Part shown: piece after piece, positions 1 to 58,959 of the stretch
Position numbering within the stretch: the stretch's first letter is position 1
Layout: each line of letters starts with the position of its first letter
Virus record (IMG/VR): IMGVR_UViG_3300030103_000167
Span: 1 to 58,959 of that record
Length of the DNA: 58,959 nt
Reading direction: 5' to 3' (one strand)
Source: a virus
Program-made: the position numbers and the translations under genes
Notes under the pieces: model-generated
The model's input: only the letters and a program-made list of their open reading frames with translations
Told to the model about the DNA's origin: nothing
The model's database searches: none

Positions 1-1640
1 CTAGATAAAGAATTATCTCCTACTGCCACATTATTACTACCTGTAGTTATTGCATCACCTGCAACAGAACCTACAGCAGTGTTACGAGTTCCTGTAGTGT
101 TTGCTCTTAAAGCTCTGTATCCAACTCCTGTATTGTTAGAAGCAGTAGTATTGTTTTCTAAAGACTCAGAACCGACTGCTACATTGTTTGTACCTGAAGT
201 ATTTTCAAAAAGTGCTGCATACCCACAAGTTGTATTATCTGTACCTGTATTTTTAAATAAACTTTGTGAACCTATAGCTGTAACTTGGTTGGCTTGTGCT
301 GCACCTCCTGCTGCTTCAAAACCGACAGCAGTAACATTATTAGCTGTAGTATTATTATCAGCAGACCCAAAACCAACTGCTGTGTTTTGAGTACCTGTAG
401 TGTTTCCAGCTAAGGAACTACCACCAACTGCTGTATTAGAAGAACCTGTAGTGTTTGCACTTAATGATAATCTGCCAATAGCTGTATTGTTACTTGCTGT
501 GGTATTTGCATCTAAAGCATTAGCACCCATAGCAACATTAAACTGTCCTGTAGTATTGACACCCATAGCAAAAACACCAACTGCGGTATTGTTTCCAGCA
601 GTGGTATTAGCTTCTAATGCTCTCATTCCTAGTGCTGTATTTGAACCACCAGTCGTACAAGCTTCTAATGCTTCTGCACCAACAGCTACATTTTCAATTC
701 CTGTAGTATTTGCTACTAATGCTAAAGAGCCTATTCCAACATTTTGAGTACCTGTTGTGTTTGATAATAAAGCTGCATAACCTACTGCTGTGTTGGCATT
801 TGCAGTGGTGTTTGCTCCTAGTGCCTCTCTACCTATACCAACATTGTTTATACCTGTCGTATTATTTTCAAGTGCTAAAACACCCATAGCCACATTATCT
901 GTGCCTGTCGTATTGTCAAGTAATGCTTGAAAGCCAAAAGCTGTATTATTATTAGCTGTAGTGTTTGTTGATAATGCTTGATAACCAAAAGCTGTATGAT
1001 TAGAACCTGTAGTGTTAGCATCTAAGGCTTGTGCACCAACAACAGTATTTTTAGCTCCTTCGGTATTCACCAACATAGATTTTCTACCTAATGAAACATT
1101 ATTACTTGCTGTAGTATTAGCACTTAATGCTTGATAGCCTAAAGCAGTATTGTCTGTTCCTGTTGTATTAGCATCTAAGGATAATGAACCTACTGCGGTG
1201 TTTTCATCACCTGTGGTGTTTACTCTTAATGCATTTTTGCCAACTGCTGTGTTATCAGATGCAGTAGTATTAGATTCTAAGGCATTATGACCAAGACCTG
1301 TATTTTGTGAGCCTGTAGTATTAGCCCCTAAAGAATCTTTACCTATTGCTGTGTTTGTATTTCCTGTAGTGTTAGCATCTAAAGAAGCTGAACCGACTGC
1401 TGTATTGTTTGCACCTGTTGTGTTTGACAGTAAAGCTGTAAATCCAACCGCAGTGTTGCTTGATGCTGTCGTATTAGCTTCTAATGCAGCAAAACCAACA
1501 GCTACATTACTACTTCCTGTTGTTAAACCTTTTAAAGAATCAGCACCTATGCCTACATTATTATCTCCACTTGTTAATGCAGCAAATACAGTATCACCTA
1601 GACCTGTGTTATTAGTAGCAGCGTCTAATGTACCTGTACT
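1..1640 (-). repeat. ~30 degenerate 51-bp tandem repeats inside the fibre gene
   Basis: On the plus strand the pattern is a recurring CCTGTAGTGTT / GCTGTATT alternation with a 51-bp period. On the coding strand it gives the 17-residue unit NTTGxxNTAVGxxALxA. Copies differ at third positions and at the variable residues, so this is protein-selected repetition rather than recent slippage. Confidence 0.85.
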
Positions 1641-2144
1641 TGCGTTTTGACTTATTAAAATACTGTCCTCAAAGTTTGTTGTATCAGCTAGAATACCTAC
1701 GCCATTTATAGCACCTACATTTAAACTAGCAAAAGCGTCAACTATTGCTGCTCCTGAACCTGCTCCATCAGAATAAACTGCTTTTACATCTCCTGCTGGT
1801 ATAGTTACATTAGCACCACTACCTTGCGAAATAATTATATTTTGTGAACCGCTAGTGCCGTTTTCTATAAACCAAAGTTTAGATACTGTGTTTGGACCTA
1901 GTGTAATAGTACAAGCTGAATCAAGTGCACCTGTGTATTTTAAATAAATACTTCTTCCTTCGTCTGTTGCTCCGTCTGCTATTGTGGTTGTATGTGTGTC
2001 TGCATTTGTAGTAATAGCTTCTGTGCCAAAGCTAAATGCTTCAGCAATAAGTTCTAAATTAGTATTAGTGCTTGTTCCCCAAGTTCCTGATTCATCACCA
2101 GTTGCTATTTCTTTAAGCCTTAAATCGTTTGTATATGCTGCCAT
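1..2144 (-). CDS. Tail fibre/adhesin with ~30 tandem 17-residue repeats (3'-truncated at window edge)
   Basis: The frame opens at ATG 2144, 6 nt after a strong GGAGGA ribosome site, and stays open to the left edge, so the C-terminus is missing. The N-terminus (MAAYTNDLRLKEIATGDESG) resembles virion-attachment ends common in phage fibres. A beta-rich segment of about 180 residues follows. From about position 1650 to the edge lie about 30 copies of a 17-residue repeat of the form NTTGxxNTAVGxxALxA, encoded by degenerate 51-bp units. This is the Hep_Hag/YadA-head style found in trimeric adhesins and phage fibres. It probably binds the host receptor. Such proteins often end in an S74 self-cleaving chaperone, which is not in the visible part. 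The high repetition makes it a likely assembly break point. Confidence 0.85.
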   Translation of the reverse strand, partial: MAAYTNDLRLKEIATGDESGTWGTSTNTNLELIAEAFSFGTEAITTNADTHTTTIADGATDEGRSIYLKYTGALDSACTITLGPNTVSKLWFIENGTSGSQNIIISQGSGANVTIPAGDVKAVYSDGAGSGAAIVDAFASLNVGAINGVGILADTTNFEDSILISQNASTGTLDAATNNTGLGDTVFAALTSGDNNVGIGADSLKGLTTGSSNVAVGFAALEANTTASSNTAVGFTALLSNTTGANNTAVGSASLDANTTGNTNTAIGKDSLGANTTGSQNTGLGHNALESNTTASDNTAVGKNALRVNTTGDENTAVGSLSLDANTTGTDNTALGYQALSANTTASNNVSLGRKSMLVNTEGAKNTVVGAQALDANTTGSNHTAFGYQALSTNTTANNNTAFGFQALLDNTTGTDNVAMGVLALENNTTGINNVGIGREALGANTTANANTAVGYAALLSNTTGTQNVGIGSLALVANTTGIENVAVGAEALEACTTGGSNTALGMRALEANTTAGNNTAVGVFAMGVNTTGQFNVAMGANALDANTTASNNTAIGRLSLSANTTGSSNTAVGGSSLAGNTTGTQNTAVGFGSADNNTTANNVTAVGFEAAGGAAQANQVTAIGSQSLFKNTGTDNTTCGYAALFENTSGTNNVAVGSESLENNTTASNNTGVGYRALRANTTGTRNTAVGSVAGDAITTGSNNVAVGDNSLS

Positions 2145-2189
2145 TTCTTCCTCCGATTTGTTTGATTGTACACTATATTTTTGTAAATA

Positions 2190-3083
2190 TTAAGCAACTT
2201 CTTTCCAATTAGGTGTTTGCGTATCTGATACATCAGTATAGCTTGGTGTTTGGGTTGTTGTTACTCCTGAATAACCAGCTGTTTGAGCATCGTTTACTAA
2301 TCCCCAGATATTAACAATATTAGCTTCTGCCGTTGCACTTACTCCTGTAGGAACAATTATAGCTTTAGCCACAGTGCTAACAGAACCTAAACTTGTTGTC
2401 GCAGTAAAACCTGTAACAGCTATTGTATTAGATGATTTTTGTGTTACTGTGCCTAAACTTGAAGTGCCGCTTATACCTGTAACAGCTACATTTGCACCTG
2501 CTGTTACTGTTTCGTCACCTAAACTTGTTACTGAAGCTACAGCAGTAACACCTGTAACAGCGGCACCTGCAGTGATAGCATTTCCTAATGCAGAAGTACC
2601 CGTATTACCTGTTGGACTTATATTTGCATCTGCTGCAATACTTTCATCACCTAAAGTACCTGTACCAGCAACGCCTGTAGGTGAGATATTAGCTTCAGCT
2701 ATTATGCTCTCATTACCTAGTGTTCCTGTGGATGAAACTCCCGTGGGTGAAACGCTAGCCTTGGCTACTACACTTTCATTTCCTAGTGTTCCTGTTCCAG
2801 CAACACCTGTAGGTGAGATAACAGCAGTGCCCGTTACTGTTTCGTTACCTAAAGAAGAATTAGCACTTAAACCAGTAACACTTACATTAGCTTTAGCTAC
2901 AACTGTTTCGTTACCTAAAGTAGCAGTTCCCGATACACCTGTAAGTGTTATATTAGCTTCTGCAACAATAGAAACACTGTTTACAGAACCTGTAGCTGAT
3001 ACACCAGTTAATTCAACAGGTATAGACGTGCCCCAAGCACCATCGCCCCAAGCACCTCTGCCCCAGCCTGTTATATCAGCCAT
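2190..3083 (-). CDS. Repeat-containing tail/virion surface protein
   Basis: The protein has 297 residues. It starts with a Trp/Gly-rich stretch (GWGRGAWGDGAWGTS), then has about ten degenerate 22-residue repeats built around TGVxGTxxLGNExVxAxAxVxxTG, and ends with an aromatic QTPNW-type tail. No enzymatic motif is visible. The repeat architecture, the position directly upstream of the fibre gene and co-transcription with head-tail genes suggest a fibre, spike or surface-exposed structural protein. The Gly/Trp head resembles short N-termini I know from marine phage structural proteins, but I cannot assign a named family. Confidence 0.65.
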   Translation of the reverse strand: MADITGWGRGAWGDGAWGTSIPVELTGVSATGSVNSVSIVAEANITLTGVSGTATLGNETVVAKANVSVTGLSANSSLGNETVTGTAVISPTGVAGTGTLGNESVVAKASVSPTGVSSTGTLGNESIIAEANISPTGVAGTGTLGDESIAADANISPTGNTGTSALGNAITAGAAVTGVTAVASVTSLGDETVTAGANVAVTGISGTSSLGTVTQKSSNTIAVTGFTATTSLGSVSTVAKAIIVPTGVSATAEANIVNIWGLVNDAQTAGYSGVTTTQTPSYTDVSDTQTPNWKEVA

Positions 3084-3089
3084 AAGCTA

Positions 3090-3518
3090 CTAAGCTATTC
3101 TTATAATTGCGTTAGAAGCGTCTGCTGTTGGGAATTGAATAGTGAAATCACCTGCGGTTGAGGTTTTATCTCCACCAAAATCTAAAACACATACTGAAGG
3201 GTCTGAAGTTGCGGCTTCGTTATAAATTAATGCACCTCTTGCAGTAATTGTAGCTGTACTGAAAGTTAAATCATTAAAATCAGTTAAAGCTGTTGTTCCT
3301 GATGTTGTTGGGGTTACACTTGTTAAAAAAGCACCTTTAGCAGTATACCCAGTTCCACTCACCTCATTACTTGAAGTATATGCAGTAGTAGCCGCATCTA
3401 AAGAAGCACTGCTTGTATAAAGTGCTAATTTAAATTGGTCACTCGCTGCTGTAAAATTATGTGTACCAGTCATCAATTCTTTTTTAAATGAAGTACACAT
3501 CGCTTGTGTTATTGCCAT
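3090..3518 (-). CDS. Small structural protein, function unknown
   Basis: The protein has 142 residues rich in Thr, Ser and Ala with alternating hydrophobics, typical of a beta-sandwich virion protein. It lies 6 nt upstream of the repeat protein at 2190-3083 and overlaps the previous gene by 1 nt, inside the tail block. Several Cys residues occur but not in a zinc-finger pattern. A tail-associated or fibre-connector role fits the context. No specific family is recognised. Confidence 0.6.
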   Translation of the reverse strand: MAITQAMCTSFKKELMTGTHNFTAASDQFKLALYTSSASLDAATTAYTSSNEVSGTGYTAKGAFLTSVTPTTSGTTALTDFNDLTFSTATITARGALIYNEAATSDPSVCVLDFGGDKTSTAGDFTIQFPTADASNAIIRIA

Positions 3519-3808
3519 TATAGTCTCCTAATAATATTAGCCATTTCTTTATGACCTTGTTTTTCTAATAAACCTGCTACAGTTGCTCTGTCACTAGCAA
3601 TAGCTTGTTTTACATATAATAAAATAACTTGTTGGATAGTGTCTTTAAATGCTTCTGCTTGGGCTTTTACCATAGGGTCAGCATTATCACTTATACCAAT
3701 AAGTTTTTCTACTAATCTTTCTGTCCAATATTCAGGACTTAAACCTTTATTTTCTGTTGTTTGAACATTAACAGTACCTAATGTCGGTTTTACATCTACA
3801 CTAAACAT
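3518..3808 (-). CDS. Small hypothetical tail-block protein
   Basis: The protein has 96 residues: a polar N-terminus followed by a predicted helical C-terminal half (MVKAQAEAFKDTIQQVILLYVKQAIA). It overlaps the adaptor gene by 8 nt and the next gene by 1 nt, so translation is probably coupled. It may be a small tail-assembly helper. I recognise no family. Confidence 0.55.
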   Translation of the reverse strand: MFSVDVKPTLGTVNVQTTENKGLSPEYWTERLVEKLIGISDNADPMVKAQAEAFKDTIQQVILLYVKQAIASDRATVAGLLEKQGHKEMANIIRRL

Positions 3809-4466
3809 TTGGTGCTCCTACATTAAGTTTTACTTGATCGTTACGTGCTTCGTCTCTTAAATTTTTAAATTCACCCAAAACTTTTAATGTGCTAAGTGCT
3901 TCTTGATATTTAGTTTCGTATATAGATATAGCTTGTGGGTCAAGTTTCATAAAAACAGCTCCCTCTACTAAAGCACCAAATAATAAAGCATTAGGTGCAT
4001 TTTCCGATAACCAACTTTGTTCAGAATCACCAAGACTCGTTACAGAAGCAGGTCTGTAATAATAATGTAATTCCACACTAAAATTAGCGTTAGGAGTAGG
4101 AGCTACTATAAATGTATTATCATCAAACTGTGCATAGTAAAGGGGTTTGCCTGTTGTTGCTTCTTGTGGTGTGTAATCTCTTATAAACGAAACTTGTTTT
4201 AATAAAAGATATGAAAAGTTGTTACTAGAATCCTTTAAAGCTAAACTAAAAGTAGATAAATAATCAGTGGGTGTAGATAAATAAGTATTACCTGAGGTCA
4301 TTGTGCCACCTACATTTTTTCTAAATACAGGTAATTGAACACTTTTTAATATTCTTTCTTCAGCAGTTGTGATGAAATTATCTATATTATTAACAAAAGT
4401 TGTTTCTGTATTATCTAAATAATCTTGTATTGCTGTTTTTAATGTTGTTTTAGTAAATCCTGCCAT
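3801..4466 (-). CDS. Head-tail adaptor-like protein
   Basis: The protein has 221 residues. Its N-terminal helix (TTLKTAIQDYLDN) and helical C-terminal domain (EQSWLSENAPNALLFGALVEGAVFMKLD, then a charged helix) flank a beta-rich centre containing LPVFRKNVGG and YYYRPAS motifs. This helix-beta-helix layout is typical of podovirus head-tail adaptor proteins such as the SU10/P22 class that sit under the portal. It is one of two similar adaptor genes here, the other being at 4807-5478. The family call comes from layout and context, not from an alignment. Confidence 0.6.
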   Translation of the reverse strand: MAGFTKTTLKTAIQDYLDNTETTFVNNIDNFITTAEERILKSVQLPVFRKNVGGTMTSGNTYLSTPTDYLSTFSLALKDSSNNFSYLLLKQVSFIRDYTPQEATTGKPLYYAQFDDNTFIVAPTPNANFSVELHYYYRPASVTSLGDSEQSWLSENAPNALLFGALVEGAVFMKLDPQAISIYETKYQEALSTLKVLGEFKNLRDEARNDQVKLNVGAPNV

Positions 4467-4807
4467 TACGTAATACTCACTGTCACACTACCTATATTTG
4501 CTGTGCCATTGGTGCCCTCTAGTTTACTACCAATAGGGTCACTTTGAAAAGTCATTCCTGCGGCAGCTTGATTTGTTGTTTTAACTAAACCTAGTTGTGT
4601 TTGTGGTAAATCTACCTCAGGTCTAGGTTGGTGTAAGGCTTCAGCATCAGCAGATAGCGGTGGTGGGTTAAGTTGCGGATGTTTTACCTCAAAACACTCA
4701 TGACATACTTTAGAATTGTTCCATTCTTGTCTAGCTGTAGTATACCTGTATCTAAAACCACAAGTATCGCAAATAAAATAGGCGTATTTACCAGAAGCGT
4801 AAGACAT
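4466..4807 (-). CDS. Zinc-ribbon-containing structural-block protein
   Basis: The protein has 113 residues. The N-terminal part carries two Cys pairs (CDTCGFRYRY and CHEC), the layout of a small zinc ribbon. The C-terminal half is Pro/Gln/Thr-rich and probably extended. It overlaps both neighbours by 1 nt, between the two adaptor-like genes, so it belongs to the head-tail block. Its role is unknown; a zinc-stabilised connector is only a guess. Confidence 0.6.
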   Translation of the reverse strand: MSYASGKYAYFICDTCGFRYRYTTARQEWNNSKVCHECFEVKHPQLNPPPLSADAEALHQPRPEVDLPQTQLGLVKTTNQAAAGMTFQSDPIGSKLEGTNGTANIGSVTVSIT

Positions 4808-5478
4808 TAGATATATTGCCTTTTAGGAACAATTTTAAGTGGAGACCTATCTTCATCGTATTTAATAGCATTTAATAAATCTTGTTCATATTGTTGTTTG
4901 AGTATGGGTAACTTTTGCGTGTTCTTTTTTAAACATAAGTAATAAGCTAACCCAGAAGTTAAGCAAGGTAAAAATCTATTAGGAACATCTATATCTTGGT
5001 CTGAAGCGTCTATATCCTCTATTGTTCTCCAAACATAGTAAATGAGTTTGTCTGTCGAGTTCTCTGGTGTTGGGTATAAATGTATTACTGGTGTTGTTAG
5101 TCTTTCTAACCAATACTGCGTAGGTCTAGCTTCAGTCAGTTTATTAGGAATACCTACATATTCGTTTCTATCCATCCTACTAATTCTAAAATCAGTAATC
5201 ACATTATTAACAGTTTTCTCTATATATGCGTCTAGTATATCGATATCGAAAGAGTTTATGCTGTACTCATTAGTACCTTTAGTCAGTGTAATTTCGTTTT
5301 TAGCAACCTCCCACATCTGTATGCCTCTATTATTCCAATCAGCAAACATAATATTTAAAGAACGTCTAGCAGTTACTGCATCATAAGACGTACGAGCTTC
5401 CAAACCTGCAAGTTCGTACGCCTCCTCGATTGCGTTAGCTACATTAACTGAAAAAGCTCTTGTGCCTGACGTCGCCAT
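4807..5478 (-). CDS. P22 gp4-like tail accessory/adaptor protein
   Basis: The protein has 223 residues. It has an N-terminal helix pair (NVANAIEEAYELAGLEARTSYDAVTARRSLN), a central beta region with the motif TYWL/QYWLERLTTPVIHLYPTP, and a C-terminal helical segment with LPCLTSGLAYYLCLKK. This order matches tail accessory factors that form the first ring below the portal in P22-like phages. It lies between capsid genes and the second adaptor, where such proteins are normally encoded. Function: joins portal to tail after packaging. The assignment rests on family pattern. Confidence 0.65.
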   Translation of the reverse strand: MATSGTRAFSVNVANAIEEAYELAGLEARTSYDAVTARRSLNIMFADWNNRGIQMWEVAKNEITLTKGTNEYSINSFDIDILDAYIEKTVNNVITDFRISRMDRNEYVGIPNKLTEARPTQYWLERLTTPVIHLYPTPENSTDKLIYYVWRTIEDIDASDQDIDVPNRFLPCLTSGLAYYLCLKKNTQKLPILKQQYEQDLLNAIKYDEDRSPLKIVPKRQYI

Positions 5479-5479
5479 A

Positions 5480-5806
5480 TTAAGTGTAATAAGCTACGAA
5501 AAAATCACAATTAGCCAATACAACGTATGCACCAGTTCCAAACTTTACACCATCATTAGGTATATAGTGGTCGAAACTTTCATTAGCCGCTGAGCCAAAT
5601 TTAAAATGTATCAATAGTTTAGTGTCTGTATCACTTGTGCCATCGTATATTTTAATCTCGCCGTCTGCAGCACTTGCCTGTGCTTGTATGGATTGGATTC
5701 TAATAGGTCCTAGGTTAGTTGCAGTACCTGCATCTGCTCCAATAAAACCTTGTAGCTGTCCAGTTGAAGTCAAAGCCTTAGACGCTTTTACATCTGATGA
5801 ACTCAT
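5480..5806 (-). CDS. Small virion-like protein
   Basis: The protein has 108 residues, Ser/Ala/Gly-rich with beta character (IKIYDGTSDTDTKLLIHFKFG, GAYVVLANCDFFVAYYT). It lies 1 nt after the adaptor gene in transcript terms and 12 nt from the upstream capsid-block gene. Similar short proteins in tailed phages are head or tail decoration parts. No motif allows a firmer call. Confidence 0.55.
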   Translation of the reverse strand: MSSSDVKASKALTSTGQLQGFIGADAGTATNLGPIRIQSIQAQASAADGEIKIYDGTSDTDTKLLIHFKFGSAANESFDHYIPNDGVKFGTGAYVVLANCDFFVAYYT

Positions 5807-5818
5807 AGTGACCTCCTA

Positions 5819-6325
5819 TTATGCGTCAGCAAATGGTGTAACTAAAGTGCCTGAACCTAAAGTAATTCCTTCTACTGCATATTTTGCACTACCTACTGCA
5901 GTTACTTTAATAATACTACCTGCTAATCCGCCTTTAGTAGAACCGTTTAAAGTAATTACATCATTAGAAGCACCAGAAATAAATGTTTTACCAGTAGCGT
6001 TATTAACGCCTGTGTATAAACCACCTACGAATTTATCGGTTCCGTCAGTTAAAATATCCATATCTGTAGCAGCTGTTTCTACTACAAATAAGAAAGAAGC
6101 ACCTAAATTATTTAATTGATTTGGGTCGCTATTATCTCCAGGGTCAGTAGTAACAATACTTGGTAAAGTAAATTTACCATCAGCGTCATTACATGTTAAT
6201 ATTTTACCTGCGTGTGACTCAACTGTTAATGTAGTATCTGCTGTTAAACTAACAACTACTGCATTACCTGCCGATATAAACCCCGCCAAAGATTTAACGG
6301 GACCTGAGAATGTACTCTTTGCCAT
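5819..6325 (-). CDS. Putative capsid-associated beta-rich structural protein
   Basis: The protein has 168 residues and is almost wholly beta-like: a VVSLTADTTLTVESHAGKILTC stretch, then LPSIVTTDPGD, and a C-terminal VEGITLGSGTLVTPF. It is the first gene after the capsid terminator, preceded by AAGGAGA and a set of hairpins, so its level can be set separately from that of the capsid protein. A decoration or head-completion role is plausible but unproven. Confidence 0.55.
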   Translation of the reverse strand: MAKSTFSGPVKSLAGFISAGNAVVVSLTADTTLTVESHAGKILTCNDADGKFTLPSIVTTDPGDNSDPNQLNNLGASFLFVVETAATDMDILTDGTDKFVGGLYTGVNNATGKTFISGASNDVITLNGSTKGGLAGSIIKVTAVGSAKYAVEGITLGSGTLVTPFADA

Positions 6326-6343
6326 ATTAAGTTCTCCTTAATA

Positions 6344-6415
6344 AATCTATCGTCTTGGCTTGTCTGCTAGGTCAGTCGATAGATTGTTTATATTACCTAG
6401 AATCTTGTCATTCTA
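6344..6415 (-). promoter_or_regulatory. Two hairpins in the RNA between capsid gene and next gene
   Basis: The 9-bp arms AATCTATCG (6344-6352) and CGATAGATT (6377-6385) are perfect inverted repeats. A second hairpin has 6-bp arms, TAGAAT (6398-6403) and ATTCTA (6410-6415). Neither is followed by a T run on the minus strand. They are more likely RNA-processing or stability elements than terminators. Confidence 0.55.
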
Positions 6416-6427
6416 TATTATTCAAAA

Positions 6428-6456
6428 CAAAAAAGAAAGGGGACCGAAGTCCCCTT
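6428..6456 (-). terminator. Intrinsic terminator after the major capsid gene
   Basis: On the minus strand an 8-bp stem (AAGGGGAC / GTCCCCTT) closed by a TTCG tetraloop is followed by TTCTTTTTT. It starts 20 nt after the capsid stop codon. It probably limits read-through so that capsid mRNA outnumbers the tail messages. Confidence 0.9.
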
Positions 6457-6475
6457 AAAAAACAAGTTAGCTTGT

Positions 6476-7384
6476 TTATGCTCCAGGAGAGCCAAAAATA
6501 CCTCTCCAATCACTAAAACCAAAACTATAACGTTCTCTAGCTTTATATCTAACATTACCTGTTTCGAAATCACCTTCCATGCTTGTTTGCACTGGTGTTC
6601 TAACAAAATGTTTTAAGCCATTAGGTACGTCCGTTTTGATAAAGAATGCGTCTGTATCAGTCAGATAGTTGTTTACAACGTAACCTTGTGGGACCATACC
6701 CATGTTTCTGATTGCGTTGATATCATTATCTGATGTTTGCACACGTCCAGGAGACTCCATAAGTCTATCAGCTACAAATTGTAATGCTGGTGGAATTATG
6801 AGTTTTGTTGCTTGTGCGTTAATTTTCATGCCTCTTTCATCTTTGAAGTCAGAAATATCTATTAATGACTGCTCTAATGAAGTTTCATTTAAATCCGCTG
6901 CTGTTGACAATTCATTTCTTAAATCAATGTTGCCTACAGTAGGGTGGTCTGTCGCACACAGCTCTTTTCCGTCGCCTCCAACAAAGGATGAATTAAAAGC
7001 ATTGTTTAAAACATTAGCTGCTTTAACTTGCTTTGTAGTATTCATCGACCTTGCTAAAGCTCTTGTATATCTTGAAGAAAGAGTATCGTAGAGATTATCT
7101 TCGATAGCTTCTTCAGTCAATGCGAAAGCCAAGGCTATGGTTTCGTGTGTATATCTTGATGTAAACGATTCCTGTGCAGTATCATAGACTACGGCAGCAC
7201 CTTCACCTTTAATAGGTGCTTCACCAAAACCAGAAAGCATAACTTCTTCTTCAAAAGCTCTTTCAGAACTTTCTGTGTCGAAGATTTCTTCATGTTGGTT
7301 TTCGTATCTGTCGTATTCCAATCCAAAGAGAGCATGTAAGCCAGGAACAAGTTCTTTTACAAGTTGTGCTCTGTTAATTGCCAT
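6476..7384 (-). CDS. Major capsid protein (HK97-type, Mu gpT-like)
   Basis: The protein has 302 residues. Features matching HK97-fold major heads of the Mu gpT type are an N-terminal segment with Glu-rich ERAFEEEVMLSGFGEAP, the strand/helix pair SRYTHETIALAFALTEEAIEDNLYD (spine-helix-like), a C-terminal half with TKLIIPPALQFVADRLM, and an ending strand set (VRYKARERYSFGFSDWRGIFGSPGA). The gene lies after scaffold and decoration genes and is followed by a strong TTCG terminator, as expected for the most abundant virion protein. No protease gene was recognised, and there is no obvious N-terminal delta domain. Confidence 0.85.
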   Translation of the reverse strand: MAINRAQLVKELVPGLHALFGLEYDRYENQHEEIFDTESSERAFEEEVMLSGFGEAPIKGEGAAVVYDTAQESFTSRYTHETIALAFALTEEAIEDNLYDTLSSRYTRALARSMNTTKQVKAANVLNNAFNSSFVGGDGKELCATDHPTVGNIDLRNELSTAADLNETSLEQSLIDISDFKDERGMKINAQATKLIIPPALQFVADRLMESPGRVQTSDNDINAIRNMGMVPQGYVVNNYLTDTDAFFIKTDVPNGLKHFVRTPVQTSMEGDFETGNVRYKARERYSFGFSDWRGIFGSPGA

Positions 7385-7398
7385 TATCTACTCCTATA

Positions 7399-7938
7399 CT
7401 ATACTGCGAAAGTGTTTGTTGGGAACGTAAAGTAAGCTCTAGCATTAGCACCTATTGAATTACTAGGGTTTAATGCAAAGCCTACACACAAAGCTACACC
7501 ACTAGATGTTGTAGCTGTAACTCCTTCTTTTGATCTGCCAGTAACAGTGCTACCTGCAGTTGTTGAAAGAGTGTACTTGTCGCCGATGAAACTTACTGCA
7601 GGTGTACCTGCTGTAAATTGTGCCTCATATACAATTCCAGGGTCATTGTATACTAATGCAATAGCGTCATCAGTTCCTTGTGTTGCGGTTCCGCCTGTCC
7701 ACACTTTAGAAAACGTAGGTGTACCATCAGTTGCTGTGAAAAATACCCCGTAAAATACGCCTACTGGTGTTCCTGTCGCCGTGCCTTGAATTACATAACC
7801 ACTAGATAGGTTTACAACGTCTCCACTAAATATTGAAGCCGAAGTGCCACTAGCAATTCTCATTCTTGCAGGACGAATAACACCACCATACATATGATAC
7901 GCAGGGGTAAATCCATCAGGGGCGTTTGTATTTGCCAT
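7399..7938 (-). CDS. Putative head decoration/stabilising protein
   Basis: The protein has 179 residues, low in charge, rich in Gly, Thr and Ala and predicted to be all-beta (repeated TATGTPVGVFYGVFFTA-like strands, ending RAYFTFPTNTFAV). It lies 14 nt upstream of the capsid gene, a usual place for a capsid decoration protein. No sequence motif is diagnostic, so the call is from composition and gene order. Confidence 0.6.
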   Translation of the reverse strand: MANTNAPDGFTPAYHMYGGVIRPARMRIASGTSASIFSGDVVNLSSGYVIQGTATGTPVGVFYGVFFTATDGTPTFSKVWTGGTATQGTDDAIALVYNDPGIVYEAQFTAGTPAVSFIGDKYTLSTTAGSTVTGRSKEGVTATTSSGVALCVGFALNPSNSIGANARAYFTFPTNTFAV

Positions 7939-7970
7939 TTTTTACTCCTATGTTTTTATAGTTGTTAATA

Positions 7971-8468
7971 TTAATCGTCGGAATTATTCCTACTACCAAA
8001 TTCAACCTTAGAACTTCTTTTAATATCGCTTTGATTTAAAGGCATTCTAGGGTCGCTTTCTCGCATAAAGTTCTGGTCTACACCGTCGATTGCAGTTTTT
8101 GCCTGCTGCGTAAAATAATCATTTCTTGATTTTGCGGTTTCCTCAGGTACTTTAGCAAGTATTAGTCCTCCAACACCAATGACTCCTTTATTTCTTCCGT
8201 GGTCAATACTTGGGGCTTCGAAATCAGGATAATCTTCTGCTCTCACAGGTTCATAGCCTTCTCTAATACGTTTAGACATATTAGATTTATCATCGTTGCC
8301 TCTAGTTGCCTCACGAATCCACCTGAATTTATATCCAGGAGGTGGGGTGGGTGCATCCAACATGGATGGGGGTGTCCAAGGTTTACTGCGAGTTTGAGAG
8401 TCTCGTGTCTCTGCAGACCTAGAGTTTCTGTCTGTTACGACTTCTGTATGTTTCATATCATCTGTCAT
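7971..8468 (-). CDS. Hypothetical head-morphogenesis protein
   Basis: The protein has 165 residues, strongly polar and rich in Asp, Arg, Ser and Pro, with a PPGYKFRWIREATRGNDDKSNMSKRIREGYEPVRAEDYPDF core. That core resembles a short conserved segment often seen next to scaffold genes in marine phages. No catalytic motif is seen. The position, 2 nt after the scaffold-like gene and before the decoration and capsid genes, suggests a head assembly role. Confidence 0.55.
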   Translation of the reverse strand: MTDDMKHTEVVTDRNSRSAETRDSQTRSKPWTPPSMLDAPTPPPGYKFRWIREATRGNDDKSNMSKRIREGYEPVRAEDYPDFEAPSIDHGRNKGVIGVGGLILAKVPEETAKSRNDYFTQQAKTAIDGVDQNFMRESDPRMPLNQSDIKRSSKVEFGSRNNSDD

Positions 8469-8470
8469 CT

Positions 8471-9340
8471 TTATACTCCTTCAATATGCTTTGCATATTC
8501 ATTTAGTGGGACGCCTAATCTTTTAGCAATAGCTACCTGACTTGACGTCAATTTTACTTTGCGTGCACCTTTTTTACCAGCAACTCCAGGAGTTGAGGCA
8601 GCAACCTGTTGCACGGGGGTTTGTTGCTCTTGCGAAAACTTTGTAGGGAAATTTGCTTTCATCCTATTATCTACTTCCTTGTAGTAGTCATCAGAAGTTG
8701 GGTCATACCCTTCATCTTCTACTAATTGTCTGTGAATACCGAAAGCTGCGAAAGTCATTACTGTATCAGTTCCGAACCAAGTATTTTCTTTTGCCCACTC
8801 CTCTGCTCTTGGGTCAGGGGTTTGTGGTGCATTAGTTTGTAATTGAACTGGTTCGTTCTGTACAATCTGCTCCTCTTTTTTATCTCTAACTGCTTGTTGG
8901 GCTTGTAACCTTTTTAAGTTTTCTGCCTCAGCACTAGCACGAGATAATTTTTCTGTAGCATTTGCAACCGCTTCTGCATCTCCTGCATCCTGAGCTTCTT
9001 TCAAATGAATTTTAGCTCTTTCAATATCTGATTGTACTCTACTATCGTACTCTTTGAAAAGGGAGGAGTCTGAATTTTTTAGTTTTTCTTTTAATTCAGT
9101 GTTACTAGAGTTTATAGATTTAGCGTAATTTAGTGCTTCATCTCTTTGTCGCTCAGCCTCTCTCATTTTATAAGTTAGTTTATCAATACGTTTTTTAACG
9201 CTCTCACTAACTTCGTCTAATTCGTTTTTATGTTCTAACTCAGTTGTTTGAACTTCTTCTACTACAGATTCTTCTGTTGTTTCTTGTTCTTCATCTGGCA
9301 AAACTAATTCTATATTTTCTGCTTGATTGTTATCTTGCAT
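8471..9340 (-). CDS. Scaffolding protein
   Basis: The protein has 289 residues. An acidic N-terminus (LPDEEQETTEESVVEEVQ) precedes a long Lys/Glu/Arg-rich coiled-coil region (about residues 45-150). A Gln/Pro linker and a small basic C-terminal helical domain follow (GKKGARKVKLTSSQVAIAKRLGVPLNEYAKHI). An acidic start, coiled-coil rod and basic C-terminus that binds the capsid are the standard scaffold design. It sits between the GroES-like gene and the capsid genes. Confidence 0.8.
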   Translation of the reverse strand: MQDNNQAENIELVLPDEEQETTEESVVEEVQTTELEHKNELDEVSESVKKRIDKLTYKMREAERQRDEALNYAKSINSSNTELKEKLKNSDSSLFKEYDSRVQSDIERAKIHLKEAQDAGDAEAVANATEKLSRASAEAENLKRLQAQQAVRDKKEEQIVQNEPVQLQTNAPQTPDPRAEEWAKENTWFGTDTVMTFAAFGIHRQLVEDEGYDPTSDDYYKEVDNRMKANFPTKFSQEQQTPVQQVAASTPGVAGKKGARKVKLTSSQVAIAKRLGVPLNEYAKHIEGV

Positions 9341-9355
9341 AATTTCTCCTGTTAA

Positions 9356-9790
9356 TTATGATATTATTGCTTCTGGGTCATCAACAACAGCAAGTATTTC
9401 ATCATCATTTAGAAGTCGCATATCGCCACCTTCTATTTGAAAACGTGCACCTGCATATCTGCCAAAGATAACCCAATCACCTTTTTTACACCACGCACCT
9501 TCTGGAAACTTAATAGTGTCCGCATAGGCGTCAGGTCCAAGTGCAACTACATGACCTACTACAGTAGACAAACGTTCTTTATCGATTGTTTGTTTTGCAA
9601 TATGTATGCCACCTTTAGTTACGCTTTTTTGTGCAAAAGGTAAAATTAAGATACGATACCCCGTAGGACGTGGTAACTTATCTGCATGAGATTCGTAGTT
9701 TTCTGGTGTGATTTCGTTTTCAGAAACTTCTTCTTTTAACTTATCACTACCAAAATTATCTACCCGATTTGGAATAACCTTGTTATTCAT
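9356..9790 (-). CDS. GroES-like co-chaperonin
   Basis: The protein has 144 residues. After about 40 polar residues comes a GroES/Cpn10 beta-barrel signature: LPRPTGYRILILPFAQK, a mobile-loop-like segment SVTKGGIHIAKQT, the roof and strand VVGHVVALGPDAY, then GDWVIFGRYAGARFQIEGGDMRLLNDDEILAVV. Cpn10 proteins cap GroEL. A phage version (as in T4 gp31) can adapt host GroEL for folding the capsid protein. Its place between portal and scaffold fits that job. No GroEL gene is present. Confidence 0.85.
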   Translation of the reverse strand: MNNKVIPNRVDNFGSDKLKEEVSENEITPENYESHADKLPRPTGYRILILPFAQKSVTKGGIHIAKQTIDKERLSTVVGHVVALGPDAYADTIKFPEGAWCKKGDWVIFGRYAGARFQIEGGDMRLLNDDEILAVVDDPEAIIS

Positions 9791-9981
9791 TGTGCATCCT
9801 CCATATTAGAATGAATTGTTTGAATTTCTTGTTCTGCGAAACTCAAACCGTTTATTTCACCTACTACCCTTTGATATTGTTCAAAATTTTCAATACTACC
9901 AGAAGCAAGTGTTTGCGTGAGAGAATTAATCCTATCACGATATTTCTGGAGCAAATGCTCCATAAGTCTTATATGGTCCAC
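9787..9981 (-). CDS. Small helical protein
   Basis: The protein has 64 residues, predicted almost wholly helical (LMEHLLQKYRDRINSLTQTL and VVGEINGLSFAEQEIQTIHSNMED). It overlaps the GroES-like gene by 4 nt and the previous gene by 1 nt, so it is translationally coupled. Its function is unknown; small helical proteins in this place can be portal or scaffold assembly helpers. Confidence 0.55.
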   Translation of the reverse strand: MDHIRLMEHLLQKYRDRINSLTQTLASGSIENFEQYQRVVGEINGLSFAEQEIQTIHSNMEDAQ

Positions 9982-10199
9982 TATTTAATATAGTTATACC
10001 AAAGTAAGCCTTTTGTCTGTCCATAAGCAGCTTTTACTTTAGATTCTTTTCCAACAACTTTGTCGTTAGAATCCATATTAAGTTCACCTGCTTTTACAAC
10101 TTCAGACTTTGTTGTATCCTCCATCGAAGGCACTGACAGTTTTTGTTTCGTACCTTGTGATTTCGGGGATGGGTAACTAGCTTTATTATAATTACTCAT
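9981..10199 (-). CDS. Small polar protein downstream of portal
   Basis: The protein has 72 residues from the ATG at 10199, chosen because AAGGAGGA lies at the right distance within the last codons of the portal gene. A longer in-frame start at 10229 would overlap the portal and lacks such a site. The protein is Lys/Ser-rich with a C-terminal aromatic patch (GLLWYNYIK). No family is recognised. Confidence 0.6.
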   Translation of the reverse strand: MSNYNKASYPSPKSQGTKQKLSVPSMEDTTKSEVVKAGELNMDSNDKVVGKESKVKAAYGQTKGLLWYNYIK

Positions 10200-10200
10200 A

Positions 10201-12603
10201 CTATCCTCCTTCATTTGTTCGTGTATCACGAACGGTTTTTAATACTTCGTTTAAATTTTTAATTTCATCGTTATTAGTTTTAGCTTGTAGTTCTTCTAAA
10301 TCTACTGCTGCTTTAGTTTGTGTAGCTTCTCTTTGAGCATCAATACGCATCATCTCTATTTGTTTATCACGTAAATCTTCTTGTTCTTTTTGTGCTAACT
10401 GGTCTTTTTCATGTTGTAACTGAGCAGCAAACATTTGTTGTTGTGGGTTTTGCTGTGCCATAGCTTGTGCTTGTGCCATCGCCTGTGCTTGTCCTGTTAC
10501 TTGTTGTGTTGCAGTTGCTGCAGCGACTGCGATTTGGTTCATAACTTCTGGCGGCATTTGACCATCTTCCATAGGTGGTAATGGTTGTCCAAGAGCTTGT
10601 TCTATTTGTACTCTATAAAGTATAGCTTGTCTTTCTTGAATATTAGCACCTATACTTTGTAAAGCTATAGGGTTTTGTTGCATCATAGGGTTTTGTAAAA
10701 ATGCACTATGTGCTGCAATATATGCTTCTTGATTTTGAAAATCGTAAACTTTTATAGGTTCACCTTTCATGGCTGCTTGTTGTTCTGATATTGGGTCTCT
10801 AGGTGGAATATCTTCATCAGGGGGTAAAATAGCATCTATATCTTTTACATTTAAAGCTATGTACATTTTTCTATAGGCTTCTTTTAAATCATGTATATCT
10901 GGTGCTGATTGTGCCATTTGTAGCTGTGTTTGTGCTAATGTAATTCTTTGTGTCATACTAAAAATATTAGGGTCACTAACAGGAATCACATCTACTGAAT
11001 TATCAAAGTCTTCTCTAAATACATTTTGATTATTCCCCTGTACTTGATACGGGTATTCTTTAGGAAGAAACTCACCAAATACTCTTTTTAATATTTTAAA
11101 TTCATTACGTTGTGCATAATGTAAACGTTTATGTATCGCTGACATAATACGTTGTCCTTTTTCTAATAAAGCTACTGTTGTACCAACAGGTGCTTCACTA
11201 TTGCCATCACCTGTAGGATTTTCTACAGTAGCAGCAAACCTTTTACCTGCATCAACTAATCCAGCTAACAAAGCATTTAATGTTCCGCTTGGTTCTTTGT
11301 AAGGTAATGGTAGAAACGCATCTTGTAATCTACCACCAGGAGCATCAACATCTCTCCACTCTCCTGGTTGTAAAGGGTCATCATGTCTTTGTATATTTAG
11401 TCCTCTTGATTTAAAACCTGCGGGTAAATTACTTAATGTTCCTGCATCTATAAGTTGTCTTAAAATCGCAGTAACTGATTTAGTTAAACCACCCATCATA
11501 TGTATTAAACCAAAACCGTAAAAACCTAATCCTGGAAGAAACTTATAATGAGTAAAATACTCAATCTTTTTCTTCATAGGGTCTTTTTCATTATAGTTAG
11601 GTCTTATAGCTAAAATTTTATTATTATCTTTACATACAGTTACTATGTAAGGTAATGCTAATCCTGTTTCTTCACCCATCTCGTTTGTATCTTCGAAACC
11701 TTCTAAATCTAAATTTACATGCATTTCTAAAATAGTGTATTCTTCATCGTTAGCAGTTCTAGATAAACCTTGTAGTTCATCGATTTTAGATTCAACATCT
11801 GTATTTTCATAACCACTTTCAGGGTCCATCATCTCCATGTCTTTATATAAACCTGATATTTGTAATTTTTTCAAGTCGTTAGGAGACATATGTATCACAT
11901 GTGTAATTCTAGGTGATGTTAGTAAATCTACAGCGTAATATGGAACTACTAAATCTTCTGATTTTACAAATCTAGCTACTGCCCGTCCTACTGCAGGGTC
12001 ATAATAAACTTTTTTAAATGCTGAACCTGACAACGGAAGATAAAATAATAATTGGTCCATTTCTGGGTCATATTCTTCCATTTTGTAAGTAATCTGATAA
12101 TTCATAAAGTTTTTAACTCTATTAGCTTTTTCCATTTTTAAATTATCAGTAACACCTAGAACTTCAGTATCTACTGGTCCACCTGCTGGTAATAATTCTT
12201 TATATGCTTGTGCTTGAAACTGTGTAACAGCTTCTGCTAGTATTGGATGATGTACACCTGACGCACCTATAAATGGTTCTGACCTAGTATCACTATTTAT
12301 ACCTAATAAATCTAAACCTTCGCTATATGTTTGAAACCAGTCATTACGTGAATCTAAATCGTCTTCGAAACTTTGTATAAGTTCTTGTGCGATTACGTTT
12401 AATGTGCTATCGTCGATAATTTCAGCTAAATTTTCACCAAACTTAGCATTTACTTCTTTATTTTCTTCTGTACCTAAAACAACGCTACCATCAGGATTGA
12501 TAGTAACCTCCATTTCGTCTAAATTTTCGTCTTGAACTAATTCAAGCTCTACTTCTTGTTCAGATTGTAAAGGTTGGGGTATTGCTTGTTTTTCTATAGC
12601 CAT
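10201..12603 (-). CDS. Portal protein (P22-like, long form)
   Basis: The protein has 800 residues. An acidic N-terminus precedes a clip/wing/stem region with motifs typical of P22-class portals: NDWFQTYSEGLDLLG, RSEPFIGASGVHHPILAEAVTQFQAQAYKELLPAGGPV and FYLPLSGSAFKKVYYDP. The C-terminal 130 residues are Gln/Met/Ala-rich and helical (AQAMAQAQAMAQQNPQQQM), like the extended C-terminal barrel of podovirus portals. It forms the dodecameric DNA channel and terminase docking site. It follows the large terminase by 26 nt, the usual order. P22 portals are shorter (about 725 residues); the excess lies in the low-complexity tail. Confidence 0.88.
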   Translation of the reverse strand: MAIEKQAIPQPLQSEQEVELELVQDENLDEMEVTINPDGSVVLGTEENKEVNAKFGENLAEIIDDSTLNVIAQELIQSFEDDLDSRNDWFQTYSEGLDLLGINSDTRSEPFIGASGVHHPILAEAVTQFQAQAYKELLPAGGPVDTEVLGVTDNLKMEKANRVKNFMNYQITYKMEEYDPEMDQLLFYLPLSGSAFKKVYYDPAVGRAVARFVKSEDLVVPYYAVDLLTSPRITHVIHMSPNDLKKLQISGLYKDMEMMDPESGYENTDVESKIDELQGLSRTANDEEYTILEMHVNLDLEGFEDTNEMGEETGLALPYIVTVCKDNNKILAIRPNYNEKDPMKKKIEYFTHYKFLPGLGFYGFGLIHMMGGLTKSVTAILRQLIDAGTLSNLPAGFKSRGLNIQRHDDPLQPGEWRDVDAPGGRLQDAFLPLPYKEPSGTLNALLAGLVDAGKRFAATVENPTGDGNSEAPVGTTVALLEKGQRIMSAIHKRLHYAQRNEFKILKRVFGEFLPKEYPYQVQGNNQNVFREDFDNSVDVIPVSDPNIFSMTQRITLAQTQLQMAQSAPDIHDLKEAYRKMYIALNVKDIDAILPPDEDIPPRDPISEQQAAMKGEPIKVYDFQNQEAYIAAHSAFLQNPMMQQNPIALQSIGANIQERQAILYRVQIEQALGQPLPPMEDGQMPPEVMNQIAVAAATATQQVTGQAQAMAQAQAMAQQNPQQQMFAAQLQHEKDQLAQKEQEDLRDKQIEMMRIDAQREATQTKAAVDLEELQAKTNNDEIKNLNEVLKTVRDTRTNEGG

Positions 12604-12629
12604 ATTTTCGTATCATAGTCCTATTTTAA

Positions 12630-14147
12630 TTAATAATAAACCCTTTGGGTAGGATAGTAACTTGGCTCATCGTCCATATCAGTCGAAAGTTGTAAAAATC
12701 CACCTTCTCTGAACCTTGCTAAAGCCAAAGTTGTTGCGTCTACTAAGTCATCATTCTCTCCTCCTGGAAAATCACTAACTTCTTCCATAAGTTCCTCGCC
12801 AAAACGGTTATCTGGCACCCAAACTCGTCCATCTTGGAAAATTGGAGACACAGAATTTAATCTTGCTATCTTATCTTGCCCTTTTCCTGGACTAAATGTA
12901 TTTACGGGTATACCAATACGTCTTAATTCTTGTATAAGAGGTAATCCTGACCCTTTTGCTTCGATAATTACGTTATCTGGCTCCCAATACTCATATAATC
13001 GTAGTGCTTCTTGTTTTAATTCAGGAAAATCGAATCTTTCTTTAATACAATCTATTAAAATTAGGTGTGCTTCGTCCCCAGTATACATTTCATCACCTAT
13101 TTTACCTTCTGGATAGAAAACTCCCCACGTTGTTATAGCTGTAAAGTCAGCTCTTTCGCTTTTTAAGAACGCTGTATCATAACTTTGTATCAAATAATCG
13201 CATGTAGGTGGTTTTTCTTGGTCCCAAACCATAAACCAGTCTTTCGGTATGATAGAAATACCTTCACCAGTAGGTCTTTGCATGTATTGTGCTGCCCATT
13301 TTGATGGACTTACAGAGGCTTTAATACTTTCTAACTCATCTTTAGACCAAAAATTAGCCCAAAGGGGATTGCCACTAGGTAAAATAGCAGGGAACTCTAT
13401 AACTTCCCACTGGTCGGCACCTTTTTCTTGTGCCATTTTCTTAATTAATCTTCCTGTTAAATCTTTTTTAGACCAACGTGTCATAACTATAACGATTGCA
13501 CCTCCAGGTTGTAACCTTTGACGTGGTCCAGTCATAAACCATTCGTATGCTTCGTCTAATGCTTTATCAGACATAGCGTCTTGTTCCGAATGTGGGTCGT
13601 CAATAATAAACAAATCAGCACCTCTACCCGCTAAAGCACCACCAGTACCAGCAGCATAGTATTCACCGCCTTTATTTGTTAACCATTTACCTGCACTTCT
13701 ACTATCTGCTTTGAGTTCTGTTTCAGGAAATAATTGGTTGTATTCTTCGCTATCAATTAAATCCCTAACTTTTCTACCAAAATTAATTGCAAGGTCAGCC
13801 GTGTGGGTAGCTTCTATAATTTTTAGTTTTGGGTTTTTACCTAATAAATATGCAGGGAATAAATGTGAAGCAAATTCTGATTTCGTATGACGTGGTGGCA
13901 TATTAATTATTAAACGTTTTAATTTACCACTAGCTATATCATCAAAGGCTTTAGCCATTTTTGCATGATGGTCGCCAGATATAAACTCTGACCAAATAGC
14001 TGTAACAAAATCTAAAAAACTACTTGTTGATTTTATTTGGTGTTCACGTTTTTCTAATTCTTCTAAAAGAATAGTGAACTCTTTAGCCTCAGCAGTTGTT
14101 AAATGGCTGAGGTCTATATTTTTTAAAGATTTTAATTTATCAGACAA
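12630..14147 (-). CDS. terL: Terminase large subunit (ATPase-nuclease)
   Basis: The protein has 505 residues. The ATPase domain has a Walker A variant PPRHTKS (residues 84-90) and Walker B LFIIDDP (about 179-185), followed by the coupling motif VMTRWSKKD. The nuclease domain starts around IQSYDTAFLKSERADFTAITTWG (first acidic residue) and contains IIEAKGSGLPL and a C-terminal DDLVDATTLALAR acidic cluster. It drives ATP-dependent DNA packaging and cuts the concatemer. The start codon is TTG at 14147; no better ATG exists before the conserved region. The small subunit gene lies about 2.5 kb upstream rather than adjacent. Confidence 0.93.
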   Translation of the reverse strand: MSDKLKSLKNIDLSHLTTAEAKEFTILLEELEKREHQIKSTSSFLDFVTAIWSEFISGDHHAKMAKAFDDIASGKLKRLIINMPPRHTKSEFASHLFPAYLLGKNPKLKIIEATHTADLAINFGRKVRDLIDSEEYNQLFPETELKADSRSAGKWLTNKGGEYYAAGTGGALAGRGADLFIIDDPHSEQDAMSDKALDEAYEWFMTGPRQRLQPGGAIVIVMTRWSKKDLTGRLIKKMAQEKGADQWEVIEFPAILPSGNPLWANFWSKDELESIKASVSPSKWAAQYMQRPTGEGISIIPKDWFMVWDQEKPPTCDYLIQSYDTAFLKSERADFTAITTWGVFYPEGKIGDEMYTGDEAHLILIDCIKERFDFPELKQEALRLYEYWEPDNVIIEAKGSGLPLIQELRRIGIPVNTFSPGKGQDKIARLNSVSPIFQDGRVWVPDNRFGEELMEEVSDFPGGENDDLVDATTLALARFREGGFLQLSTDMDDEPSYYPTQRVYY

Positions 14148-14152
14148 GATTA

Positions 14153-14815
14153 TTAATCTTTAGGTTTTAAGCCTTCTAAGTGTTTGTTTTTTCCAAAAAA
14201 GTCAAATATATCTTCAGTGTCATCAATATCAATCGGACGTTTAGGTGGTGCTTTTGGTGTACCAAATATGTCATCAATTATTTGTCCATAATTTTCTGCA
14301 ATTTTTTTATCAGTGTCATCAATCGCACGTTTAGGTGTCTCTTTTGATTTAATTCCTGCTGTTTTTAACATTTCTTCATAACCTATGTTCTGTTGCATCT
14401 GATTATTTAGTTGTTTATTAACTCTACCTAATTCTTCAGTTAAATTCATCAACATAAATGGATTTTTACTTAATATGGGGTCGGTATCTATCTCTTTTAT
14501 AGCTTTTTCTAATTCTTTTTTCCTTTTTACTAAAAATAAAGAACCCATTTTTACACTAGTGCCGCCACCACCTAAAACATCTAAATAACTTAATGCTTCA
14601 CCTAAACTATCTCCTCTACGTCTAGCTAACGCTGTAGATATTCCAGGAACAAAATTAGCAACACCAGATACTAAATTTTGTATTGGGTCTTCAGTATTTA
14701 AAGGTTGGTCTATATAATCTAATAATCTTTCTAAAACACCATTACTTTCTAGTGAAGTAGGGCTTACAGTTCCTCTTGGTATTGGTAGTTTTGTTGATTT
14801 TGGTTGTTCTGCCAT
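14153..14815 (-). CDS. Hypothetical protein between holin and terminase
   Basis: The protein has 220 residues: a Ser/Pro-rich start, a Gly-rich middle segment (VLGGGGTSVKMGSLFLVKRKKELEKAI), and a C-terminal part with two related patches, TPKRAIDDTDKKI and PPKRPIDIDDTEDIFDFFG. It ends 6 nt before the large terminase start, so it belongs to the packaging transcript. No domain is recognised. It could be a virion-internal or packaging helper protein. Confidence 0.55.
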   Translation of the reverse strand: MAEQPKSTKLPIPRGTVSPTSLESNGVLERLLDYIDQPLNTEDPIQNLVSGVANFVPGISTALARRRGDSLGEALSYLDVLGGGGTSVKMGSLFLVKRKKELEKAIKEIDTDPILSKNPFMLMNLTEELGRVNKQLNNQMQQNIGYEEMLKTAGIKSKETPKRAIDDTDKKIAENYGQIIDDIFGTPKAPPKRPIDIDDTEDIFDFFGKNKHLEGLKPKD

Positions 14816-14862
14816 AATAAGTAAAGTAGTTTAAACAATTAATGAGTTTCTTTGTCGGCGGT

Positions 14863-15330
14863 CTATTTTTCTGTGTTAGACGCACCGAAGTAAAAACTTA
14901 TAACTGCACTAGCTAATCCTCCTAAATATCCAAGCACTAAATTAATTAATGCTTCACTGTTTTGTTCTGGTGGTTGTAATGTTACTAGAAAAATGTAACC
15001 AAGAAAACCACCCACCATAGCTATACCAATAATACGTGCTGTCCAATCTTTGCTAAACTTGGTCCGTGCATCTTGTTTATCTTGTGTTTCAAGTTCAAAA
15101 ACTTTGACACCTAACTCTTTCATTTTAACTTCGAAATCTTTTTCTGCTTTTTTAATCTCTAACAACTGTTCAGGGGTTGCGTTTGTTAGAGCTTGTTCTA
15201 TTGCGTGTTGGTCATTATCAACACCTAAAACTTTAGAAATAACGTTTGACGCCATGCCGCCAAGTGGACCGCCTAATGCCGAACCTAAGGTTGGTGCGAC
15301 TGCACCGACTATGTTCAGTATCTTTTTCAT
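14863..15330 (-). CDS. Holin, GTA-type three-TM family
   Basis: The protein has 155 residues. An N-terminal Gly/Ala-rich amphipathic segment (IVGAVAPTLGSALGGPLGGMASNVI) is followed by a charged helix (about 45-90). Two clear membrane helices come next (ARIIGIAMVGGFLGYIFLVTL and ALINLVLGYLGGLASAVISFYFG). This is the pattern of the GTA_holin_3TM family, which permeabilises the inner membrane for endolysin release. The endolysin (55502-55945) is far away unless the map is circular. A strong promoter ends 7 nt before its ATG, predicting a leaderless mRNA. Confidence 0.75.
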   Translation of the reverse strand: MKKILNIVGAVAPTLGSALGGPLGGMASNVISKVLGVDNDQHAIEQALTNATPEQLLEIKKAEKDFEVKMKELGVKVFELETQDKQDARTKFSKDWTARIIGIAMVGGFLGYIFLVTLQPPEQNSEALINLVLGYLGGLASAVISFYFGASNTEK

Positions 15331-15336
15331 AACAAA

Positions 15337-15365
15337 AGTATAACCGTAAAAAATTTATTTGCAAA
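15337..15365 (-). promoter_or_regulatory. Sigma70-like promoter of holin/late transcript
   Basis: On the minus strand TTTGCA (15360-15365), a 17-bp spacer, then TATACT (15337-15342). The expected start point falls on the A of the holin ATG at 15330, and there is no ribosome site, so the message should be leaderless. It is a candidate head of the late transcript running through terminase, portal and capsid. Confidence 0.65.
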
Positions 15366-15415
15366 ATTTTTTTGCTAGAAATTTTTTGATAGGGACTTAT
15401 TTGTAAAGTAGAAAG

Positions 15416-15500
15416 GATTTTGAGGCTGGAACTAAGGGAAGGCGGAGGGTTCGGACGCAGCCGTAAGGCTAGGGGGTATAGGGGTAGGCTATAAGCGTTA
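15416..15500. other. G-rich plus-strand noncoding segment
   Basis: Within the 239-nt gap between holin and the next gene, the plus strand is unusually G-rich and AT-poor for this genome, with runs such as GGAGGG and TAGGGGGTATAGGGG. I find no convincing ORF. Its purpose is unknown; a G-quadruplex or packaging-protein site is possible. Confidence 0.4.
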
Positions 15501-15524
15501 GTTAATATAAATAATAGAGTAGAC

Positions 15525-15549
15525 AAAAAAAGGGGTCATAAAGACCCCT
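15525..15549 (-). terminator. Intrinsic terminator
   Basis: On the minus strand a 7-bp stem AGGGGTC / GACCCCT with loop TTTAT is followed by TTTTTTG. It lies 21 nt after the stop codon of the gene at 15570-15947. Confidence 0.88.
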
Positions 15550-15569
15550 ATGAATAGTATGAGTTTTAC

Positions 15570-15947
15570 TTAACCTATATTAAATATATTAAGTTCTTCA
15601 GTTGTAAAACCTTTGTAAGTTTTACTACCTAAGTTGTTAAACTTAGATATATAATGAGCAAGGACTGTAGTAGCATCTTGTTCATAGTCATACTCATCAA
15701 CCCACTTATTATTTAACATAAGTAATGAACACTTATCGTTGTCTATAACAAGTTGGTCAATATTCATAATTAGTAATTGAACTTGCGTAGGCATAGAATC
15801 AAATACCACCTCAGCTTTAGCAGTATTAATACTGATAAGCTGTTTATCATTAAGTCTAGCCCTATTAGGTCTAGCCTTAAACTTAGACACATTTTGTTTC
15901 TTGGTTGTGTCAACCGCACCTTTATTAGGATTATTTTTGCTATTCAT
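15570..15947 (-). CDS. Hypothetical protein with its own promoter and terminator
   Basis: The protein has 125 residues. A very basic, polar N-terminus (KNNPNKGAVDTTKKQNVSKFKARPNRARLND) is followed by an amphipathic folded part (AEVVFDSMPTQVQLLIMNIDQLVIDNDKC) and a C-terminus with YISKFNNLGSKTYKGFTTEELNIFNIG. It is bounded by a consensus promoter and a strong terminator, so it is a single-gene unit next to the repeat-rich block. This suggests a DNA-binding or early regulatory role, but no known fold is recognised. Confidence 0.55.
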   Translation of the reverse strand: MNSKNNPNKGAVDTTKKQNVSKFKARPNRARLNDKQLISINTAKAEVVFDSMPTQVQLLIMNIDQLVIDNDKCSLLMLNNKWVDEYDYEQDATTVLAHYISKFNNLGSKTYKGFTTEELNIFNIG

Positions 15948-15954
15948 ATTGTTA

Positions 15955-15982
15955 ATATTACAGTAATTATTATAGTTGTCAA
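15955..15982 (-). promoter_or_regulatory. Promoter with consensus -35
   Basis: On the minus strand TTGACA (15977-15982), a 16-bp spacer, then TAATAT (15955-15960). The expected start point is within about 1 nt of the ATG at 15947, with no ribosome site, so this too is likely leaderless. Confidence 0.6.
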
Positions 15983-16020
15983 TACTTTTAGATAAATTAG
16001 TTTAATTAATTTATATAAGT

Positions 16021-16059
16021 TAGTTAGGTTAATCAGATCTGATTAGCGTAGTTAGGTTA
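16021..16059. repeat. 16-bp perfect palindrome flanked by 11-bp direct repeats
   Basis: TAATCAGATCTGATTA (16030-16045) is a perfect palindrome. It lies between two copies of TAGTTAGGTTA (16021-16031 and 16049-16059). The arrangement looks like a protein-binding site, such as a terminase, origin or repressor site. Confidence 0.75.
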
Positions 16060-16072
16060 TCTATTTAGGAAA

Positions 16073-16192
16073 GACGGACGGACGGACGAAAGGACGGAGG
16101 GGAGGGGAAGGATAGAATGGGACAGGGATAGATAGAGGGGAAGGATAGAGTAGAGCGATAGAGTAGAGCGATAGAGTAGACTAGAGTAGAGC
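16073..16192. repeat. Purine-rich block with short tandem repeats
   Basis: The plus strand is almost pure purine. It holds four tandem GACG-G units from about 16074, a GGAGGGGAGGGGAAGG run, and 3.5 copies of the 13-bp unit GATAGAGTAGAGC (16144-16192). There is no ORF. Its position just downstream of the small terminase gene makes a packaging (pac) or origin role plausible. Confidence 0.7.
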
Positions 16193-16194
16193 AC

Positions 16195-16219
16195 AAAAAA
16201 GGCGACCGAAGTCGCCCTT
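16195..16219 (-). terminator. Intrinsic terminator with TTCG loop
   Basis: On the minus strand the stem GGCGAC / GTCGCC with a TTCG tetraloop is followed by TTTTTTG, about 18 nt after the stop codon of the gene at 16237-16530. Confidence 0.9.
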
Positions 16220-16236
16220 TTGGAACCAGTCAAAGG

Positions 16237-16530
16237 TTAGCTGATTGTAATCAATCCTTCTTCGACTAATCTAGCTCTGTAATGAGTCCAGATATCCATT
16301 GGTGTTTGAACTGTAACCAGTCCCGCTTTTTCTAAAGCAGAATCAGTCGAACCATCAGTTCCAACTAACTCACCAACTGTAAGACTGTAGTCTTTCGCAG
16401 TTAGTAAAGCCTCGATAATTTTCCCAGCTTGGGCGGGAAACTTACCCTCAGGAGTTGCTACTAATGTAACAACTGCGTTAAAGTTAGCAGTCCCCTTTTG
16501 GTTAGCTGCTTTAAATTTCTTATCTATCAT
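16237..16530 (-). CDS. Small winged-helix-like protein (paralogue A)
   Basis: The protein has 97 residues. The C-terminal half (IIEALLTAKDYSLTVGEL, then a TPMDIWTHYRARLVEEGLI ending) has the helix-helix-wing layout of small winged-helix DNA-binding proteins. It shares its C-terminal pattern DxxxIxxxYxxRLVxEGxL with the proteins at 23968-24339 and 24728-24946, so the three look like paralogues. It has its own early-type promoter and a strong terminator, suggesting high, independent expression. It may regulate phage or host genes; this is inference. Confidence 0.6.
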   Translation of the reverse strand: MIDKKFKAANQKGTANFNAVVTLVATPEGKFPAQAGKIIEALLTAKDYSLTVGELVGTDGSTDSALEKAGLVTVQTPMDIWTHYRARLVEEGLITIS

Positions 16531-16579
16531 AATATTCTCCTTTCTAGATAATGGGCTTAGCCCTAGTTAATATACCTAT

Positions 16580-16608
16580 ATCATATCGTGGATTGATACC
16601 AAAGTAAA
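16580..16608 (-). promoter_or_regulatory. Early promoter P1
   Basis: TTTACT (16603-16608), 17 bp, TATGAT (16580-16585), with the family extension TTTGG after the -35 box. It serves the gene at 16237-16530. Confidence 0.7.
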
Positions 16609-16651
16609 GGAGTAAAAAGAACAGAACAAAGTCCGTCCATCGTTCCGTCGG

Positions 16652-17179
16652 TCAATGTTTTTTGGTGAAGTCGCCTTCTATAATGTTATCAGTCTTTTTT
16701 GCAATCAATTCTTTGAGGCGAGTGAGTATATCATCTTTAGTCATCATATCGATTTTAGCGGTGAGTATTTCACGTCTATCGATGTAGAGTCCTCCTGCCT
16801 TGCCTCGATGAACCTCTGCAGTGATAGCAGCGGATATCTGTCCTTGGTCTTTGGCTTCTTCTCGTAGGTCGTGTAGAGTAGACAGGTGGTTCTCTAGAGA
16901 AACTGCTTCCTTCTCTGAGGCTTGGATTTCCAAGTCAATGAGATAGTTTCGTACAACTGGGTTATGATTGAGTAATACACTGCCCTGTGTCTTAGCACCC
17001 TTCCTATCTTTGGTATACCCTGCTTTTATAGCCGATTCTGTAGCTGTTTGTCCTTTAATATACTCTTTACAAAATCTTTTTTGTTTTGAATTGAGTGGTT
17101 GCCACGTCTTACCGTGTTGGTCAACGAATGCTTTTCCGTCTTCTGTTGGAACTAAATGAGTGTAAGTTAGCTTTTTCAT
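16652..17179 (-). CDS. terS: Terminase small subunit (Terminase_2 type)
   Basis: The protein has 175 residues from the ATG at 17179, chosen for its GAGGTA ribosome site; a longer start at 17200 is less likely. The N-terminal region LNSKQKRFCKEYIKGQTATESAIKAGYTK, then GSVLLNHNPVVRNYL, is the classic helix-turn-helix signature of Terminase_2 small subunits, which recognise the packaging site and recruit the large subunit. The central helical part (LENHLSTLHDLREEAKDQG) would oligomerise. The gene is separated from the large subunit by 2.5 kb, including the repeat block at 16021-16192, which may be its target. Confidence 0.87.
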   Translation of the reverse strand: MKKLTYTHLVPTEDGKAFVDQHGKTWQPLNSKQKRFCKEYIKGQTATESAIKAGYTKDRKGAKTQGSVLLNHNPVVRNYLIDLEIQASEKEAVSLENHLSTLHDLREEAKDQGQISAAITAEVHRGKAGGLYIDRREILTAKIDMMTKDDILTRLKELIAKKTDNIIEGDFTKKH

Positions 17180-17258
17180 TGTAATACCTCGATGTAGCAA
17201 ATGATATTACAAATATATTAAAAAAGATAATTTTCAAATTACTTTTCTCGTGCCCTCT

Positions 17259-17303
17259 AGTAATCTTACCATAGTTTCTAATAACTAATAGAAATTCTAT
17301 TAG
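17259..17303 (-). promoter_or_regulatory. Possible activator-dependent promoter of terS with 9-bp inverted repeat
   Basis: ATTACT (17259-17264) is preceded by ATGGTAAG, as in other promoters of this phage, but the -35 region is poor (TAGTTA, 17282-17287). It is overlapped by the inverted repeat CTAATAGAA (17285-17293) / TTCTATTAG (17295-17303). A regulator bound there could replace the missing -35 contact. Confidence 0.35.
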
Positions 17304-17375
17304 ATTTGAACAATCAAAGAATAGAGTAACAAAGAGAGTTACAGACTGATTCTATTAGAATATTAGAAATATTAG
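17285..17375. repeat. TTCTATTAG-type repeats
   Basis: A perfect 9-bp inverted repeat centres on 17294, and another TTCTATTAG lies at 17350-17358, followed by a run of ATTAGAA/ATATTAG variants. The same 9-mer recurs at 38372-38380 near the opposite end of the early region. Confidence 0.65.
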
Positions 17376-17443
17376 TAGTTTTGAACATTTTTTACAAAAA
17401 ACTTTTTTATTTTTAAAAACACTAATACGATATCTTCAATAAT

Positions 17444-17478
17444 AAAAAACCCCCGAGCCGCTGACAACGGCACGAGGG
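17444..17478 (-). terminator. Intrinsic terminator
   Basis: On the minus strand CCCTCGTGCCG pairs with CGGCTCGGGGG (11 positions, one mismatch and one G-T pair) around a 7-nt loop and is followed by TTTTTT. It ends the transcript of the gene at 17494-17847. Confidence 0.88.
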
Positions 17479-17493
17479 CATTTAGTAGATAGT

Positions 17494-17847
17494 CTATAAA
17501 TATTTTTTATTAAACTGTGGTTCTCTCGTCATAGTGTATCCATAACATCCGTCAACCCAAGCCGTCTTTATATGATAAATGTATCCTTCGTAAGCATACG
17601 CAAAACATTTCACATCGTTTTCTGTATTGTAATCTTCATCTTCCCACTGCATGTCTACATATAGTGTATTCTCTGTTTCAATGAACTCTATATTTGTAGC
17701 GGTCAACTGCTCACACAATTCGTAAACATCTAACTCTGACCTTTCTATAGGCTGGTATGCTTCACGGTTTAATACCTCAGTCCCGAACGGGCAACTGGTC
17801 TTGTCCCAGAACTCGTCGTTTGCGTATATTTCGTATAGTGTATTCAT
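17494..17847 (-). CDS. Small early protein, unknown
   Basis: The protein has 117 residues from the ATG at 17847, which has AAGGAGA at ideal spacing; an upstream in-frame start would overlap the promoter. It is acidic and Tyr/Glu-rich (TLYVDMQWEDEDYNTENDVK) with a C-terminal motif GYIYHIKTAWVDGCYGYTMTR. That motif resembles DYIYHILKIGDSHGFEASITR in the protein at 18318-18659, so the two may be paralogues. Single promoter and terminator. Small acidic early proteins of phages often target host proteins, but no direct evidence is seen. Confidence 0.6.
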   Translation of the reverse strand: MNTLYEIYANDEFWDKTSCPFGTEVLNREAYQPIERSELDVYELCEQLTATNIEFIETENTLYVDMQWEDEDYNTENDVKCFAYAYEGYIYHIKTAWVDGCYGYTMTREPQFNKKYL

Positions 17848-17889
17848 ATCTTTCTCCTTTCTATCAAAATAATAATTTATTACTTTATA

Positions 17890-17918
17890 AGTATAACTAC
17901 CAAAACGCCCATAATAAA
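17890..17918 (-). promoter_or_regulatory. Early promoter P2
   Basis: TTTATT (17913-17918), 17 bp containing TTGGTA, then TATACT (17890-17895). It heads the gene at 17494-17847. Confidence 0.75.
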
Positions 17919-17934
17919 ACAAAGGGCGAACAGA

Positions 17935-18252
17935 TTATGAGCCTCTAGCATCAGCCATTTCTTCAACAAATTCAGTATCGGCTTTTACGATAGCATTAAA
18001 ATGAGACCTACATTGATTGAAGTTTAAGACTCCAGCACATTCTTCAAAATGATAGACTGCATCGAAGCCATCGTTAACATTTATACGCATAATAGTATAA
18101 TTACCATTCCTAAAGAAATCAGCGACTACAGGAATCGAGCCGTTCAACTTTTCGGCTAATTCTTTAGGGTAGTATTTACTAAAAATCAAATCCTTCATAT
18201 CTAAAGGCTCTTTAGGGCTATTAATGGTGTTAAATTCAAATGTTTCGTTCAT
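17935..18252 (-). CDS. Small early protein, unknown
   Basis: The protein has 105 residues. It starts at an ATG preceded by GAAAGGAGAAAA. The sequence contains LIFSKYYPKELAEKLNGSIPVVADFF and a beta-like NYTIMRINVNDGFDAVYHFEEC. It has its own promoter upstream and P2 directly after its stop codon. No family is recognised. Confidence 0.6.
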   Translation of the reverse strand: MNETFEFNTINSPKEPLDMKDLIFSKYYPKELAEKLNGSIPVVADFFRNGNYTIMRINVNDGFDAVYHFEECAGVLNFNQCRSHFNAIVKADTEFVEEMADARGS

Positions 18253-18283
18253 AATTTTCTCCTTTCTTTTTTAATACCCTTAT

Positions 18284-18312
18284 AGTATAGCTACCAGCAA
18301 AGCGATTATAAA
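18284..18312 (-). promoter_or_regulatory. Early promoter P3
   Basis: TTTATA (18307-18312), 17 bp containing CTGGTAGC, then TATACT (18284-18289). It heads the gene at 17935-18252. Confidence 0.75.
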
Positions 18313-18317
18313 GCAAC

Positions 18318-18659
18318 CTACGAGCCGTCTTCATTTTGATCAATTCGAGTAATCGAAGCTTCGAATCCATGTGAGTCTCCAATCTTCAATATATGGTAGA
18401 TATAATCTTTCGATTGTATCACAGCTGTCCCGATAACGTCGGCTTCAGTGAAGCCTCTGCGTTCTTCGTTAATAAGTAATATGTAATCAGCGTTTTCAGG
18501 ATATCCGTCTTTAGGCTTATCGACAGCAAAATCGACTAAATCGTCAGCGATTGCTCCACCTTCTTCAGATAGTGGTATCATACAATGATACTCGTCTTTA
18601 CGATACTCATCGAGTCGTTGGTTCACTTCATCTAAATATATTTTAGTTTCTGTATTCAT
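18318..18659 (-). CDS. Small acidic early protein, unknown
   Basis: The protein has 113 residues, net acidic, with a helical N-terminus (IYLDEVNQRLDEYRKDEYHC). Its C-terminal DYIYHILKIGDSHGFEASITRI segment is related in pattern to the protein at 17494-17847. It has a strong AAGGAGAAAAA ribosome site and its own promoter. Its function is unknown. Confidence 0.6.
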   Translation of the reverse strand: MNTETKIYLDEVNQRLDEYRKDEYHCMIPLSEEGGAIADDLVDFAVDKPKDGYPENADYILLINEERRGFTEADVIGTAVIQSKDYIYHILKIGDSHGFEASITRIDQNEDGS

Positions 18660-18710
18660 ATTTTTCTCCTTTCTAGTTAGTGGTTAAATATTCTTTTTTA
18701 ACCTATATAT

Positions 18711-18739
18711 AGTATAGCTACCATTATAGCCAAAATAAA
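18711..18739 (-). promoter_or_regulatory. Early promoter P4
   Basis: TTTATT (18734-18739), 17 bp containing ATGGTAGC, then TATACT (18711-18716). It heads the gene at 18318-18659. Confidence 0.75.
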
Positions 18740-18747
18740 ACAGCAGT

Positions 18748-18825
18748 TTAATAATAGATATATATCCATAATCCGATTAAAAACCAACTAAAAATAAGTA
18801 AGATTATTTCGTTTCTACTTGGCAT
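18748..18825 (-). CDS. 25-residue single-TM microprotein
   Basis: A 25-codon ORF reading MPSRNEIILLIF, then a Trp/Leu/Ile-rich membrane helix ending in Tyr residues. The ATG lies 11 nt inside the end of the preceding zinc-ribbon gene (stop-start overlap), so translation could be coupled. There is no separate ribosome site. Positive residues precede the helix, predicting a cytoplasmic N-terminus. It is one of three similar-sized membrane ORFs in the early region, which raises its credibility. Confidence 0.5.
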   Translation of the reverse strand: MPSRNEIILLIFSWFLIGLWIYIYY

Positions 18826-18988
18826 TATGAGTATTTGGGTATTTATCAGTAAATAATTCAGTTTCTCGTCTACCACAAATCTCACATTCGAGCACATTTT
18901 GTAATACCCCATCTTTAGTAATCGTATAACTATTCCTTATATCGCATGGTCCTATACTAATTCTTCTACCTTTACAATCTTCACTCAT
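18815..18988 (-). CDS. Small zinc-binding-type protein (57 residues)
   Basis: The 57-codon ORF starts at 18988, after AGAGGGAAAAAG, and overlaps the previous stop codon by 8 nt. It has a CEIC pair and two further Cys residues (positions 5 and 15), a plausible zinc ribbon. It is the fifth gene of the operon that begins at 20143, which is rich in other zinc-ribbon proteins. No family is known to me. Confidence 0.6.
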   Translation of the reverse strand: MSEDCKGRRISIGPCDIRNSYTITKDGVLQNVLECEICGRRETELFTDKYPNTHNAK

Positions 18989-19313
18989 ATCTTTTTCCCT
19001 CTGCTAATACTCCATTACCTAAATAATAAAACTTACCATCTGTGTTAGAGTCTATGGCATACATATCAGAGCCCTCCCAATTTAACATAATTTTATCTTC
19101 GGTCAGCTGTTTTATTGGATAACCACCATCTTTATTATATTCAATATGTTTTAATTGTTTATCTATGACATTAAACCACAACATCCCATATAAATTTTCT
19201 ACGTGAGTAAAATCTGATAGTGCACCTTTGAAAATATGTATATCTTCAGTCATGCCTACCGACACATCATCGTGTGATATTTCTAAATAAAAATCATATA
19301 TTTTATCACTCAT
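18981..19313 (-). CDS. Small early protein, unknown
   Basis: The protein has 110 residues of mixed alpha/beta appearance with an acidic core (YDFYLEISHDDVSVGMTEDIHIF) and a C-terminal MYAIDSNTDGKFYYLGNGVLAEGKRYE. It overlaps the preceding gene by 8 nt and the following one by 8 nt. It lies in the zinc-ribbon operon. No motif suggests a function. Confidence 0.55.
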   Translation of the reverse strand: MSDKIYDFYLEISHDDVSVGMTEDIHIFKGALSDFTHVENLYGMLWFNVIDKQLKHIEYNKDGGYPIKQLTEDKIMLNWEGSDMYAIDSNTDGKFYYLGNGVLAEGKRYE

Positions 19314-19500
19314 GGTTGTTCACCGTTTTGCTTTTCATCCATGATGTAGTAATATCCATAGCCTCGCGTTTAGCTAATTCAGGATATAGTTCTCGTAGTT
19401 TTGCAGGTGCTCCGAACATATTCATTTGTCCTGATTCTTGCATAAGGTCGAGCATGATAAAATATTTACCATGCTTGTGGTTTTCTTTGTTAGTTTCCAT
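19306..19500 (-). CDS. Small early protein, unknown
   Basis: The protein has 64 residues and is basic-helical (APAKLRELYPELAKREAMDITTSWMKS). Its ATG at 19500 follows TTGGGAGGTAGTT, which is part of a duplicated 24-nt gene-junction sequence. The centre (HGKYFIMLDLMQESGQMNMFGAPAKLRELYPELA) resembles small conserved phage ORFs I have seen, without a known role. Confidence 0.55.
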   Translation of the reverse strand: METNKENHKHGKYFIMLDLMQESGQMNMFGAPAKLRELYPELAKREAMDITTSWMKSKTVNNHE

Positions 19501-19521
19501 AACTACCTCCCAATAGTTTTA
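19498..19521. repeat. Duplicated gene-junction sequence, copy 1
   Basis: The 24 nt at 19498-19521 are identical to 19947-19970. They include the end of one gene (Thr-Ile-Gly-Arg-stop), the ribosome site GGGAGG and the next ATG, so a stop/SD/start junction has been copied. Confidence 0.85.
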
Positions 19522-19949
19522 TTTAAATCATCTGTAGGATATCCCATATACCCTAATTGTTTAATAATTCGATGTTTGCTTTTAGTAGACAGTTCGTCCC
19601 AAACATCGCTAGTTATCCATTGAATAACCTCATCTAATCGTTGTTCAGTAGTAAAATTTTCAAACATCTCTTTAGTATCTTTTTCTTCTTGCTTACATTC
19701 GTCGCAAGTAGTGATTATTCTAGGCTCGTAACCTATCAATAAACTACCGCACTCACGACACTCTAAAGTAGCATTATCTAATGCATGACACGGTGAACAT
19801 AGTGTTCCCTCATCAGTATTAATTACATAATAATCTTTTACATCTACGGTATTTTCTGAATACTCGTCTCCACACTGAACACAAGTCCATCCGTCAGGAC
19901 AAGAGCTAACAGCATCTTGTCCAAATAATTTTTCTGTTGAAATACTCAT
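19503..19949 (-). CDS. Multi-zinc-ribbon early protein
   Basis: The protein has 148 residues with four CxxC pairs: CVQC, CSPC, CREC and CDEC (about residues 23-85), enough for two zinc ribbons. A helical C-terminal domain follows (LDEVIQWITSDVWDELSTKSKHRIIKQLGYMGYP). The last residues are DLNKTIGR, matching the ending of the upstream zinc-ribbon protein. A nucleic-acid or host-protein-binding adaptor is plausible; no specific family is recognised. Confidence 0.65.
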   Translation of the reverse strand: MSISTEKLFGQDAVSSCPDGWTCVQCGDEYSENTVDVKDYYVINTDEGTLCSPCHALDNATLECRECGSLLIGYEPRIITTCDECKQEEKDTKEMFENFTTEQRLDEVIQWITSDVWDELSTKSKHRIIKQLGYMGYPTDDLNKTIGR

Positions 19950-19970
19950 AACTACCTCCCAATAGTTTTA
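19947..19970. repeat. Duplicated gene-junction sequence, copy 2
   Basis: Identical over 24 nt to 19498-19521. It joins the genes at 19952-20143 and 19503-19949. Confidence 0.85.
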
Positions 19971-20143
19971 GTATCGTCTAATGTAATATACTGATACGCA
20001 CCTTTATTATAAGCAGGTGCAATCTGTGTCTTACGCTGTTCAGCTAGTCGCTGTGCAGCTTCCTCGCCACACGATGTGCAGGTCGAATAACCTAGTTTCG
20101 CTCGTGCGGTCGGTATTTTATCACGGCATAATGAACATATCAT
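19952..20143 (-). CDS. Zinc-ribbon protein, first gene of its operon
   Basis: The protein has 63 residues. The N-terminal half has CSLC and CTSC pairs separated by about 16 residues, and resembles a DksA/TraR-style zinc finger (MICSLCRDKIPTARAKLGYSTCTSCGEEAAQRLAEQR). DksA-like finger proteins can bind RNA polymerase, but the short coiled coil here is uncertain. It ends in DDTKTIGR within the duplicated junction. Promoter P5 lies 34 nt upstream. Confidence 0.65.
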   Translation of the reverse strand: MICSLCRDKIPTARAKLGYSTCTSCGEEAAQRLAEQRKTQIAPAYNKGAYQYITLDDTKTIGR

Positions 20144-20176
20144 AATCTTTCTCCTTTCTTAATTAAGCCTATATAT

Positions 20177-20205
20177 AGTATATTTACGAAAAAAGCCAAA
20201 GTAAA
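20177..20205 (-). promoter_or_regulatory. Early promoter P5
   Basis: TTTACT (20200-20205), 17 bp beginning TTGGC, then TATACT (20177-20182). It heads the six-gene zinc-ribbon operon 20143 to 18748. Confidence 0.8.
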
Positions 20206-20208
20206 CTA

Positions 20209-20694
20209 CTACCACCATACGTGCATTATCGCACCACGCTCACCAGCAACGCCGAGTAAAGTCGCTAAATCTTTAACTTCGCCTAATGTATATTCAGCCC
20301 AATTATCTACTTGATAAACTATAGTGTCGTCATCAATATCTAAAGGACAGTTTGTATCATTAGGGTCGCTACCAAACACACCATATTCTTCTCTAACAGT
20401 ATGTAAAAATTCTTCTAACGCATTAGCCTGTGCTTTTAGTTCATCGCTTGTAACATATGGTGGGTCATCGTCCTCCGATTTATGCCATATATTACACCCG
20501 TGAAAGTCTTCATCTGACAGACTCATAATCTCATCTATTAAAGGCTCGTATGCCTTACCTCTAAATGAGCCGTCGCTACCGCAACCACTCAACATACCTC
20601 CGCAAAGGCTGATATCTTTTAAGCGTTCATCATCTTTACTAGTAAACGCTTTATCATGGTCGTTACCATGCACTATATAACAATCTAACCCCAT
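20209..20694 (-). CDS. Conserved phage hypothetical protein (MGLDCY start)
   Basis: The protein has 161 residues, acidic, with several Cys and His (SLCGGMLSGCGSDGSFRGKAYEPLID, FHGCNIWH) and a C-terminal helical part ending GERGAIMHVWW. The opening MGLDCYIVHG is typical of a widespread but uncharacterised phage protein group. Its start overlaps the stop of the microprotein at 20694-20768 (TAATG). Its function is unknown. Confidence 0.6.
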   Translation of the reverse strand: MGLDCYIVHGNDHDKAFTSKDDERLKDISLCGGMLSGCGSDGSFRGKAYEPLIDEIMSLSDEDFHGCNIWHKSEDDDPPYVTSDELKAQANALEEFLHTVREEYGVFGSDPNDTNCPLDIDDDTIVYQVDNWAEYTLGEVKDLATLLGVAGERGAIMHVWW

Positions 20695-20768
20695 TATATT
20701 CTCCTAATTTCTATAACAATCGCTACAACTATAATAGCTATAGCACTCAAAAACATAAATACTTCCAT
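20694..20768 (-). CDS. 24-residue single-TM microprotein
   Basis: A 24-codon ORF with GGGGAG 6 nt before its ATG. Residues 4-20 are nearly all Ile, Val, Ala, Leu and Phe, a clear membrane helix, and the C-terminus is basic (EIRRI). Its stop codon overlaps the next gene's ATG. Its membership of a tight operon and its own ribosome site make it likely to be translated. Confidence 0.6.
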   Translation of the reverse strand: MEVFMFLSAIAIIVVAIVIEIRRI

Positions 20769-20770
20769 AA

Positions 20771-20845
20771 TTAACTCCCCGCTATCATTATTAAAATGGT
20801 TATAGTGAACATCATTGTAGGTAAAATAAATATTTCTACACCCAT
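20771..20845 (-). CDS. 24-residue hydrophobic microprotein
   Basis: A 24-codon ORF after the ribosome site GGAGGG. It is rich in Ile, Met, Phe and Thr with one Pro, predicted to lie in or on the membrane. Only 2 nt separate it from the previous and next ORFs. It differs in sequence from the adjacent microprotein, so the pair is not a simple duplication. Confidence 0.58.
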   Translation of the reverse strand: MGVEIFILPTMMFTITILIMIAGS

Positions 20846-20847
20846 GA

Positions 20848-21042
20848 TTAGCCCTCCATTATTGCAATACGTGCAGGTATGACAACTGTCATATTACACT
20901 CGTTACAACATCTGCCGTTATTGATAGGCTCGGCGTTATTACCACCTTCCCATACAACCTCACCTTTATCGTTTCGTAAAGGCTCGATATGTCCTTCGCA
21001 AATAGAACATTTGCGGTCTTCAAGTTTAGTTATATTATCCAT
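20848..21042 (-). CDS. Small zinc-ribbon protein
   Basis: The protein has 64 residues. CSIC (about position 13) and CNEC (about 48) with a Gly/Asn-rich middle make a two-knuckle zinc ribbon (KCSICEGHIEPLRNDKGEVVWEGG, GRCCNECNMTVVIP). It is the first gene of the operon headed by P6 and is followed by two membrane microproteins. The role is unknown; such proteins are common early products. Confidence 0.65.
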   Translation of the reverse strand: MDNITKLEDRKCSICEGHIEPLRNDKGEVVWEGGNNAEPINNGRCCNECNMTVVIPARIAIMEG

Positions 21043-21074
21043 AATTTCTCCTTTCTAATTTTTTTACTATAAAT

Positions 21075-21103
21075 AGTTTAGTTACCAACAAAACGAATGT
21101 AAA
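21075..21103 (-). promoter_or_regulatory. Early promoter P6
   Basis: TTTACA (21098-21103), 17 bp containing TTGGTAAC, then TAAACT (21075-21080). It lies between the structured RNA-like segment and the gene at 20848-21042. Confidence 0.75.
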
Positions 21104-21110
21104 GCAAAAG

Positions 21111-21490
21111 GCGGACTGTAGAATGATATGAATAGTTAGAATGGAGCATCCTACAGCCCTAGAGAGTTTCGCTTTGCATTTGTTTTCAGCTCTCTTAAAA
21201 ATGTTCAGAGGGTAAAGTCAGAACAAGGCAGTGCCGTAACACCTTAAATCCCTCCATCGCCAATGTAGAGGTTCTAGCTCTACGACAATTAGTTAATATT
21301 GAACCGCTCTATAGCCCGAGTGTCGTGTGCTGTAAATTACGACCTTTTACTCCTCACAATCGCAGTATCAATAAAGTCTTCAAACCCAACAATACACTCC
21401 TTACAGTGACGGGAAGCCTAACTGTCCCATTATGTATTGTCTTTCCTGTTCTTCAGGGCTTTAGGCTGTCCAATGGGTTTCCTAAAGCGA
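21111..21490 (-). ncRNA. Candidate structured noncoding RNA (~380 nt), unassigned
   Basis: No credible ORF fills this gap, and it is more GC-rich than its surroundings. Stems seen by eye are GCTTTAGG 21458-21465 with 21481-21488, CCTG 21445 with CAGG 21454, ACAATACA 21389-21396 with TGTATTGT 21433-21440 enclosing ACAGT/ACTGT, GTAGAG 21265 with CTCTAC 21278, AGAGAG 21161 with CTCTCT 21190, and CTGTAG 21116 with CTACAG 21151. It starts just after the MazG-like gene and ends before P6, so it could be the processed 3' part of the P7 transcript. I could not match it to tmRNA, RNase P, 6S or a group I intron by eye. Strand is assumed from the flanking genes. Confidence 0.5.
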
Positions 21491-21501
21491 CTTTACCAAA
21501 A

Positions 21502-21840
21502 TCAATCTTTCTTAAATAATCCGTCCTCCAATTTTCCTGTGCGGTCTTTTATTTCATCCCACACATGTTCTAAACACTCTTCTAGCGTCATATTATGTTG
21601 TGCTGCTAATACAATCAACACCACTACACAATCACCAATACCATCCATAACTCCTTGTGAATCTTTATAGGCTATAGCTTTAACAGTTTCACCTACTTCT
21701 TCCATAAGTTTCATCGTTTGTGCTTGAACATCATTATAATTATACGCATAATTATCGATACTTCTTATATTTGGTTCAGCAACTAATAAGCCACGTTCTT
21801 CAGCCCATTCTTCTACTTGTTTTATTTTATCATCTCTCAT
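21502..21840 (-). CDS. MazG-like nucleotide pyrophosphohydrolase
   Basis: The protein has 112 residues. The helical pattern QTMKLMEEVGETVKAIAYKDSQGVMDGIGDCVVVLIVLAAQHNMTLEECLEHVWDEIKDRTGK carries the ExxE (EEVGE) and DxxxD (DGIGD) metal-binding residues of the MazG/all-alpha NTP pyrophosphatase fold. It would hydrolyse a nucleoside triphosphate, for example a non-canonical dNTP or an alarmone-related substrate. In this phage it could cleanse the pool for modified-DNA synthesis. It is last in the P7 operon, just before the structured RNA-like segment. Confidence 0.78.
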   Translation of the reverse strand: MRDDKIKQVEEWAEERGLLVAEPNIRSIDNYAYNYNDVQAQTMKLMEEVGETVKAIAYKDSQGVMDGIGDCVVVLIVLAAQHNMTLEECLEHVWDEIKDRTGKLEDGLFKKD

Positions 21841-21870
21841 AGTCTACCTCTAAATATATACCTAAGTGCA

Positions 21871-22128
21871 TTAATCGCTTTTTTGCTCAGGTGTCTTAAA
21901 TGTTTTGGTATCGGTTGGGGGATACATTTCTTCTCCCCACTTTTTGATTTGTTCGGTTGCTGCTTCATAAAACACTCCTTTATCATGTTCTCTTGTAAGT
22001 CTTGCTAATACTACTTGAACTTGCCATTCTTGCAAATGAGGTAGAATCTTTTTAATATCTTCTATAGTAATTCTAACACCTAATTCAAGATGTGATAGCC
22101 TTCTATATGTATTAATTACTACCTTCAT
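21871..22128 (-). CDS. Small early protein, unknown
   Basis: The protein has 85 residues: an N-terminal helical pair that may be HTH-like (VRITIEDIKKILPHLQEWQVQVVLARLTREHDKG) and a Pro/Thr-rich basic tail. It overlaps the preceding gene by 17 nt. The IEDIKKIL...WQVQVVLARLTRE part could be a small DNA-binding unit, but this is not firm. Confidence 0.55.
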   Translation of the reverse strand: MKVVINTYRRLSHLELGVRITIEDIKKILPHLQEWQVQVVLARLTREHDKGVFYEAATEQIKKWGEEMYPPTDTKTFKTPEQKSD

Positions 22129-22324
22129 CTTTTTGCCTATCTAATCTAGTATCGATATTCATCAACATCATAATAGAGTTTTGCGTATGAGCGTGATGTA
22201 AGGCTTGGATAATATTTGTCCAAGCATGTTGGACTCTATCTTTAGAGTTTTCATCATCACTTATATCACAATAAAAATTAATTATTCTTTTTATAGTGTT
22301 TACGTCTTTACTTTCGACTAACAT
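22112..22324 (-). CDS. Small helical early protein, unknown
   Basis: The protein has 70 residues, helical, with His-rich HAWTNIIQALHHAHTQNSIMMLMNIDTRLDRQK. It lies between two short genes of the P7 operon, 1 nt from the previous stop and overlapping the next gene. No family is recognised. Confidence 0.5.
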   Translation of the reverse strand: MLVESKDVNTIKRIINFYCDISDDENSKDRVQHAWTNIIQALHHAHTQNSIMMLMNIDTRLDRQKDEGSN

Positions 22325-22325
22325 A

Positions 22326-22616
22326 TTAATACCCCCTACTCATGTGTTCGTAGCAGTTTTTACCATTTAACGATAAAGGTAAACCACATAAACATTTATC
22401 TTCGCTACCATAATAAACATCAAACCATACTTCGAAAAAGTGGCTAACATCAGCAACTGTGATTTTCTTATAAGGTTCGTATATCCTATGGTAATCCCAT
22501 ATAGCTGAAGATACGAACTTATATGCTCGTAATCTATCTTCATCTGACATATCTAAATAGTATGTTAACCTACTGATATGCCGTAATGTTTCGTCTAATA
22601 CTGTTTGTAAATTCAT
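22326..22616 (-). CDS. Small early protein with C-terminal Cys cluster
   Basis: The protein has 96 residues, mostly helical (LRHISRLTYYLDMSDEDRLRAYKFVSSAIWDYHRIYEPYKKIT), ending in DKCLCGLPLSLNGKNCYEHMSRGY. The ending has three Cys and a His that could bind a metal. Its mRNA has a 120-nt structured 5' leader from promoter P7. Its function is unknown. Confidence 0.55.
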   Translation of the reverse strand: MNLQTVLDETLRHISRLTYYLDMSDEDRLRAYKFVSSAIWDYHRIYEPYKKITVADVSHFFEVWFDVYYGSEDKCLCGLPLSLNGKNCYEHMSRGY

Positions 22617-22636
22617 ATATTCTCCTTTCTAAAATT

Positions 22637-22733
22637 GGGTGTGTGCTGAGTGGGTCTTTCTCAGTTTTGCATGCGTATCAACCTCTCACACACCCTTTGT
22701 AGCTGTGGTCAAAAATAATAAAATTCCACAGCT
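22637..22733 (-). promoter_or_regulatory. Structured 5' leader of the P7 operon
   Basis: Two strong inverted repeats lie between P7 and the ribosome site at 22621-22630: AGCTGTGG (22701-22708) / CCACAGCT (22726-22733), and GGGTGTGTG (22637-22645) / CACACACCC (22687-22695) with an inner CTGAG/CTCAG stem (22646-22664). The second ends 6 nt before the AGAAAGGAGA ribosome site. This could be a leader controlling translation or mRNA stability, perhaps a riboswitch-like element. Confidence 0.55.
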
Positions 22734-22746
22734 AAAACTTACTAAT

Positions 22747-22775
22747 AGTTTACTTACCATAAACGCCAAAGTAAA
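22747..22775 (-). promoter_or_regulatory. Early promoter P7
   Basis: TTTACT (22770-22775), 17 bp containing ATGGTAAG, then TAAACT (22747-22752). TTTACTT-N13-AAGTAAA forms a perfect inverted repeat across the promoter. It heads four genes, 22616 to 21502. Confidence 0.8.
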
Positions 22776-22778
22776 GCA

Positions 22779-23282
22779 CTAATAATATCCCCCGAATCCC
22801 ATCGCAGGTTCATCAAACCAAGCTGTAATAGATACACCCATATCTTCAGTATAGATTTTACGCAAGGCTTCGATTACTGGTTCAGGTGGCGACCAAGCTG
22901 TGCTAAAAGTATACACTAGGTTACAATCATCACTGTGGTCTTCACAGTAATAACTATTCCATTTAGTCCCCCAATTAACTACATTCCAATGATACCACCT
23001 ATCGTCGTTTTTACCTGTGCTGGCAAACTTCCAAAATTCACCTATTTCTTCAGGAAAACTATCATCTTTAATAGGTAACTCACCTACTTCACCACGAGAC
23101 TCATCAGCCCCAAGCCAAGACTTTTCTTTACCTGTTAAAGGTGTTTTTTGCCAATTAGGTGCTGGAACAATATTATTAAAATCAAAACAATTTTTATCAG
23201 ACGCAAGAAACTTTTGTATTTCTTTCGCTTGTTCTACTGTTTTACAATGTATTTCTACACGATTATCACAATGATTTGGCAT
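22779..23282 (-). CDS. Api92-like ferredoxin-fold protein (DUF1281-type)
   Basis: The protein has 167 residues. MPNHCDNRVEIH at the start, FDFNNIVPAPNW in the middle, then WYHWNVVNWGTKWNSYY, FSTAWSPPEPVIEALRK and FDEPAMGFGGYY match the conserved blocks of the Api92/DUF1281 group seen on plasmids and phages. The biochemical role of that group is not known to me. It is second in the P8 operon. Confidence 0.75.
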   Translation of the reverse strand: MPNHCDNRVEIHCKTVEQAKEIQKFLASDKNCFDFNNIVPAPNWQKTPLTGKEKSWLGADESRGEVGELPIKDDSFPEEIGEFWKFASTGKNDDRWYHWNVVNWGTKWNSYYCEDHSDDCNLVYTFSTAWSPPEPVIEALRKIYTEDMGVSITAWFDEPAMGFGGYY

Positions 23283-23291
23283 AATATCCTC

Positions 23292-23516
23292 CTAGTCTAG
23301 TAAAACCATATAGGCTTCAGGTTCATGTTGTCTAAACCAATCAAGTCCTACGCGGACACCATCGTATAGTTTCATTGCCTCACTACCTTTAATCATGTCG
23401 TATACTGCTACGGCATCAGGTTGTAGTGTGACCTTCTCACCAGAATATGGGTTTGTTACCTCTACTGGTTCTTTATCAAGTATTTGTAAGCCCTTCGGCA
23501 AAGTTCTAGTATTCAT
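23292..23516 (-). CDS. Conserved small phage protein
   Basis: The protein has 74 residues. The segment VTNPYSGEKVTLQPDAVAVYDMIKGSEAM, then GLDWFRQHEPEAYMVLLD, follows a pattern common in small proteins of marine phages, including cyanophages, with no assigned role. It is first in the P8 operon with a strong AGAAAGGAGA ribosome site. Confidence 0.65.
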   Translation of the reverse strand: MNTRTLPKGLQILDKEPVEVTNPYSGEKVTLQPDAVAVYDMIKGSEAMKLYDGVRVGLDWFRQHEPEAYMVLLD

Positions 23517-23548
23517 AACTTTCTCCTTTCTTAATTAGTTATATAACT

Positions 23549-23577
23549 ACTTTACTTACCATTTACAGCAAAGTAAA
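23549..23577 (-). promoter_or_regulatory. Early promoter P8
   Basis: TTTACT (23572-23577), 17 bp containing ATGGTAAG, then TAAAGT (23549-23554). It also holds the perfect inverted repeat TTTACTT-N13-AAGTAAA. It heads the genes at 23516 and 23282. Confidence 0.72.
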
Positions 23578-23583
23578 GCAAGG

Positions 23584-23787
23584 TTATTCCATTGCTTTTT
23601 CATTAAACATAGTATCGATAGTATCAATCACACAATTAATAAAATCAGCTTGATCCCAGTTAATATCTGACTTTTCTAAAACACCATCAGCCATATTAGG
23701 GACTACAACATTGTTGAGTTTACGAGCTAGTGCGATAGCATTAGTTTCTACAACAGTGCCATCATGTTTTGTTATCGTGATTTCCAT
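23584..23787 (-). CDS. Small early protein, unknown
   Basis: The protein has 67 residues: EITITKHDGTVVETNAIALARKLNNVVVPNMADG, then an acidic helix (SDINWDQADFINCVIDTIDTMFNEKAME). Its ribosome site AGGAGT directly follows a 10-bp hairpin in the leader RNA. It shares a transcript with the gene at 23968-24339 unless it has a promoter I could not see. Confidence 0.55.
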   Translation of the reverse strand: MEITITKHDGTVVETNAIALARKLNNVVVPNMADGVLEKSDINWDQADFINCVIDTIDTMFNEKAME

Positions 23788-23799
23788 ATTTTACTCCTA

Positions 23800-23960
23800 T
23801 AAATAAAGTGTAGTGATAGACCGAGATATAGAGAAAAACCAATCTATCACTACTGGTGTGGCTCACGTGTGACGGTTCCTAGCACTTATTCACGTTTTAT
23901 CTCAGACCGACATCTACATTTCTGCAGTCAGGATTTACAGAGCTCGTTCTCTTGCCACGT
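23800..23960 (-). other. Structured intergenic RNA-like segment
   Basis: This 180-nt gap has no ORF and is GC-richer than its neighbours. GTAGTGATAG (23810-23819) and CTATCACTAC (23844-23853) form a perfect 10-bp stem just before a ribosome site. The upstream part holds smaller palindromes such as CACGTG. It may be a leader that controls the gene at 23584-23787, or a small RNA. Confidence 0.45.
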
Positions 23961-23967
23961 TTCCAAA

Positions 23968-24339
23968 TTATACTTCAGATAAAAAGCCTTCGCTTACTAA
24001 TCTATCTTTGTAGAATCTGAAAATTCTAAGAGGGTCTTGGCATGTAGACAAGAATCCTCTTTTTACAGCTAATGCTACTAAATCTTGAGCAGTAAAACCA
24101 GTTTTATCTAGCTCAGTCTTTTTAGCTTCATTAATTGTTTGTAATAGAGCATACATCTGCGGTGTAAAACCAGTTTGCTCAGGCATAGTGCCACTGAACT
24201 TGTAGTTTTTTCTCGCTGCACCTCTAGTTTTTGCGACAGGCTTTGGCACTTTTGTTACTTGTGCTTTGCTTATAGGCTTGTCTGCAACAACCTTTGGCGG
24301 CATACTCTTAGATTTCGAAGTTGTAGTTGCTGTTCGCAT
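23968..24339 (-). CDS. Winged-helix-like protein (paralogue B) with basic Pro-rich head
   Basis: The protein has 123 residues. The first 50 are Lys/Pro/Ala/Thr-rich (KSKSMPPKVVADKPISKAQVTKVPKPVAKTRG), like a histone-tail-type DNA-contacting arm. The rest (YALLQTINEAKK, then TAQDLVALAVKRGFL, DPLRIFRFYKDRLVSEGFLSEV) matches the C-terminal pattern of the proteins at 16237-16530 and 24728-24946. A DNA-binding role is likely by shape; the target is unknown. Confidence 0.6.
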   Translation of the reverse strand: MRTATTTSKSKSMPPKVVADKPISKAQVTKVPKPVAKTRGAARKNYKFSGTMPEQTGFTPQMYALLQTINEAKKTELDKTGFTAQDLVALAVKRGFLSTCQDPLRIFRFYKDRLVSEGFLSEV

Positions 24340-24393
24340 ATCTTTCTCCTTTCTAATGTTAATATTTCCTGCTTTATAGCAGAACCAACCTTA

Positions 24394-24422
24394 ATAATAG
24401 TTATGAACTTCACGAATGTAAA
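24394..24422 (-). promoter_or_regulatory. Early promoter P9
   Basis: TTTACA (24417-24422), 17 bp, then TATTAT (24394-24399). It heads the gene at 23968-24339. Confidence 0.7.
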
Positions 24423-24434
24423 GCAACAATATCA

Positions 24435-24728
24435 TTAAGCGATACGCCAGACTCTAATACCAGACACTTCTACCAATGTAGGGTTTGAAGGGTCAGATAC
24501 TTCTTCAAGTCTATAACGCAATACAAACTTCCAATCGGGCTGATGTTTTTTACAAAAAGTCCGAGTAGATTGTTGTAATCTGTTTTTAGCACGTTGTGCA
24601 TTATCATTTTCTTTTAACGGTATGAATACCGAATCACCAACTTCCATTTTATCCCATGGTCGTTGAGAAGAACTACCCCTGATATCTTCAGGGATAGGTA
24701 TATTCTTTTGAATTTTAAAGTTTTCCAT
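24435..24728 (-). CDS. Small early protein, unknown
   Basis: The protein has 97 residues. The core KMEVGDSVFIPLKENDNAQRAKNRLQQSTRTFCKKHQPDWKFVLRYRLEE looks like a compact beta-alpha fold. It resembles small phage proteins of unknown function in which 'VGDSVxxP...R......A.......(F/Y)..R' recurs. It overlaps the upstream gene by 1 nt and is last in the P10 operon. Confidence 0.6.
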   Translation of the reverse strand: MENFKIQKNIPIPEDIRGSSSQRPWDKMEVGDSVFIPLKENDNAQRAKNRLQQSTRTFCKKHQPDWKFVLRYRLEEVSDPSNPTLVEVSGIRVWRIA

Positions 24729-24946
24729 TAGTGTATGTCCTCTAATTTAATAAGTTCGTTATCTTCTAAATACTTTTTCCAAAACCAAAAAATAACTGCA
24801 GGGTCTGTCACCCCCTCCAGTTGTTGACAGCCTTGTGCAATCATGAGGTCAGCTAGTTCTTGTGCTAACTCATTTTCGTGTGCTTTACTAAACACAGCCT
24901 CCCACACTCTGCCTAGCAGAAGTGCGGGTATTCTGTATTCGTCCAC
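24728..24946 (-). CDS. Small winged-helix-like protein (paralogue C)
   Basis: The protein has 72 residues: VWEAVFSKAHENELAQELADLMIAQGC followed by DPAVIFWFWKKYLEDNELIKLEDI. The second part aligns in pattern with paralogues A (16237-16530) and B (23968-24339). It overlaps the DUF932 gene by 1 nt and the following gene by 1 nt. Confidence 0.55.
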   Translation of the reverse strand: MDEYRIPALLLGRVWEAVFSKAHENELAQELADLMIAQGCQQLEGVTDPAVIFWFWKKYLEDNELIKLEDIH

Positions 24947-25971
24947 TATGCAGCCCTCGATAGAGCCATATCTAGTGCTTTAGCTTTTCTATTAGCCCCT
25001 GCACCAAACCAAGCACTGTGTAAAGCATTACCTTTTACTTGCGAAGTCCTAAGATGGTCTTCGACATAAGTAACTGCATTAAATGCACCCCACCATGTAT
25101 CTTTAGCTGATTTAAGGTTTGCACCTGGAGAGTTGTAATACCCTTCCATAGCTAATGTAGGAAACTTATTAAGTTTCTCTGCTAGTGGTTCTTGTATACC
25201 GATTGCTTTACCGTCTTGACGCATTTTTTCTTCGAGTTTATACTGCATAAGCATATCTGGTTGATATATTTCTGCAACATAGTCGATTACGTCAGAATGT
25301 TTAGCTTTCGCTTTAGATAGAGTTGTAGCATATTGCTGAAACTCTTGCATTTTAGCTTCCGATAGACCTAATGCTTCTTTTGCAGTTTTAGCAACTTCGT
25401 CATTGAAATCTCTAACATGAGGCACTCTAAAGTGATTACCTGCTTGTTCAAGAGCCAATGTAAGTGTGTTATTGCAAACTACTCTTATAGGCGTTAGTTT
25501 TATCGTCATCGATTTACCTGCTACATGTGGTTGATTAATTAAGAGATAACCCTTAACCTCATCACCACCTACAAGTTCAAAGTCATTTGAGATTTTAGCT
25601 AAACCCCAAATTTCTTTGCCGTTTCTTAAACTACCTGCAGTTTCCATAGTCATCTGACCAGCTTCTGTAAATTGTTTAAAAAACTCAAACACTCTCTCAT
25701 TTTGAAAAGGAACATAGTTCTTTCCACAATGTGAAAGTATTGTATTATCACTGTCACGAACAATGTGAAAAGTATCTTCAGCTTGAATCAACTCTACATT
25801 TTCGGTCCAGTCTGGAGTAGCAAGAGTATAACTTGGACGTTTACTAACAGTCCAGTTTAGCTCTGCTGCCTCCAGCATTTGTAATGGTGTGAGGTTAGAG
25901 TCCACTTTAACACCTAATTTGTGCCAAGGTATGTCGTTCGCCCACGCCATTGTTTCTACGTTATGTGCCAT
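24946..25971 (-). CDS. DUF932 (phage/plasmid-like) protein
   Basis: The protein has 341 residues and matches the DUF932 family by its whole layout. It has MAHNVETMAWANDIPWHKLG at the start, then the DSDNTILSHCGKNYVPFQNERVFEFF and LTPIRVVCNNTLTLAL blocks, and a C-terminal half with YYNSPGANLKSAKDTWWGAFNAVTYVEDH. The family is widespread on phages and plasmids and its molecular role is not settled. A strong ribosome site and a 6-bp leader hairpin (GTAAGC 26004 / GCTTAC 26015) precede it. Confidence 0.85.
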   Translation of the reverse strand: MAHNVETMAWANDIPWHKLGVKVDSNLTPLQMLEAAELNWTVSKRPSYTLATPDWTENVELIQAEDTFHIVRDSDNTILSHCGKNYVPFQNERVFEFFKQFTEAGQMTMETAGSLRNGKEIWGLAKISNDFELVGGDEVKGYLLINQPHVAGKSMTIKLTPIRVVCNNTLTLALEQAGNHFRVPHVRDFNDEVAKTAKEALGLSEAKMQEFQQYATTLSKAKAKHSDVIDYVAEIYQPDMLMQYKLEEKMRQDGKAIGIQEPLAEKLNKFPTLAMEGYYNSPGANLKSAKDTWWGAFNAVTYVEDHLRTSQVKGNALHSAWFGAGANRKAKALDMALSRAA

Positions 25972-26027
25972 ATAATTTCTCCTTTCTGATAGTTCATATG
26001 GTCGTAAGCCCCACGCTTACCTTTTAA

Positions 26028-26056
26028 ATAGTATATAGCAGTATTACGAAAGTAAA
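26028..26056 (-). promoter_or_regulatory. Early promoter P10
   Basis: TTTACT (26051-26056) then TACTAT (26028-26033) at 17 bp, or TATACT (26030-26035) at 15 bp. It heads the DUF932 operon. Confidence 0.68.
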
Positions 26057-26436
26057 GCACGACTAAGAGCATCCCATTCGTAAGGAATCTCTAATAACAA
26101 ATCAGGTGGACAAGTTAAACCATTGTCTACAAGTTCAATAATATCGTCTTTGACCTGTATGTGATAGAGATAGAGTTTATTAAGTTTTCTAACTAATACA
26201 AAAACTCTGCCACCATGTGCAACTCTACGAGCTATCCAAGATACTTGCATAACTCTCAAAGGTATTTTATTAGAATTCAAACTTACATCTTTTAATTCTA
26301 ACCAAAACTCTACACCTGCATAACAACCGTTAACGTCAGGCACACCTGAACCAGTCATACCTGTTTCGATACGTTGTAAATGAAAATCTTTTAAATTATC
26401 TCTTATTAAGAGCCAGAGATTCTTTTCTTTAGCCAT
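26044..26436 (-). CDS. VRR-NUC-type PD-(D/E)XK nuclease
   Basis: The protein has 130 residues. The sequence RIETGMTGSGVPDVNGCYAGVEFWLELKDV supplies the core of a PD-(D/E)XK active site (PD, then ExK), and MQVSWIARRVAHGGRVFVLVRK gives the following QxxxIxxLxxxGxxxxV pattern of VRR-NUC domains. The size fits stand-alone phage VRR-NUC proteins, which act as structure-specific nucleases such as Holliday-junction resolvases. It could resolve recombination or packaging intermediates. It overlaps the upstream gene by 31 nt. Confidence 0.8.
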   Translation of the reverse strand: MAKEKNLWLLIRDNLKDFHLQRIETGMTGSGVPDVNGCYAGVEFWLELKDVSLNSNKIPLRVMQVSWIARRVAHGGRVFVLVRKLNKLYLYHIQVKDDIIELVDNGLTCPPDLLLEIPYEWDALSRALLS

Positions 26437-27056
26437 TCTTCATGTCTGAATAAATCTGGTTTTCTAACGTTTTGTTCATAATATTTTTTTGAATAAGCTG
26501 CACGTTTTTTCCTAACTTCTTTATTAGTTCTATATTTTTCTTTTGCTCTTTTGTTTATTTTATTTTTATTTTCCATTACATATTTTTTATTTTTATTACG
26601 CATACCCACTTTTTGGTCTTCTGTTAAATTAGCTAGATATTTTTTAGACCGTAAAGTTTCATAAGATACGTCATGGTGTTTATTGTATTCTTCTACAAAT
26701 GCTTCTAAACCTGCTATAACAACTTTAGCTTCGTGTTCATTTCTATCTTGCACATATTGTTCATGGTTAGCCTCAGCTATAGCAAATATATCTGGGTCAA
26801 CATGGTAGTCATCAACTGCGAATCTACCATTACCTGTAACATGCGTTTCGTCATATTTGATAGAGCTTTCAACTGTAGTTAAACCTCTGGGTCCACCTGC
26901 CCATCCGTCTAAATCTTTATAAACATCTTTTCTAGCTAAACAATTAGCTTTAATTAAACATTTTCTACTACAAAATTTTCTTTGTTTACCTGTAAGTGGG
27001 TTATCACATTTCGGTAAAGCACATCGTAGGTATGTTACTTTCTCTTTTTTAGACAT
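26406..27056 (-). CDS. Basic protein with Cys4 zinc finger
   Basis: The protein has 216 residues from the ATG at 27056. An in-frame start at 27107 would lie inside the promoter and adds an unrelated hydrophobic stretch. The N-terminus has CALPKCDNPLTGKQRKFCSRKC, a likely four-Cys zinc site. The C-terminal 80 residues are very rich in Lys, Arg, Asn and Tyr (NKNKINKRAKEKYRTNKEVRKKR), suggesting nucleic-acid binding. It lacks the histidines of an HNH motif. The promoter spacing predicts a leaderless mRNA. Confidence 0.62.
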   Translation of the reverse strand: MSKKEKVTYLRCALPKCDNPLTGKQRKFCSRKCLIKANCLARKDVYKDLDGWAGGPRGLTTVESSIKYDETHVTGNGRFAVDDYHVDPDIFAIAEANHEQYVQDRNEHEAKVVIAGLEAFVEEYNKHHDVSYETLRSKKYLANLTEDQKVGMRNKNKKYVMENKNKINKRAKEKYRTNKEVRKKRAAYSKKYYEQNVRKPDLFRHEEWLKKRISGS

Positions 27057-27062
27057 ACCTAT

Positions 27063-27091
27063 AGGGTAAAGTAGATTTAAGACAAAGTAAA
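27063..27091 (-). promoter_or_regulatory. Early promoter P11 (leaderless)
   Basis: TTTACT (27086-27091), 17 bp, then TACCCT (27063-27068). The -10 box ends 7 nt before the ATG at 27056, so transcription should start on the start codon. Confidence 0.62.
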
Positions 27092-27237
27092 GCAGTAATA
27101 CGGGCAAAATAGCGTTTTACTAATTCTAAGACGATATAAGCCTTGACACAACCTTCTAATCCGATAGCCTTAACTACCTCGTCAAAACGCCTTAGGTGGC
27201 GTCTGGTGAGACCGATTTTTCCGATTTAGTTAAAATT

Positions 27238-27582
27238 TTAGTATTTCCAGTCCCATCCGCTATGGGGAACTACTGATTGATTATTTATGCTAGTTTTAAC
27301 ACCTATAGTTTTTAACCATGCATTATATTCAGCAGTAATTTCCTCCATATCGTTAAAAGTAGAGTTAAGTTCATTCCATTTATTACGTGCAACTTGTGTT
27401 CCAAGATAATAATCACCATCACCTAATTTACATCTTGTTATAATTTGCCAAACTCTTTGTTTTGTTATATCAAAATGAGAACCTATTTCTTGTAGAGTAG
27501 ATTCATCGTTTTGCCACATAGCATATATACGTTCGTATTTTTCTTGACTTTCTACTTTCTTTTTTGGTGTTATACCTCTCAT
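27238..27582 (-). CDS. Sigma-70 region-4-like HTH protein
   Basis: The protein has 114 residues. The central segment YERIYAMWQNDESTLQEIGSHFDITKQRVWQIITRCKLG is the helix-turn-helix pattern of sigma-70 region 4 ('LxEIGxxxxxxxxRVxQI'). No region 2 is present, so it is not a full sigma factor. It may bind promoter DNA or touch RNA polymerase and control phage gene order. It follows the DNA polymerase with a 4-nt overlap at the end of the P12 operon. Confidence 0.7.
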   Translation of the reverse strand: MRGITPKKKVESQEKYERIYAMWQNDESTLQEIGSHFDITKQRVWQIITRCKLGDGDYYLGTQVARNKWNELNSTFNDMEEITAEYNAWLKTIGVKTSINNQSVVPHSGWDWKY

Positions 27583-29441
27583 AGAATTATCTCCTTAACT
27601 TCACCCCATGATTGACCAAGCTCTGCGTCGACTAATAAAGGCACTGCTATATCCACACAGCCCTCCATTATATCTATAACTTTTTTAGCCTGAGCATGAT
27701 TTTCAATAGATATATCTACCTCATCATGTATTTGCAAGTGTGGGACTATTCCTTCCTTCCATAGTTCTATCATAGCTAATTTAGTCATATCAGCCGCAGA
27801 GCCTTGTATCAAACGATTGAGTGCTTTATATGTAAATGAACGTTTTAGTTCATCACCGTATTTATTTACTGCGTCATCTTTATTAAGTGGTGTAGTTCTC
27901 TCAAACTTACTTTCCCATAAATCAAATCGACATCTACGTCCACCGATAGTTTTTATAAATCCTTTCATGTTCGCAATCCGAGTGCATTGGTCTTGTAGAG
28001 CTTTTATAAAAGGAACTTTTTCATGATATTGTTGAAATAGTTTTTCTGCCTCTATATCATCTAAACCTAGTTCTCTAATTAATTTTTCTTTACCCATACC
28101 ATAGCTCAGACCAAGGTTTATTACTTTTGCTTGTTTACGTGGTATATTTGCCATATCTGCTACCATTTGGTGAAAGTCTACATTTTTCTCTGTATAACCT
28201 AATACAGCTTCTTTTGAACCAACTAAATTCATTTCACTGGCATAATGAACTGTAAGTCTTGGTTCTTGTTGTGAGTAATCGAATGCTCCCCACTCACAAC
28301 CATCTTCAGGTATAAATAAAGAACGTATAAGATTACCTATCTCTGGGTCACGAGCAGGAACTTGTTGTAGATTTGGGTTACTGTAACTAAACCTACCACT
28401 AACTGTGCCTCCTCTGTCATTACGCATAGGGTGTGCTTCGGCATGTATACGACCATTAAATACGTGGTCTCCTATCATCTTATCTATAAACGTTGTTCTA
28501 GCTTTGTTAAGTTTTCTTGCTCTGACTATAAGTTTTGGAAGTTCTTGTTCATGGTTCTCTAACCAAGCTCTTTGGAAACTTGGTGTGCCTTTTTCTGTTC
28601 TTGGGTACCATAAGTTATTTTTATCAAATATGTTTTGTAATGATGCGTTAGCCCATAAGTTTACTTCACTACCATACTTCCTTTTTATCTCTACCTGTAT
28701 TAATTGTTCTTCTTTTGATAGTTTATCGCTTATCTCATCAGCTTTATTAGTATCTACTCTTACACCTCTCCAACGCATTTCTATCAATAAAGGTATAAGT
28801 TTCAGTTCCATTTCTAAAACTTTCTGTAAATCTTGTTCTTTTATTTCTTGTTGTAATTTATCCCACAGCTTATAAGTTAATAGAGCATCTTGTTCGCCAT
28901 AAGGACCAACATATTTTGCAGGTAGTTTATACATTTCACTTTTAGGATTTACACCAAACGTCAAGGCTGCGTCTTGTAGTAACGTTTCATCTTTAGTTTC
29001 GTTACACCAGTCTTTACCCAAATTATCTAGTGAATATGAAAATCTATTTTCGTCTAATAGAGGGGCGGCAATGATAGTATCAAGAATTGTTCCTTGTATA
29101 TCAATGCCCTCCCTTTTTAACCACCCAACATCATAGAGAGAATTATGAAAGATTACTTTACGTTGGGTAGATAAAACATTTTTAAGCCATCGCATAACTA
29201 CTGCTTGGTCTAGATTACCTCCACCCGAATGTCTTATAGGCAGATATCCTGACCAACTTTTAGAGGCAACTCCAACCCCGACTATATGACCATTACCTGT
29301 AGCCCATCCTGGACCATTGATTAACAAGTTAGGGTCATAGGTTTCTAAATCGACAGCGATAGTTTCATTTGGTGCAAACTGTGGTAATACCTCAGGCACT
29401 GTCCATGAACTATCTGGTTGGAAGAAAACATCTTGTCTCAT
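27579..29441 (-). CDS. polA: DNA polymerase, family A, with 3'-5' exonuclease
   Basis: The protein has 620 residues. The exonuclease domain shows DLE (31-33), N100...D104 in FHNSLYD and YGEQD (181-185). The polymerase domain has motif A DYSQQEPR (388-395), motif B RKQAKVINLGLSYG (435-448) and motif C HDE (572-574). It copies the phage genome. The residue matching E. coli Pol I Phe762 is Leu443, a variant known from environmental phage polymerases and linked with altered fidelity or ddNTP use. There is no 5'-3' exonuclease domain. It is sixth in the modification-replication operon. Confidence 0.94.
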   Translation of the reverse strand: MRQDVFFQPDSSWTVPEVLPQFAPNETIAVDLETYDPNLLINGPGWATGNGHIVGVGVASKSWSGYLPIRHSGGGNLDQAVVMRWLKNVLSTQRKVIFHNSLYDVGWLKREGIDIQGTILDTIIAAPLLDENRFSYSLDNLGKDWCNETKDETLLQDAALTFGVNPKSEMYKLPAKYVGPYGEQDALLTYKLWDKLQQEIKEQDLQKVLEMELKLIPLLIEMRWRGVRVDTNKADEISDKLSKEEQLIQVEIKRKYGSEVNLWANASLQNIFDKNNLWYPRTEKGTPSFQRAWLENHEQELPKLIVRARKLNKARTTFIDKMIGDHVFNGRIHAEAHPMRNDRGGTVSGRFSYSNPNLQQVPARDPEIGNLIRSLFIPEDGCEWGAFDYSQQEPRLTVHYASEMNLVGSKEAVLGYTEKNVDFHQMVADMANIPRKQAKVINLGLSYGMGKEKLIRELGLDDIEAEKLFQQYHEKVPFIKALQDQCTRIANMKGFIKTIGGRRCRFDLWESKFERTTPLNKDDAVNKYGDELKRSFTYKALNRLIQGSAADMTKLAMIELWKEGIVPHLQIHDEVDISIENHAQAKKVIDIMEGCVDIAVPLLVDAELGQSWGEVKEIIL

Positions 29442-29728
29442 TTTTTAGTTTTCTTTTTTGGTGCTTTACCTCCAACCCATGCTTCATTAACATCTGGTGT
29501 AGATTTATCGTCAGCAACGTATCTGCCTTTTTTAGTTCTAGCTCTTTGAAGTGCTGTTGTTTTACTTTCTTCAAACTTATCTAGTTTGATTTCGCCACCT
29601 TCTACGGCTATGTCTAATACCTCATCAACCACACCTTTTGTTAATTCTTGTTTATTAATTGTGCTAGTTGGTGTTTGACTAACTGTAGGTAATCCTAAAA
29701 AACCTTTTACTTTATTCCAAAAACTCAT
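29438..29728 (-). CDS. Small basic protein between modification and polymerase genes
   Basis: The protein has 96 residues. An amphipathic N-terminus (MSFWNKVKGFLGLP) is followed by a charged helical part and a Lys-rich tail (GGKAPKKKTKK). It overlaps both neighbours by 4 nt. A DNA-binding accessory of the polymerase is possible, but nothing specific is seen. Confidence 0.55.
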   Translation of the reverse strand: MSFWNKVKGFLGLPTVSQTPTSTINKQELTKGVVDEVLDIAVEGGEIKLDKFEESKTTALQRARTKKGRYVADDKSTPDVNEAWVGGKAPKKKTKK

Positions 29729-30069
29729 ATATCCTCCTCATCAGATACTGTTTCATGCACCTCAACGTTTTCATTGTAAGCTGCAGTTTGTGTTAATATT
29801 TCTTGTTCTACAAGTAAAAGATATCTACGTAAATCACGCACGTCGTCTAGTAGACCTGCTTCGCCACTATAAACTTCTCCTGATTTAAAGATATCCCACC
29901 CGTGTTTTTCCGACTGATGTTCTATTCTATCGAACTTACGTGCTAACATCATAAAAGCACCTACACCTCCACGTCTTTTCCAAGAATCGCCATAAGATGT
30001 TTCTGCTCGTTGTAGAGCTTGTAAATCATTTTGAGCAATCTCTTTCATAAGATTAAAATCTGCACTCAT
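29725..30069 (-). CDS. Nmad1/DUF1599-like nucleotide-modification-associated protein
   Basis: The protein has 114 residues from the ATG at 30069, which has AAGGAGA 6 nt upstream. The central YGDSWKRRGGVGAFMMLARKFDRIEHQSEKHGWDIF resembles the 'YGDSWRxxG...xxxKxxRI' core of DUF1599, a domain named nucleotide-modification-associated domain 1 because it neighbours DNA-base-modifying genes. It sits next to a thymidylate-synthase homologue and a hypermodification-type gene, which supports the match. The biochemical activity of the domain is not known to me. Confidence 0.6.
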   Translation of the reverse strand: MSADFNLMKEIAQNDLQALQRAETSYGDSWKRRGGVGAFMMLARKFDRIEHQSEKHGWDIFKSGEVYSGEAGLLDDVRDLRRYLLLVEQEILTQTAAYNENVEVHETVSDEEDI

Positions 30070-30070
30070 A

Positions 30071-31099
30071 TTATTCTCCTTTTTCCGCTTGTTCATAATG
30101 ACGCTGTTCTCGTGTGCGGAGCCAACTAAGACAAGCGTTTTTCCAGTCTACTGGAACAATTCTTTCGCATTGTTGTAATGCTTCATAGAAATTTCTACTT
30201 TTATAAAACGAATATGCAGTTGCCATAGGAACAGCTATATCTCGCATACAAGGACTTTCCCAATTATTAGAGGTTATTAAATCTGCAGGATGGTAATGAA
30301 AAAATCTATTTAGTTCCCAATCTAATACACCATTATCATAAAATAATGGAAAAGGTTTAAAATCCTCTAAGGCATCGTAATTATTTGTATGTTTAAAATA
30401 AACGTCTAATGTTAAATGTTTTACTTTATCCCAAACATCGTTTAGATAAACATGAAAGCTATCACTAACTTGTCTATAAACACCTACGTCTATTTCTAAT
30501 TTATGAGCTATGTATTCTTGTAACACTGACATATGCACCACATTCGCACCATACGCACCCCAAAGCATGTCGTTTGACCTATTACATACTGTCATATTTA
30601 ATTTATTATCTCTTATTTTAAAATAAATGTTAGTATTACAAGGAACATCTTTACCATTTTTTGCTAAATCCATTATCGGGTCCCACATCTGTAATACAGC
30701 TCGTCTATCATCTGGATTATATTTTAATATTTTTACGATTACATCTAACTGGTCTTTTAGAAAATACTTTCTCCACCTCTTACCATAGGCACCCCATAGA
30801 GTCTCACCATCATCTGAAAAATTAGACATACTAGATACATAATAAGTTAAAGTATTTAAATCATCCCTACCTGCAATCATCCACATACTTTCAATAAAAT
30901 GAAAAAAAGGGTTAGCATCTCTTTCTTCTATAAGGCAAACTCTTTCAAGAGGTTTTTTAAAAACTGTAGTAACAGGCTCAACACATTCTAAAGTTTTACC
31001 ATTTCTACTATCTTGTTCTATATAGTTTTCTGTATCTCGAAATAAATCTATTCCTCTCAATATCGCACTATTAACGTTTCTTGTTTCAATTACTCTCAT
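30071..31099 (-). CDS. Thymidylate synthase homologue (possible dUMP hydroxymethylase)
   Basis: The protein has 342 residues. It aligns with ThyA through GAYGKRWRKY, DRRAVLQMWD, VPCNTNIYF (Cys154 nucleophile), NRSNDMLWGAYGANV (Asn186, the base-reading Asn that selects dU over dC) and DSFHVYLN (His216, Tyr218). The residue after the catalytic Cys is Asn155, where canonical ThyA has His. It could therefore make dTMP or 5-hydroxymethyl-dUMP. The latter is favoured by the next gene, which is of the hmdU-hypermodification type. Longer than bacterial ThyA (about 264 residues). It overlaps the upstream gene by 4 nt. Confidence 0.85.
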   Translation of the reverse strand: MRVIETRNVNSAILRGIDLFRDTENYIEQDSRNGKTLECVEPVTTVFKKPLERVCLIEERDANPFFHFIESMWMIAGRDDLNTLTYYVSSMSNFSDDGETLWGAYGKRWRKYFLKDQLDVIVKILKYNPDDRRAVLQMWDPIMDLAKNGKDVPCNTNIYFKIRDNKLNMTVCNRSNDMLWGAYGANVVHMSVLQEYIAHKLEIDVGVYRQVSDSFHVYLNDVWDKVKHLTLDVYFKHTNNYDALEDFKPFPLFYDNGVLDWELNRFFHYHPADLITSNNWESPCMRDIAVPMATAYSFYKSRNFYEALQQCERIVPVDWKNACLSWLRTREQRHYEQAEKGE

Positions 31100-31995
31100 A
31101 ATCCCTCCACTATAGGTAATTTATCATTGTGTTTATATACAGACCTTGTTCTTCCTTCACCTTTAAATATACGTGAGTATTTATCGAATTCACAAAGTCC
31201 TCCTTCTATCTCTCTTAATTCATAAGGTATGTCATTTCTGAAGGTTAGATGGACAGGTAATCTTTTTAAGGCTATATCATATAAAGCAACCATTTCACTA
31301 CACCAATCATGGCTACGTTGACAGAAATCTAAAGGTCTTCCTGTTAGCCTATTCAATCCTCTCATAGCTCCTGGACCTGCATTAGCCCATGTCAACTTAT
31401 CATTAGCTGCAGACAAAAAATAAGTAAATCTTAAATCTGTAACAACCTCATACGCCATAAACGGTCCCATGTATGGATAATCTCTTAATAACTTCCAACA
31501 ATATTCTAAAGAACATTTATCTTCTTCTATTGCTTCTTCTAATTTTTCAATCAAATAATCTTTACGTTCCCACATATGAGTTATACACTCCGCTACACCT
31601 GTAACTTTATCCATACCGTTTGGAGACTTTACTATATAAGCTCCTGTAACCCATTTATCTTGTTTAGTTATTTCTTCTATTGCTTTTTTTCTATTCCAAT
31701 TTATTAATAAATCATTGTTTATAAGAGTTCTACCAGTAGGAATCCAATTAAACCATCTAAAAATAACTACTGCCATAAGCACGTCAGAACTATTACGCAT
31801 AGGCTCTCTTATATGTTTTTTAAGCCACCTAGTTGTTCTATCTTCTTCACGAAAAACTTGACAGAACTTATAATGTTGTAGAATAGAATCATCAGTCCAA
31901 GGGGGTGGTAGTTTCGATACTTCTTTTTGTATCCTGATATTTTCTCTTTCTACTTGCCAATACAAATATCTGTCAAGTTCCTCACGAATAAACAT
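31096..31995 (-). CDS. 5-hmdU DNA kinase helical-domain / aGPT-PPlase-type thymine hypermodification protein
   Basis: The protein has 299 residues. Diagnostic blocks are VVIFRWFNWIPTGRTL, WVTGAYIVKSPNG, YPYMGPFMAYEVVTDLRF, WANAGPGAMRGLNRLTGRPLDF and a C-terminal YELREIEGGLCEFDKYSR. They match the all-helical, glycosylase-like family known from genomes with 5-hydroxymethyl-dU derived bases (HMUDK_hel, earlier alpha-glutamyl/putrescinyl-thymine pyrophosphorylase clade 2). In characterised phages, related proteins act after hmdU is incorporated into DNA. No separate P-loop DNA kinase gene was found nearby, so the pathway may be partial or use another enzyme. Co-transcribed with the thymidylate-synthase homologue. 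Confidence 0.78.
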   Translation of the reverse strand: MFIREELDRYLYWQVERENIRIQKEVSKLPPPWTDDSILQHYKFCQVFREEDRTTRWLKKHIREPMRNSSDVLMAVVIFRWFNWIPTGRTLINNDLLINWNRKKAIEEITKQDKWVTGAYIVKSPNGMDKVTGVAECITHMWERKDYLIEKLEEAIEEDKCSLEYCWKLLRDYPYMGPFMAYEVVTDLRFTYFLSAANDKLTWANAGPGAMRGLNRLTGRPLDFCQRSHDWCSEMVALYDIALKRLPVHLTFRNDIPYELREIEGGLCEFDKYSRIFKGEGRTRSVYKHNDKLPIVEGL

Positions 31996-32852
31996 TACTT
32001 TTTCCTAATTATCCAAGAACAATTATTGGCGTACTCAGGGTAGAATGTTGCAGCAACAACTCTTAAAAATTGCCTACCATATCTATTTTGGAGCATATCG
32101 AATTGAGCATCAGACCAACCTGTTGAATTAAAGGCTTCTCTCCTCTCTTCTTTTCTAGCTTTCTTTAAATTAGGTAATTGTATAAACGTTCCTGTTACTG
32201 CCTCTATGGTAAAGTTTCTTTCTAGTTCTTCTTTCAGCTCTTGATAGCCCCACTCATAGACATGGTCTTCAGGTAGTTTATCATTAGAGCCGTCGTGATT
32301 AGGCGTAGAGACAAAACCTAAAGCATTAGGTCGCATCACCCTAGCTACATCGTCAAGCCACGGAGCTATAAACTCTCTACCCATATGCTCAATAACTTCA
32401 GTAGACCAAAACATATCTATACTTTCATCTTCTAAATCAAATCTAGGATTAACAGTTAAATCTTGTATTCTTATCTCACCATTAAAGTTTTGAAACCACG
32501 TAGAGTTTTCTAAAGGGTTACCAGCATTAGACCAAAAAGGATTCTCCATAGTGCATGCAGGGTCAATATCATAACCATAATAAGACCTAATAATATCAGA
32601 CTTTTTAACTACGTATGCTTTATACAAAGCACGTAATGTCCAACACTCGCCACACCCCACTTCAAAAGTATCTAAAGGTCTGCCTAGTTTTTTAGCTTCT
32701 TCTATACACATAGAAGCAATTTTATCAAAACGACTCATATGTGCTAATTCATCTGGTCGCCAATTAGCTAATACTCCCGCACTAGCTATATCCATTCTTG
32801 TATTTTTACTATCGTTTTCATTAACGAGTAGTTTCTTTCTAATCGAAGACAT
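31995..32852 (-). CDS. Class I SAM-dependent methyltransferase
   Basis: The protein has 285 residues. Motif I FEVGCGECW (about 62-70) binds S-adenosylmethionine, YGYDID gives the acidic post-I residue, and IDMFWSTEVIEHMGREFIAPWLDDVARVMRPNALGFVSTPNHDG is the type-11/SAM-binding core. There is no DPPY or NPPY motif, so a classic N6-adenine or N4-cytosine DNA methylase is unlikely. As first gene of the P12 operon, next to hypermodification genes, it may methylate a modified base or nucleotide, or a small molecule. The substrate is unknown. Confidence 0.8.
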   Translation of the reverse strand: MSSIRKKLLVNENDSKNTRMDIASAGVLANWRPDELAHMSRFDKIASMCIEEAKKLGRPLDTFEVGCGECWTLRALYKAYVVKKSDIIRSYYGYDIDPACTMENPFWSNAGNPLENSTWFQNFNGEIRIQDLTVNPRFDLEDESIDMFWSTEVIEHMGREFIAPWLDDVARVMRPNALGFVSTPNHDGSNDKLPEDHVYEWGYQELKEELERNFTIEAVTGTFIQLPNLKKARKEERREAFNSTGWSDAQFDMLQNRYGRQFLRVVAATFYPEYANNCSWIIRKK

Positions 32853-32871
32853 AAGTCCCTCCTTTAAAATT

Positions 32872-32901
32872 AATATACTTTACTTTTAAATGCAAAGTAA
32901 A
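32872..32901 (-). promoter_or_regulatory. Early promoter P12
   Basis: TTTACT (32896-32901) then TATATT (32872-32877) at 18 bp. The region contains CTTTACTT paired with AAGTAAAG, an inverted repeat across the promoter. It heads the modification-polymerase operon 32852 to 27238. Confidence 0.7.
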
Positions 32902-32906
32902 GAACT

Positions 32907-34403
32907 TTATATTTGAAAACATCTTGTTGTTTTCGGTTCTATTAAGAACAAGTTTTCTTTTGCTCTTGTCATACCAACATAGAACACCCTATTCTCATCA
33001 TCGGGGTTCTTTTGATAATTTTTATAAACTCTATTAGTGATATCTGTTAATAAAACTACGTTAGTTGCCTCTCCACCTTTTGCTGCATGTATGGTTGATA
33101 ATCTTATACGTGGTTGTTTTGTAATCTTTTCTCCTCTACGTAACATAGCTCTTATATAACTTATCTCTGCAGGTCTTAACAATGTAAATACATCGTACCA
33201 CTCACCTGTAGGTAAATCTGGAAACTTTTCTTGTAATAGCTCTAAGTTTGGTTTTGTACTAGCCTCTAATAAATCTATCTTCTTATAATCTTTTACTTTT
33301 ATATATTTGAAAATATTTGTGCACTCTGCTAGAGATATACTTTCGCCTTTTCTTAATCTCTCCCAGTTGATAACAGCTCTTACTTTGCTTTCTGGTAAAC
33401 TTGTTTTACCTTTAACCTCAAAGAACCAACCTTCGTTTCTACAATACTCATCAACTTCTTCTAATAAATAATTTGTTCTAGCTAAAACTAACCAATCACC
33501 TTTTTCCATATTAAGTAAGTTTATGTTTGGCTCCCACCTCACTTGACCTTTATCTTTACGTGGGTGCCATGTTTTATGTATACGTGAACCTACTTGCGAT
33601 ATACATTTTTTTGCATACTCATGTACACTAGCAGGTATTCTGTATGATTGTTTTAACACCATAGCATTTTTACTATTACTAATAAGATAATCGACATCTG
33701 CCCCCGCCCATTTGTAAATAGCTTGGTCATCATCTCCAGCTACATAAATACGTTTTGAGTTATCTGCTAACTTACGCACTACAGCCCATTGTATCGGTGA
33801 TAAGTCTTGTGCTTCATCTACAAACATCACATCTAATTTAGGTATTGTGCCTTCGTGAATAAATTTATGTAACATATCTGTGTAATCTACTAATAGCTTA
33901 TCTTCTTTAAATAATTTCAATCCTCTAGAATACCTTTCTAATTCAAACCAACCTACTGCATCGTCAACACTATGCCATTGTTCTTCTAATGAAACATGTC
34001 TCATTCTAGCCAAGTTTTCAATAAAAGCCAATCTATCGTCGTGGGTCATAGCAAATAAATGTCCATCTTCTGTTTGGGTTCTGCCTGTTAACTTTAAATT
34101 TAGTTTTTCATTTAACTCTATAATATCTTCTCTGCCCATGACGTTCTCTCTAGTAAGACCTAGTTGTCTAAAAGCTAATGAATGTAGTGTTCTAAAATAA
34201 GGTAGTTCATTATTACTTACGCCAAATTTAGTCATAGCCCTTTCTTTGCCTTCGTTTACTGCTTTACGAGTAAATGTAAAAAAACCTATGTCTGTAGGCT
34301 GTGTGCCTTGCTCTAACTCTTTTTCTATGAGCTCTAAAAGAGTTGTAGTTTTACCTGTTCCTGGTGGTCCAAGAATAACTTGTGTATGTCTAGGTAACGT
34401 CAT
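32907..34403 (-). CDS. Short UvrD/Rep-type superfamily 1 helicase
   Basis: The protein has 498 residues. Motifs are GPPGTGKTT (Walker A), VMFVDEAQDLSPIQ (Walker B), YVAGDDDQAIYKWAGAD (motif III), SYRIP (IV), LSTIHAAKGGEATNVVLL (V) and RVFYVGMTRAKENLFLI (VI). It would unwind DNA 3'-5' during replication or repair. It is shorter than UvrD (about 720 residues), mainly in the inserted 1B/2B subdomains. No DnaB-type helicase was seen in the window, so this or the SNF2-type protein may serve at the fork. It overlaps the AlkB-like gene by 4 nt. Confidence 0.9.
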   Translation of the reverse strand: MTLPRHTQVILGPPGTGKTTTLLELIEKELEQGTQPTDIGFFTFTRKAVNEGKERAMTKFGVSNNELPYFRTLHSLAFRQLGLTRENVMGREDIIELNEKLNLKLTGRTQTEDGHLFAMTHDDRLAFIENLARMRHVSLEEQWHSVDDAVGWFELERYSRGLKLFKEDKLLVDYTDMLHKFIHEGTIPKLDVMFVDEAQDLSPIQWAVVRKLADNSKRIYVAGDDDQAIYKWAGADVDYLISNSKNAMVLKQSYRIPASVHEYAKKCISQVGSRIHKTWHPRKDKGQVRWEPNINLLNMEKGDWLVLARTNYLLEEVDEYCRNEGWFFEVKGKTSLPESKVRAVINWERLRKGESISLAECTNIFKYIKVKDYKKIDLLEASTKPNLELLQEKFPDLPTGEWYDVFTLLRPAEISYIRAMLRRGEKITKQPRIRLSTIHAAKGGEATNVVLLTDITNRVYKNYQKNPDDENRVFYVGMTRAKENLFLIEPKTTRCFQI

Positions 34404-34987
34404 ATGCCTGTCCTAAACGTTAAATTAATTCTTTCTTTAGCTCCTATAATATCGGGTACAGCATGGGTACACTTCATTTGACTATGTCCATCGAATATAA
34501 TTACATCACCATGTTCTAATAAATAGGCAGTCTCTTTTACTAAGAAATTTTCTATTTTTGTATTTACTTCGCTTGTATCTGTTTTAGTTTTTATAGGGTT
34601 CTGATATTCTCTCCATGTAAAAACTCTAGGTGCTCCGAATGATATAGACACAACTAAATCGTCTAACGTTGGTATAGTGTCTGAGTGGTGTGGTATGCCT
34701 TTTCCATCTTCGCCATAGTAACCACATAAACAAAAAGTTAAAGATGCTTGTTTGCCGTATTCTTTTAACAACATTACCTCTGTTAATAATTTAATACCGA
34801 GTATAACATCGTTATCTGTCCAAGGTCTTCCTGTGTAGGTTTTTCCTGCATAATTAAAAGTTCCGCCAAAACCTGCGGTATATCTACCTTTTACAGTTTT
34901 GCCTTTAAACTCTCGTGTGGTTGGTTCATCCCACTCTGTAATTATCGGGTTTTTATTTTTGAAATATCCTTTTTTATAATCAATCAT
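34400..34987 (-). CDS. AlkB-like Fe(II)/2-oxoglutarate dioxygenase
   Basis: The protein has 195 residues. The Fe(II) triad is H101-x-D103 (in PHHSD) and H175 (CTHAVP), and RINLTFR (186-192) supplies the 2-oxoglutarate-binding arginine. The nucleotide-recognition stretch LCGYYGEDGKGIPHHSD is typical of AlkB homologues. It could reverse alkyl damage in single-stranded DNA or RNA, or oxidise a methylated or modified base. The nearby methyltransferase and hypermodification genes leave the second option open. It lies between the primase-like and helicase genes. Confidence 0.88.
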   Translation of the reverse strand: MIDYKKGYFKNKNPIITEWDEPTTREFKGKTVKGRYTAGFGGTFNYAGKTYTGRPWTDNDVILGIKLLTEVMLLKEYGKQASLTFCLCGYYGEDGKGIPHHSDTIPTLDDLVVSISFGAPRVFTWREYQNPIKTKTDTSEVNTKIENFLVKETAYLLEHGDVIIFDGHSQMKCTHAVPDIIGAKERINLTFRTGI

Positions 34988-36507
34988 ATTTTTGTATCAT
35001 TAAACTCTGGTAAGTCGTGTGGTTCTTGCTGTGTTTTAAATTCATCTATAAACCATACGTTTACGCCTTTACCTTTTATATTAAAAAAATGCGGCTCACC
35101 TTGTAATGATTTTAATTTAGATGTTAATTTATTTCTTTGGTAATCTTTAAAATTATTTCTATGTAAGTAATCCATTAAATCTCCTAATCTAAAATAAGTT
35201 TTACCTTTATCTGTCCATGGTTTATGTAATAGTAGTTCATCTTTTTCTCTAGCAGGTCTCTCTGTACAAAAAGACTCTAACAACTCCATGAAATGTCCTT
35301 CGGTTGAACTCTCCATGGGAACTTCTACTATTGTTATTACATCTAATAACTGTTGTATTATCTGTCTCCAAACGTTATCTTTTACTTTAGGTGGTATCTT
35401 GTTTAGAGCGTCCATACACTTACGCTGAAATCTATTTTGGTTGAGTAAATCATCTGTTTCTAACTCTAATCTACCACCCTCTACATCTAAAAACCATATG
35501 GGTGGGTCACTGTCTTGTTTGGTTAAGTTACTAAATAAAGGTGTTCCACCATTAGCACCAATACCGTATTTTCTTGTTCTACATAACGGACTATTACAAT
35601 GACTCGCTATAGGTTGGTCATTACATTTATAAAAATAATCTTTTCTTTTTAATTGTTTAGCTACTGTAAGAACTTCTTGTGCTCCTAAAGGTGGTTGCAT
35701 ATACTGTATGTTTACGTCCTCTAATCTTTTTTCCCAGTCATCTGCGAACTTCTTTCTTAGAAACACGCCTACATTAAATAAACCTGAGTTTCTTGTACCT
35801 TTTGGAAAACCTTGTACTACTAAATGTTGTATACATGGTGGTGCTTGGTCTAACCATTCTTGGTTTTCTGTTAAAGGACTAGCTTCTAAAGACTCTAATG
35901 TTTTAGCATTGAGTTGTATCTCCTCTGTATATTTTATAAATTCTTCTGGTGTTAGAGCTTGTCCTTCTTTACCATATGCGTATCTAGTTGAATTCACACC
36001 ACCAAAGTAAGGCATATTTAAAGTGCTTCCTCTATCACCTCTATCTAATAATAGTTTTGTTTGTTTTGGAAAAATCTCTGCTTGTCCATAACCTATTGCT
36101 GCAGCGATTTGTCTTAGTTTTCTTTGTAACATAGAAGCAGGGACAGTTTCTACCATGAATATAAATATATGTGCACCACCGCTTTTACTTCTGCACAGTA
36201 CCAATGGGAGTTTTTGTTGTGCTAGTTTGACTGCTAGATACTTTAAATCTAGTTGATATTCATCAACGTCAATAGCCCCCCATACACATTCATTATCTTC
36301 ATTGATAGGAACTATCCCTAAACTTTGCTCACCGTTAAGGTGTTTTTGCCATAAAGATAAAACTTCATTATCATCTAACTGTTTAGATATAGTGATATTT
36401 TTACCACTGGCTTTTCCATCCTCTCTTGTTTCATTCGTAGAGGTAAACGTTCCGTATGCAGAGCGTAGCCCCGCATAACGTTTTGCGAACGTTTCTGCTA
36501 GAGACAT
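34984..36507 (-). CDS. Primase/PrimPol (TOTE-type) domain protein
   Basis: The protein has 507 residues. The catalytic part includes WGAIDVDEY (DxD metal site), LVLCRSKSGGAHIFIFM, AEIFPKQTKLLLDRGDRGSTLNMPYF and GGVNSTRYAYG, which follow the AEP/PrimPol primase of the TOTE group. The C-terminal half has DPPIWFLDVEGGRLELETDDLLNQNRFQRKC and a helical end that may be a primase-associated or DNA-binding domain. It likely synthesises primers for the polymerase at 27579-29441. It overlaps the AlkB-like gene by 4 nt. Confidence 0.8.
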   Translation of the reverse strand: MSLAETFAKRYAGLRSAYGTFTSTNETREDGKASGKNITISKQLDDNEVLSLWQKHLNGEQSLGIVPINEDNECVWGAIDVDEYQLDLKYLAVKLAQQKLPLVLCRSKSGGAHIFIFMVETVPASMLQRKLRQIAAAIGYGQAEIFPKQTKLLLDRGDRGSTLNMPYFGGVNSTRYAYGKEGQALTPEEFIKYTEEIQLNAKTLESLEASPLTENQEWLDQAPPCIQHLVVQGFPKGTRNSGLFNVGVFLRKKFADDWEKRLEDVNIQYMQPPLGAQEVLTVAKQLKRKDYFYKCNDQPIASHCNSPLCRTRKYGIGANGGTPLFSNLTKQDSDPPIWFLDVEGGRLELETDDLLNQNRFQRKCMDALNKIPPKVKDNVWRQIIQQLLDVITIVEVPMESSTEGHFMELLESFCTERPAREKDELLLHKPWTDKGKTYFRLGDLMDYLHRNNFKDYQRNKLTSKLKSLQGEPHFFNIKGKGVNVWFIDEFKTQQEPHDLPEFNDTKI

Positions 36508-36509
36508 AG

Positions 36510-37274
36510 TTATAAAGTAACAGAGTCGTCTAGCTGTTCTTCCTTAACTTCTACTTCACCTGACCTAGCTGCAGACATAAATGTCTTAGCCATAGTTGCA
36601 TCTTCAATGGAGGTTTGAGCTCCTTGACTAACACTATAGCTATTCCAAGTGCCTTTATCATTAGACATGGTGGTAGTAGTTAAGTTATAAGTATAAGCAA
36701 ACATAGGTGCTTCAACTTGCTTACCAGATGAGGTCTGAACTCTAGCCATTCTCATCATCGTAAGCCATTTACGTGCTACACTAAGTTGTGTAGATGTAAA
36801 TGCAATAACTGCTTGTTGAGGCTCAGGGTCTAAAACTAACACATAAAATTGTGCAGTCTCAACTATCTCGTTACCTTCTTTTGTAAAAAATCGTCTTGTC
36901 TCAGGGTCTTTTTTACATTCGCTAAGTATCGAAACATCGTGGCTAGCATTCACTAAACCACCACCTTTCTCTCTAGGCACCCATTCTATATACTTTTTAG
37001 TATAGGCACACGGAACCACTACAATTCCTTTATCACCTGCATAAGCACTATTAGTAACAGTGTTATACAAATCACCTGCACCCGCACCTTCAACATATGC
37101 ACCGTTTGCTTTATTAAGCTGTGGCGACATAGGTTGTAGTATTCTTATAAACGGTATAGCAAAATCTTCTACCGTTGTATCTTCTAGTCCAGTTCCCTCT
37201 GATAATAAAGTATCGTCAAAGGCAACCATGCTTGAAGTAGTCTGTTCAACTACTTCTTTATTTTCGTCTACCAT
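36510..37274 (-). CDS. Putative phage single-stranded DNA-binding protein
   Basis: The protein has 254 residues. The layout has DFAIPFIRILQPMSPQLNKANGAYVEGAGAGDLYNT, IVVVPCAYTKKYIEWVPREKGGG and AQFYVLVLDPEPQQAVIAFTSTQLSVARKWLTMM, then an acidic C-terminal tail (EVEVKEEQLDDSVTL). An OB-like beta region followed by an acidic tail is the usual design of phage SSBs. It lies just before the primase in the transcript. The assignment is by pattern and context. Confidence 0.65.
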   Translation of the reverse strand: MVDENKEVVEQTTSSMVAFDDTLLSEGTGLEDTTVEDFAIPFIRILQPMSPQLNKANGAYVEGAGAGDLYNTVTNSAYAGDKGIVVVPCAYTKKYIEWVPREKGGGLVNASHDVSILSECKKDPETRRFFTKEGNEIVETAQFYVLVLDPEPQQAVIAFTSTQLSVARKWLTMMRMARVQTSSGKQVEAPMFAYTYNLTTTTMSNDKGTWNSYSVSQGAQTSIEDATMAKTFMSAARSGEVEVKEEQLDDSVTL

Positions 37275-37277
37275 GTT

Positions 37278-37853
37278 TTACTCCTTTTTAATATTAGCCT
37301 TGGTACCTATATAGACACCAAAAGGCTCGGTTGGTATATCATTCCCCGTAGTCAACTGCTCTTTTACAAAAGCCTTTAATGTTGACGGATGAATGCTCTG
37401 TTTTACCTCTGGCGATAGACCTCTAGATTTTAAAGCCAACACAGTCTCGTCGACTATCTGACTCTCACCACGATTAAATTTTAAAGATACTTCGTTCTTT
37501 ATAATCCCATCATGACCGTTTTCTATAAGCCATTGGTATGCTTGTTGTTGGTTTGCTTTAGATATATGAGCACCGTAGAACTCTGACAAAGATATTTTTT
37601 CTCCTGAAGATAAAACTATCTGTGTTAATCCTACTTCTGATAAAGCATCAGGTAGCTCTTGTTCTTGTACCAAACGCAACTGTTCTTTTTTAGCTTTTAA
37701 CATATCTTCTATCTGAGATACCTCATTAGTTAGATTTATTTGTTTTTGAGCTAAACTAGAAACATTAGCTAATTCATCATTAGTAACATCACTGTCCCAT
37801 TTATTAGGTTCAGAGTTACCAATAAGTTCTTCAAAGGTGGGTTTATCACTCAT
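37278..37853 (-). CDS. Coiled-coil early protein, unknown
   Basis: The protein has 191 residues. An N-terminal coiled coil (VSSLAQKQINLTNEVSQIEDMLKAKKEQLRLVQEQELPDALSEVG, about 30-75) is followed by an alpha/beta part (QIVLSSGEKISLSEFYGAHISKANQQQAYQWLIENG). The sequence and position next to the SSB-like gene recall single-strand-annealing or SSB-associated factors, but no motif is decisive. It overlaps the upstream gene by 8 nt. Confidence 0.55.
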   Translation of the reverse strand: MSDKPTFEELIGNSEPNKWDSDVTNDELANVSSLAQKQINLTNEVSQIEDMLKAKKEQLRLVQEQELPDALSEVGLTQIVLSSGEKISLSEFYGAHISKANQQQAYQWLIENGHDGIIKNEVSLKFNRGESQIVDETVLALKSRGLSPEVKQSIHPSTLKAFVKEQLTTGNDIPTEPFGVYIGTKANIKKE

Positions 37854-38172
37854 CTAATTCTCCTTTCTGATGTATGTCTATTTCAACAGGGTAATACAAG
37901 CCTTCTTGTTTATCCCATTTTAATATACTATATTTACCTCGATTAAAAAATGCAGCTAACGAACATGCTACACCAATAGCAGCAGGGTCGCCAATCAACA
38001 ATAAGTAATCACCCTCTTTGTAATCTTGTAAGAGTCTTTTCATCCTACGAACAGAAGGTCCAGAGCTTAACATGATTTGAGCATTAGAAGGTAACAGAAC
38101 TTCGAAATCACCATACTGTCTAGCACCTGCGATATTTCGTCCTGGAACTTCTTGCACAACATATACTGTCAT
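37846..38172 (-). CDS. Small early protein, first gene of the replication operon
   Basis: The protein has 108 residues. It starts TVYVVQEVPGRNIAGARQYGDFEVLLPSNAQIMLSSGPSVRRMKRLL, then has a compact region with YLLLIGDPAAIGVACSLAAFFNRGKYSILKWDKQEGLYYPVEI. It resembles a small protein of unknown function found at the same place in other uncultured marine phages, by my recollection. It has a strong AGAAAGGAGA ribosome site and promoter P13. Confidence 0.6.
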   Translation of the reverse strand: MTVYVVQEVPGRNIAGARQYGDFEVLLPSNAQIMLSSGPSVRRMKRLLQDYKEGDYLLLIGDPAAIGVACSLAAFFNRGKYSILKWDKQEGLYYPVEIDIHQKGELDE

Positions 38173-38201
38173 TTTTTCTCCTTTCTTATTTCTAGGCTAT
38201 T

Positions 38202-38230
38202 AATATATAACCGAGTTTTACCAAAGTAAA
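38202..38230 (-). promoter_or_regulatory. Early promoter P13
   Basis: TTTACT (38225-38230), 17 bp beginning TTGGTA, then TATATT (38202-38207). It heads the replication operon 38172 to 32907. Confidence 0.75.
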
Positions 38231-38421
38231 GTTATTAGTATTATTTATTTTAAAAATTTTTTTATTCACATAAAAATTTTTTAAGAATTACTAATATCTC
38301 TAATAATCTAATAGATATTGTGATAAATCCTCTACTAAACGGCAAGTAAAATTATTATTTTGGTCTTTAATTTCTATTAGATATAGATATAATTATTACT
38401 AGAAATTAGAAAGTAGTAAAT
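38231..38421. promoter_or_regulatory. AT-rich divergent control region with TCTAATAG-type sites
   Basis: This region separates the minus-strand early genes from the only plus-strand gene. It holds AATATCT (38293-38299) / AGATATT (38313-38319) as an inverted repeat, an ATCTAATAGAT site inside the latter and TTCTATTAG at 38372-38380. A TATAAT box (38388-38393, plus strand) probably serves the gene at 38422; its -35 match is poor. Candidate replication origin or regulator sites. Confidence 0.5.
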
Positions 38422-39864
38422 ATGCAATATAAATTTAAGACTAAACCATACACTCATCAATTAGAAGCGTTAGAAAAATCATGGCGTAAAAAAGAGTATG
38501 CTTACTTTATGGAAATGGGAACTGGTAAATCAAAAGTTCTTATAGACAATATAGCTATGCTTTATGATAAAGATGCTATAAATTCTGCAGTAATTGTTGC
38601 ACCTAAAGGTGTTTATAGAAACTGGCTAGAAAAAGAAATACCAAGTCATATGCCAGAACATATAGAATATAAAACTGCTATATGGACACCCGCACCTAAC
38701 AAAAAACAAAAGAAAGATTTAATAAATATCTTCGAACCAAGTTACGAATTAAAAATTTTAATAATAAACGTAGAAGCCTTTAGCACTAAGAAAGGCGTTA
38801 CCTTTGTAAATAAGTTTGTATTATCACACCTTAGTCTTGTAGCTGTAGATGAATCTACTACAATCAAAAACCCAAAAGCACAAAGAACAAAAAACTTAAT
38901 TAAAATAGCTACTAATTCTAAATATAGAAGAATATTAACAGGATTTCCTGTAACACGCTCACCTTTAGATTTATATAGTCAATGTGCTTTTCTTAATACA
39001 CACTTATTAGGTTACGGTTCATATTATTCTTTTCAAAATAGATACGCACAAATTATGAATAGGCAACTAGGGACACACAGTTTTAGACAAGTAGTGGGTT
39101 ACCAAAACTTAGAAGAACTTACTAGCTCGTTAGACTCTTTTTCTTATAGAGTGTTGAAGAAAGAATGTTTAGATTTACCAGATAAAATTTACACAAAAAG
39201 AGAAGTAGAACTAACACCAGAGCAAAAGAAAATTTATAAAGAACTAGCAAAATATGCCATAACAGAACTAGAATCACATGAAACTGTTAGTGTAACATCA
39301 ATACTAACACAAATATTAAGATTACATCAAGTCGTATGTGGCTTTGTTAAACACGATAAAGGTGAAGAAGTAGAAATAAAAAACAATAGAATAGATGAAC
39401 TAATTAATGTTTTACAAGAAATACAAGGTAAAACTATTATATGGGCTAATTATCAATACGATATTAAGAGAATATTAAAAACTATTCAAGGTATAACAGG
39501 TACAGATAGTGTAGCTACTTATTATGGTGATACACCTGATGAAGAAAGACAAGAAATAATTAGAAGGTTTCAAGACTCTGACTCTGAATTACAGTATCTT
39601 ATTAGTAATGTACAAACTGGTGGTTACGGTATAACTTTAACAGAAGCTAAAAATGTAATTTATTATAGTAATAACTATGATTTAGAAAAACGTTTACAAT
39701 CAGAAGACCGTGCTCATCGTATAGGTCAAACAAATAAAGTAACTTATATTGATTTAGTAGCTAAAGGTACAGTAGACGAAAAAATAGTGAAAGCCTTGCG
39801 TAATAAATTAGATTTAGCACAAGAAGTTTTAGGTGATGAAAAGTGGAAGGATTGGATTAATTAA
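38422..39864 (+). CDS. SNF2-type (superfamily 2) DNA helicase/translocase
   Basis: The protein has 480 residues. Motif I EMGTGKSKVLI, a DEST variant of the DEAH box (VAVDESTTIKNPKAQRTKN), LTGFPVTRSPLD (motif III), IIWANYQYDI, and the SNF2-like C-terminal motifs NVQTGGYGITLTEA and RLQSEDRAHRIGQTNKVTYIDLVAKGTVDEKI. It would translocate on or remodel double-stranded DNA in replication or recombination. It is the only plus-strand gene, ends convergently (4-nt overlap) with the gene at 39861-40430 and has its own divergent control region. Confidence 0.9.
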   Translation: MQYKFKTKPYTHQLEALEKSWRKKEYAYFMEMGTGKSKVLIDNIAMLYDKDAINSAVIVAPKGVYRNWLEKEIPSHMPEHIEYKTAIWTPAPNKKQKKDLINIFEPSYELKILIINVEAFSTKKGVTFVNKFVLSHLSLVAVDESTTIKNPKAQRTKNLIKIATNSKYRRILTGFPVTRSPLDLYSQCAFLNTHLLGYGSYYSFQNRYAQIMNRQLGTHSFRQVVGYQNLEELTSSLDSFSYRVLKKECLDLPDKIYTKREVELTPEQKKIYKELAKYAITELESHETVSVTSILTQILRLHQVVCGFVKHDKGEEVEIKNNRIDELINVLQEIQGKTIIWANYQYDIKRILKTIQGITGTDSVATYYGDTPDEERQEIIRRFQDSDSELQYLISNVQTGGYGITLTEAKNVIYYSNNYDLEKRLQSEDRAHRIGQTNKVTYIDLVAKGTVDEKIVKALRNKLDLAQEVLGDEKWKDWIN

Positions 39865-40430
39865 TAACCTCTATAAAAGTTCATTCTTTCCATAGCTTCG
39901 ACTTGACCTCCGTCCTCCATTTTCTCTATTTTTTCAATATCTCCACCTAAATTATACATAGGCATCATAGGTCCACCACCTGCCATATCTTTAACAGTTT
40001 TGCCAGTAATTTTTTCTACGACATCTTTGTTATTTTTAGCAAGAGCTTGCAATCCAGGATTTAAATCATCTTTAGATATTTCATTACCATCAGCATAGCC
40101 CATAAGCTCACCACCATCAGCCATACCTATTTGTTGTAATACAACAGCTTTAGCTTTGTCAAGAATATCTAAAGCTACTTGTGGGTTACCTTGTGAACGA
40201 CCTACAACAGCACTAGCAAGTTTTACTGCGTCGTCATCAGTATCTACCATGTTTTCTCTTTGCATCATTTCTGGTGCCATATCTTGCATTAAAGAGGGGC
40301 TGTTATTCATAGCCATTGGTGCAGGTGCTTCGCCACCCATAGGCATTCCGCTACTCATTGGAGCACCACCTTGTTGTTGCATCATACGAAGTTGGTCTAA
40401 TTTATCAAGTCCCATAATACCATTAGCCAT
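39861..40430 (-). CDS. Met/Gly-rich virion-associated protein (last late gene)
   Basis: The protein has 189 residues, rich in Met, Gln, Gly and Ala (MMQQQGGAPMSSGMPMGGEAPAPMAMNN). It has a helical middle (DDDAVKLASAVVGRSQGNPQVALDILDKAKAVVLQQIG) and several GG-containing patches. Its first residues MANGIMGLDKL resemble the start of the protein at 44802-46385 (MANGIRGL), hinting at a shared signal or origin. It belongs to the block of large internal virion-type proteins. Its role is unknown. Confidence 0.55.
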   Translation of the reverse strand: MANGIMGLDKLDQLRMMQQQGGAPMSSGMPMGGEAPAPMAMNNSPSLMQDMAPEMMQRENMVDTDDDAVKLASAVVGRSQGNPQVALDILDKAKAVVLQQIGMADGGELMGYADGNEISKDDLNPGLQALAKNNKDVVEKITGKTVKDMAGGGPMMPMYNLGGDIEKIEKMEDGGQVEAMERMNFYRGY

Positions 40431-40432
40431 TT

Positions 40433-41494
40433 TTATCTCCTTGGTCTAAATCCATTTTGAAATATTTGTGTTGTCATTGTATCACCTTGTTGACTTTGAG
40501 GCAACCTCATGATACCTCGATTCAAAGCACCACCTAGTCTCATACCATTACTACCTACAGGTAATTCTGGTCTAAGAATATCATCTGGAGGTGGTATTCT
40601 TATCGGCGGTGGTGGGAACTTAGGCGGTATAGGTATACGAACAGGATCAGGTTTATTTACTGGCGGGAACATTCCAGGTGCCATACCAAAAGCTGATGGT
40701 TTTATGTTCATAGCAATACTCGGTACGCCGCTCTGATAATTTCTAGAAGGTCTATAAAACGGTCTCTTATTATCCACAGCTGGGGTATTATTAACAGGTG
40801 AAGTAACCACAGGGTCATTAACAATGATTGGGTCATCTTCTACGATATTGCCTATATCTGGTATTTGTGTATTATTGATATTGTTAATTACATTTTGTCT
40901 ATCATCTATATCTATAATTCTAGCAGGACTAAATATGTTAGGTCTTCGAGGTCTGTCATTTACAGGCGGCGTTATAGGTGGAGTTATAGGTATGTCATTT
41001 ATTGGTGGCGTTATAGGTCTGTTAATGTCCATAATAGGGTCATCAAAAATTATTTCATCACCAATAAAATCTCTTTCGTCTATAAACCTCGGTGGAGGCA
41101 CTTGTATCTGTTGTTCTCGTGGCTCTAAAACATTTTCATATATGTTCAAGGGCTGGTCTATACCGATAGATAATTCATCACGCATCATATCCATATCATC
41201 TATGAATATCTGAGGAGGCAAATCTATAAATCTTTCAGAGGGTAAATCAATCATGTCTGTTGGGAACTCACTAACAACAGGGGTATCTAAAATAGAGTCC
41301 CCTCTAGACATAAAACTGTTTTCTAAATCAGTGGCTAAACTATCTTTAAAATCTGCAACATCTGCTTCATACTGGTCTCTAGCATTATTACGTGTCATAT
41401 TAGCATCACGTCTCATGTCTAAAACAGAACCAATACCTGTGTTCGGTATACTGAAATCCATACCTGTGTTTATCAAAAAGTTATCTCTTATCAT
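40433..41494 (-). CDS. Pro/Ile/Asp-rich putative internal virion protein
   Basis: The protein has 353 residues. The centre and C-terminus are dominated by Pro, Asp, Ile and Asn, with repeated IPP and PPI runs (NDIPITPPITPPVND, RIPIPPKFPPPPIRIPPP), so much of it is probably disordered or extended. The ending has GNGMRLGGALNRGIMRL-like Gly/Arg patches. It overlaps the giant gene upstream by 4 nt and lies 2 nt from the downstream one. A virion-internal linker is plausible from position only. Confidence 0.5.
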   Translation of the reverse strand: MIRDNFLINTGMDFSIPNTGIGSVLDMRRDANMTRNNARDQYEADVADFKDSLATDLENSFMSRGDSILDTPVVSEFPTDMIDLPSERFIDLPPQIFIDDMDMMRDELSIGIDQPLNIYENVLEPREQQIQVPPPRFIDERDFIGDEIIFDDPIMDINRPITPPINDIPITPPITPPVNDRPRRPNIFSPARIIDIDDRQNVINNINNTQIPDIGNIVEDDPIIVNDPVVTSPVNNTPAVDNKRPFYRPSRNYQSGVPSIAMNIKPSAFGMAPGMFPPVNKPDPVRIPIPPKFPPPPIRIPPPDDILRPELPVGSNGMRLGGALNRGIMRLPQSQQGDTMTTQIFQNGFRPRR

Positions 41495-44400
41495 TGTTGG
41501 TAATCATCTACTATATTATTTATAACTGTCTCTAATTCTTCACCTACTTGTCTGTTAGGTGGTATATTTAATCGTTTCATTTCTGTATCATAGTATCTTA
41601 ACTCATCTGCTATATCATTAAAATACGATGCTTGACCTGTCGCAGTAGCATACCCTGTCAAAAAAGCACTGAGCTGTTGTAAAGTTAATCTACCTTCATA
41701 AGTAGCGACCACACGTTTTGCTAACTCTGGGTCTAGTAACATCTGACCTATAAATGCTTCAGAACGTTTATTCATCAAAACATCTAAAGCAGTAACCCTC
41801 CTGCCTGTTTGTGTTAGGGGTGGTATTAACATTCTCTGTAAAAATTTAAATCCAGGAACTGCTGTAAATCTTTCTTGAGGCTGTGCTACCACAGGCACTA
41901 GAGCTTCTCTTTGTACCATAGTATTTATTAATCTAATAGCTTCAATAGTTTCATCAGCATTATCCCCTAGTAAAGGTTTGAATATATCATCGAAACCTAA
42001 TCTACTAAGTTCATCAGGTCCAAAACCCTCGTTAATCAAACGGTTTAATTTATCATCTGAAATTTTGAACATACCATCTTGTTTTGGTATAAGTTCTAAT
42101 ACGTCTCTTAATATTATGTTTTTAGTTACTTGTTCTATTTGTTTTTGCAAAACAGGGTTATCTTCAACAGACTCCATTAAAAACTTTATATCGTTTAATA
42201 AAGCTCCTGTTTCTCTAGATGTTTTACCACCACGTATAATATTAGTTACAATATCGTATGTAGGATTAACAGAATCAACACCTACACCAAAAGTATTTTT
42301 TAATAAATTAATTTGTTTTTCATTAATTATTAAATCTTCCTCTATATCTTTCAATTGATTAATTTTTAACAGTTTTGGTCTATCCCCAAGCTTTGGTGCA
42401 AAATCATCAAATAAAACATTAAAAGTGCCTTGATATTTTTTCAAAAACTCACGTAATTGACTGTTTTGTTTAAAACCTGTAGCGTCAGGGTCTATCACAT
42501 TGTTTTTTATATAATCTAGCATTTCACGTTGTACATAGGCAACATTATCACTACCTTCAGCTTTTAAAACAGTTAGTAAATCTGTTAACACAGAGTTAGT
42601 CGTTGCACCCTCTGTTGATGTTCCTAAAATAGTAGGTATTAATCTTTCTGGTTGTTGATTTATAATTTGTTTCAAAACAACATTGTTTGACATTTGATAC
42701 GCAGCAGTCATTTCGGTATATGCAGCACGTAAATCATCAAGACCATTATCTTTTTGATATCTAATGATTTGATTTATATCGTCTTGTGAGTATTTTGCTT
42801 TCGGTTTTGCATTACCTAATTTTAGCCAAACATCATCACTAAACGCTTTATCTATACTACGTCCAATATCGTCTACTAAAGTTCTTGCTATCTTACGAGT
42901 TTCACCATAAGAACTACTAGAAGCTAATTCGTTCATAACTCTTTGTATATTAAATAATTCAGCTATGGTAAAACCAACTTCTTCTTTCGTGCCTAATTTT
43001 TTACCGTCTGGTGTTCTACCTGCTAATCTATAAACAAGTTCTGAATCTTTACCTATAACTTCTTCTATTTCTTTCAAGCCTTTTTTGCCGCCAACTACTA
43101 ATGTTTCAGCACTACTTTGCAACTTTTTGTAATTATTAATAGTATTTCTAGTATAACCACCACCTGTAACAAAACTATTATATTTTGGGTCATTAACAAC
43201 AAGATTAAAATTATCTGATGCGTTTTTTAAAAAATCCTCTTTAGCCTTTTGTGCGACTACAACTTCTTTAGGTAATAAAAGAGTAGAACCGTCTTCTCTT
43301 ATGACATTATCAAAGATAGTTGTATTAGGCATAGGTAACTCTTTATCAGCTTGTCTGATTAAACTATTTATTTTTGACGTACCTATAGTTACATAGTCTT
43401 GTATTTTTCTTTCAGCATTTTCTAATAAAGCAGCATCGACTTCTTTTCCCAAAGGTATAGCACCTTCTTCAAACTCTTTACCTAAAGCTCGCATAAGATT
43501 ACTTATAACGTTTTGGTTACCGTCTAGTATCGCAGCATAAAGTTCTTTTAATTGTGGGTTCTCTGCATTACGTAGAAATATATATTCTAAATCAGCAGCT
43601 TCTTGGTCTAATGGATTTGTTCCTGCTAATGTTGGGTTATATTGTCTATATTCATCTTTAAATGTTTTTGCGAAAATATCTATCTGTTCGTTTATTGCCT
43701 CTACACTTTTTTGATTTCTACCATAAATAACTTTAGGACTTAAAATATCTGGGTCTTGTCTATTTAAAATATTACGAAATTTCTCCATAATATCTGCGGG
43801 TACTAGTTCCCCTGTAGCAGCTCTATATAAAGCAGGAAAAACTTTTAAAAAACTTGTAACAACTGCTGTGCCGCCTACTGCATAGGCACCAGTCACTCCC
43901 GACTCTCTTAAAATTTGTTCGGGTTCCATTTCATTCAAACCTCTTTCACTTCCTATAGTTAATCTAACTGCATCACCAAAAGTGGCACCTAAACCAGAAC
44001 CTAAAGACATTTTAGCTATTTGACCTATAGCACTAATCAAACCCTTACTAGCTGTTTTTGGTGATGTTCTTATTGTGCCTAATATATCTCCACCGATAGG
44101 AAAAGATTCTTGTATAACAAACTGCCGTATATCGTCTCTAGTTAATCTAGGATTACGTAAAATTTGATAAAAATCATTACCTTCCGCTTTATATCTAAAA
44201 CCCTCATAAGGATTTTCATTATCTAAATATTGTAAATCACCTTTCAAACCTAATTTATCCGTAATAAATTTTATTTGTTCTTTACTCGGCAATCTTGAAG
44301 TAAAAGCTAGATGGTTGTAGAATTTACGTTCTGTTTCTCTATCAGGGAATTCGTAAGGATTATCTGGGTCTATACCATAACTAGCTATTTTTTGTCTTTT

Positions 44401-44802
44401 TGCAAAACCAATAGGAGGTTTAGCTTCAAAAGGTGTAAAATCAGCAGGATAATTACCTCTTAAACCTGCATCAATTTTACGTTGCTGTGCATCGACTTGG
44501 TCTTCTAACATACGTTTATAAATATCAGGTTCTCTTTCTTCTAAGGTGTAAGAAATTGGAGCTACATTATAGATATCTATTTTACTTTGTAGTTCAGGCA
44601 TTTTAGCTAATATTTTTTGATATGTTTCTTCTGTTAAATTACCGCTTTGTAATTCTAAATTTCTTATTTTTGGACTGGTACCTACTACATACAATCTTAA
44701 TTCAGCAGGTGATAAAGCAGTTCCATATCTTACATTTGGATTATTTGGAAGTTGTTTTCTATAAATATCTTCTACGAACTGACTAACGATTTGTTCTGAC
44801 AT
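41491..44802 (-). CDS. Large internal virion/DNA-ejection-type protein
   Basis: At 1103 residues this is the largest gene. It is mainly helical with many charged residues and has one hydrophobic, Gly-rich segment (GLISAIGQIAKMSLGSGLGATFGDAVRLTIG, then SGVTGAYAVGGTAVVTSFLKVFPALYRAATG, about 250-330) that could insert in a membrane. The size, context and hydrophobic patch are like podovirus internal core proteins (T7 gp16 class) that leave the head to form a channel. No transglycosylase motif was found. It overlaps neighbours by 1-4 nt. Confidence 0.62.
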   Translation of the reverse strand: MSEQIVSQFVEDIYRKQLPNNPNVRYGTALSPAELRLYVVGTSPKIRNLELQSGNLTEETYQKILAKMPELQSKIDIYNVAPISYTLEEREPDIYKRMLEDQVDAQQRKIDAGLRGNYPADFTPFEAKPPIGFAKRQKIASYGIDPDNPYEFPDRETERKFYNHLAFTSRLPSKEQIKFITDKLGLKGDLQYLDNENPYEGFRYKAEGNDFYQILRNPRLTRDDIRQFVIQESFPIGGDILGTIRTSPKTASKGLISAIGQIAKMSLGSGLGATFGDAVRLTIGSERGLNEMEPEQILRESGVTGAYAVGGTAVVTSFLKVFPALYRAATGELVPADIMEKFRNILNRQDPDILSPKVIYGRNQKSVEAINEQIDIFAKTFKDEYRQYNPTLAGTNPLDQEAADLEYIFLRNAENPQLKELYAAILDGNQNVISNLMRALGKEFEEGAIPLGKEVDAALLENAERKIQDYVTIGTSKINSLIRQADKELPMPNTTIFDNVIREDGSTLLLPKEVVVAQKAKEDFLKNASDNFNLVVNDPKYNSFVTGGGYTRNTINNYKKLQSSAETLVVGGKKGLKEIEEVIGKDSELVYRLAGRTPDGKKLGTKEEVGFTIAELFNIQRVMNELASSSSYGETRKIARTLVDDIGRSIDKAFSDDVWLKLGNAKPKAKYSQDDINQIIRYQKDNGLDDLRAAYTEMTAAYQMSNNVVLKQIINQQPERLIPTILGTSTEGATTNSVLTDLLTVLKAEGSDNVAYVQREMLDYIKNNVIDPDATGFKQNSQLREFLKKYQGTFNVLFDDFAPKLGDRPKLLKINQLKDIEEDLIINEKQINLLKNTFGVGVDSVNPTYDIVTNIIRGGKTSRETGALLNDIKFLMESVEDNPVLQKQIEQVTKNIILRDVLELIPKQDGMFKISDDKLNRLINEGFGPDELSRLGFDDIFKPLLGDNADETIEAIRLINTMVQREALVPVVAQPQERFTAVPGFKFLQRMLIPPLTQTGRRVTALDVLMNKRSEAFIGQMLLDPELAKRVVATYEGRLTLQQLSAFLTGYATATGQASYFNDIADELRYYDTEMKRLNIPPNRQVGEELETVINNIVDDYQQ

Positions 44803-46385
44803 TACTCAAACCTTTTTTGTTCTTCTTGAAGAAATTCATCGTAATTAAATGTTTTATTATCTATTGTGCTACTTTGTTGACTATCTAAAATACCACTTAT
44901 CTGTAATCCAGGACGTCTAACTTCAAAAGGTCTAAAAGTATAGCCCTCTAGTGTATTTGCGTATACATTAGGAGTATTAGGTGCATAAAAATCATTTAAA
45001 TGACTTTGAACATAGGTATCTTCTAGTTCTGAAGATATTTTTGGAAAATTTTGTGCTATAGCTAATCTAACATCGTCATCGATTCCGTTGATACTATCAC
45101 CTACAAAACTATCTAAATTTCTAATTAAAACTCTAGGGTCGCTCGTTTGACCTAAACCTACTATTTCTATATGGTAGGCTAAATCTTTATCAGATAATGT
45201 TCTACCTGTCTGACCATTAACTGCTGCTGCAACATAGGCTAATTGTAAAAATCTTGACCTTAATCTTACATCGTTATATACAACATCACCTAAAATATCT
45301 CTAACACTTTTACCAGTTTCTTGTTTTATCATATTTTCAAAGTTTTTGAATTCTTGGTTATCTGTGCTAACTTCGCCTTTTTGTAATTGTGTATACAAGC
45401 CTTTTGACACTGTTCCTAGACCTGCTCTTCCATCATTACCTGCAGTGCCTGATTGTATATCTGCATCACCCGCAAAAATACTACCTTTCATAAATTTATT
45501 GATGTTATTAAATTCAATAACACCTTGATTTACAAGACCTGCGAAAGCTGATGTTAGAGTTCCAGGAACTATATCGTCTTCAGTGAACCCTGCAAGTTGA
45601 GCTCTTAAAGGTTTATATATACTTAATAAACCAGTAGCAGTTTTTTCTTTTTCATATATAGGGTCAAATATATCTGCCATAAGTGTTACATTCGGACTTT
45701 TTGGTATAGTGATATTTCCTGTACCTGTTCTTTGTATATAGTCATCACCTGCTAATTTAAAAGAACCATCAGGATTCAAAATTTCTAACTCACCTGTTTT
45801 ATTGTTTTTTCTGCCTGCTACAAATGGATTAACGTCATTTTGTGCAGCATTGACATCTATCAATGTTGCGTAGTCATAGGTAGGTGGTTTTAGAAAATTT
45901 TCTATTAATTCTCCCCTTTGTTGATTAATAAGTCTTTTTCTTTGGTTGTCTGCAGTTCTAACATTTAATGTAGAACGTATAAATTCAGGTGCTCCTCGCC
46001 CCATTTGAGAAGCTACTACTGCACTAAGTAAATCTTGACCTTTAAAACCACCAACATCTTGTTGAGGACCGAATGCAGTAAATGCTGCAATCTGTGCTTG
46101 TTCTTCTCTTGATAAATCTTCTGGGTCAGCACCTATACTTTTAATATATTCGGGTACAGTCATTTGTGGCTGTCTACCACGGAAAAAATTAACACCACCT
46201 TGTAATAATAAAGGTAAAATACCTGCTACTTTTTCTGTTGTAGTTGGTTCTGGTGCTCTACGAACAGGTCCTCTAGCCGTTGGAAACGCAGTTCTAACTT
46301 GTGGTATTTGTACGGGTGTAACTCCGCCAGTGCCTTGTTTAGCACCAAAAGTTGGAAATGCAAGTCCTCTAATACCGTTAGCCAT
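44802..46385 (-). CDS. Putative internal virion protein
   Basis: The protein has 527 residues. It starts MANGIRGLAFPTFG with a Pro/Arg-rich linker, then a helical body (IKSIGADPEDLSREEQAQIAAFTAFG, and EFIRSTLNVRTADNQRKRLINQQRGELIENF). The middle is a mixed region with YDYATLIDVNAAQNDVNPFVAGRKNNKTGELEILNPDG. It has no enzymatic signature. Position between two other virion-type proteins suggests one of the ejection or core proteins. Confidence 0.55.
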   Translation of the reverse strand: MANGIRGLAFPTFGAKQGTGGVTPVQIPQVRTAFPTARGPVRRAPEPTTTEKVAGILPLLLQGGVNFFRGRQPQMTVPEYIKSIGADPEDLSREEQAQIAAFTAFGPQQDVGGFKGQDLLSAVVASQMGRGAPEFIRSTLNVRTADNQRKRLINQQRGELIENFLKPPTYDYATLIDVNAAQNDVNPFVAGRKNNKTGELEILNPDGSFKLAGDDYIQRTGTGNITIPKSPNVTLMADIFDPIYEKEKTATGLLSIYKPLRAQLAGFTEDDIVPGTLTSAFAGLVNQGVIEFNNINKFMKGSIFAGDADIQSGTAGNDGRAGLGTVSKGLYTQLQKGEVSTDNQEFKNFENMIKQETGKSVRDILGDVVYNDVRLRSRFLQLAYVAAAVNGQTGRTLSDKDLAYHIEIVGLGQTSDPRVLIRNLDSFVGDSINGIDDDVRLAIAQNFPKISSELEDTYVQSHLNDFYAPNTPNVYANTLEGYTFRPFEVRRPGLQISGILDSQQSSTIDNKTFNYDEFLQEEQKRFE

Positions 46386-46390
46386 ATAAG

Positions 46391-47494
46391 TTACCTAATC
46401 ATAAAATTGCCAGTAAGTCCGCCAAAACCTGGACCAAATCCTGGAAAGAAACCACCTAAACCACCAGCAGGCATTCCTGGATTTACTCCTGGATTTACTC
46501 CTGGATTTACTCCTGGATTTACTCCCGTATTATTTGTAGGTGGTGTGTATTGTGTTTGTTGAAAAGGTAAAGATATATTACCTATACCTGTAAATGCTGG
46601 TGAAAAAGTATTTGGGGTATAAGATCCGCTTGTTGTTGGTGTGGCACCTGCATAACCGAAGCCACCTGCTAACGGTCCAAGAGACGCTGTTAATCCACCA
46701 AGATTTTGTATTAATTGCATAGGTAAATTATATTGACCTGTAAAGTTTGAGTAATCTAAATCCATTAAGGATTGACTTCTACCTCTACCTAAACCACCAA
46801 ATTGTAAAGTACGGTTTATATCTGCTGATTGTAGTTGTGGGAATAATCCTGCTAATCCAGAAAACTGTCTACTTATACCGCCTAGACCCTGTCCAGCCGA
46901 AAGATTTCTACGTTGTGCTTGTTCAAATGCATTTTGTGCTTGTTGCGAAGCTAAACCAAAACCACGACTTCTTATATTACCGACTGCCTCAGCTGCACCT
47001 CTACCTACTTGTTTAGCTAATTCGTCTTGTGCTATACGACCTCTAGACCCTCCAAAAGCACCTTGACTAACAGCCCTATCACGTAATCCCATATCTGCTT
47101 GGGAAAATCTTGTATCTATATCGTCTAGCGTTTGTTTTACAACTGCATCTTCAAAAGGATTTTGAAACTGACTTATAGTATTAGGGTCGAACTGTCCTGT
47201 AGCACCACGAGTCAATGTACCTGCTTCATTTAATAATTGAGCAGAACTACCGAGGAAAGGTCTATAACTGCCTATAGCTCTATCAGATAACTGAAACGCT
47301 AATCGTTCTCTTGGGTCAAAATCAGCAACTCTTTGTCCTGTGTAAGTAAATGGTGAGCTATCTTCTCTACCTAAATTATCTAATTGGTTTCTAAAATATT
47401 CAGAGGCTGCTGGAAATATAGTTTGTGATAATAAATCACCTATAAACCCTGCGGGGGCTTGACTGGAAAATTCTTGTTCTTCTCTACTAGCCAT
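46391..47494 (-). CDS. Putative virion protein with Gly-Val-Asn-Pro repeats
   Basis: The protein has 367 residues: a helical N-terminal half (IGDLLSQTIFPAASEYFRNQLDNLG; RERLAFQLSDRAIGSYRPFLGSSAQLLNEAG), an Arg/Gln/Ala-rich coiled region (GRIAQDELAKQVGRGAAEAVGNIRSRGFGLASQQAQNAFEQAQRR), and a Gly/Pro C-terminus with four tandem GVNP units. It is part of the internal-protein block and overlaps the upstream gene by 8 nt. Its function is unknown. Confidence 0.58.
   Translation of the reverse strand: MASREEQEFSSQAPAGFIGDLLSQTIFPAASEYFRNQLDNLGREDSSPFTYTGQRVADFDPRERLAFQLSDRAIGSYRPFLGSSAQLLNEAGTLTRGATGQFDPNTISQFQNPFEDAVVKQTLDDIDTRFSQADMGLRDRAVSQGAFGGSRGRIAQDELAKQVGRGAAEAVGNIRSRGFGLASQQAQNAFEQAQRRNLSAGQGLGGISRQFSGLAGLFPQLQSADINRTLQFGGLGRGRSQSLMDLDYSNFTGQYNLPMQLIQNLGGLTASLGPLAGGFGYAGATPTTSGSYTPNTFSPAFTGIGNISLPFQQTQYTPPTNNTGVNPGVNPGVNPGVNPGMPAGGLGGFFPGFGPGFGGLTGNFMIR
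46476..46523 (-). repeat. Four 12-bp tandem repeats encoding Gly-Val-Asn-Pro
   Basis: CCTGGATTTACT is repeated four times without a mismatch (46476-46523, plus strand). The unit is in frame and gives a collagen/elastin-like flexible spacer. Perfect copies suggest recent slippage, so the copy number may vary between isolates. Confidence 0.88.
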
Positions 47495-48527
47495 ACATTC
47501 TATTTCCTTTGTTATTTATTTTATTTAGTTTAGCTATACCTTTACTATGATTACCGTTACCTAACATATCTACAGTAGCTTTAGATAACATAAACTCACC
47601 ATCACTAGCCATGATAGGTATCAAATCATCTTTAGGTCCTCCTGGACCGTCAAGTTCACCACCACCTAACATAGGTTTGAACATCTGTCTATTTAGGACG
47701 CCACCGCCTTCCATACCTTTCAATAAAGACATTTGATATTCTCTATCTTTATCAGATATCATTTTACCCATTTGCGTAGTAGGTTGTGCTAAAAGATTAG
47801 CTATATCTAAATCTGATAAAGTTGCACCTTCTAAAAGTTGTGAGTAAAACTCTCTATCTTTATCCGATATTCTTCTACCTTGTTGACTATTTGCCATAGC
47901 TAACATTTCAATAACTTGATTCATGTCAGCATCCGATAATGTTTTACCTGTAGCACCGCCATTATTCATACCTATAGGTTCAAACTGAAATCTTCTTCTA
48001 TTTGCATTTCCTGCAGGTAATGTTCGTGTAGATACTTGACTGCCTCTTGGCTCTTCACGTTTTCTTATTAAAGCTAATAAACCACTTGATAAAGAATCTT
48101 TTATGATGTCTTGGACTTCTTCTGATTGACTGGTAAAGCCTTGTTTGAATAAATCTATTAAATTTGTTGGCATGGTGTTTAAATTATCGAATATACTTAA
48201 TATACCACCGCCATCATTATACTTAGGTACCATACCTCCACCATACATACCCATAATGCCTTCTTGTTCTTGTAATAACATTTGCAACAACATTTCTTCA
48301 TCCATATTAGATAAAGAACGACCTTCTTGACCTTGCGATGCTTCTTCAGGTGCTTTAGCTTGGGTACCTAAAATTTCTTGTATTTCTAAAGGTACACCAG
48401 AATCTAAACTAGGTGCAGTACCACTGCCAATCATGGCTTTTTGTTCAGGTGCTCTTTTACGATTTATCTCGCCTACAATTGCACCGCCTAAAACTGTTGC
48501 TACTAATTGACCAATAGGAAAACCCAT
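47487..48527 (-). CDS. Putative internal virion protein with C-terminal GELDGPGGPKDD motif
   Basis: The protein has 346 residues. The N-terminus is a Gly-rich hydrophobic segment (GQLVATVLGGAIVGEINRK). Two related stretches carry SDKDREFYSQLLEGATLSDLD and SDKDREYQMSLLKG. The C-terminus has GGELDGPGGPKDDLIPIMASDGEFMLSKATVDMLG, a signature I associate with internal or head-linked proteins of marine podoviruses, of unknown mechanism. It starts after AAGGAGA and follows the cyclase gene by 27 nt. Confidence 0.6.
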   Translation of the reverse strand: MGFPIGQLVATVLGGAIVGEINRKRAPEQKAMIGSGTAPSLDSGVPLEIQEILGTQAKAPEEASQGQEGRSLSNMDEEMLLQMLLQEQEGIMGMYGGGMVPKYNDGGGILSIFDNLNTMPTNLIDLFKQGFTSQSEEVQDIIKDSLSSGLLALIRKREEPRGSQVSTRTLPAGNANRRRFQFEPIGMNNGGATGKTLSDADMNQVIEMLAMANSQQGRRISDKDREFYSQLLEGATLSDLDIANLLAQPTTQMGKMISDKDREYQMSLLKGMEGGGVLNRQMFKPMLGGGELDGPGGPKDDLIPIMASDGEFMLSKATVDMLGNGNHSKGIAKLNKINNKGNRMYG

Positions 48528-48554
48528 ATAAATCTCCTTTTGACTGATTATATA

Positions 48555-50288
48555 TCAAATGGTGTATATTATTAAAGGTTTTTCTTTACCTTTTACTTTT
48601 ATAGGTTTTACTGATTTTAAGTGATGACCACAAAATTTTTCAGTTTCTTCGCCTATAAGTATGTTTACACCTGCTTCTTTTGTAGCTGATTCTAACCTAG
48701 CTGCTGTATTTACAGCGTCCCCGATAGCACTATAATCGAACCTAGTATCGCTACCCATATTACCAATTACAGCTTCTCCTGTATTTACGCCAACACCTAT
48801 AGCTACACCTATATCAGCTTTTTCTATATTTTCTTGTATTTCTTTAGCACATTCTACAGCTACCTGTTCGTGATGTGGTAAATCTAATGGTGCGTTAAAT
48901 ATAGCCATCATTGCATCACCGATATATTTATCTACCATACCGTTGTATTTTTTTACTGCATCAGATTGTATAGTTAATGCTTTATTCATAATCTCTGTTA
49001 CTTGTTCTGGTTCTAGTTTTTCGGATAATGCAGTGAACCCTCTGACATCAGTGAATAAAAAAGTACATCTTCTTTTTTCACCACCTAGTTTTAATAAATC
49101 AGGGTCTTTTTGTAAACGTTTTACTTGCCTTGGGTCTAGATAATGTTCGAATTGTTTTTTAATTTCCAGACGTAATTTATATTGTTCTCTAAACCTTAAA
49201 TAAAAAGCTACACTTCCTGATATAAATTGACTAATTAATGTCCATGTAACATCTATTAATATACCCACGCCTATCGTGTAAGCCCCGTAGAAGCCCGTAG
49301 AAGCCATAGTTACTAAAGCTAGAATTACACCCCAAGTTATCCCTAAATAGCTTATAAACGCCCATACGAGCCCTATAGATACTATAAATATTAATAGTTC
49401 TACAGCTAACGCATAATCGGGTATATAAGGGCTATCTTGTATTAATATAGATTCTGCAAGTGCAGCTTGTATTTTATGTGGTTCAACAAGTCCAATAGGC
49501 GTAGCAATTTGCGGCATTACACCATTAGCAGTAACACCAACAAATACAAACTTTCCATTTACATTCATTTCTTGTAAATCTGTTTGTTCAGTTTCTACCC
49601 ATGATATCCATTTACGACCAAAGCTATCTGTTTTTACAGGTGGTAGTCCTCGAACAGCTATTTCTTGAACACCGTTATCGTTAGTAGTAACTATATATGT
49701 AGGCGTATTTGTTAATATTTTTAATACTTGCGTTCCGAATGAAGCCGACCAACCGTCAGGAGTTTTTAATAAAAGAGGGATTCTCCTAACAAGTTGGTCA
49801 ACTTCTGTAGGTGCTATAGCAACTCCTTGTGCTACAGCATCGTACTGATAATAATTTTCTTTAATACCAGAAGACATTATACCACCAACATCTGGTCCTT
49901 TAATAACAGTTCCTGTAGTTTTGGGGTATATACCACTATTATTTTCAAAAGTAGCTAAAACACTTGGAGCATAAGTTAGAGAACTAGCAAACCTATTATC
50001 ACCATTTAACCTGTCTGGTTGTGGGAAAGATATAACCCAACCAACACCCATTGCTCCCGCACCTAATAGTTCTAATTGTATATCGGCTAAACGTTTTCTT
50101 GGTAAAGGATAGCCACCTTCCTTTTCTACATCTTCTTCAGTAATATTTAATATTACAAAATTACCGCTAGGCTGAGGTGTTTTAATAAATGTATCAAAAG
50201 TTTTTAACTTTATAATTTCTGTAGGAGTGCTTTGAAATAACAAAGGTAAAGATAATAAAGGTAATAATATAAATATAAATTTTTTCAT
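48555..50288 (-). CDS. CHASE2-domain class III adenylate/guanylate cyclase
   Basis: The protein has 577 residues. An N-terminal membrane helix (1-19) precedes an extracytoplasmic CHASE2-like sensor (about 25-285), followed by three hydrophobic helices (about 293-362) and a class III cyclase domain (about 405-577). Metal-binding residues are D414 (LFTDVRGFT) and D458 (KYIGDAM). K454 and S520 fit base selection as in class IIIb adenylate cyclases, and N527 and R531 (VNTAAR) stabilise the transition state. All catalytic residues are present, so it should make cAMP (cGMP less likely) in response to a periplasmic signal. It overlaps the FecR gene by 1 nt. CHASE2-cyclase/FecR pairs occur in bacteria; in a phage late operon they are surprising. 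Confidence 0.9.
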   Translation of the reverse strand: MKKFIFILLPLLSLPLLFQSTPTEIIKLKTFDTFIKTPQPSGNFVILNITEEDVEKEGGYPLPRKRLADIQLELLGAGAMGVGWVISFPQPDRLNGDNRFASSLTYAPSVLATFENNSGIYPKTTGTVIKGPDVGGIMSSGIKENYYQYDAVAQGVAIAPTEVDQLVRRIPLLLKTPDGWSASFGTQVLKILTNTPTYIVTTNDNGVQEIAVRGLPPVKTDSFGRKWISWVETEQTDLQEMNVNGKFVFVGVTANGVMPQIATPIGLVEPHKIQAALAESILIQDSPYIPDYALAVELLIFIVSIGLVWAFISYLGITWGVILALVTMASTGFYGAYTIGVGILIDVTWTLISQFISGSVAFYLRFREQYKLRLEIKKQFEHYLDPRQVKRLQKDPDLLKLGGEKRRCTFLFTDVRGFTALSEKLEPEQVTEIMNKALTIQSDAVKKYNGMVDKYIGDAMMAIFNAPLDLPHHEQVAVECAKEIQENIEKADIGVAIGVGVNTGEAVIGNMGSDTRFDYSAIGDAVNTAARLESATKEAGVNILIGEETEKFCGHHLKSVKPIKVKGKEKPLIIYTI

Positions 50289-51400
50289 TAACTACTTTGT
50301 CGTATAGTGATAGTAGAATCACCACCACCATTAATTTTAATTATATTAGAAACACCGTCTTGTATCAAAATAACAGTATATCCACCACCAGAGTTCAAAT
50401 CTACTTGTACTGACTCACTTATTTTTCTACGTAAACTTATAGTTTGTCCAGTTACGATAGTTGTTATTTGTGTCTCAGTATCTTGACCTATCAAAGTACC
50501 AGATATATTTACACCAGTTGCTAAAGATAGTTGGTCTTCATCTTCTTCAATAGCTAAAGCATCTAATACTTTCAATAAATCTTCTAAAAAATTAACGTCT
50601 AGGTAATTTATATCGAGCTCTGTAAATTCTAAACTATTATCATCTAAAAAATCTTCATTTAAATAATCAATATCTAAATCATTAAAATCTAATAAACTTA
50701 CTGTTTTTGTATTTGATGTTTCTTCTTGTATGACATCTTCTTTTTTAGGTGGCGATACAATCAACATATTATCAATAACGTCTAACGTTAAATCTAGAAC
50801 TACAGGTTTACTTGGTGCGTTTTCAAAAACGTCTACCGTTGTAGCTTCATAAGGTTTATTTAATACAACACTACCTGTTGCTGTTACTACCTCTATTTCT
50901 CCGCTAGATAAACCAAAAGAGTCAGGTAAAAGTATTATTAAGGAGCGTCCTAACTCATCAACAGTTGCTGTAAAATCTGTGCCACGTATTGCTATATTAG
51001 CTGTAGGTGTTCTTAATTTTATATTTTGTTTATCTATAAGATTTATGTTACCTGATATAAACCTAGCTGTTCCTAAAGCAAAATTTAATGACATCTTAGA
51101 TTGACTAGGGTCAGGGTCATAGATATATTCATCTATAAGAAGTTGTGAGTGTTCTGTAAGTCTTACGATTGATTCATCTAAAAATGTGATAGCCATACGA
51201 CCATTAGTCGTTATAGCCTCATCATTACTTTGTATAGCAAAATCAAGATTAGCATTGTAGGTTTTGTCTCTGACTATTTGAGCCGAGCCGTTTAGCTCAG
51301 ATACATCGCCAATATTAACAGCTTGTGCTTGTACCTTGATCGTTTTGGATAACGCAAACAGTACCGCTATTACCGTTAGAAAGAATTTTGAGCCAGTCAT
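50288..51400 (-). CDS. FecR-domain protein with curlin-like C-terminus
   Basis: The protein has 370 residues. A signal peptide (about 1-26) is followed by a FecR-type domain (VSELNGSAQIVRDK, DEAITTNGRMAITFLDESIVRLTEHSQLLIDEYIYDP, TPTANIAIRGTDFTATVDELG). A long acidic linker (LDFNDLDIDYLNEDFLDDNSLEFTELDINYLDVNFLEDLL) comes next. The end, with VQVDLNSGGGYTVILIQDGVSN and DSTITIRQ, has QxGxxN spacing as in curlin repeats. FecR domains bind partners in the periplasm and often pair with CHASE2 proteins. It may link the curli-like material to the cyclase. The start has no clear ribosome site and overlaps the curlin-like gene by 86 nt. Confidence 0.8.
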   Translation of the reverse strand: MTGSKFFLTVIAVLFALSKTIKVQAQAVNIGDVSELNGSAQIVRDKTYNANLDFAIQSNDEAITTNGRMAITFLDESIVRLTEHSQLLIDEYIYDPDPSQSKMSLNFALGTARFISGNINLIDKQNIKLRTPTANIAIRGTDFTATVDELGRSLIILLPDSFGLSSGEIEVVTATGSVVLNKPYEATTVDVFENAPSKPVVLDLTLDVIDNMLIVSPPKKEDVIQEETSNTKTVSLLDFNDLDIDYLNEDFLDDNSLEFTELDINYLDVNFLEDLLKVLDALAIEEDEDQLSLATGVNISGTLIGQDTETQITTIVTGQTISLRRKISESVQVDLNSGGGYTVILIQDGVSNIIKINGGGDSTITIRQSS

Positions 51401-52031
51401 TATCTAATGTACTCGATTGTGTAATATTAAAAGTTCTAGAATTACCAGTTTGGTCTAAATAAAAATACCCACCAGCATAACCAGAACCAGTAAAGTTTAC
51501 TGTATTACTATCACCGTCAACATCAACATAACTTGTACCACCGTCGTAATTTATATCAAAATCGAAAGTGTTGCCATCGCCTTGTATAATCCAATCTAAA
51601 TCTAATGTAGCAGCCAGTGCACTTGTACCGTGGTCTAAAGTAAAAGTATTTGTGCTACCAGTAACATCTACATTATAATTAGAATTATCTATACCGTATG
51701 TATTTGTTGGGTCACCTTGTATGGTAAAAGTGTTGCTATCACCATCAAACTCGAAAAATCCTGTAATAGTATCTCCTAATATATCACCTAAAAATTTATT
51801 AGTATCGCCTATTTGATTTATATCTAGAGTCATTGTAATACCGTCTAAATCTAAAGCTGTTAAAGAACCTGCAGAAGAATTTAATCCACCTATAATATTA
51901 CCAGAGCCTAGTTGTTCTAAATCTATATTTGCTGTAGCACCAGATTGGTCAACATATATTTCATTATCAGCCCCGTATATTAGCGATGCATTCGTCATCA
52001 CAATCAGGCTCATTAATTTTAATAGCTTCAT
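51315..52031 (-). CDS. Secreted curlin-repeat (CsgA-like) protein
   Basis: The protein has 238 residues from the ATG at 52031, which has GGGAGGA at good spacing. A signal peptide is present (MKLLKLMSLIVMTNASLIYG). About eight QxGxxN/DGDSN units follow: EQLGSGN, NQIGDTN, DGDSN, TGSTN, IQGDGN, DGDSN, DQTGNS, NGNSG. These are the spacing and residues of the curlin strand-turn-strand repeat, though Asp often replaces Gln. The C-terminus carries two Cys. It would be exported through CsgG and could form amyloid-like fibres. The stop codon lies 86 nt inside the FecR gene. Confidence 0.75.
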   Translation of the reverse strand: MKLLKLMSLIVMTNASLIYGADNEIYVDQSGATANIDLEQLGSGNIIGGLNSSAGSLTALDLDGITMTLDINQIGDTNKFLGDILGDTITGFFEFDGDSNTFTIQGDPTNTYGIDNSNYNVDVTGSTNTFTLDHGTSALAATLDLDWIIQGDGNTFDFDINYDGGTSYVDVDGDSNTVNFTGSGYAGGYFYLDQTGNSRTFNITQSSTLDNDWLKILSNGNSGTVCVIQNDQGTSTSC

Positions 52032-52836
52032 TTTTTTCCTCCCAAAAACCTTTATCATAACCTATTTTGACGATTTGCAAAACAGACTCCTCTATAGCTC
52101 GTTGTAAAGCGAGAGTAGTTGGTTCATTTTCTGCGTCTCCCATTTCTATTTCTACTAGCTCTGTACCAGCTTCAATAAACCTAAAAACATCTTGTGATTG
52201 ACCATAACTAAAAACTTGTTTACTAATCAAAACATCTATTAAAACTTCACCAGTAGCTATAGATACCATACGTAACGCTACTGTAATATTATCTACTCTA
52301 TATTGTTTACTTGTTCCAATACCTAAATATCTAGCACCAATGCCACCACTTTTAATATTTGTGTCATACCCAATTATGGCACCTTCCATAAGAACACCTG
52401 CAAATAATAACGGCATGATAGGTTTAGGACCATCAGTTTTTTCGTTTTGTTCTCTAGCTGAACGTATAAGTTGTCTTTCTTTTGTTAGATTATCAAGACC
52501 TACTCTTTCTGCAACTCTAAAAAATTTACCATTTGATGTATGTTTTAAACTTCTAATAAGTAAATGACTTGGTGCTTGTGTTAATGCTGTAGAAAATAAT
52601 GCAAACTCACTATTGCTTTTTCGTTGTCCTGTTTGGTCTGTGAAACTATTGGGATAAACAGCAACAACAATAGGAACTTTAGGTTGCGGAACATTTAATA
52701 ATTGTTTAGATTGTATTTCTAATATATTTGGTAAGCTCTCGCCTTGTATAAGAGTCTTGTCTATAGGGTTAATACTACAACTAGAAAGAAAAATCGCCAA
52801 CAGGCAATTGTATCTCAGTGATATTTCCATCTGCAT
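51967..52836 (-). CDS. csgG: CsgG-like outer-membrane curli secretion lipoprotein
   Basis: The protein has 289 residues. A lipoprotein signal ends in the lipobox LSSC (Cys20; an internal ATG at 52830 keeps it). The body follows CsgG: VPIVVAVYPNSFTDQTGQRK, LLIRSLKHTSNGKFFRVAERVGLDNLTKERQLIRS, PLLFAGVLMEGAIIGYDTNIKSGGIGARYLGIGTSKQYRVDNITVALRMVSIATGEVLI, and a C-terminal helix LALQRAIEESVLQIVKIG. Length matches E. coli CsgG (277). CsgG forms a nine-fold outer-membrane pore for curlin export. It overlaps CsgF by 56 nt and the curlin gene by 65 nt. Confidence 0.88.
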   Translation of the reverse strand: MQMEISLRYNCLLAIFLSSCSINPIDKTLIQGESLPNILEIQSKQLLNVPQPKVPIVVAVYPNSFTDQTGQRKSNSEFALFSTALTQAPSHLLIRSLKHTSNGKFFRVAERVGLDNLTKERQLIRSAREQNEKTDGPKPIMPLLFAGVLMEGAIIGYDTNIKSGGIGARYLGIGTSKQYRVDNITVALRMVSIATGEVLIDVLISKQVFSYGQSQDVFRFIEAGTELVEIEMGDAENEPTTLALQRAIEESVLQIVKIGYDKGFWEEKNEAIKINEPDCDDECIANIRG

Positions 52837-53278
52837 CAGTAATCTTAAGAGTTATGATTCCGTTTTCTATACTGTATTCTATAGTGTTTCCCTCTAAGGT
52901 CAAAGTGCCATCTGTGCTAGGTGTCTCGCCAAACAAGTTTTCTACTAATTGTCTTGATAACTGAGCATAGATACGTGATTCAAGATTCCTAATGAATCTA
53001 GCAAGAGTTGTGTTTTCTTTATCTCTTTCTATTTGTTCTTGTATAGCTTTTATTTCTTCTTTAATACTCATCTTACGATTGAACTCTTGGTTTTCAATAG
53101 TTAGATAATGTGATGAAGTATTTACACCATTAAAAGATGGGTTTTTGAATTTATGTGTTATTGTGTCTGACCATAAATTTTCACAAAATATGCCTATAAA
53201 CATCATAACACCTATAACAACAGACAGTTTTATAATTACGTCTTTTTCTTTTCTTTCTTTAATCTTTTCTTTGGTCAT
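52781..53278 (-). CDS. csgF: CsgF-like curli assembly protein
   Basis: The protein has 165 residues from the ATG at 53278, which has AAAGG about 9 nt upstream; a TTG at 53296 is less likely. A basic start and hydrophobic signal or anchor (13-31) precede THKFKNPSFNGV, the same pattern as mature E. coli CsgF (FRNPNFGG). A helix ARFIRNLESRIYAQLSRQLVENLFG and a C-terminal GNTIEYSIENGIITLKITDADGNITEIQLP match the rest of CsgF. CsgF plugs and extends the CsgG pore and helps nucleate fibres. The helix region is longer here. No CsgE gene was seen. Confidence 0.8.
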   Translation of the reverse strand: MTKEKIKERKEKDVIIKLSVVIGVMMFIGIFCENLWSDTITHKFKNPSFNGVNTSSHYLTIENQEFNRKMSIKEEIKAIQEQIERDKENTTLARFIRNLESRIYAQLSRQLVENLFGETPSTDGTLTLEGNTIEYSIENGIITLKITDADGNITEIQLPVGDFSF

Positions 53279-53609
53279 TTCTATCTGCCTTTGCAATTTT
53301 ATTACTGTCTATAAGATTAGGAACACCTAGTATAGTTTTTATTAAAGTATCTTGTCTAATTATCTCGTTATCTAAACTTCTTACTCTATCTATCAAGGCT
53401 ACTAAAATACCGTGTTGTGTGTCTAATTTAGTTCCTAATCTTTCTTCTATAGCGTTTATCTGTCCTGCTACCTTTTCGTCTACTACATCAAGTTTTTGTT
53501 CCATGCCATCAACAATTCTAATGACAAGTTTATAAATAAACCAACCTAAACCTATTGCAGCAGCTATAGGAAAACCAACCTCTTGTATTAAAGTAACTGC
53601 TTGTTCCAT
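53259..53609 (-). CDS. Small membrane-anchored coiled-coil protein
   Basis: The protein has 116 residues. An N-terminal membrane helix (FPIAAAIGLGWFIYKLVIRIV, about 12-33) is followed by a heptad-rich coiled coil (MEQKLDVVDEKVAGQINAIEERLGTKLDTQHGILVALIDRVRSLDNEIIRQDTLI). The shape suits a small holin-like or spanin-like lysis protein, or a membrane partner of the curli-type proteins. It overlaps CsgF by 20 nt and follows the thermonuclease gene by 1 nt overlap. Confidence 0.55.
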   Translation of the reverse strand: MEQAVTLIQEVGFPIAAAIGLGWFIYKLVIRIVDGMEQKLDVVDEKVAGQINAIEERLGTKLDTQHGILVALIDRVRSLDNEIIRQDTLIKTILGVPNLIDSNKIAKADRNDQRKD

Positions 53610-53989
53610 TAATAGTCACCCCAGATTTTAGTTTTTTTACCTCCATCATATTTGACTGCATGCCCCTCTTTTATCAAAACATCGCAAATATCTCTGCCGT
53701 CTTCTGCATAAGGTATACCAAGTATTCTACCGTATTTACCTTTTCCTAAAGATTTAACTTGTATTTTACCGATACATAATTCTTTAAGTCTTTCCTTTGC
53801 AGCTAGACCAAGTTTCTTTTCTGCTAAATCTCTTGTTCTTGATTCAGGTGTATCAATACCCGCAAGTCTAACACGTTGTTTATGTAATTTTACATCGAAC
53901 CCTAAATCTAAAGTACAATCAAAAGTATCGCCGTCAACTATACGTTCTAGTGTTGCATTATATACAAAAGATTCTGGAGCTTTAGCCAT
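53609..53989 (-). CDS. Thermonuclease (staphylococcal-nuclease-like)
   Basis: The protein has 126 residues. The order IVDGDTFDC (D19, D21), RLAGIDTPE (R41, D46, E49) and GKYGRILGIPYA (R88) reproduces the catalytic residues of SNase (D21, R35, D40, E43, R87). It cuts DNA or RNA using Ca2+. No signal peptide is present, so it acts in the cytoplasm or after lysis, for example degrading host DNA. Placed in the late region before the curli-type genes, it may act near lysis. Confidence 0.9.
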   Translation of the reverse strand: MAKAPESFVYNATLERIVDGDTFDCTLDLGFDVKLHKQRVRLAGIDTPESRTRDLAEKKLGLAAKERLKELCIGKIQVKSLGKGKYGRILGIPYAEDGRDICDVLIKEGHAVKYDGGKKTKIWGDY

Positions 53990-54274
53990 TTAACACTTCC
54001 ATCTTTTTCTAGCTTGTCTTAATCTTGAATTAGGGTTTTTTGCAGCTTTAGGAAACTTTTTCATCTGACCTGCAGAACGTGCACAAAATGATTTACGTCT
54101 TTTTGCTGCTTTACTACCTTTTTTAACTTTACCTGTTACTGCTGTTTTTAATTTACTTCCAGGATTCATACGTCTATACGCTTTAACTCCTGCCGCAGTC
54201 ATACCAGCACCTTTTTTAGTAGCTCTAAAATTCTTTTTATTTCTTTTAGGCATCTTAGCCTTTTTTCTTGGCAC
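53990..54274 (-). CDS. Small very basic protein (DUF6321-like)
   Basis: The protein has 94 residues, about one-third Lys/Arg, with GMTAAGVKAYRRMNPGSKLKTAVTGKVKKGSKAAKRRKSFCARSAGQMKKFPK, a pattern I recall from small proteins of marine phages (DUF6321 type). The start is a GTG at 54274 with a strong GGAGC site, or the ATG at 54253. The strong positive charge suggests DNA or virion binding. It is the last of seven such genes in a row. Confidence 0.62.
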   Translation of the reverse strand: MPRKKAKMPKRNKKNFRATKKGAGMTAAGVKAYRRMNPGSKLKTAVTGKVKKGSKAAKRRKSFCARSAGQMKKFPKAAKNPNSRLRQARKRWKC

Positions 54275-54560
54275 TTTTGCTCCTCTTCTTTTTTGAAAAA
54301 GTTCTTACGTTCGTTGGTTTACCACCAGGATTTCCTGCTGCTCTTTTTCTTCTTACAGCACTTGCACGTTCTGCTGCTGTCATACTTTTAGCTTTACTTC
54401 TTGGCACGCATTTAGGATAACCACGTTTACTTCCTCCTTTAGCTGACTTACGACCACACTTTTGAAATTTTCCTTTTTTCTTCGGTGCACCGATATCAAC
54501 CCAATCACCTTTGGGACCTTTACCAAACCAAGCTGTCAATCCACCACTAGGTTTTGCCAC
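54255..54560 (-). CDS. Small very basic protein
   Basis: The protein has 101 residues, rich in Lys, Arg, Gly and Ser (KKRSKSAKKKG at the end; MTAAERASAVRRKRAAGNPGGKPTNVRTFSKKKR in the second half). Two Cys residues lie in KCGRKSAKGG and YPKCVPRSK. It overlaps the next gene by 20 nt and the previous one by 14. Part of the basic-protein cluster; possibly a DNA-condensing or internal head protein. Confidence 0.58.
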   Translation of the reverse strand: MAKPSGGLTAWFGKGPKGDWVDIGAPKKKGKFQKCGRKSAKGGSKRGYPKCVPRSKAKSMTAAERASAVRRKRAAGNPGGKPTNVRTFSKKKRSKSAKKKG

Positions 54561-54855
54561 GTTTCTTCCTCATTCTACGTATTGCCTCTTTACCTCTTTT
54601 TGCTATAGCTGCTTGTTGTGTTTTACCTGCAACTTTAGCTCTTTGTTCCATCACAGTTAAGATTTGAATTTTCCTAGCAAATGGTTTTTTAATTTTTTTA
54701 ACTTTTGCCACAGTTTTCCTAGCATCTGCTGGAGTTTTGTAAGCAATTCTAACAGTATCTTTTGGATTTTCATCTGTATATAATCTCCTCCCACTACCTT
54801 TGGGTTTTTTACCAGTTCCTTTTTTAGGTTCTTTTTTACGTTTACTTTTTACCAC
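54547..54855 (-). CDS. Small very basic protein
   Basis: The protein has 102 residues and starts with GTG at 54855. It is Lys/Arg-rich with GTGKKPKGSGRRLYTDENPKDTVRIAYKTPADARKTVAKVKKIKKPFARKIQ and a C-terminal helix (EQRAKVAGKTQQAAIAKRGKEAIRRMRKKRG). It overlaps both neighbours by 14 nt. No known fold; its charge suits nucleic-acid binding. Confidence 0.58.
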   Translation of the reverse strand: MVKSKRKKEPKKGTGKKPKGSGRRLYTDENPKDTVRIAYKTPADARKTVAKVKKIKKPFARKIQILTVMEQRAKVAGKTQQAAIAKRGKEAIRRMRKKRGKT

Positions 54856-55006
54856 GTCTTTTAGTTCCTTTTCTAGCTTTTCTTATCTGAGATGTTGTAG
54901 GTGCACCTTTTGCACCTTTTTTACGCATACGTTCACCAGAACCAGCTTTAATTCTTTTACGTTTAGCATGGATATTAGCCCACAATCCTTTACGTTTTTT
55001 AACCAT
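54842..55006 (-). CDS. Small very basic protein (54 residues)
   Basis: A 54-codon ORF starting ATG 55006 with MVKKRKGLWANIHAKRKRIKAG, then GERMRKKGAKGAPTTSQIRKA and a terminal RRGKK. It overlaps both neighbours by 1-14 nt and shares the composition of the cluster. The GERMRKKGAKGAPT part resembles a motif repeated in other basic phage proteins. Confidence 0.55.
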   Translation of the reverse strand: MVKKRKGLWANIHAKRKRIKAGSGERMRKKGAKGAPTTSQIRKARKGTKRRGKK

Positions 55007-55203
55007 TACGCTTTTTTAGTTCTATATCCTCCACCACGTTTTTTATAAGTTCTAACTAACCATCCGTTTGCATAGGCACTTGGATAAACTTTGAACTTAC
55101 GTTTAGCTTCAGCCTTTACTCTAGCGTATAAACTAGGGTTTGTAGGAACTGCTTTTGATTTAGAAGACTTCTTTTTAGAAGACTTCTTTTTAGCTTTTGG
55201 CAT
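55006..55203 (-). CDS. Small very basic protein
   Basis: The protein has 65 residues. A Lys/Ser head (PKAKKKSSKKKSSKSKAVP) precedes a part with YARVKAEAKRKFKVYPSAYANGWLVRTYKKRGGGYRTKK. That half looks folded and resembles a short conserved 'KxxxYPSAYANGWLVxxYKKRGG' motif common in marine phages. Its role is not known to me. Confidence 0.62.
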   Translation of the reverse strand: MPKAKKKSSKKKSSKSKAVPTNPSLYARVKAEAKRKFKVYPSAYANGWLVRTYKKRGGGYRTKKA

Positions 55204-55212
55204 AACTTCTCC

Positions 55213-55425
55213 TTACTTACCGACTTTTTTCTGTGTTTCTTTATGAGCCTGTGTGAAAGATTTACCTTTTTTCATCATGTTCTTCATCATAGTCATATGC
55301 TTTTTAGTATGATGCACCCCATGTTTTTTCATGGTTTGTTGTTGTCTAGGTGTTAGACCTGCCATACTTACGCCTTTGACTGTGATATTTTTCATGGCTT
55401 TTTTAGGTTTAGCTTTCATCTTCAT
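55213..55425 (-). CDS. Small basic Met/His-rich protein
   Basis: The protein has 70 residues, Lys-, Met- and His-rich (MAGLTPRQQQTMKKHGVHHTKKHMTMMKNMMKKGKSFTQAHKETQKKVGK). The segment LTPRQQxTMKKHxxHHTxKHMxxM recurs in small phage proteins. It overlaps the preceding 25-residue ORF by 4 nt (ATGA). Confidence 0.6.
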   Translation of the reverse strand: MKMKAKPKKAMKNITVKGVSMAGLTPRQQQTMKKHGVHHTKKHMTMMKNMMKKGKSFTQAHKETQKKVGK

Positions 55426-55499
55426 TTCTTTTTACCTCTTTTCATCATTTTCTTTTTACCTTTTTTAGGTTTAGATTTTTTTCCGTAGTGACTTGGCAT
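55422..55499 (-). CDS. 25-residue Lys-rich microprotein
   Basis: The ORF starts at 55499 after the ribosome site GGAGAATAATT and starts MPSHYGKKSKPKKG. About half its residues are Lys or Arg. The stop codon overlaps the next ATG (ATGA). Too short for family assignment; its context and composition place it in the basic cluster. Confidence 0.52.
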   Translation of the reverse strand: MPSHYGKKSKPKKGKKKMMKRGKKK

Positions 55500-55501
55500 A
55501 A

Positions 55502-55945
55502 TTATTCTCCTTTTAATACTCTGTCTCTTAATCTAGTCGCACGTGGTCCAACTTGTGTAGCCCAGCGACTATCCATCATTTCAACCGCAGCAGTTTTCCA
55601 GTCATGTTCTTCTAGTGCGGTTAAAAACTTTTTAAACTTCAGTAACCTAGTAATACCTAAATTAAAACACATATTAGCTAAAACTCTTTGTACATCCTCT
55701 GGTAGATGTAACCACCATTCTAAATTTCTATCTAGGTCTGTTGTAACATTATCTATATCTTTTTCAAAACATTCTTTTATTCTATCTTCTGATACAGGGG
55801 TGTCTACGTCCTGACCATGTTCAGGGTCTGATTCTAATATTAAATGACCTATACCAAACGTGGGATATCCAAGGTGGTCTAAATATATTTTATCAACACA
55901 ACCTTCATCAAATTTTAGTTCTTCCATCAACTTATCAATATTCAT
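55502..55945 (-). CDS. Endolysin, T4-type lysozyme (GH24)
   Basis: The protein has 147 residues from the ATG at 55945, which overlaps the previous stop (ATGA). A longer in-frame reading from 56062 is only another frame of the upstream gene. The catalytic triad is E14, D23 and T29 (KFDEGCVDKIYLDHLGYPTFGIGH), with the same spacing as T4 lysozyme (E11, D20, T26). It hydrolyses the peptidoglycan glycan strand. No signal sequence is visible, so release needs the holin at 14863-15330. Confidence 0.92.
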   Translation of the reverse strand: MNIDKLMEELKFDEGCVDKIYLDHLGYPTFGIGHLILESDPEHGQDVDTPVSEDRIKECFEKDIDNVTTDLDRNLEWWLHLPEDVQRVLANMCFNLGITRLLKFKKFLTALEEHDWKTAAVEMMDSRWATQVGPRATRLRDRVLKGE

Positions 55946-56268
55946 AATATCTTTACTATTGTAGACCCTCCAGTTGAAACTGAAACTACGCCCAAGGACG
56001 CTATTGCTTCTAATCCTTTTTCTTCTCCTATATATAAATCTATCCATTCTGTTCCTGTCCATAATTGTAATTGTTCAGTGCTCAGATTAAAAATTATATC
56101 ACCTTTGTTAAAAAAATTTAAATTTCTTTGTGTTTCATTGACAGATAAAGTAGAATCTACATCTACTGAATTTAGAGATAACTCTAATACTCTGCTTAAT
56201 CTGTTAAAAGTATCTGCGTTAACTTGTCCTTGTGCTGTGGGTAACTTAGTTTCTAAAAGTTTACTCAT
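55942..56268 (-). CDS. Tail-block protein upstream of endolysin
   Basis: The protein has 108 residues. A helical start (LPTAQGQVNADTFNRLSRVLELSLN) is followed by beta-rich SVNETQRNLNFFNKGDIIFNLSTEQLQLWTGTEWIDLYIGEE. The 'GDIIxNxxTxxLQxWTGTEWxDL' pattern is frequent in phage fibre or tail head-binding segments. It overlaps the stabiliser gene and the endolysin by 1 and 4 nt. Likely a minor tail protein. Confidence 0.6.
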   Translation of the reverse strand: MSKLLETKLPTAQGQVNADTFNRLSRVLELSLNSVDVDSTLSVNETQRNLNFFNKGDIIFNLSTEQLQLWTGTEWIDLYIGEEKGLEAIASLGVVSVSTGGSTIVKIL

Positions 56269-58160
56269 TATCTTTGTCCATCTGGTTTTACATCTAACCT
56301 AGTCGCACCTAATCTAAAACTCATACCTAATACATTAGTATCGTCATCATTAGATTGAACTCTTAACACAACTTGTCTACCACGTAATCTAGTATCTAAC
56401 TTGGTTGTGTTAGAAAAACAAGAAGCGGTGGTTATTGTTGTTAAATCTTCTCCTGGAAAATTTCTTTTTTTCAAAACAAAATCTAATTTTTGACCTGTAG
56501 AACCTATAGAACCGTTGCCTATAAATTTTACATCAGGTATTACCCTATTAACATGTTGAAATAAATCTCCCTCTCCTAAATCGAAATCACTAGATTCAAT
56601 AAAAACATTTTGCATAGCAGAACCATCGTCATCATGACCAACTTCGTGATTAAATAAACAACTAGCGTTAGTTGATGTTTCATGTGTAGCTATTGGTTTA
56701 TCAAAAACACCTTCATCTAACCAAGCGTTTCTTGAAAGTTGTCCTATAGTCCAAACATTTTCATCATAGTTATATACCACATATCGATCAACGTTAGTTG
56801 CACTAGAAGAACAATAAAACCAACCAACTTCATTAAATGCTTTGTTAGAAAATGCGAATATTTGAAAACTTTGTGTATCATTTATATCATCAAAAACATA
56901 ACTTAATACACTACAAGGTAAACTTTGTACTTGACCTGTATATGTATAAAAACCTTTTTTATCCATCCAAAAAATACCCTTAGGCGTATTAATAGCAGCG
57001 TTAGGACCAACTAAACCTACACCCTCATTAACTAAATTAACACCAAAAGTAAAAGGTTGTCCTATAAAGCTCAAAGAATATAAAGAAGTGTCTGTCCAAA
57101 CTAATGTCTCTTGTCTTGCCCTAAGTGCACCTATAATTGAAGAACCTGCTGATAAACGTAAAGAACCTGCAGTATTAGTAGGCAACGGCTCCCACTCTGT
57201 AACGTTTTCTTGGTCACTAAAAGCAATCAACATAGGGTCTATGGTTCCTGACCTAGATGAATCAACTATAGGGTCAGCACCAAAACAAATAACGTGTCTA
57301 TCTATATCACTAACTAAAACTTGTAATGCTACAGTTGGAGGTAAATTAGCACCTGCTAAATCAGATAATGCTACTGCTCTCGATGAAGTGCCACCGCTTG
57401 TGTCCCAATAAAAAACACCACCACTCCTAGGATTAAATACTAAATCTTCACCAAAATTATCATGTGAGTATAATCTTAATTGATTTGCAAAACCTAAAGA
57501 CTCAGTTGAACCAAATGTACCTTCACCCCAACCATTTATACCCCAACCCGTTGATGGAACATAAACATCTAAACCAACATTTATCTGATACGCCCCTACT
57601 ACAGAAGAACCTCCATTTCCTGTATCTGAAGAATTAGCTAATACTGTTGTACCAGATGTATCTTTCGCTTCTATAGTGTAACTATTTGCGTTTACTATGT
57701 TTGCTATTTGATACTCTTGATTAAGTACGGCGGCAGTTATGTTACCGCCTAATGAAGAAGCACCACTAAATGTTACAAAATCATTTTTTACAGCACCATG
57801 AGCAGTATCAGATACAGTAATAGTAGCGTCGCTATTAGCAACTTTTGCAAAAGTAACATCGCCAGCAGCTGTTGTAGACCTTATTGGCGTGATATCATAA
57901 TAATTAGTGCCTTCTAATATATAGTATTTTTGTGTTGCACCTATACCTATATATTGAGTGCCACCAAGAGCTGTCCATGCATGTAAGGCTCTACCACGTG
58001 ATACAAAAGTAGAAGATGTTCTTTTAGCCCATCCACCTATTTTTTCAGGTAGTCCTTTTCTAAATCGTACTAAATTACTATCGAACCATCCTCCCTCATT
58101 TGCATAAGCAGTAAGTTCTTTGTTTATTCCAGGCTTGAAAATAAATTTTTGTAAAGGCAC
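56268..58160 (-). CDS. P22 gp10-like tail/DNA-stabilising structural protein
   Basis: The protein has 630 residues, predominantly beta. The start PLQKFIFKPGINKELTAYANEGGWFDSNLVRFRKGLPEKIGGWAK is a block I know from tail hub/stabilisation proteins of P22-type podoviruses. Repeated WxxGxxF-like and YNYDENVWTIGQL blade-like strands suggest a beta-propeller. It would close the portal channel below the gp4-like ring. It is distant from the gp4-like gene in this window but in the same late transcript if the map is circular. Confidence 0.68.
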   Translation of the reverse strand: MPLQKFIFKPGINKELTAYANEGGWFDSNLVRFRKGLPEKIGGWAKRTSSTFVSRGRALHAWTALGGTQYIGIGATQKYYILEGTNYYDITPIRSTTAAGDVTFAKVANSDATITVSDTAHGAVKNDFVTFSGASSLGGNITAAVLNQEYQIANIVNANSYTIEAKDTSGTTVLANSSDTGNGGSSVVGAYQINVGLDVYVPSTGWGINGWGEGTFGSTESLGFANQLRLYSHDNFGEDLVFNPRSGGVFYWDTSGGTSSRAVALSDLAGANLPPTVALQVLVSDIDRHVICFGADPIVDSSRSGTIDPMLIAFSDQENVTEWEPLPTNTAGSLRLSAGSSIIGALRARQETLVWTDTSLYSLSFIGQPFTFGVNLVNEGVGLVGPNAAINTPKGIFWMDKKGFYTYTGQVQSLPCSVLSYVFDDINDTQSFQIFAFSNKAFNEVGWFYCSSSATNVDRYVVYNYDENVWTIGQLSRNAWLDEGVFDKPIATHETSTNASCLFNHEVGHDDDGSAMQNVFIESSDFDLGEGDLFQHVNRVIPDVKFIGNGSIGSTGQKLDFVLKKRNFPGEDLTTITTASCFSNTTKLDTRLRGRQVVLRVQSNDDDTNVLGMSFRLGATRLDVKPDGQR

Positions 58161-58168
58161 TGTAACTC

Positions 58169-58351
58169 CTAAATAAAACTAGCAAATACTATTGAGCCTA
58201 GTATAAATGGATAAACCCCCCATAACAGCATTTCTAATCTTTTAAACTTAGCAGAGCCTTCATCTAAACGTTTTTCTATGTACTCATATCTGATAGTGCA
58301 TTCACGTTCATGTGCGTTGAGTTCTGTTAATGCATCTTTTACGATTGCCAT
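58169..58351 (-). CDS. Small coiled-coil protein with C-terminal TM helix
   Basis: The protein has 60 residues. A charged coiled coil (HERECTIRYEYIEKRLDEGSAKFKRLEMLL) is followed by a membrane helix (LLWGVYPFILGSIVFASFI). The shape is that of XhlA-like or holin-accessory proteins. It overlaps the upstream gene by 1 nt. Membership in the lysis group is likely but unproven. Confidence 0.6.
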   Translation of the reverse strand: MAIVKDALTELNAHERECTIRYEYIEKRLDEGSAKFKRLEMLLWGVYPFILGSIVFASFI

Positions 58352-58575
58352 TATTTATCTAAAACTTCCTCTGATTTTTCTTTAGTTGAAGCTATAAAGT
58401 TATTTTGAAAAACATTTAAAGCAGCATCTACTTGGTCTAGATCAAACAACATTTGTTCTCTTTTCTGTCTCAAATTAGTTATTTGATTAGCAAGATATTT
58501 TTGTTTATCTGTCATTTCTGACTCTAATATTTCCTTATCTCCCACCATAGCTTTATTTTCTTTTTTATCTGACAT
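58351..58575 (-). CDS. Small coiled-coil protein
   Basis: The protein has 74 residues, almost all charged and helical (MTDKQKYLANQITNLRQKREQMLFDLDQVDAALNVFQNNF). It lies 2 nt after its upstream gene and overlaps the downstream one by 1 nt. It may be a tail or fibre assembly helper, or a partner of the membrane protein at 58169-58351. No family is recognised. Confidence 0.55.
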   Translation of the reverse strand: MSDKKENKAMVGDKEILESEMTDKQKYLANQITNLRQKREQMLFDLDQVDAALNVFQNNFIASTKEKSEEVLDK

Positions 58576-58577
58576 TA

Positions 58578-58898
58578 TTAACTATTATCAGTAATGTATT
58601 GTTTACCTGTAGCAACAGCTGCAACATGAGTAGTTTTTTTACTATCTGCTGCTCCTTTTACATTAGGTGTATTATCATCACTATCAACAGGTGCATATTC
58701 TAAAATAATTTCTAAGTGGTCTACATTTCTTTGTACCACTTCGTTTATTTCAGTTTGTGTCCAAGTTCCTGCTACAGCATTTCCATCTTTATCGGTTATA
58801 CCACCTGCATATTTTGATTTATTACCATTAGTATTAATATCGTTAATAAGATTAACGCTGTCTGTTCCTGCTGTAAGGACTTGTGTTACTGTTGCCAT
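58578..58898 (-). CDS. Small hypothetical structural-block protein
   Basis: The protein has 106 residues, Thr/Asn/Asp-rich (TAGTDSVNLINDINTNGNKSKYAGGITDKDGNAVAGTWTQTEINEVVQRNVDHLEIILEYAP). It starts after AAGGAGAATA, which also encodes the end of the preceding gene. Position next to the fibre-like 3' end suggests a tail role. No motif is decisive. Confidence 0.55.
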   Translation of the reverse strand: MATVTQVLTAGTDSVNLINDINTNGNKSKYAGGITDKDGNAVAGTWTQTEINEVVQRNVDHLEIILEYAPVDSDDNTPNVKGAADSKKTTHVAAVATGKQYITDNS

Positions 58899-58899
58899 A

Positions 58900-58959
58900 T
58901 TATTCTCCTTCGTTTAATTTAGTTTTTAATTCTTCTACTTGTGTAGATAGTTCTTGTAT
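58900..58959 (-). CDS. 3' end of a gene cut by the right window edge (possibly the fibre gene)
   Basis: Only 19 codons and the stop are visible. They read IQELSTQVEELKTKLNEGE, a short coiled coil like the very end of S74-type fibre chaperones. If the map is circular this may be the end of the fibre that leaves the left edge. Direct abutment would be out of frame, so some sequence would have to be missing between the two edges. Confidence 0.5.
   Translation of the reverse strand: MQELSTQVEELKTKLNEGE

Follow-up and report, generated by a model that had tools for sequence, protein, structure and literature searches.

The 58,959-base marine phage record analysed here (the window, taken at its full length) encodes on its minus strand six overlapping or abutting genes, 48555-53609, that we read as a type VIII secretion module joined to a putative FecR-CHASE2 sensor pair, which together would provide an adhesive fibre coat for sibling capture. 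For this reading as a whole we put the chances at about even. The module was already published in 2022 for HTVC023P-type podoviruses (PMC9599517), and the window is therefore a further member of it. That paper lists CsgF, CsgG, CsgA/B, FecR, a second CsgA/B and an adenylate cyclase, together with one or two 'histidine kinases', and thus answers a question raised by an earlier, sequence-only reading of this DNA, whether marine-phage csgG comes with a curlin partner. It also reports expression of the module in metatranscriptomes and gives the share of a small genome taken up by the exporter, which the hosts lack, as about 8%; these are phages of the most abundant bacteria of the ocean. New here are an upstream protein that appears not to be a kinase, a pairing of FecR with CHASE2 in Alphaproteobacteria apart from curli operons, adhesin domains on some second curlins, and the curlin as the most constrained gene of the module. 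The genes and their neighbours are:

56268-58160, minus strand: virion structural gene, upstream of the module
55502-56062, minus strand: endolysin, upstream of the module, about 2 kb from the gene of the 116-residue protein
53259..53609, minus strand: 116-residue membrane-anchored coiled-coil protein (phrog_18771)
52781..53278, minus strand: CsgF-like protein (Pfam CsgF, 6.1e-16)
51967..52836, minus strand: CsgG-like outer-membrane lipoprotein pore subunit (Pfam CsgG, 1.9e-47)
51315..52031, minus strand: secreted curlin-repeat beta-solenoid protein (GxxN units, model, orthologues)
50288..51400, minus strand: secreted FecR-domain protein (Pfam FecR, 2.1e-9)
48555..50288, minus strand: CHASE2-class III adenylate cyclase (Pfam CHASE2, 2.9e-23; Guanylate_cyc, 2.4e-20)
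46391-47494, minus strand: DNA-ejection-like protein, downstream of the module

The sequence-only reading had set the module at 51315-53278, with csgF, csgG and a curlin-repeat gene overlapping in one operon. All three are there on the minus strand; the operon itself is longer. From the gene of the 116-residue protein to that of the cyclase the overlaps are 20, 56, 65, 86 and 1 bases (computed from the assigned coordinates, with the curlin starting at 52031, rather than from the longest ORFs), which suggests translational coupling. This curlin start, an ATG with GGAGG ahead of it, is probably the correct one, as opposed to the longest-ORF start at 52058. Because the module is flanked on the same strand by the endolysin and virion structural genes and by the DNA-ejection-protein gene, late expression is likely, as judged purely by gene position. 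Adjoining the module upstream, 53609-53989 encodes a Staphylococcal-nuclease-like protein that is kept in most podovirus relatives, and 53990-55425 encodes a run of five or six small proteins, all very rich in Lys and Arg, that may condense DNA or be internal to the virion. In 023Pt_psg01, one of the genomes of PMC9599517, a matching set (one protein at 86% identity) comes after the portal gene, so the placement differs between the two phages.

Identities to 023Pt_psg01 of 75% (capsid), 58% (terminase), 51% (portal) and 53% (PolA) place the phage within the HTVC023P-type podovirus lineage or close to it. Of the 59.8-kb genome of 023Pt_psg01, 49 kb were read and showed no curli genes, and a megablast of the phage against known phages gave no match. 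The record is possibly incomplete; no end repeat was found. Elsewhere in the window, a cluster at 30071-34987 (thymidylate synthase, 5-hmdU DNA kinase [PF18723, 4e-44], methyltransferase and 2OG-Fe(II) oxygenase) makes hypermodified thymine in the phage DNA likely, and a SNF2-type helicase at 38422-39864, on the plus strand, is the sole large gene opposing the genome direction.

The family assignments of CsgG and CsgF, for which a profile search had been named as the check, are unambiguous by sequence. Both match Pfam far above the curated cut-offs, CsgG over its full length, and an alignment search with CsgG matched solved E. coli-type CsgG chains in the PDB at 1e-65. The features noted earlier are also present: read by eye, CsgG has a lipobox, LSSC, ending at residue 20, and CsgF has a signal peptide followed by the mature N-terminus THKFKNPSFNG, which contains the constriction-peptide motif FxxNPSFxG. 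In E. coli CsgGF the second constriction consists of this N-terminal CsgF peptide. Among 23 phage orthologues the FxxNPxF N-terminus is kept, with P and F of the NPxF invariant. A search for CsgE found none in the window (the E. coli control was positive). The CsgE gate is found in enteric curli systems and is not essential. A 1.5-kb 'Salmonella phage' record (OR851715.1) encodes a CsgG 41% identical to that of the window and is possibly a mislabelled fragment.

The curlin assignment is weak by sequence but is supported by a confident solenoid model and by relatives that match Curlin. Of the roughly eight QxGxxN-type units described at first, eight GxxN units are found (a number equalled in only 7 of 2000 shuffles), of which just two are strict QxGxxN. 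The window protein stays below the Pfam cut-off for Curlin_rpt (E 0.09), whereas among its aligned phage orthologues 18 of 41 reach E 0.05 or lower, the strongest match being 3.7e-9. AlphaFold predicts a regular beta-solenoid (mean pLDDT 83.5, pTM 0.79). Foldseek of this model among viral predicted structures (BFVD) gave 'Curlin associated' as the top match (4.5e-5); against the PDB there was no significant match, with the E. coli CsgA fibril only at E 4.9. Families, synteny and model support the earlier proposal that the phage encodes both a CsgG/CsgF pore and a curlin as its substrate; the sub-threshold curlin match is the weaker part.

All module genes are under purifying selection and the curlin is the most constrained, with a median pN/pS of 0.10, the lowest of eight genes tested (csgG 0.14, csgF 0.21, FecR 0.16, cyclase 0.20); the fibre gene is therefore kept functional. 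An intervening curlin-type ORF is present in all 132 loci with a full-length FecR. The window phage has this one curlin and lacks an adhesin-domain second curlin. Second curlins of related phages match Curlin_rpt in 16 of 30 cases, and some carry additional domains: PA14 in HTVC008M and in locus L125 (2.7e-6, 5e-9) and F5/8C in locus L167 (2.4e-9). PA14 and F5/8C are typical ligand-binding domains. Their presence on some second curlins points to adhesion and fits an adhesive fibre.

The survey of phage csgG neighbours, proposed in the sequence-only reading, returned the curlin together with three genes that the reading had missed, those for FecR, the upstream membrane protein and the CHASE2-adenylate cyclase. 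We annotated 80 close and 80 more distant viral loci and counted presence only where the contig reaches far enough. With that restriction neither csgF (150/150 loci) nor FecR (116/116) is ever missing, the cyclase is absent once (71/72), and 128/141 loci have one or more upstream membrane genes; the loci were ranked by similarity, a non-random sample, and IMG/VR contigs may share populations, so these counts are not independent. The three genes missed by the sequence-only reading belong to the conserved unit.

The 116-residue protein sits where PMC9599517 places a 'histidine kinase'. It has one hydrophobic segment followed by a charged helix, and all 29 members of its family match phrog_18771 (unknown function). 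A histidine kinase was rejected for this position in the window, since none of the 29 members contains a kinase domain and HATPase_c was found nowhere in the window (control genomes positive, 14/14). For the genomes of PMC9599517 this raises strong doubt about the kinase label rather than disproving it. The membrane anchor bears on a different proposal. PMC9004378 (2022), which reports csgFG in Melnitz, suggested a pinholin or secretin role; along these lines CsgG would be an outer-membrane leak pore that acts with a holin-like protein and the endolysin in lysis timing or envelope permeabilisation, the curlin serving as gate or plug. Six of the 29 upstream proteins do weakly match a PHROG holin (phrog_4898, best 9.7e-5), and the endolysin lies 2 kb upstream. 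However, CsgG inserts in the outer membrane and therefore cannot depolarise the inner one, the holin resemblance is weak, and the proposal does not account for FecR, the cyclase or a secreted curlin whose solenoid is conserved. We consider this explanation improbable.

At the other end of the operon, the cyclase combines CHASE2 with a catalytic domain whose metal and substrate residues appear intact: by eye, the catalytic Asp, Lys, Asp, Asn and Arg positions are present (DVRGFT, DKYIGD, DYSAIGDAVNTAAR). The nearest solved structures are an adenylate cyclase (2w01, 1.6e-28) and CyaB (3r5g). A search of the phage for a cAMP-binding protein or cAMP receptor found none. The FecR-domain protein has a signal peptide as judged by eye; its structure model is poor (pLDDT 65). 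Its C-terminus is a conserved strand ending in IxIxQ, with Q368 invariant in 49 orthologues, and this end (window 50288-50330) looks like the ends of phage curlins. As a candidate curlin repeat, the FecR C-terminus scored 21.7 in hhalign against 15.2 for the best of 50 column shuffles; the unrelated FecR N-domain scored 24.3 against the curlin profile, which leaves the likeness of the C-terminus only suggestive.

FecR and CHASE2 are a linked, recurrent pair in Alphaproteobacteria: of 69 CHASE2 loci from this class, 15 have FecR no more than 3 kb away, where about 0.33 would be expected. None of the CsgG places in 76 alphaproteobacterial genomes (13 places checked by script, the remainder by inspection) is within 10 kb of FecR or CHASE2. 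Likewise, viral profiles detected no FecR, CHASE2-cyclase or upstream membrane gene at 15 bacterial csg loci with flanks of up to 8 kb, a search that divergent FecR or cyclase forms could escape. The phage module thus looks like two bacterial units joined. These data also bear on nutrient uptake, raised in PMC9599517 and PMC7029224, in which a CsgG pore standing open without CsgE would admit large cofactors or siderophores while FecR senses iron. The missing CsgE gate and the name FecR suit this idea. Yet the FecR neighbours in the module are the curlin and the cyclase, with no sigma factor or TonB receptor of the FecIRA type, and FecR-domain proteins beside CHASE2 recur in bacteria, so that the iron reading rests on the name; uptake would moreover need neither curlin nor CsgF. 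We regard it as very unlikely.

In a CsgG tree of 75 rows the window groups with podoviruses (SH-aLRT 100), and this clade is nested in a cluster that is mostly viral (99). The cluster also takes in two bacterial CsgG proteins on long branches (Paracoccaceae), whose positions are unsure; they come from csgF-csgG pairs of Amylibacter and Ascidiaceihabitans without a recognised adjoining curlin. Four loci from MAGs named Maricaulis, Flavobacteriales, Saprospirales and Pelagibacter (L085-L088) resembled a curli operon of bacteria that includes FecR and the cyclase. They were rejected as bacterial operons, and are probably misbinned phage contigs, because the upstream genes of the phage module are present in L085-L087 and the CsgG proteins of all four lie in the viral clade.

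Compared with the pelagiphage type VIII system of PMC9599517, the order csgF-csgG-curlin-FecR-adenylate cyclase is shared and the podovirus is related. The window differs in having one curlin where the published order has a second CsgA/B, and in the gene before csgF, which encodes a small membrane/coiled-coil protein and is not recognisable as a histidine kinase. The myovirus loci of HTVC008M (Pelagibacter) and Melnitz (OM43) comprise two small membrane proteins, csgF, csgG, curlin, FecR, a second curlin and the CHASE2-cyclase; their CsgG proteins are 43% and 38% identical to that of the window, respectively, and the second curlin (with PA14 in HTVC008M) has no counterpart here. The Melnitz-3 GenBank record (MZ577098, 6833-9627) annotates two curlin-repeat proteins and FecR, contrary to the statement in PMC9004378 that Melnitz lacks csgA/csgB. 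Bacterial curli (type VIII secretion) operons share the csgF-csgG-curlin core; by viral profiles none of the 15 loci examined shows FecR, CHASE2-cyclase or the upstream membrane gene, and the window lacks CsgE.

We infer the following model from these families. CsgF, CsgG, curlin and FecR would be exported by Sec. CsgG would then form an outer-membrane pore lined by the N-terminal peptide of CsgF, and the exported curlin would stack as a beta-solenoid fibre on the surface of the infected cell. Periplasmic FecR and the inner-membrane CHASE2 cyclase may act as a sensor pair that converts the envelope or secretion state into cAMP. The most likely outcome is a coating of infected cells with adhesive fibres, which would keep sister cells and progeny virions close together, as in the 'sibling capture' hypothesis put forward for csgF/csgG in pelagimyophages (PMC7029224, 2020). 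We favour adhesion because some second curlins carry adhesin domains and because T7 trapped by curli in E. coli biofilms still infects new cells (PMC8346279). The main point against it is that no clumping was seen during infection by Melnitz, a phage with the same module (PMC9004378). Further points against the whole reading are the curlin below the Pfam cut-off with its few strict QxGxxN units, the lack of CsgE, of a cAMP-binding protein in the phage and of an adhesin-domain second curlin.

The nearest rival is superinfection exclusion, proposed for pelagiphages in PMC9599517, in which the curli coat traps or blocks competing phages instead of capturing sibling cells. Bacterial curli do block access of T7 and T5, according to the passage of PMC8346279 that cites Vidakovic 2018, and the module is common to phages of different families, which could compete for hosts. 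On the other hand, a virulent phage lyses its host soon, the gene position points to late expression, a stage at which exclusion brings less benefit, and a passive mesh would not need the adhesin domains of second curlins. We think exclusion unlikely; lysis control and uptake are less likely still. Returning to the adhesive coat, we also speculate, giving it a small chance, that the module is a fibre machine that monitors itself, of a kind not known from bacteria: FecR, with its curlin-like end, would report curlin export or fibre docking to the cyclase, cAMP would couple fibre assembly to the timing of infection, and the fibres of relatives would display ligand-binding domains for host capture.

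Misbinned curli-phage contigs in MAGs would mislead analyses of origin, and with an upstream gene that is not a kinase the regulatory story tied to the module becomes doubtful. If infected cells are made sticky, this would change how phages spread in dilute water; if rivals are blocked instead, the module would be a new barrier to superinfection. Concrete, testable handles come from the linkage of FecR with CHASE2 and from the adhesin domains.
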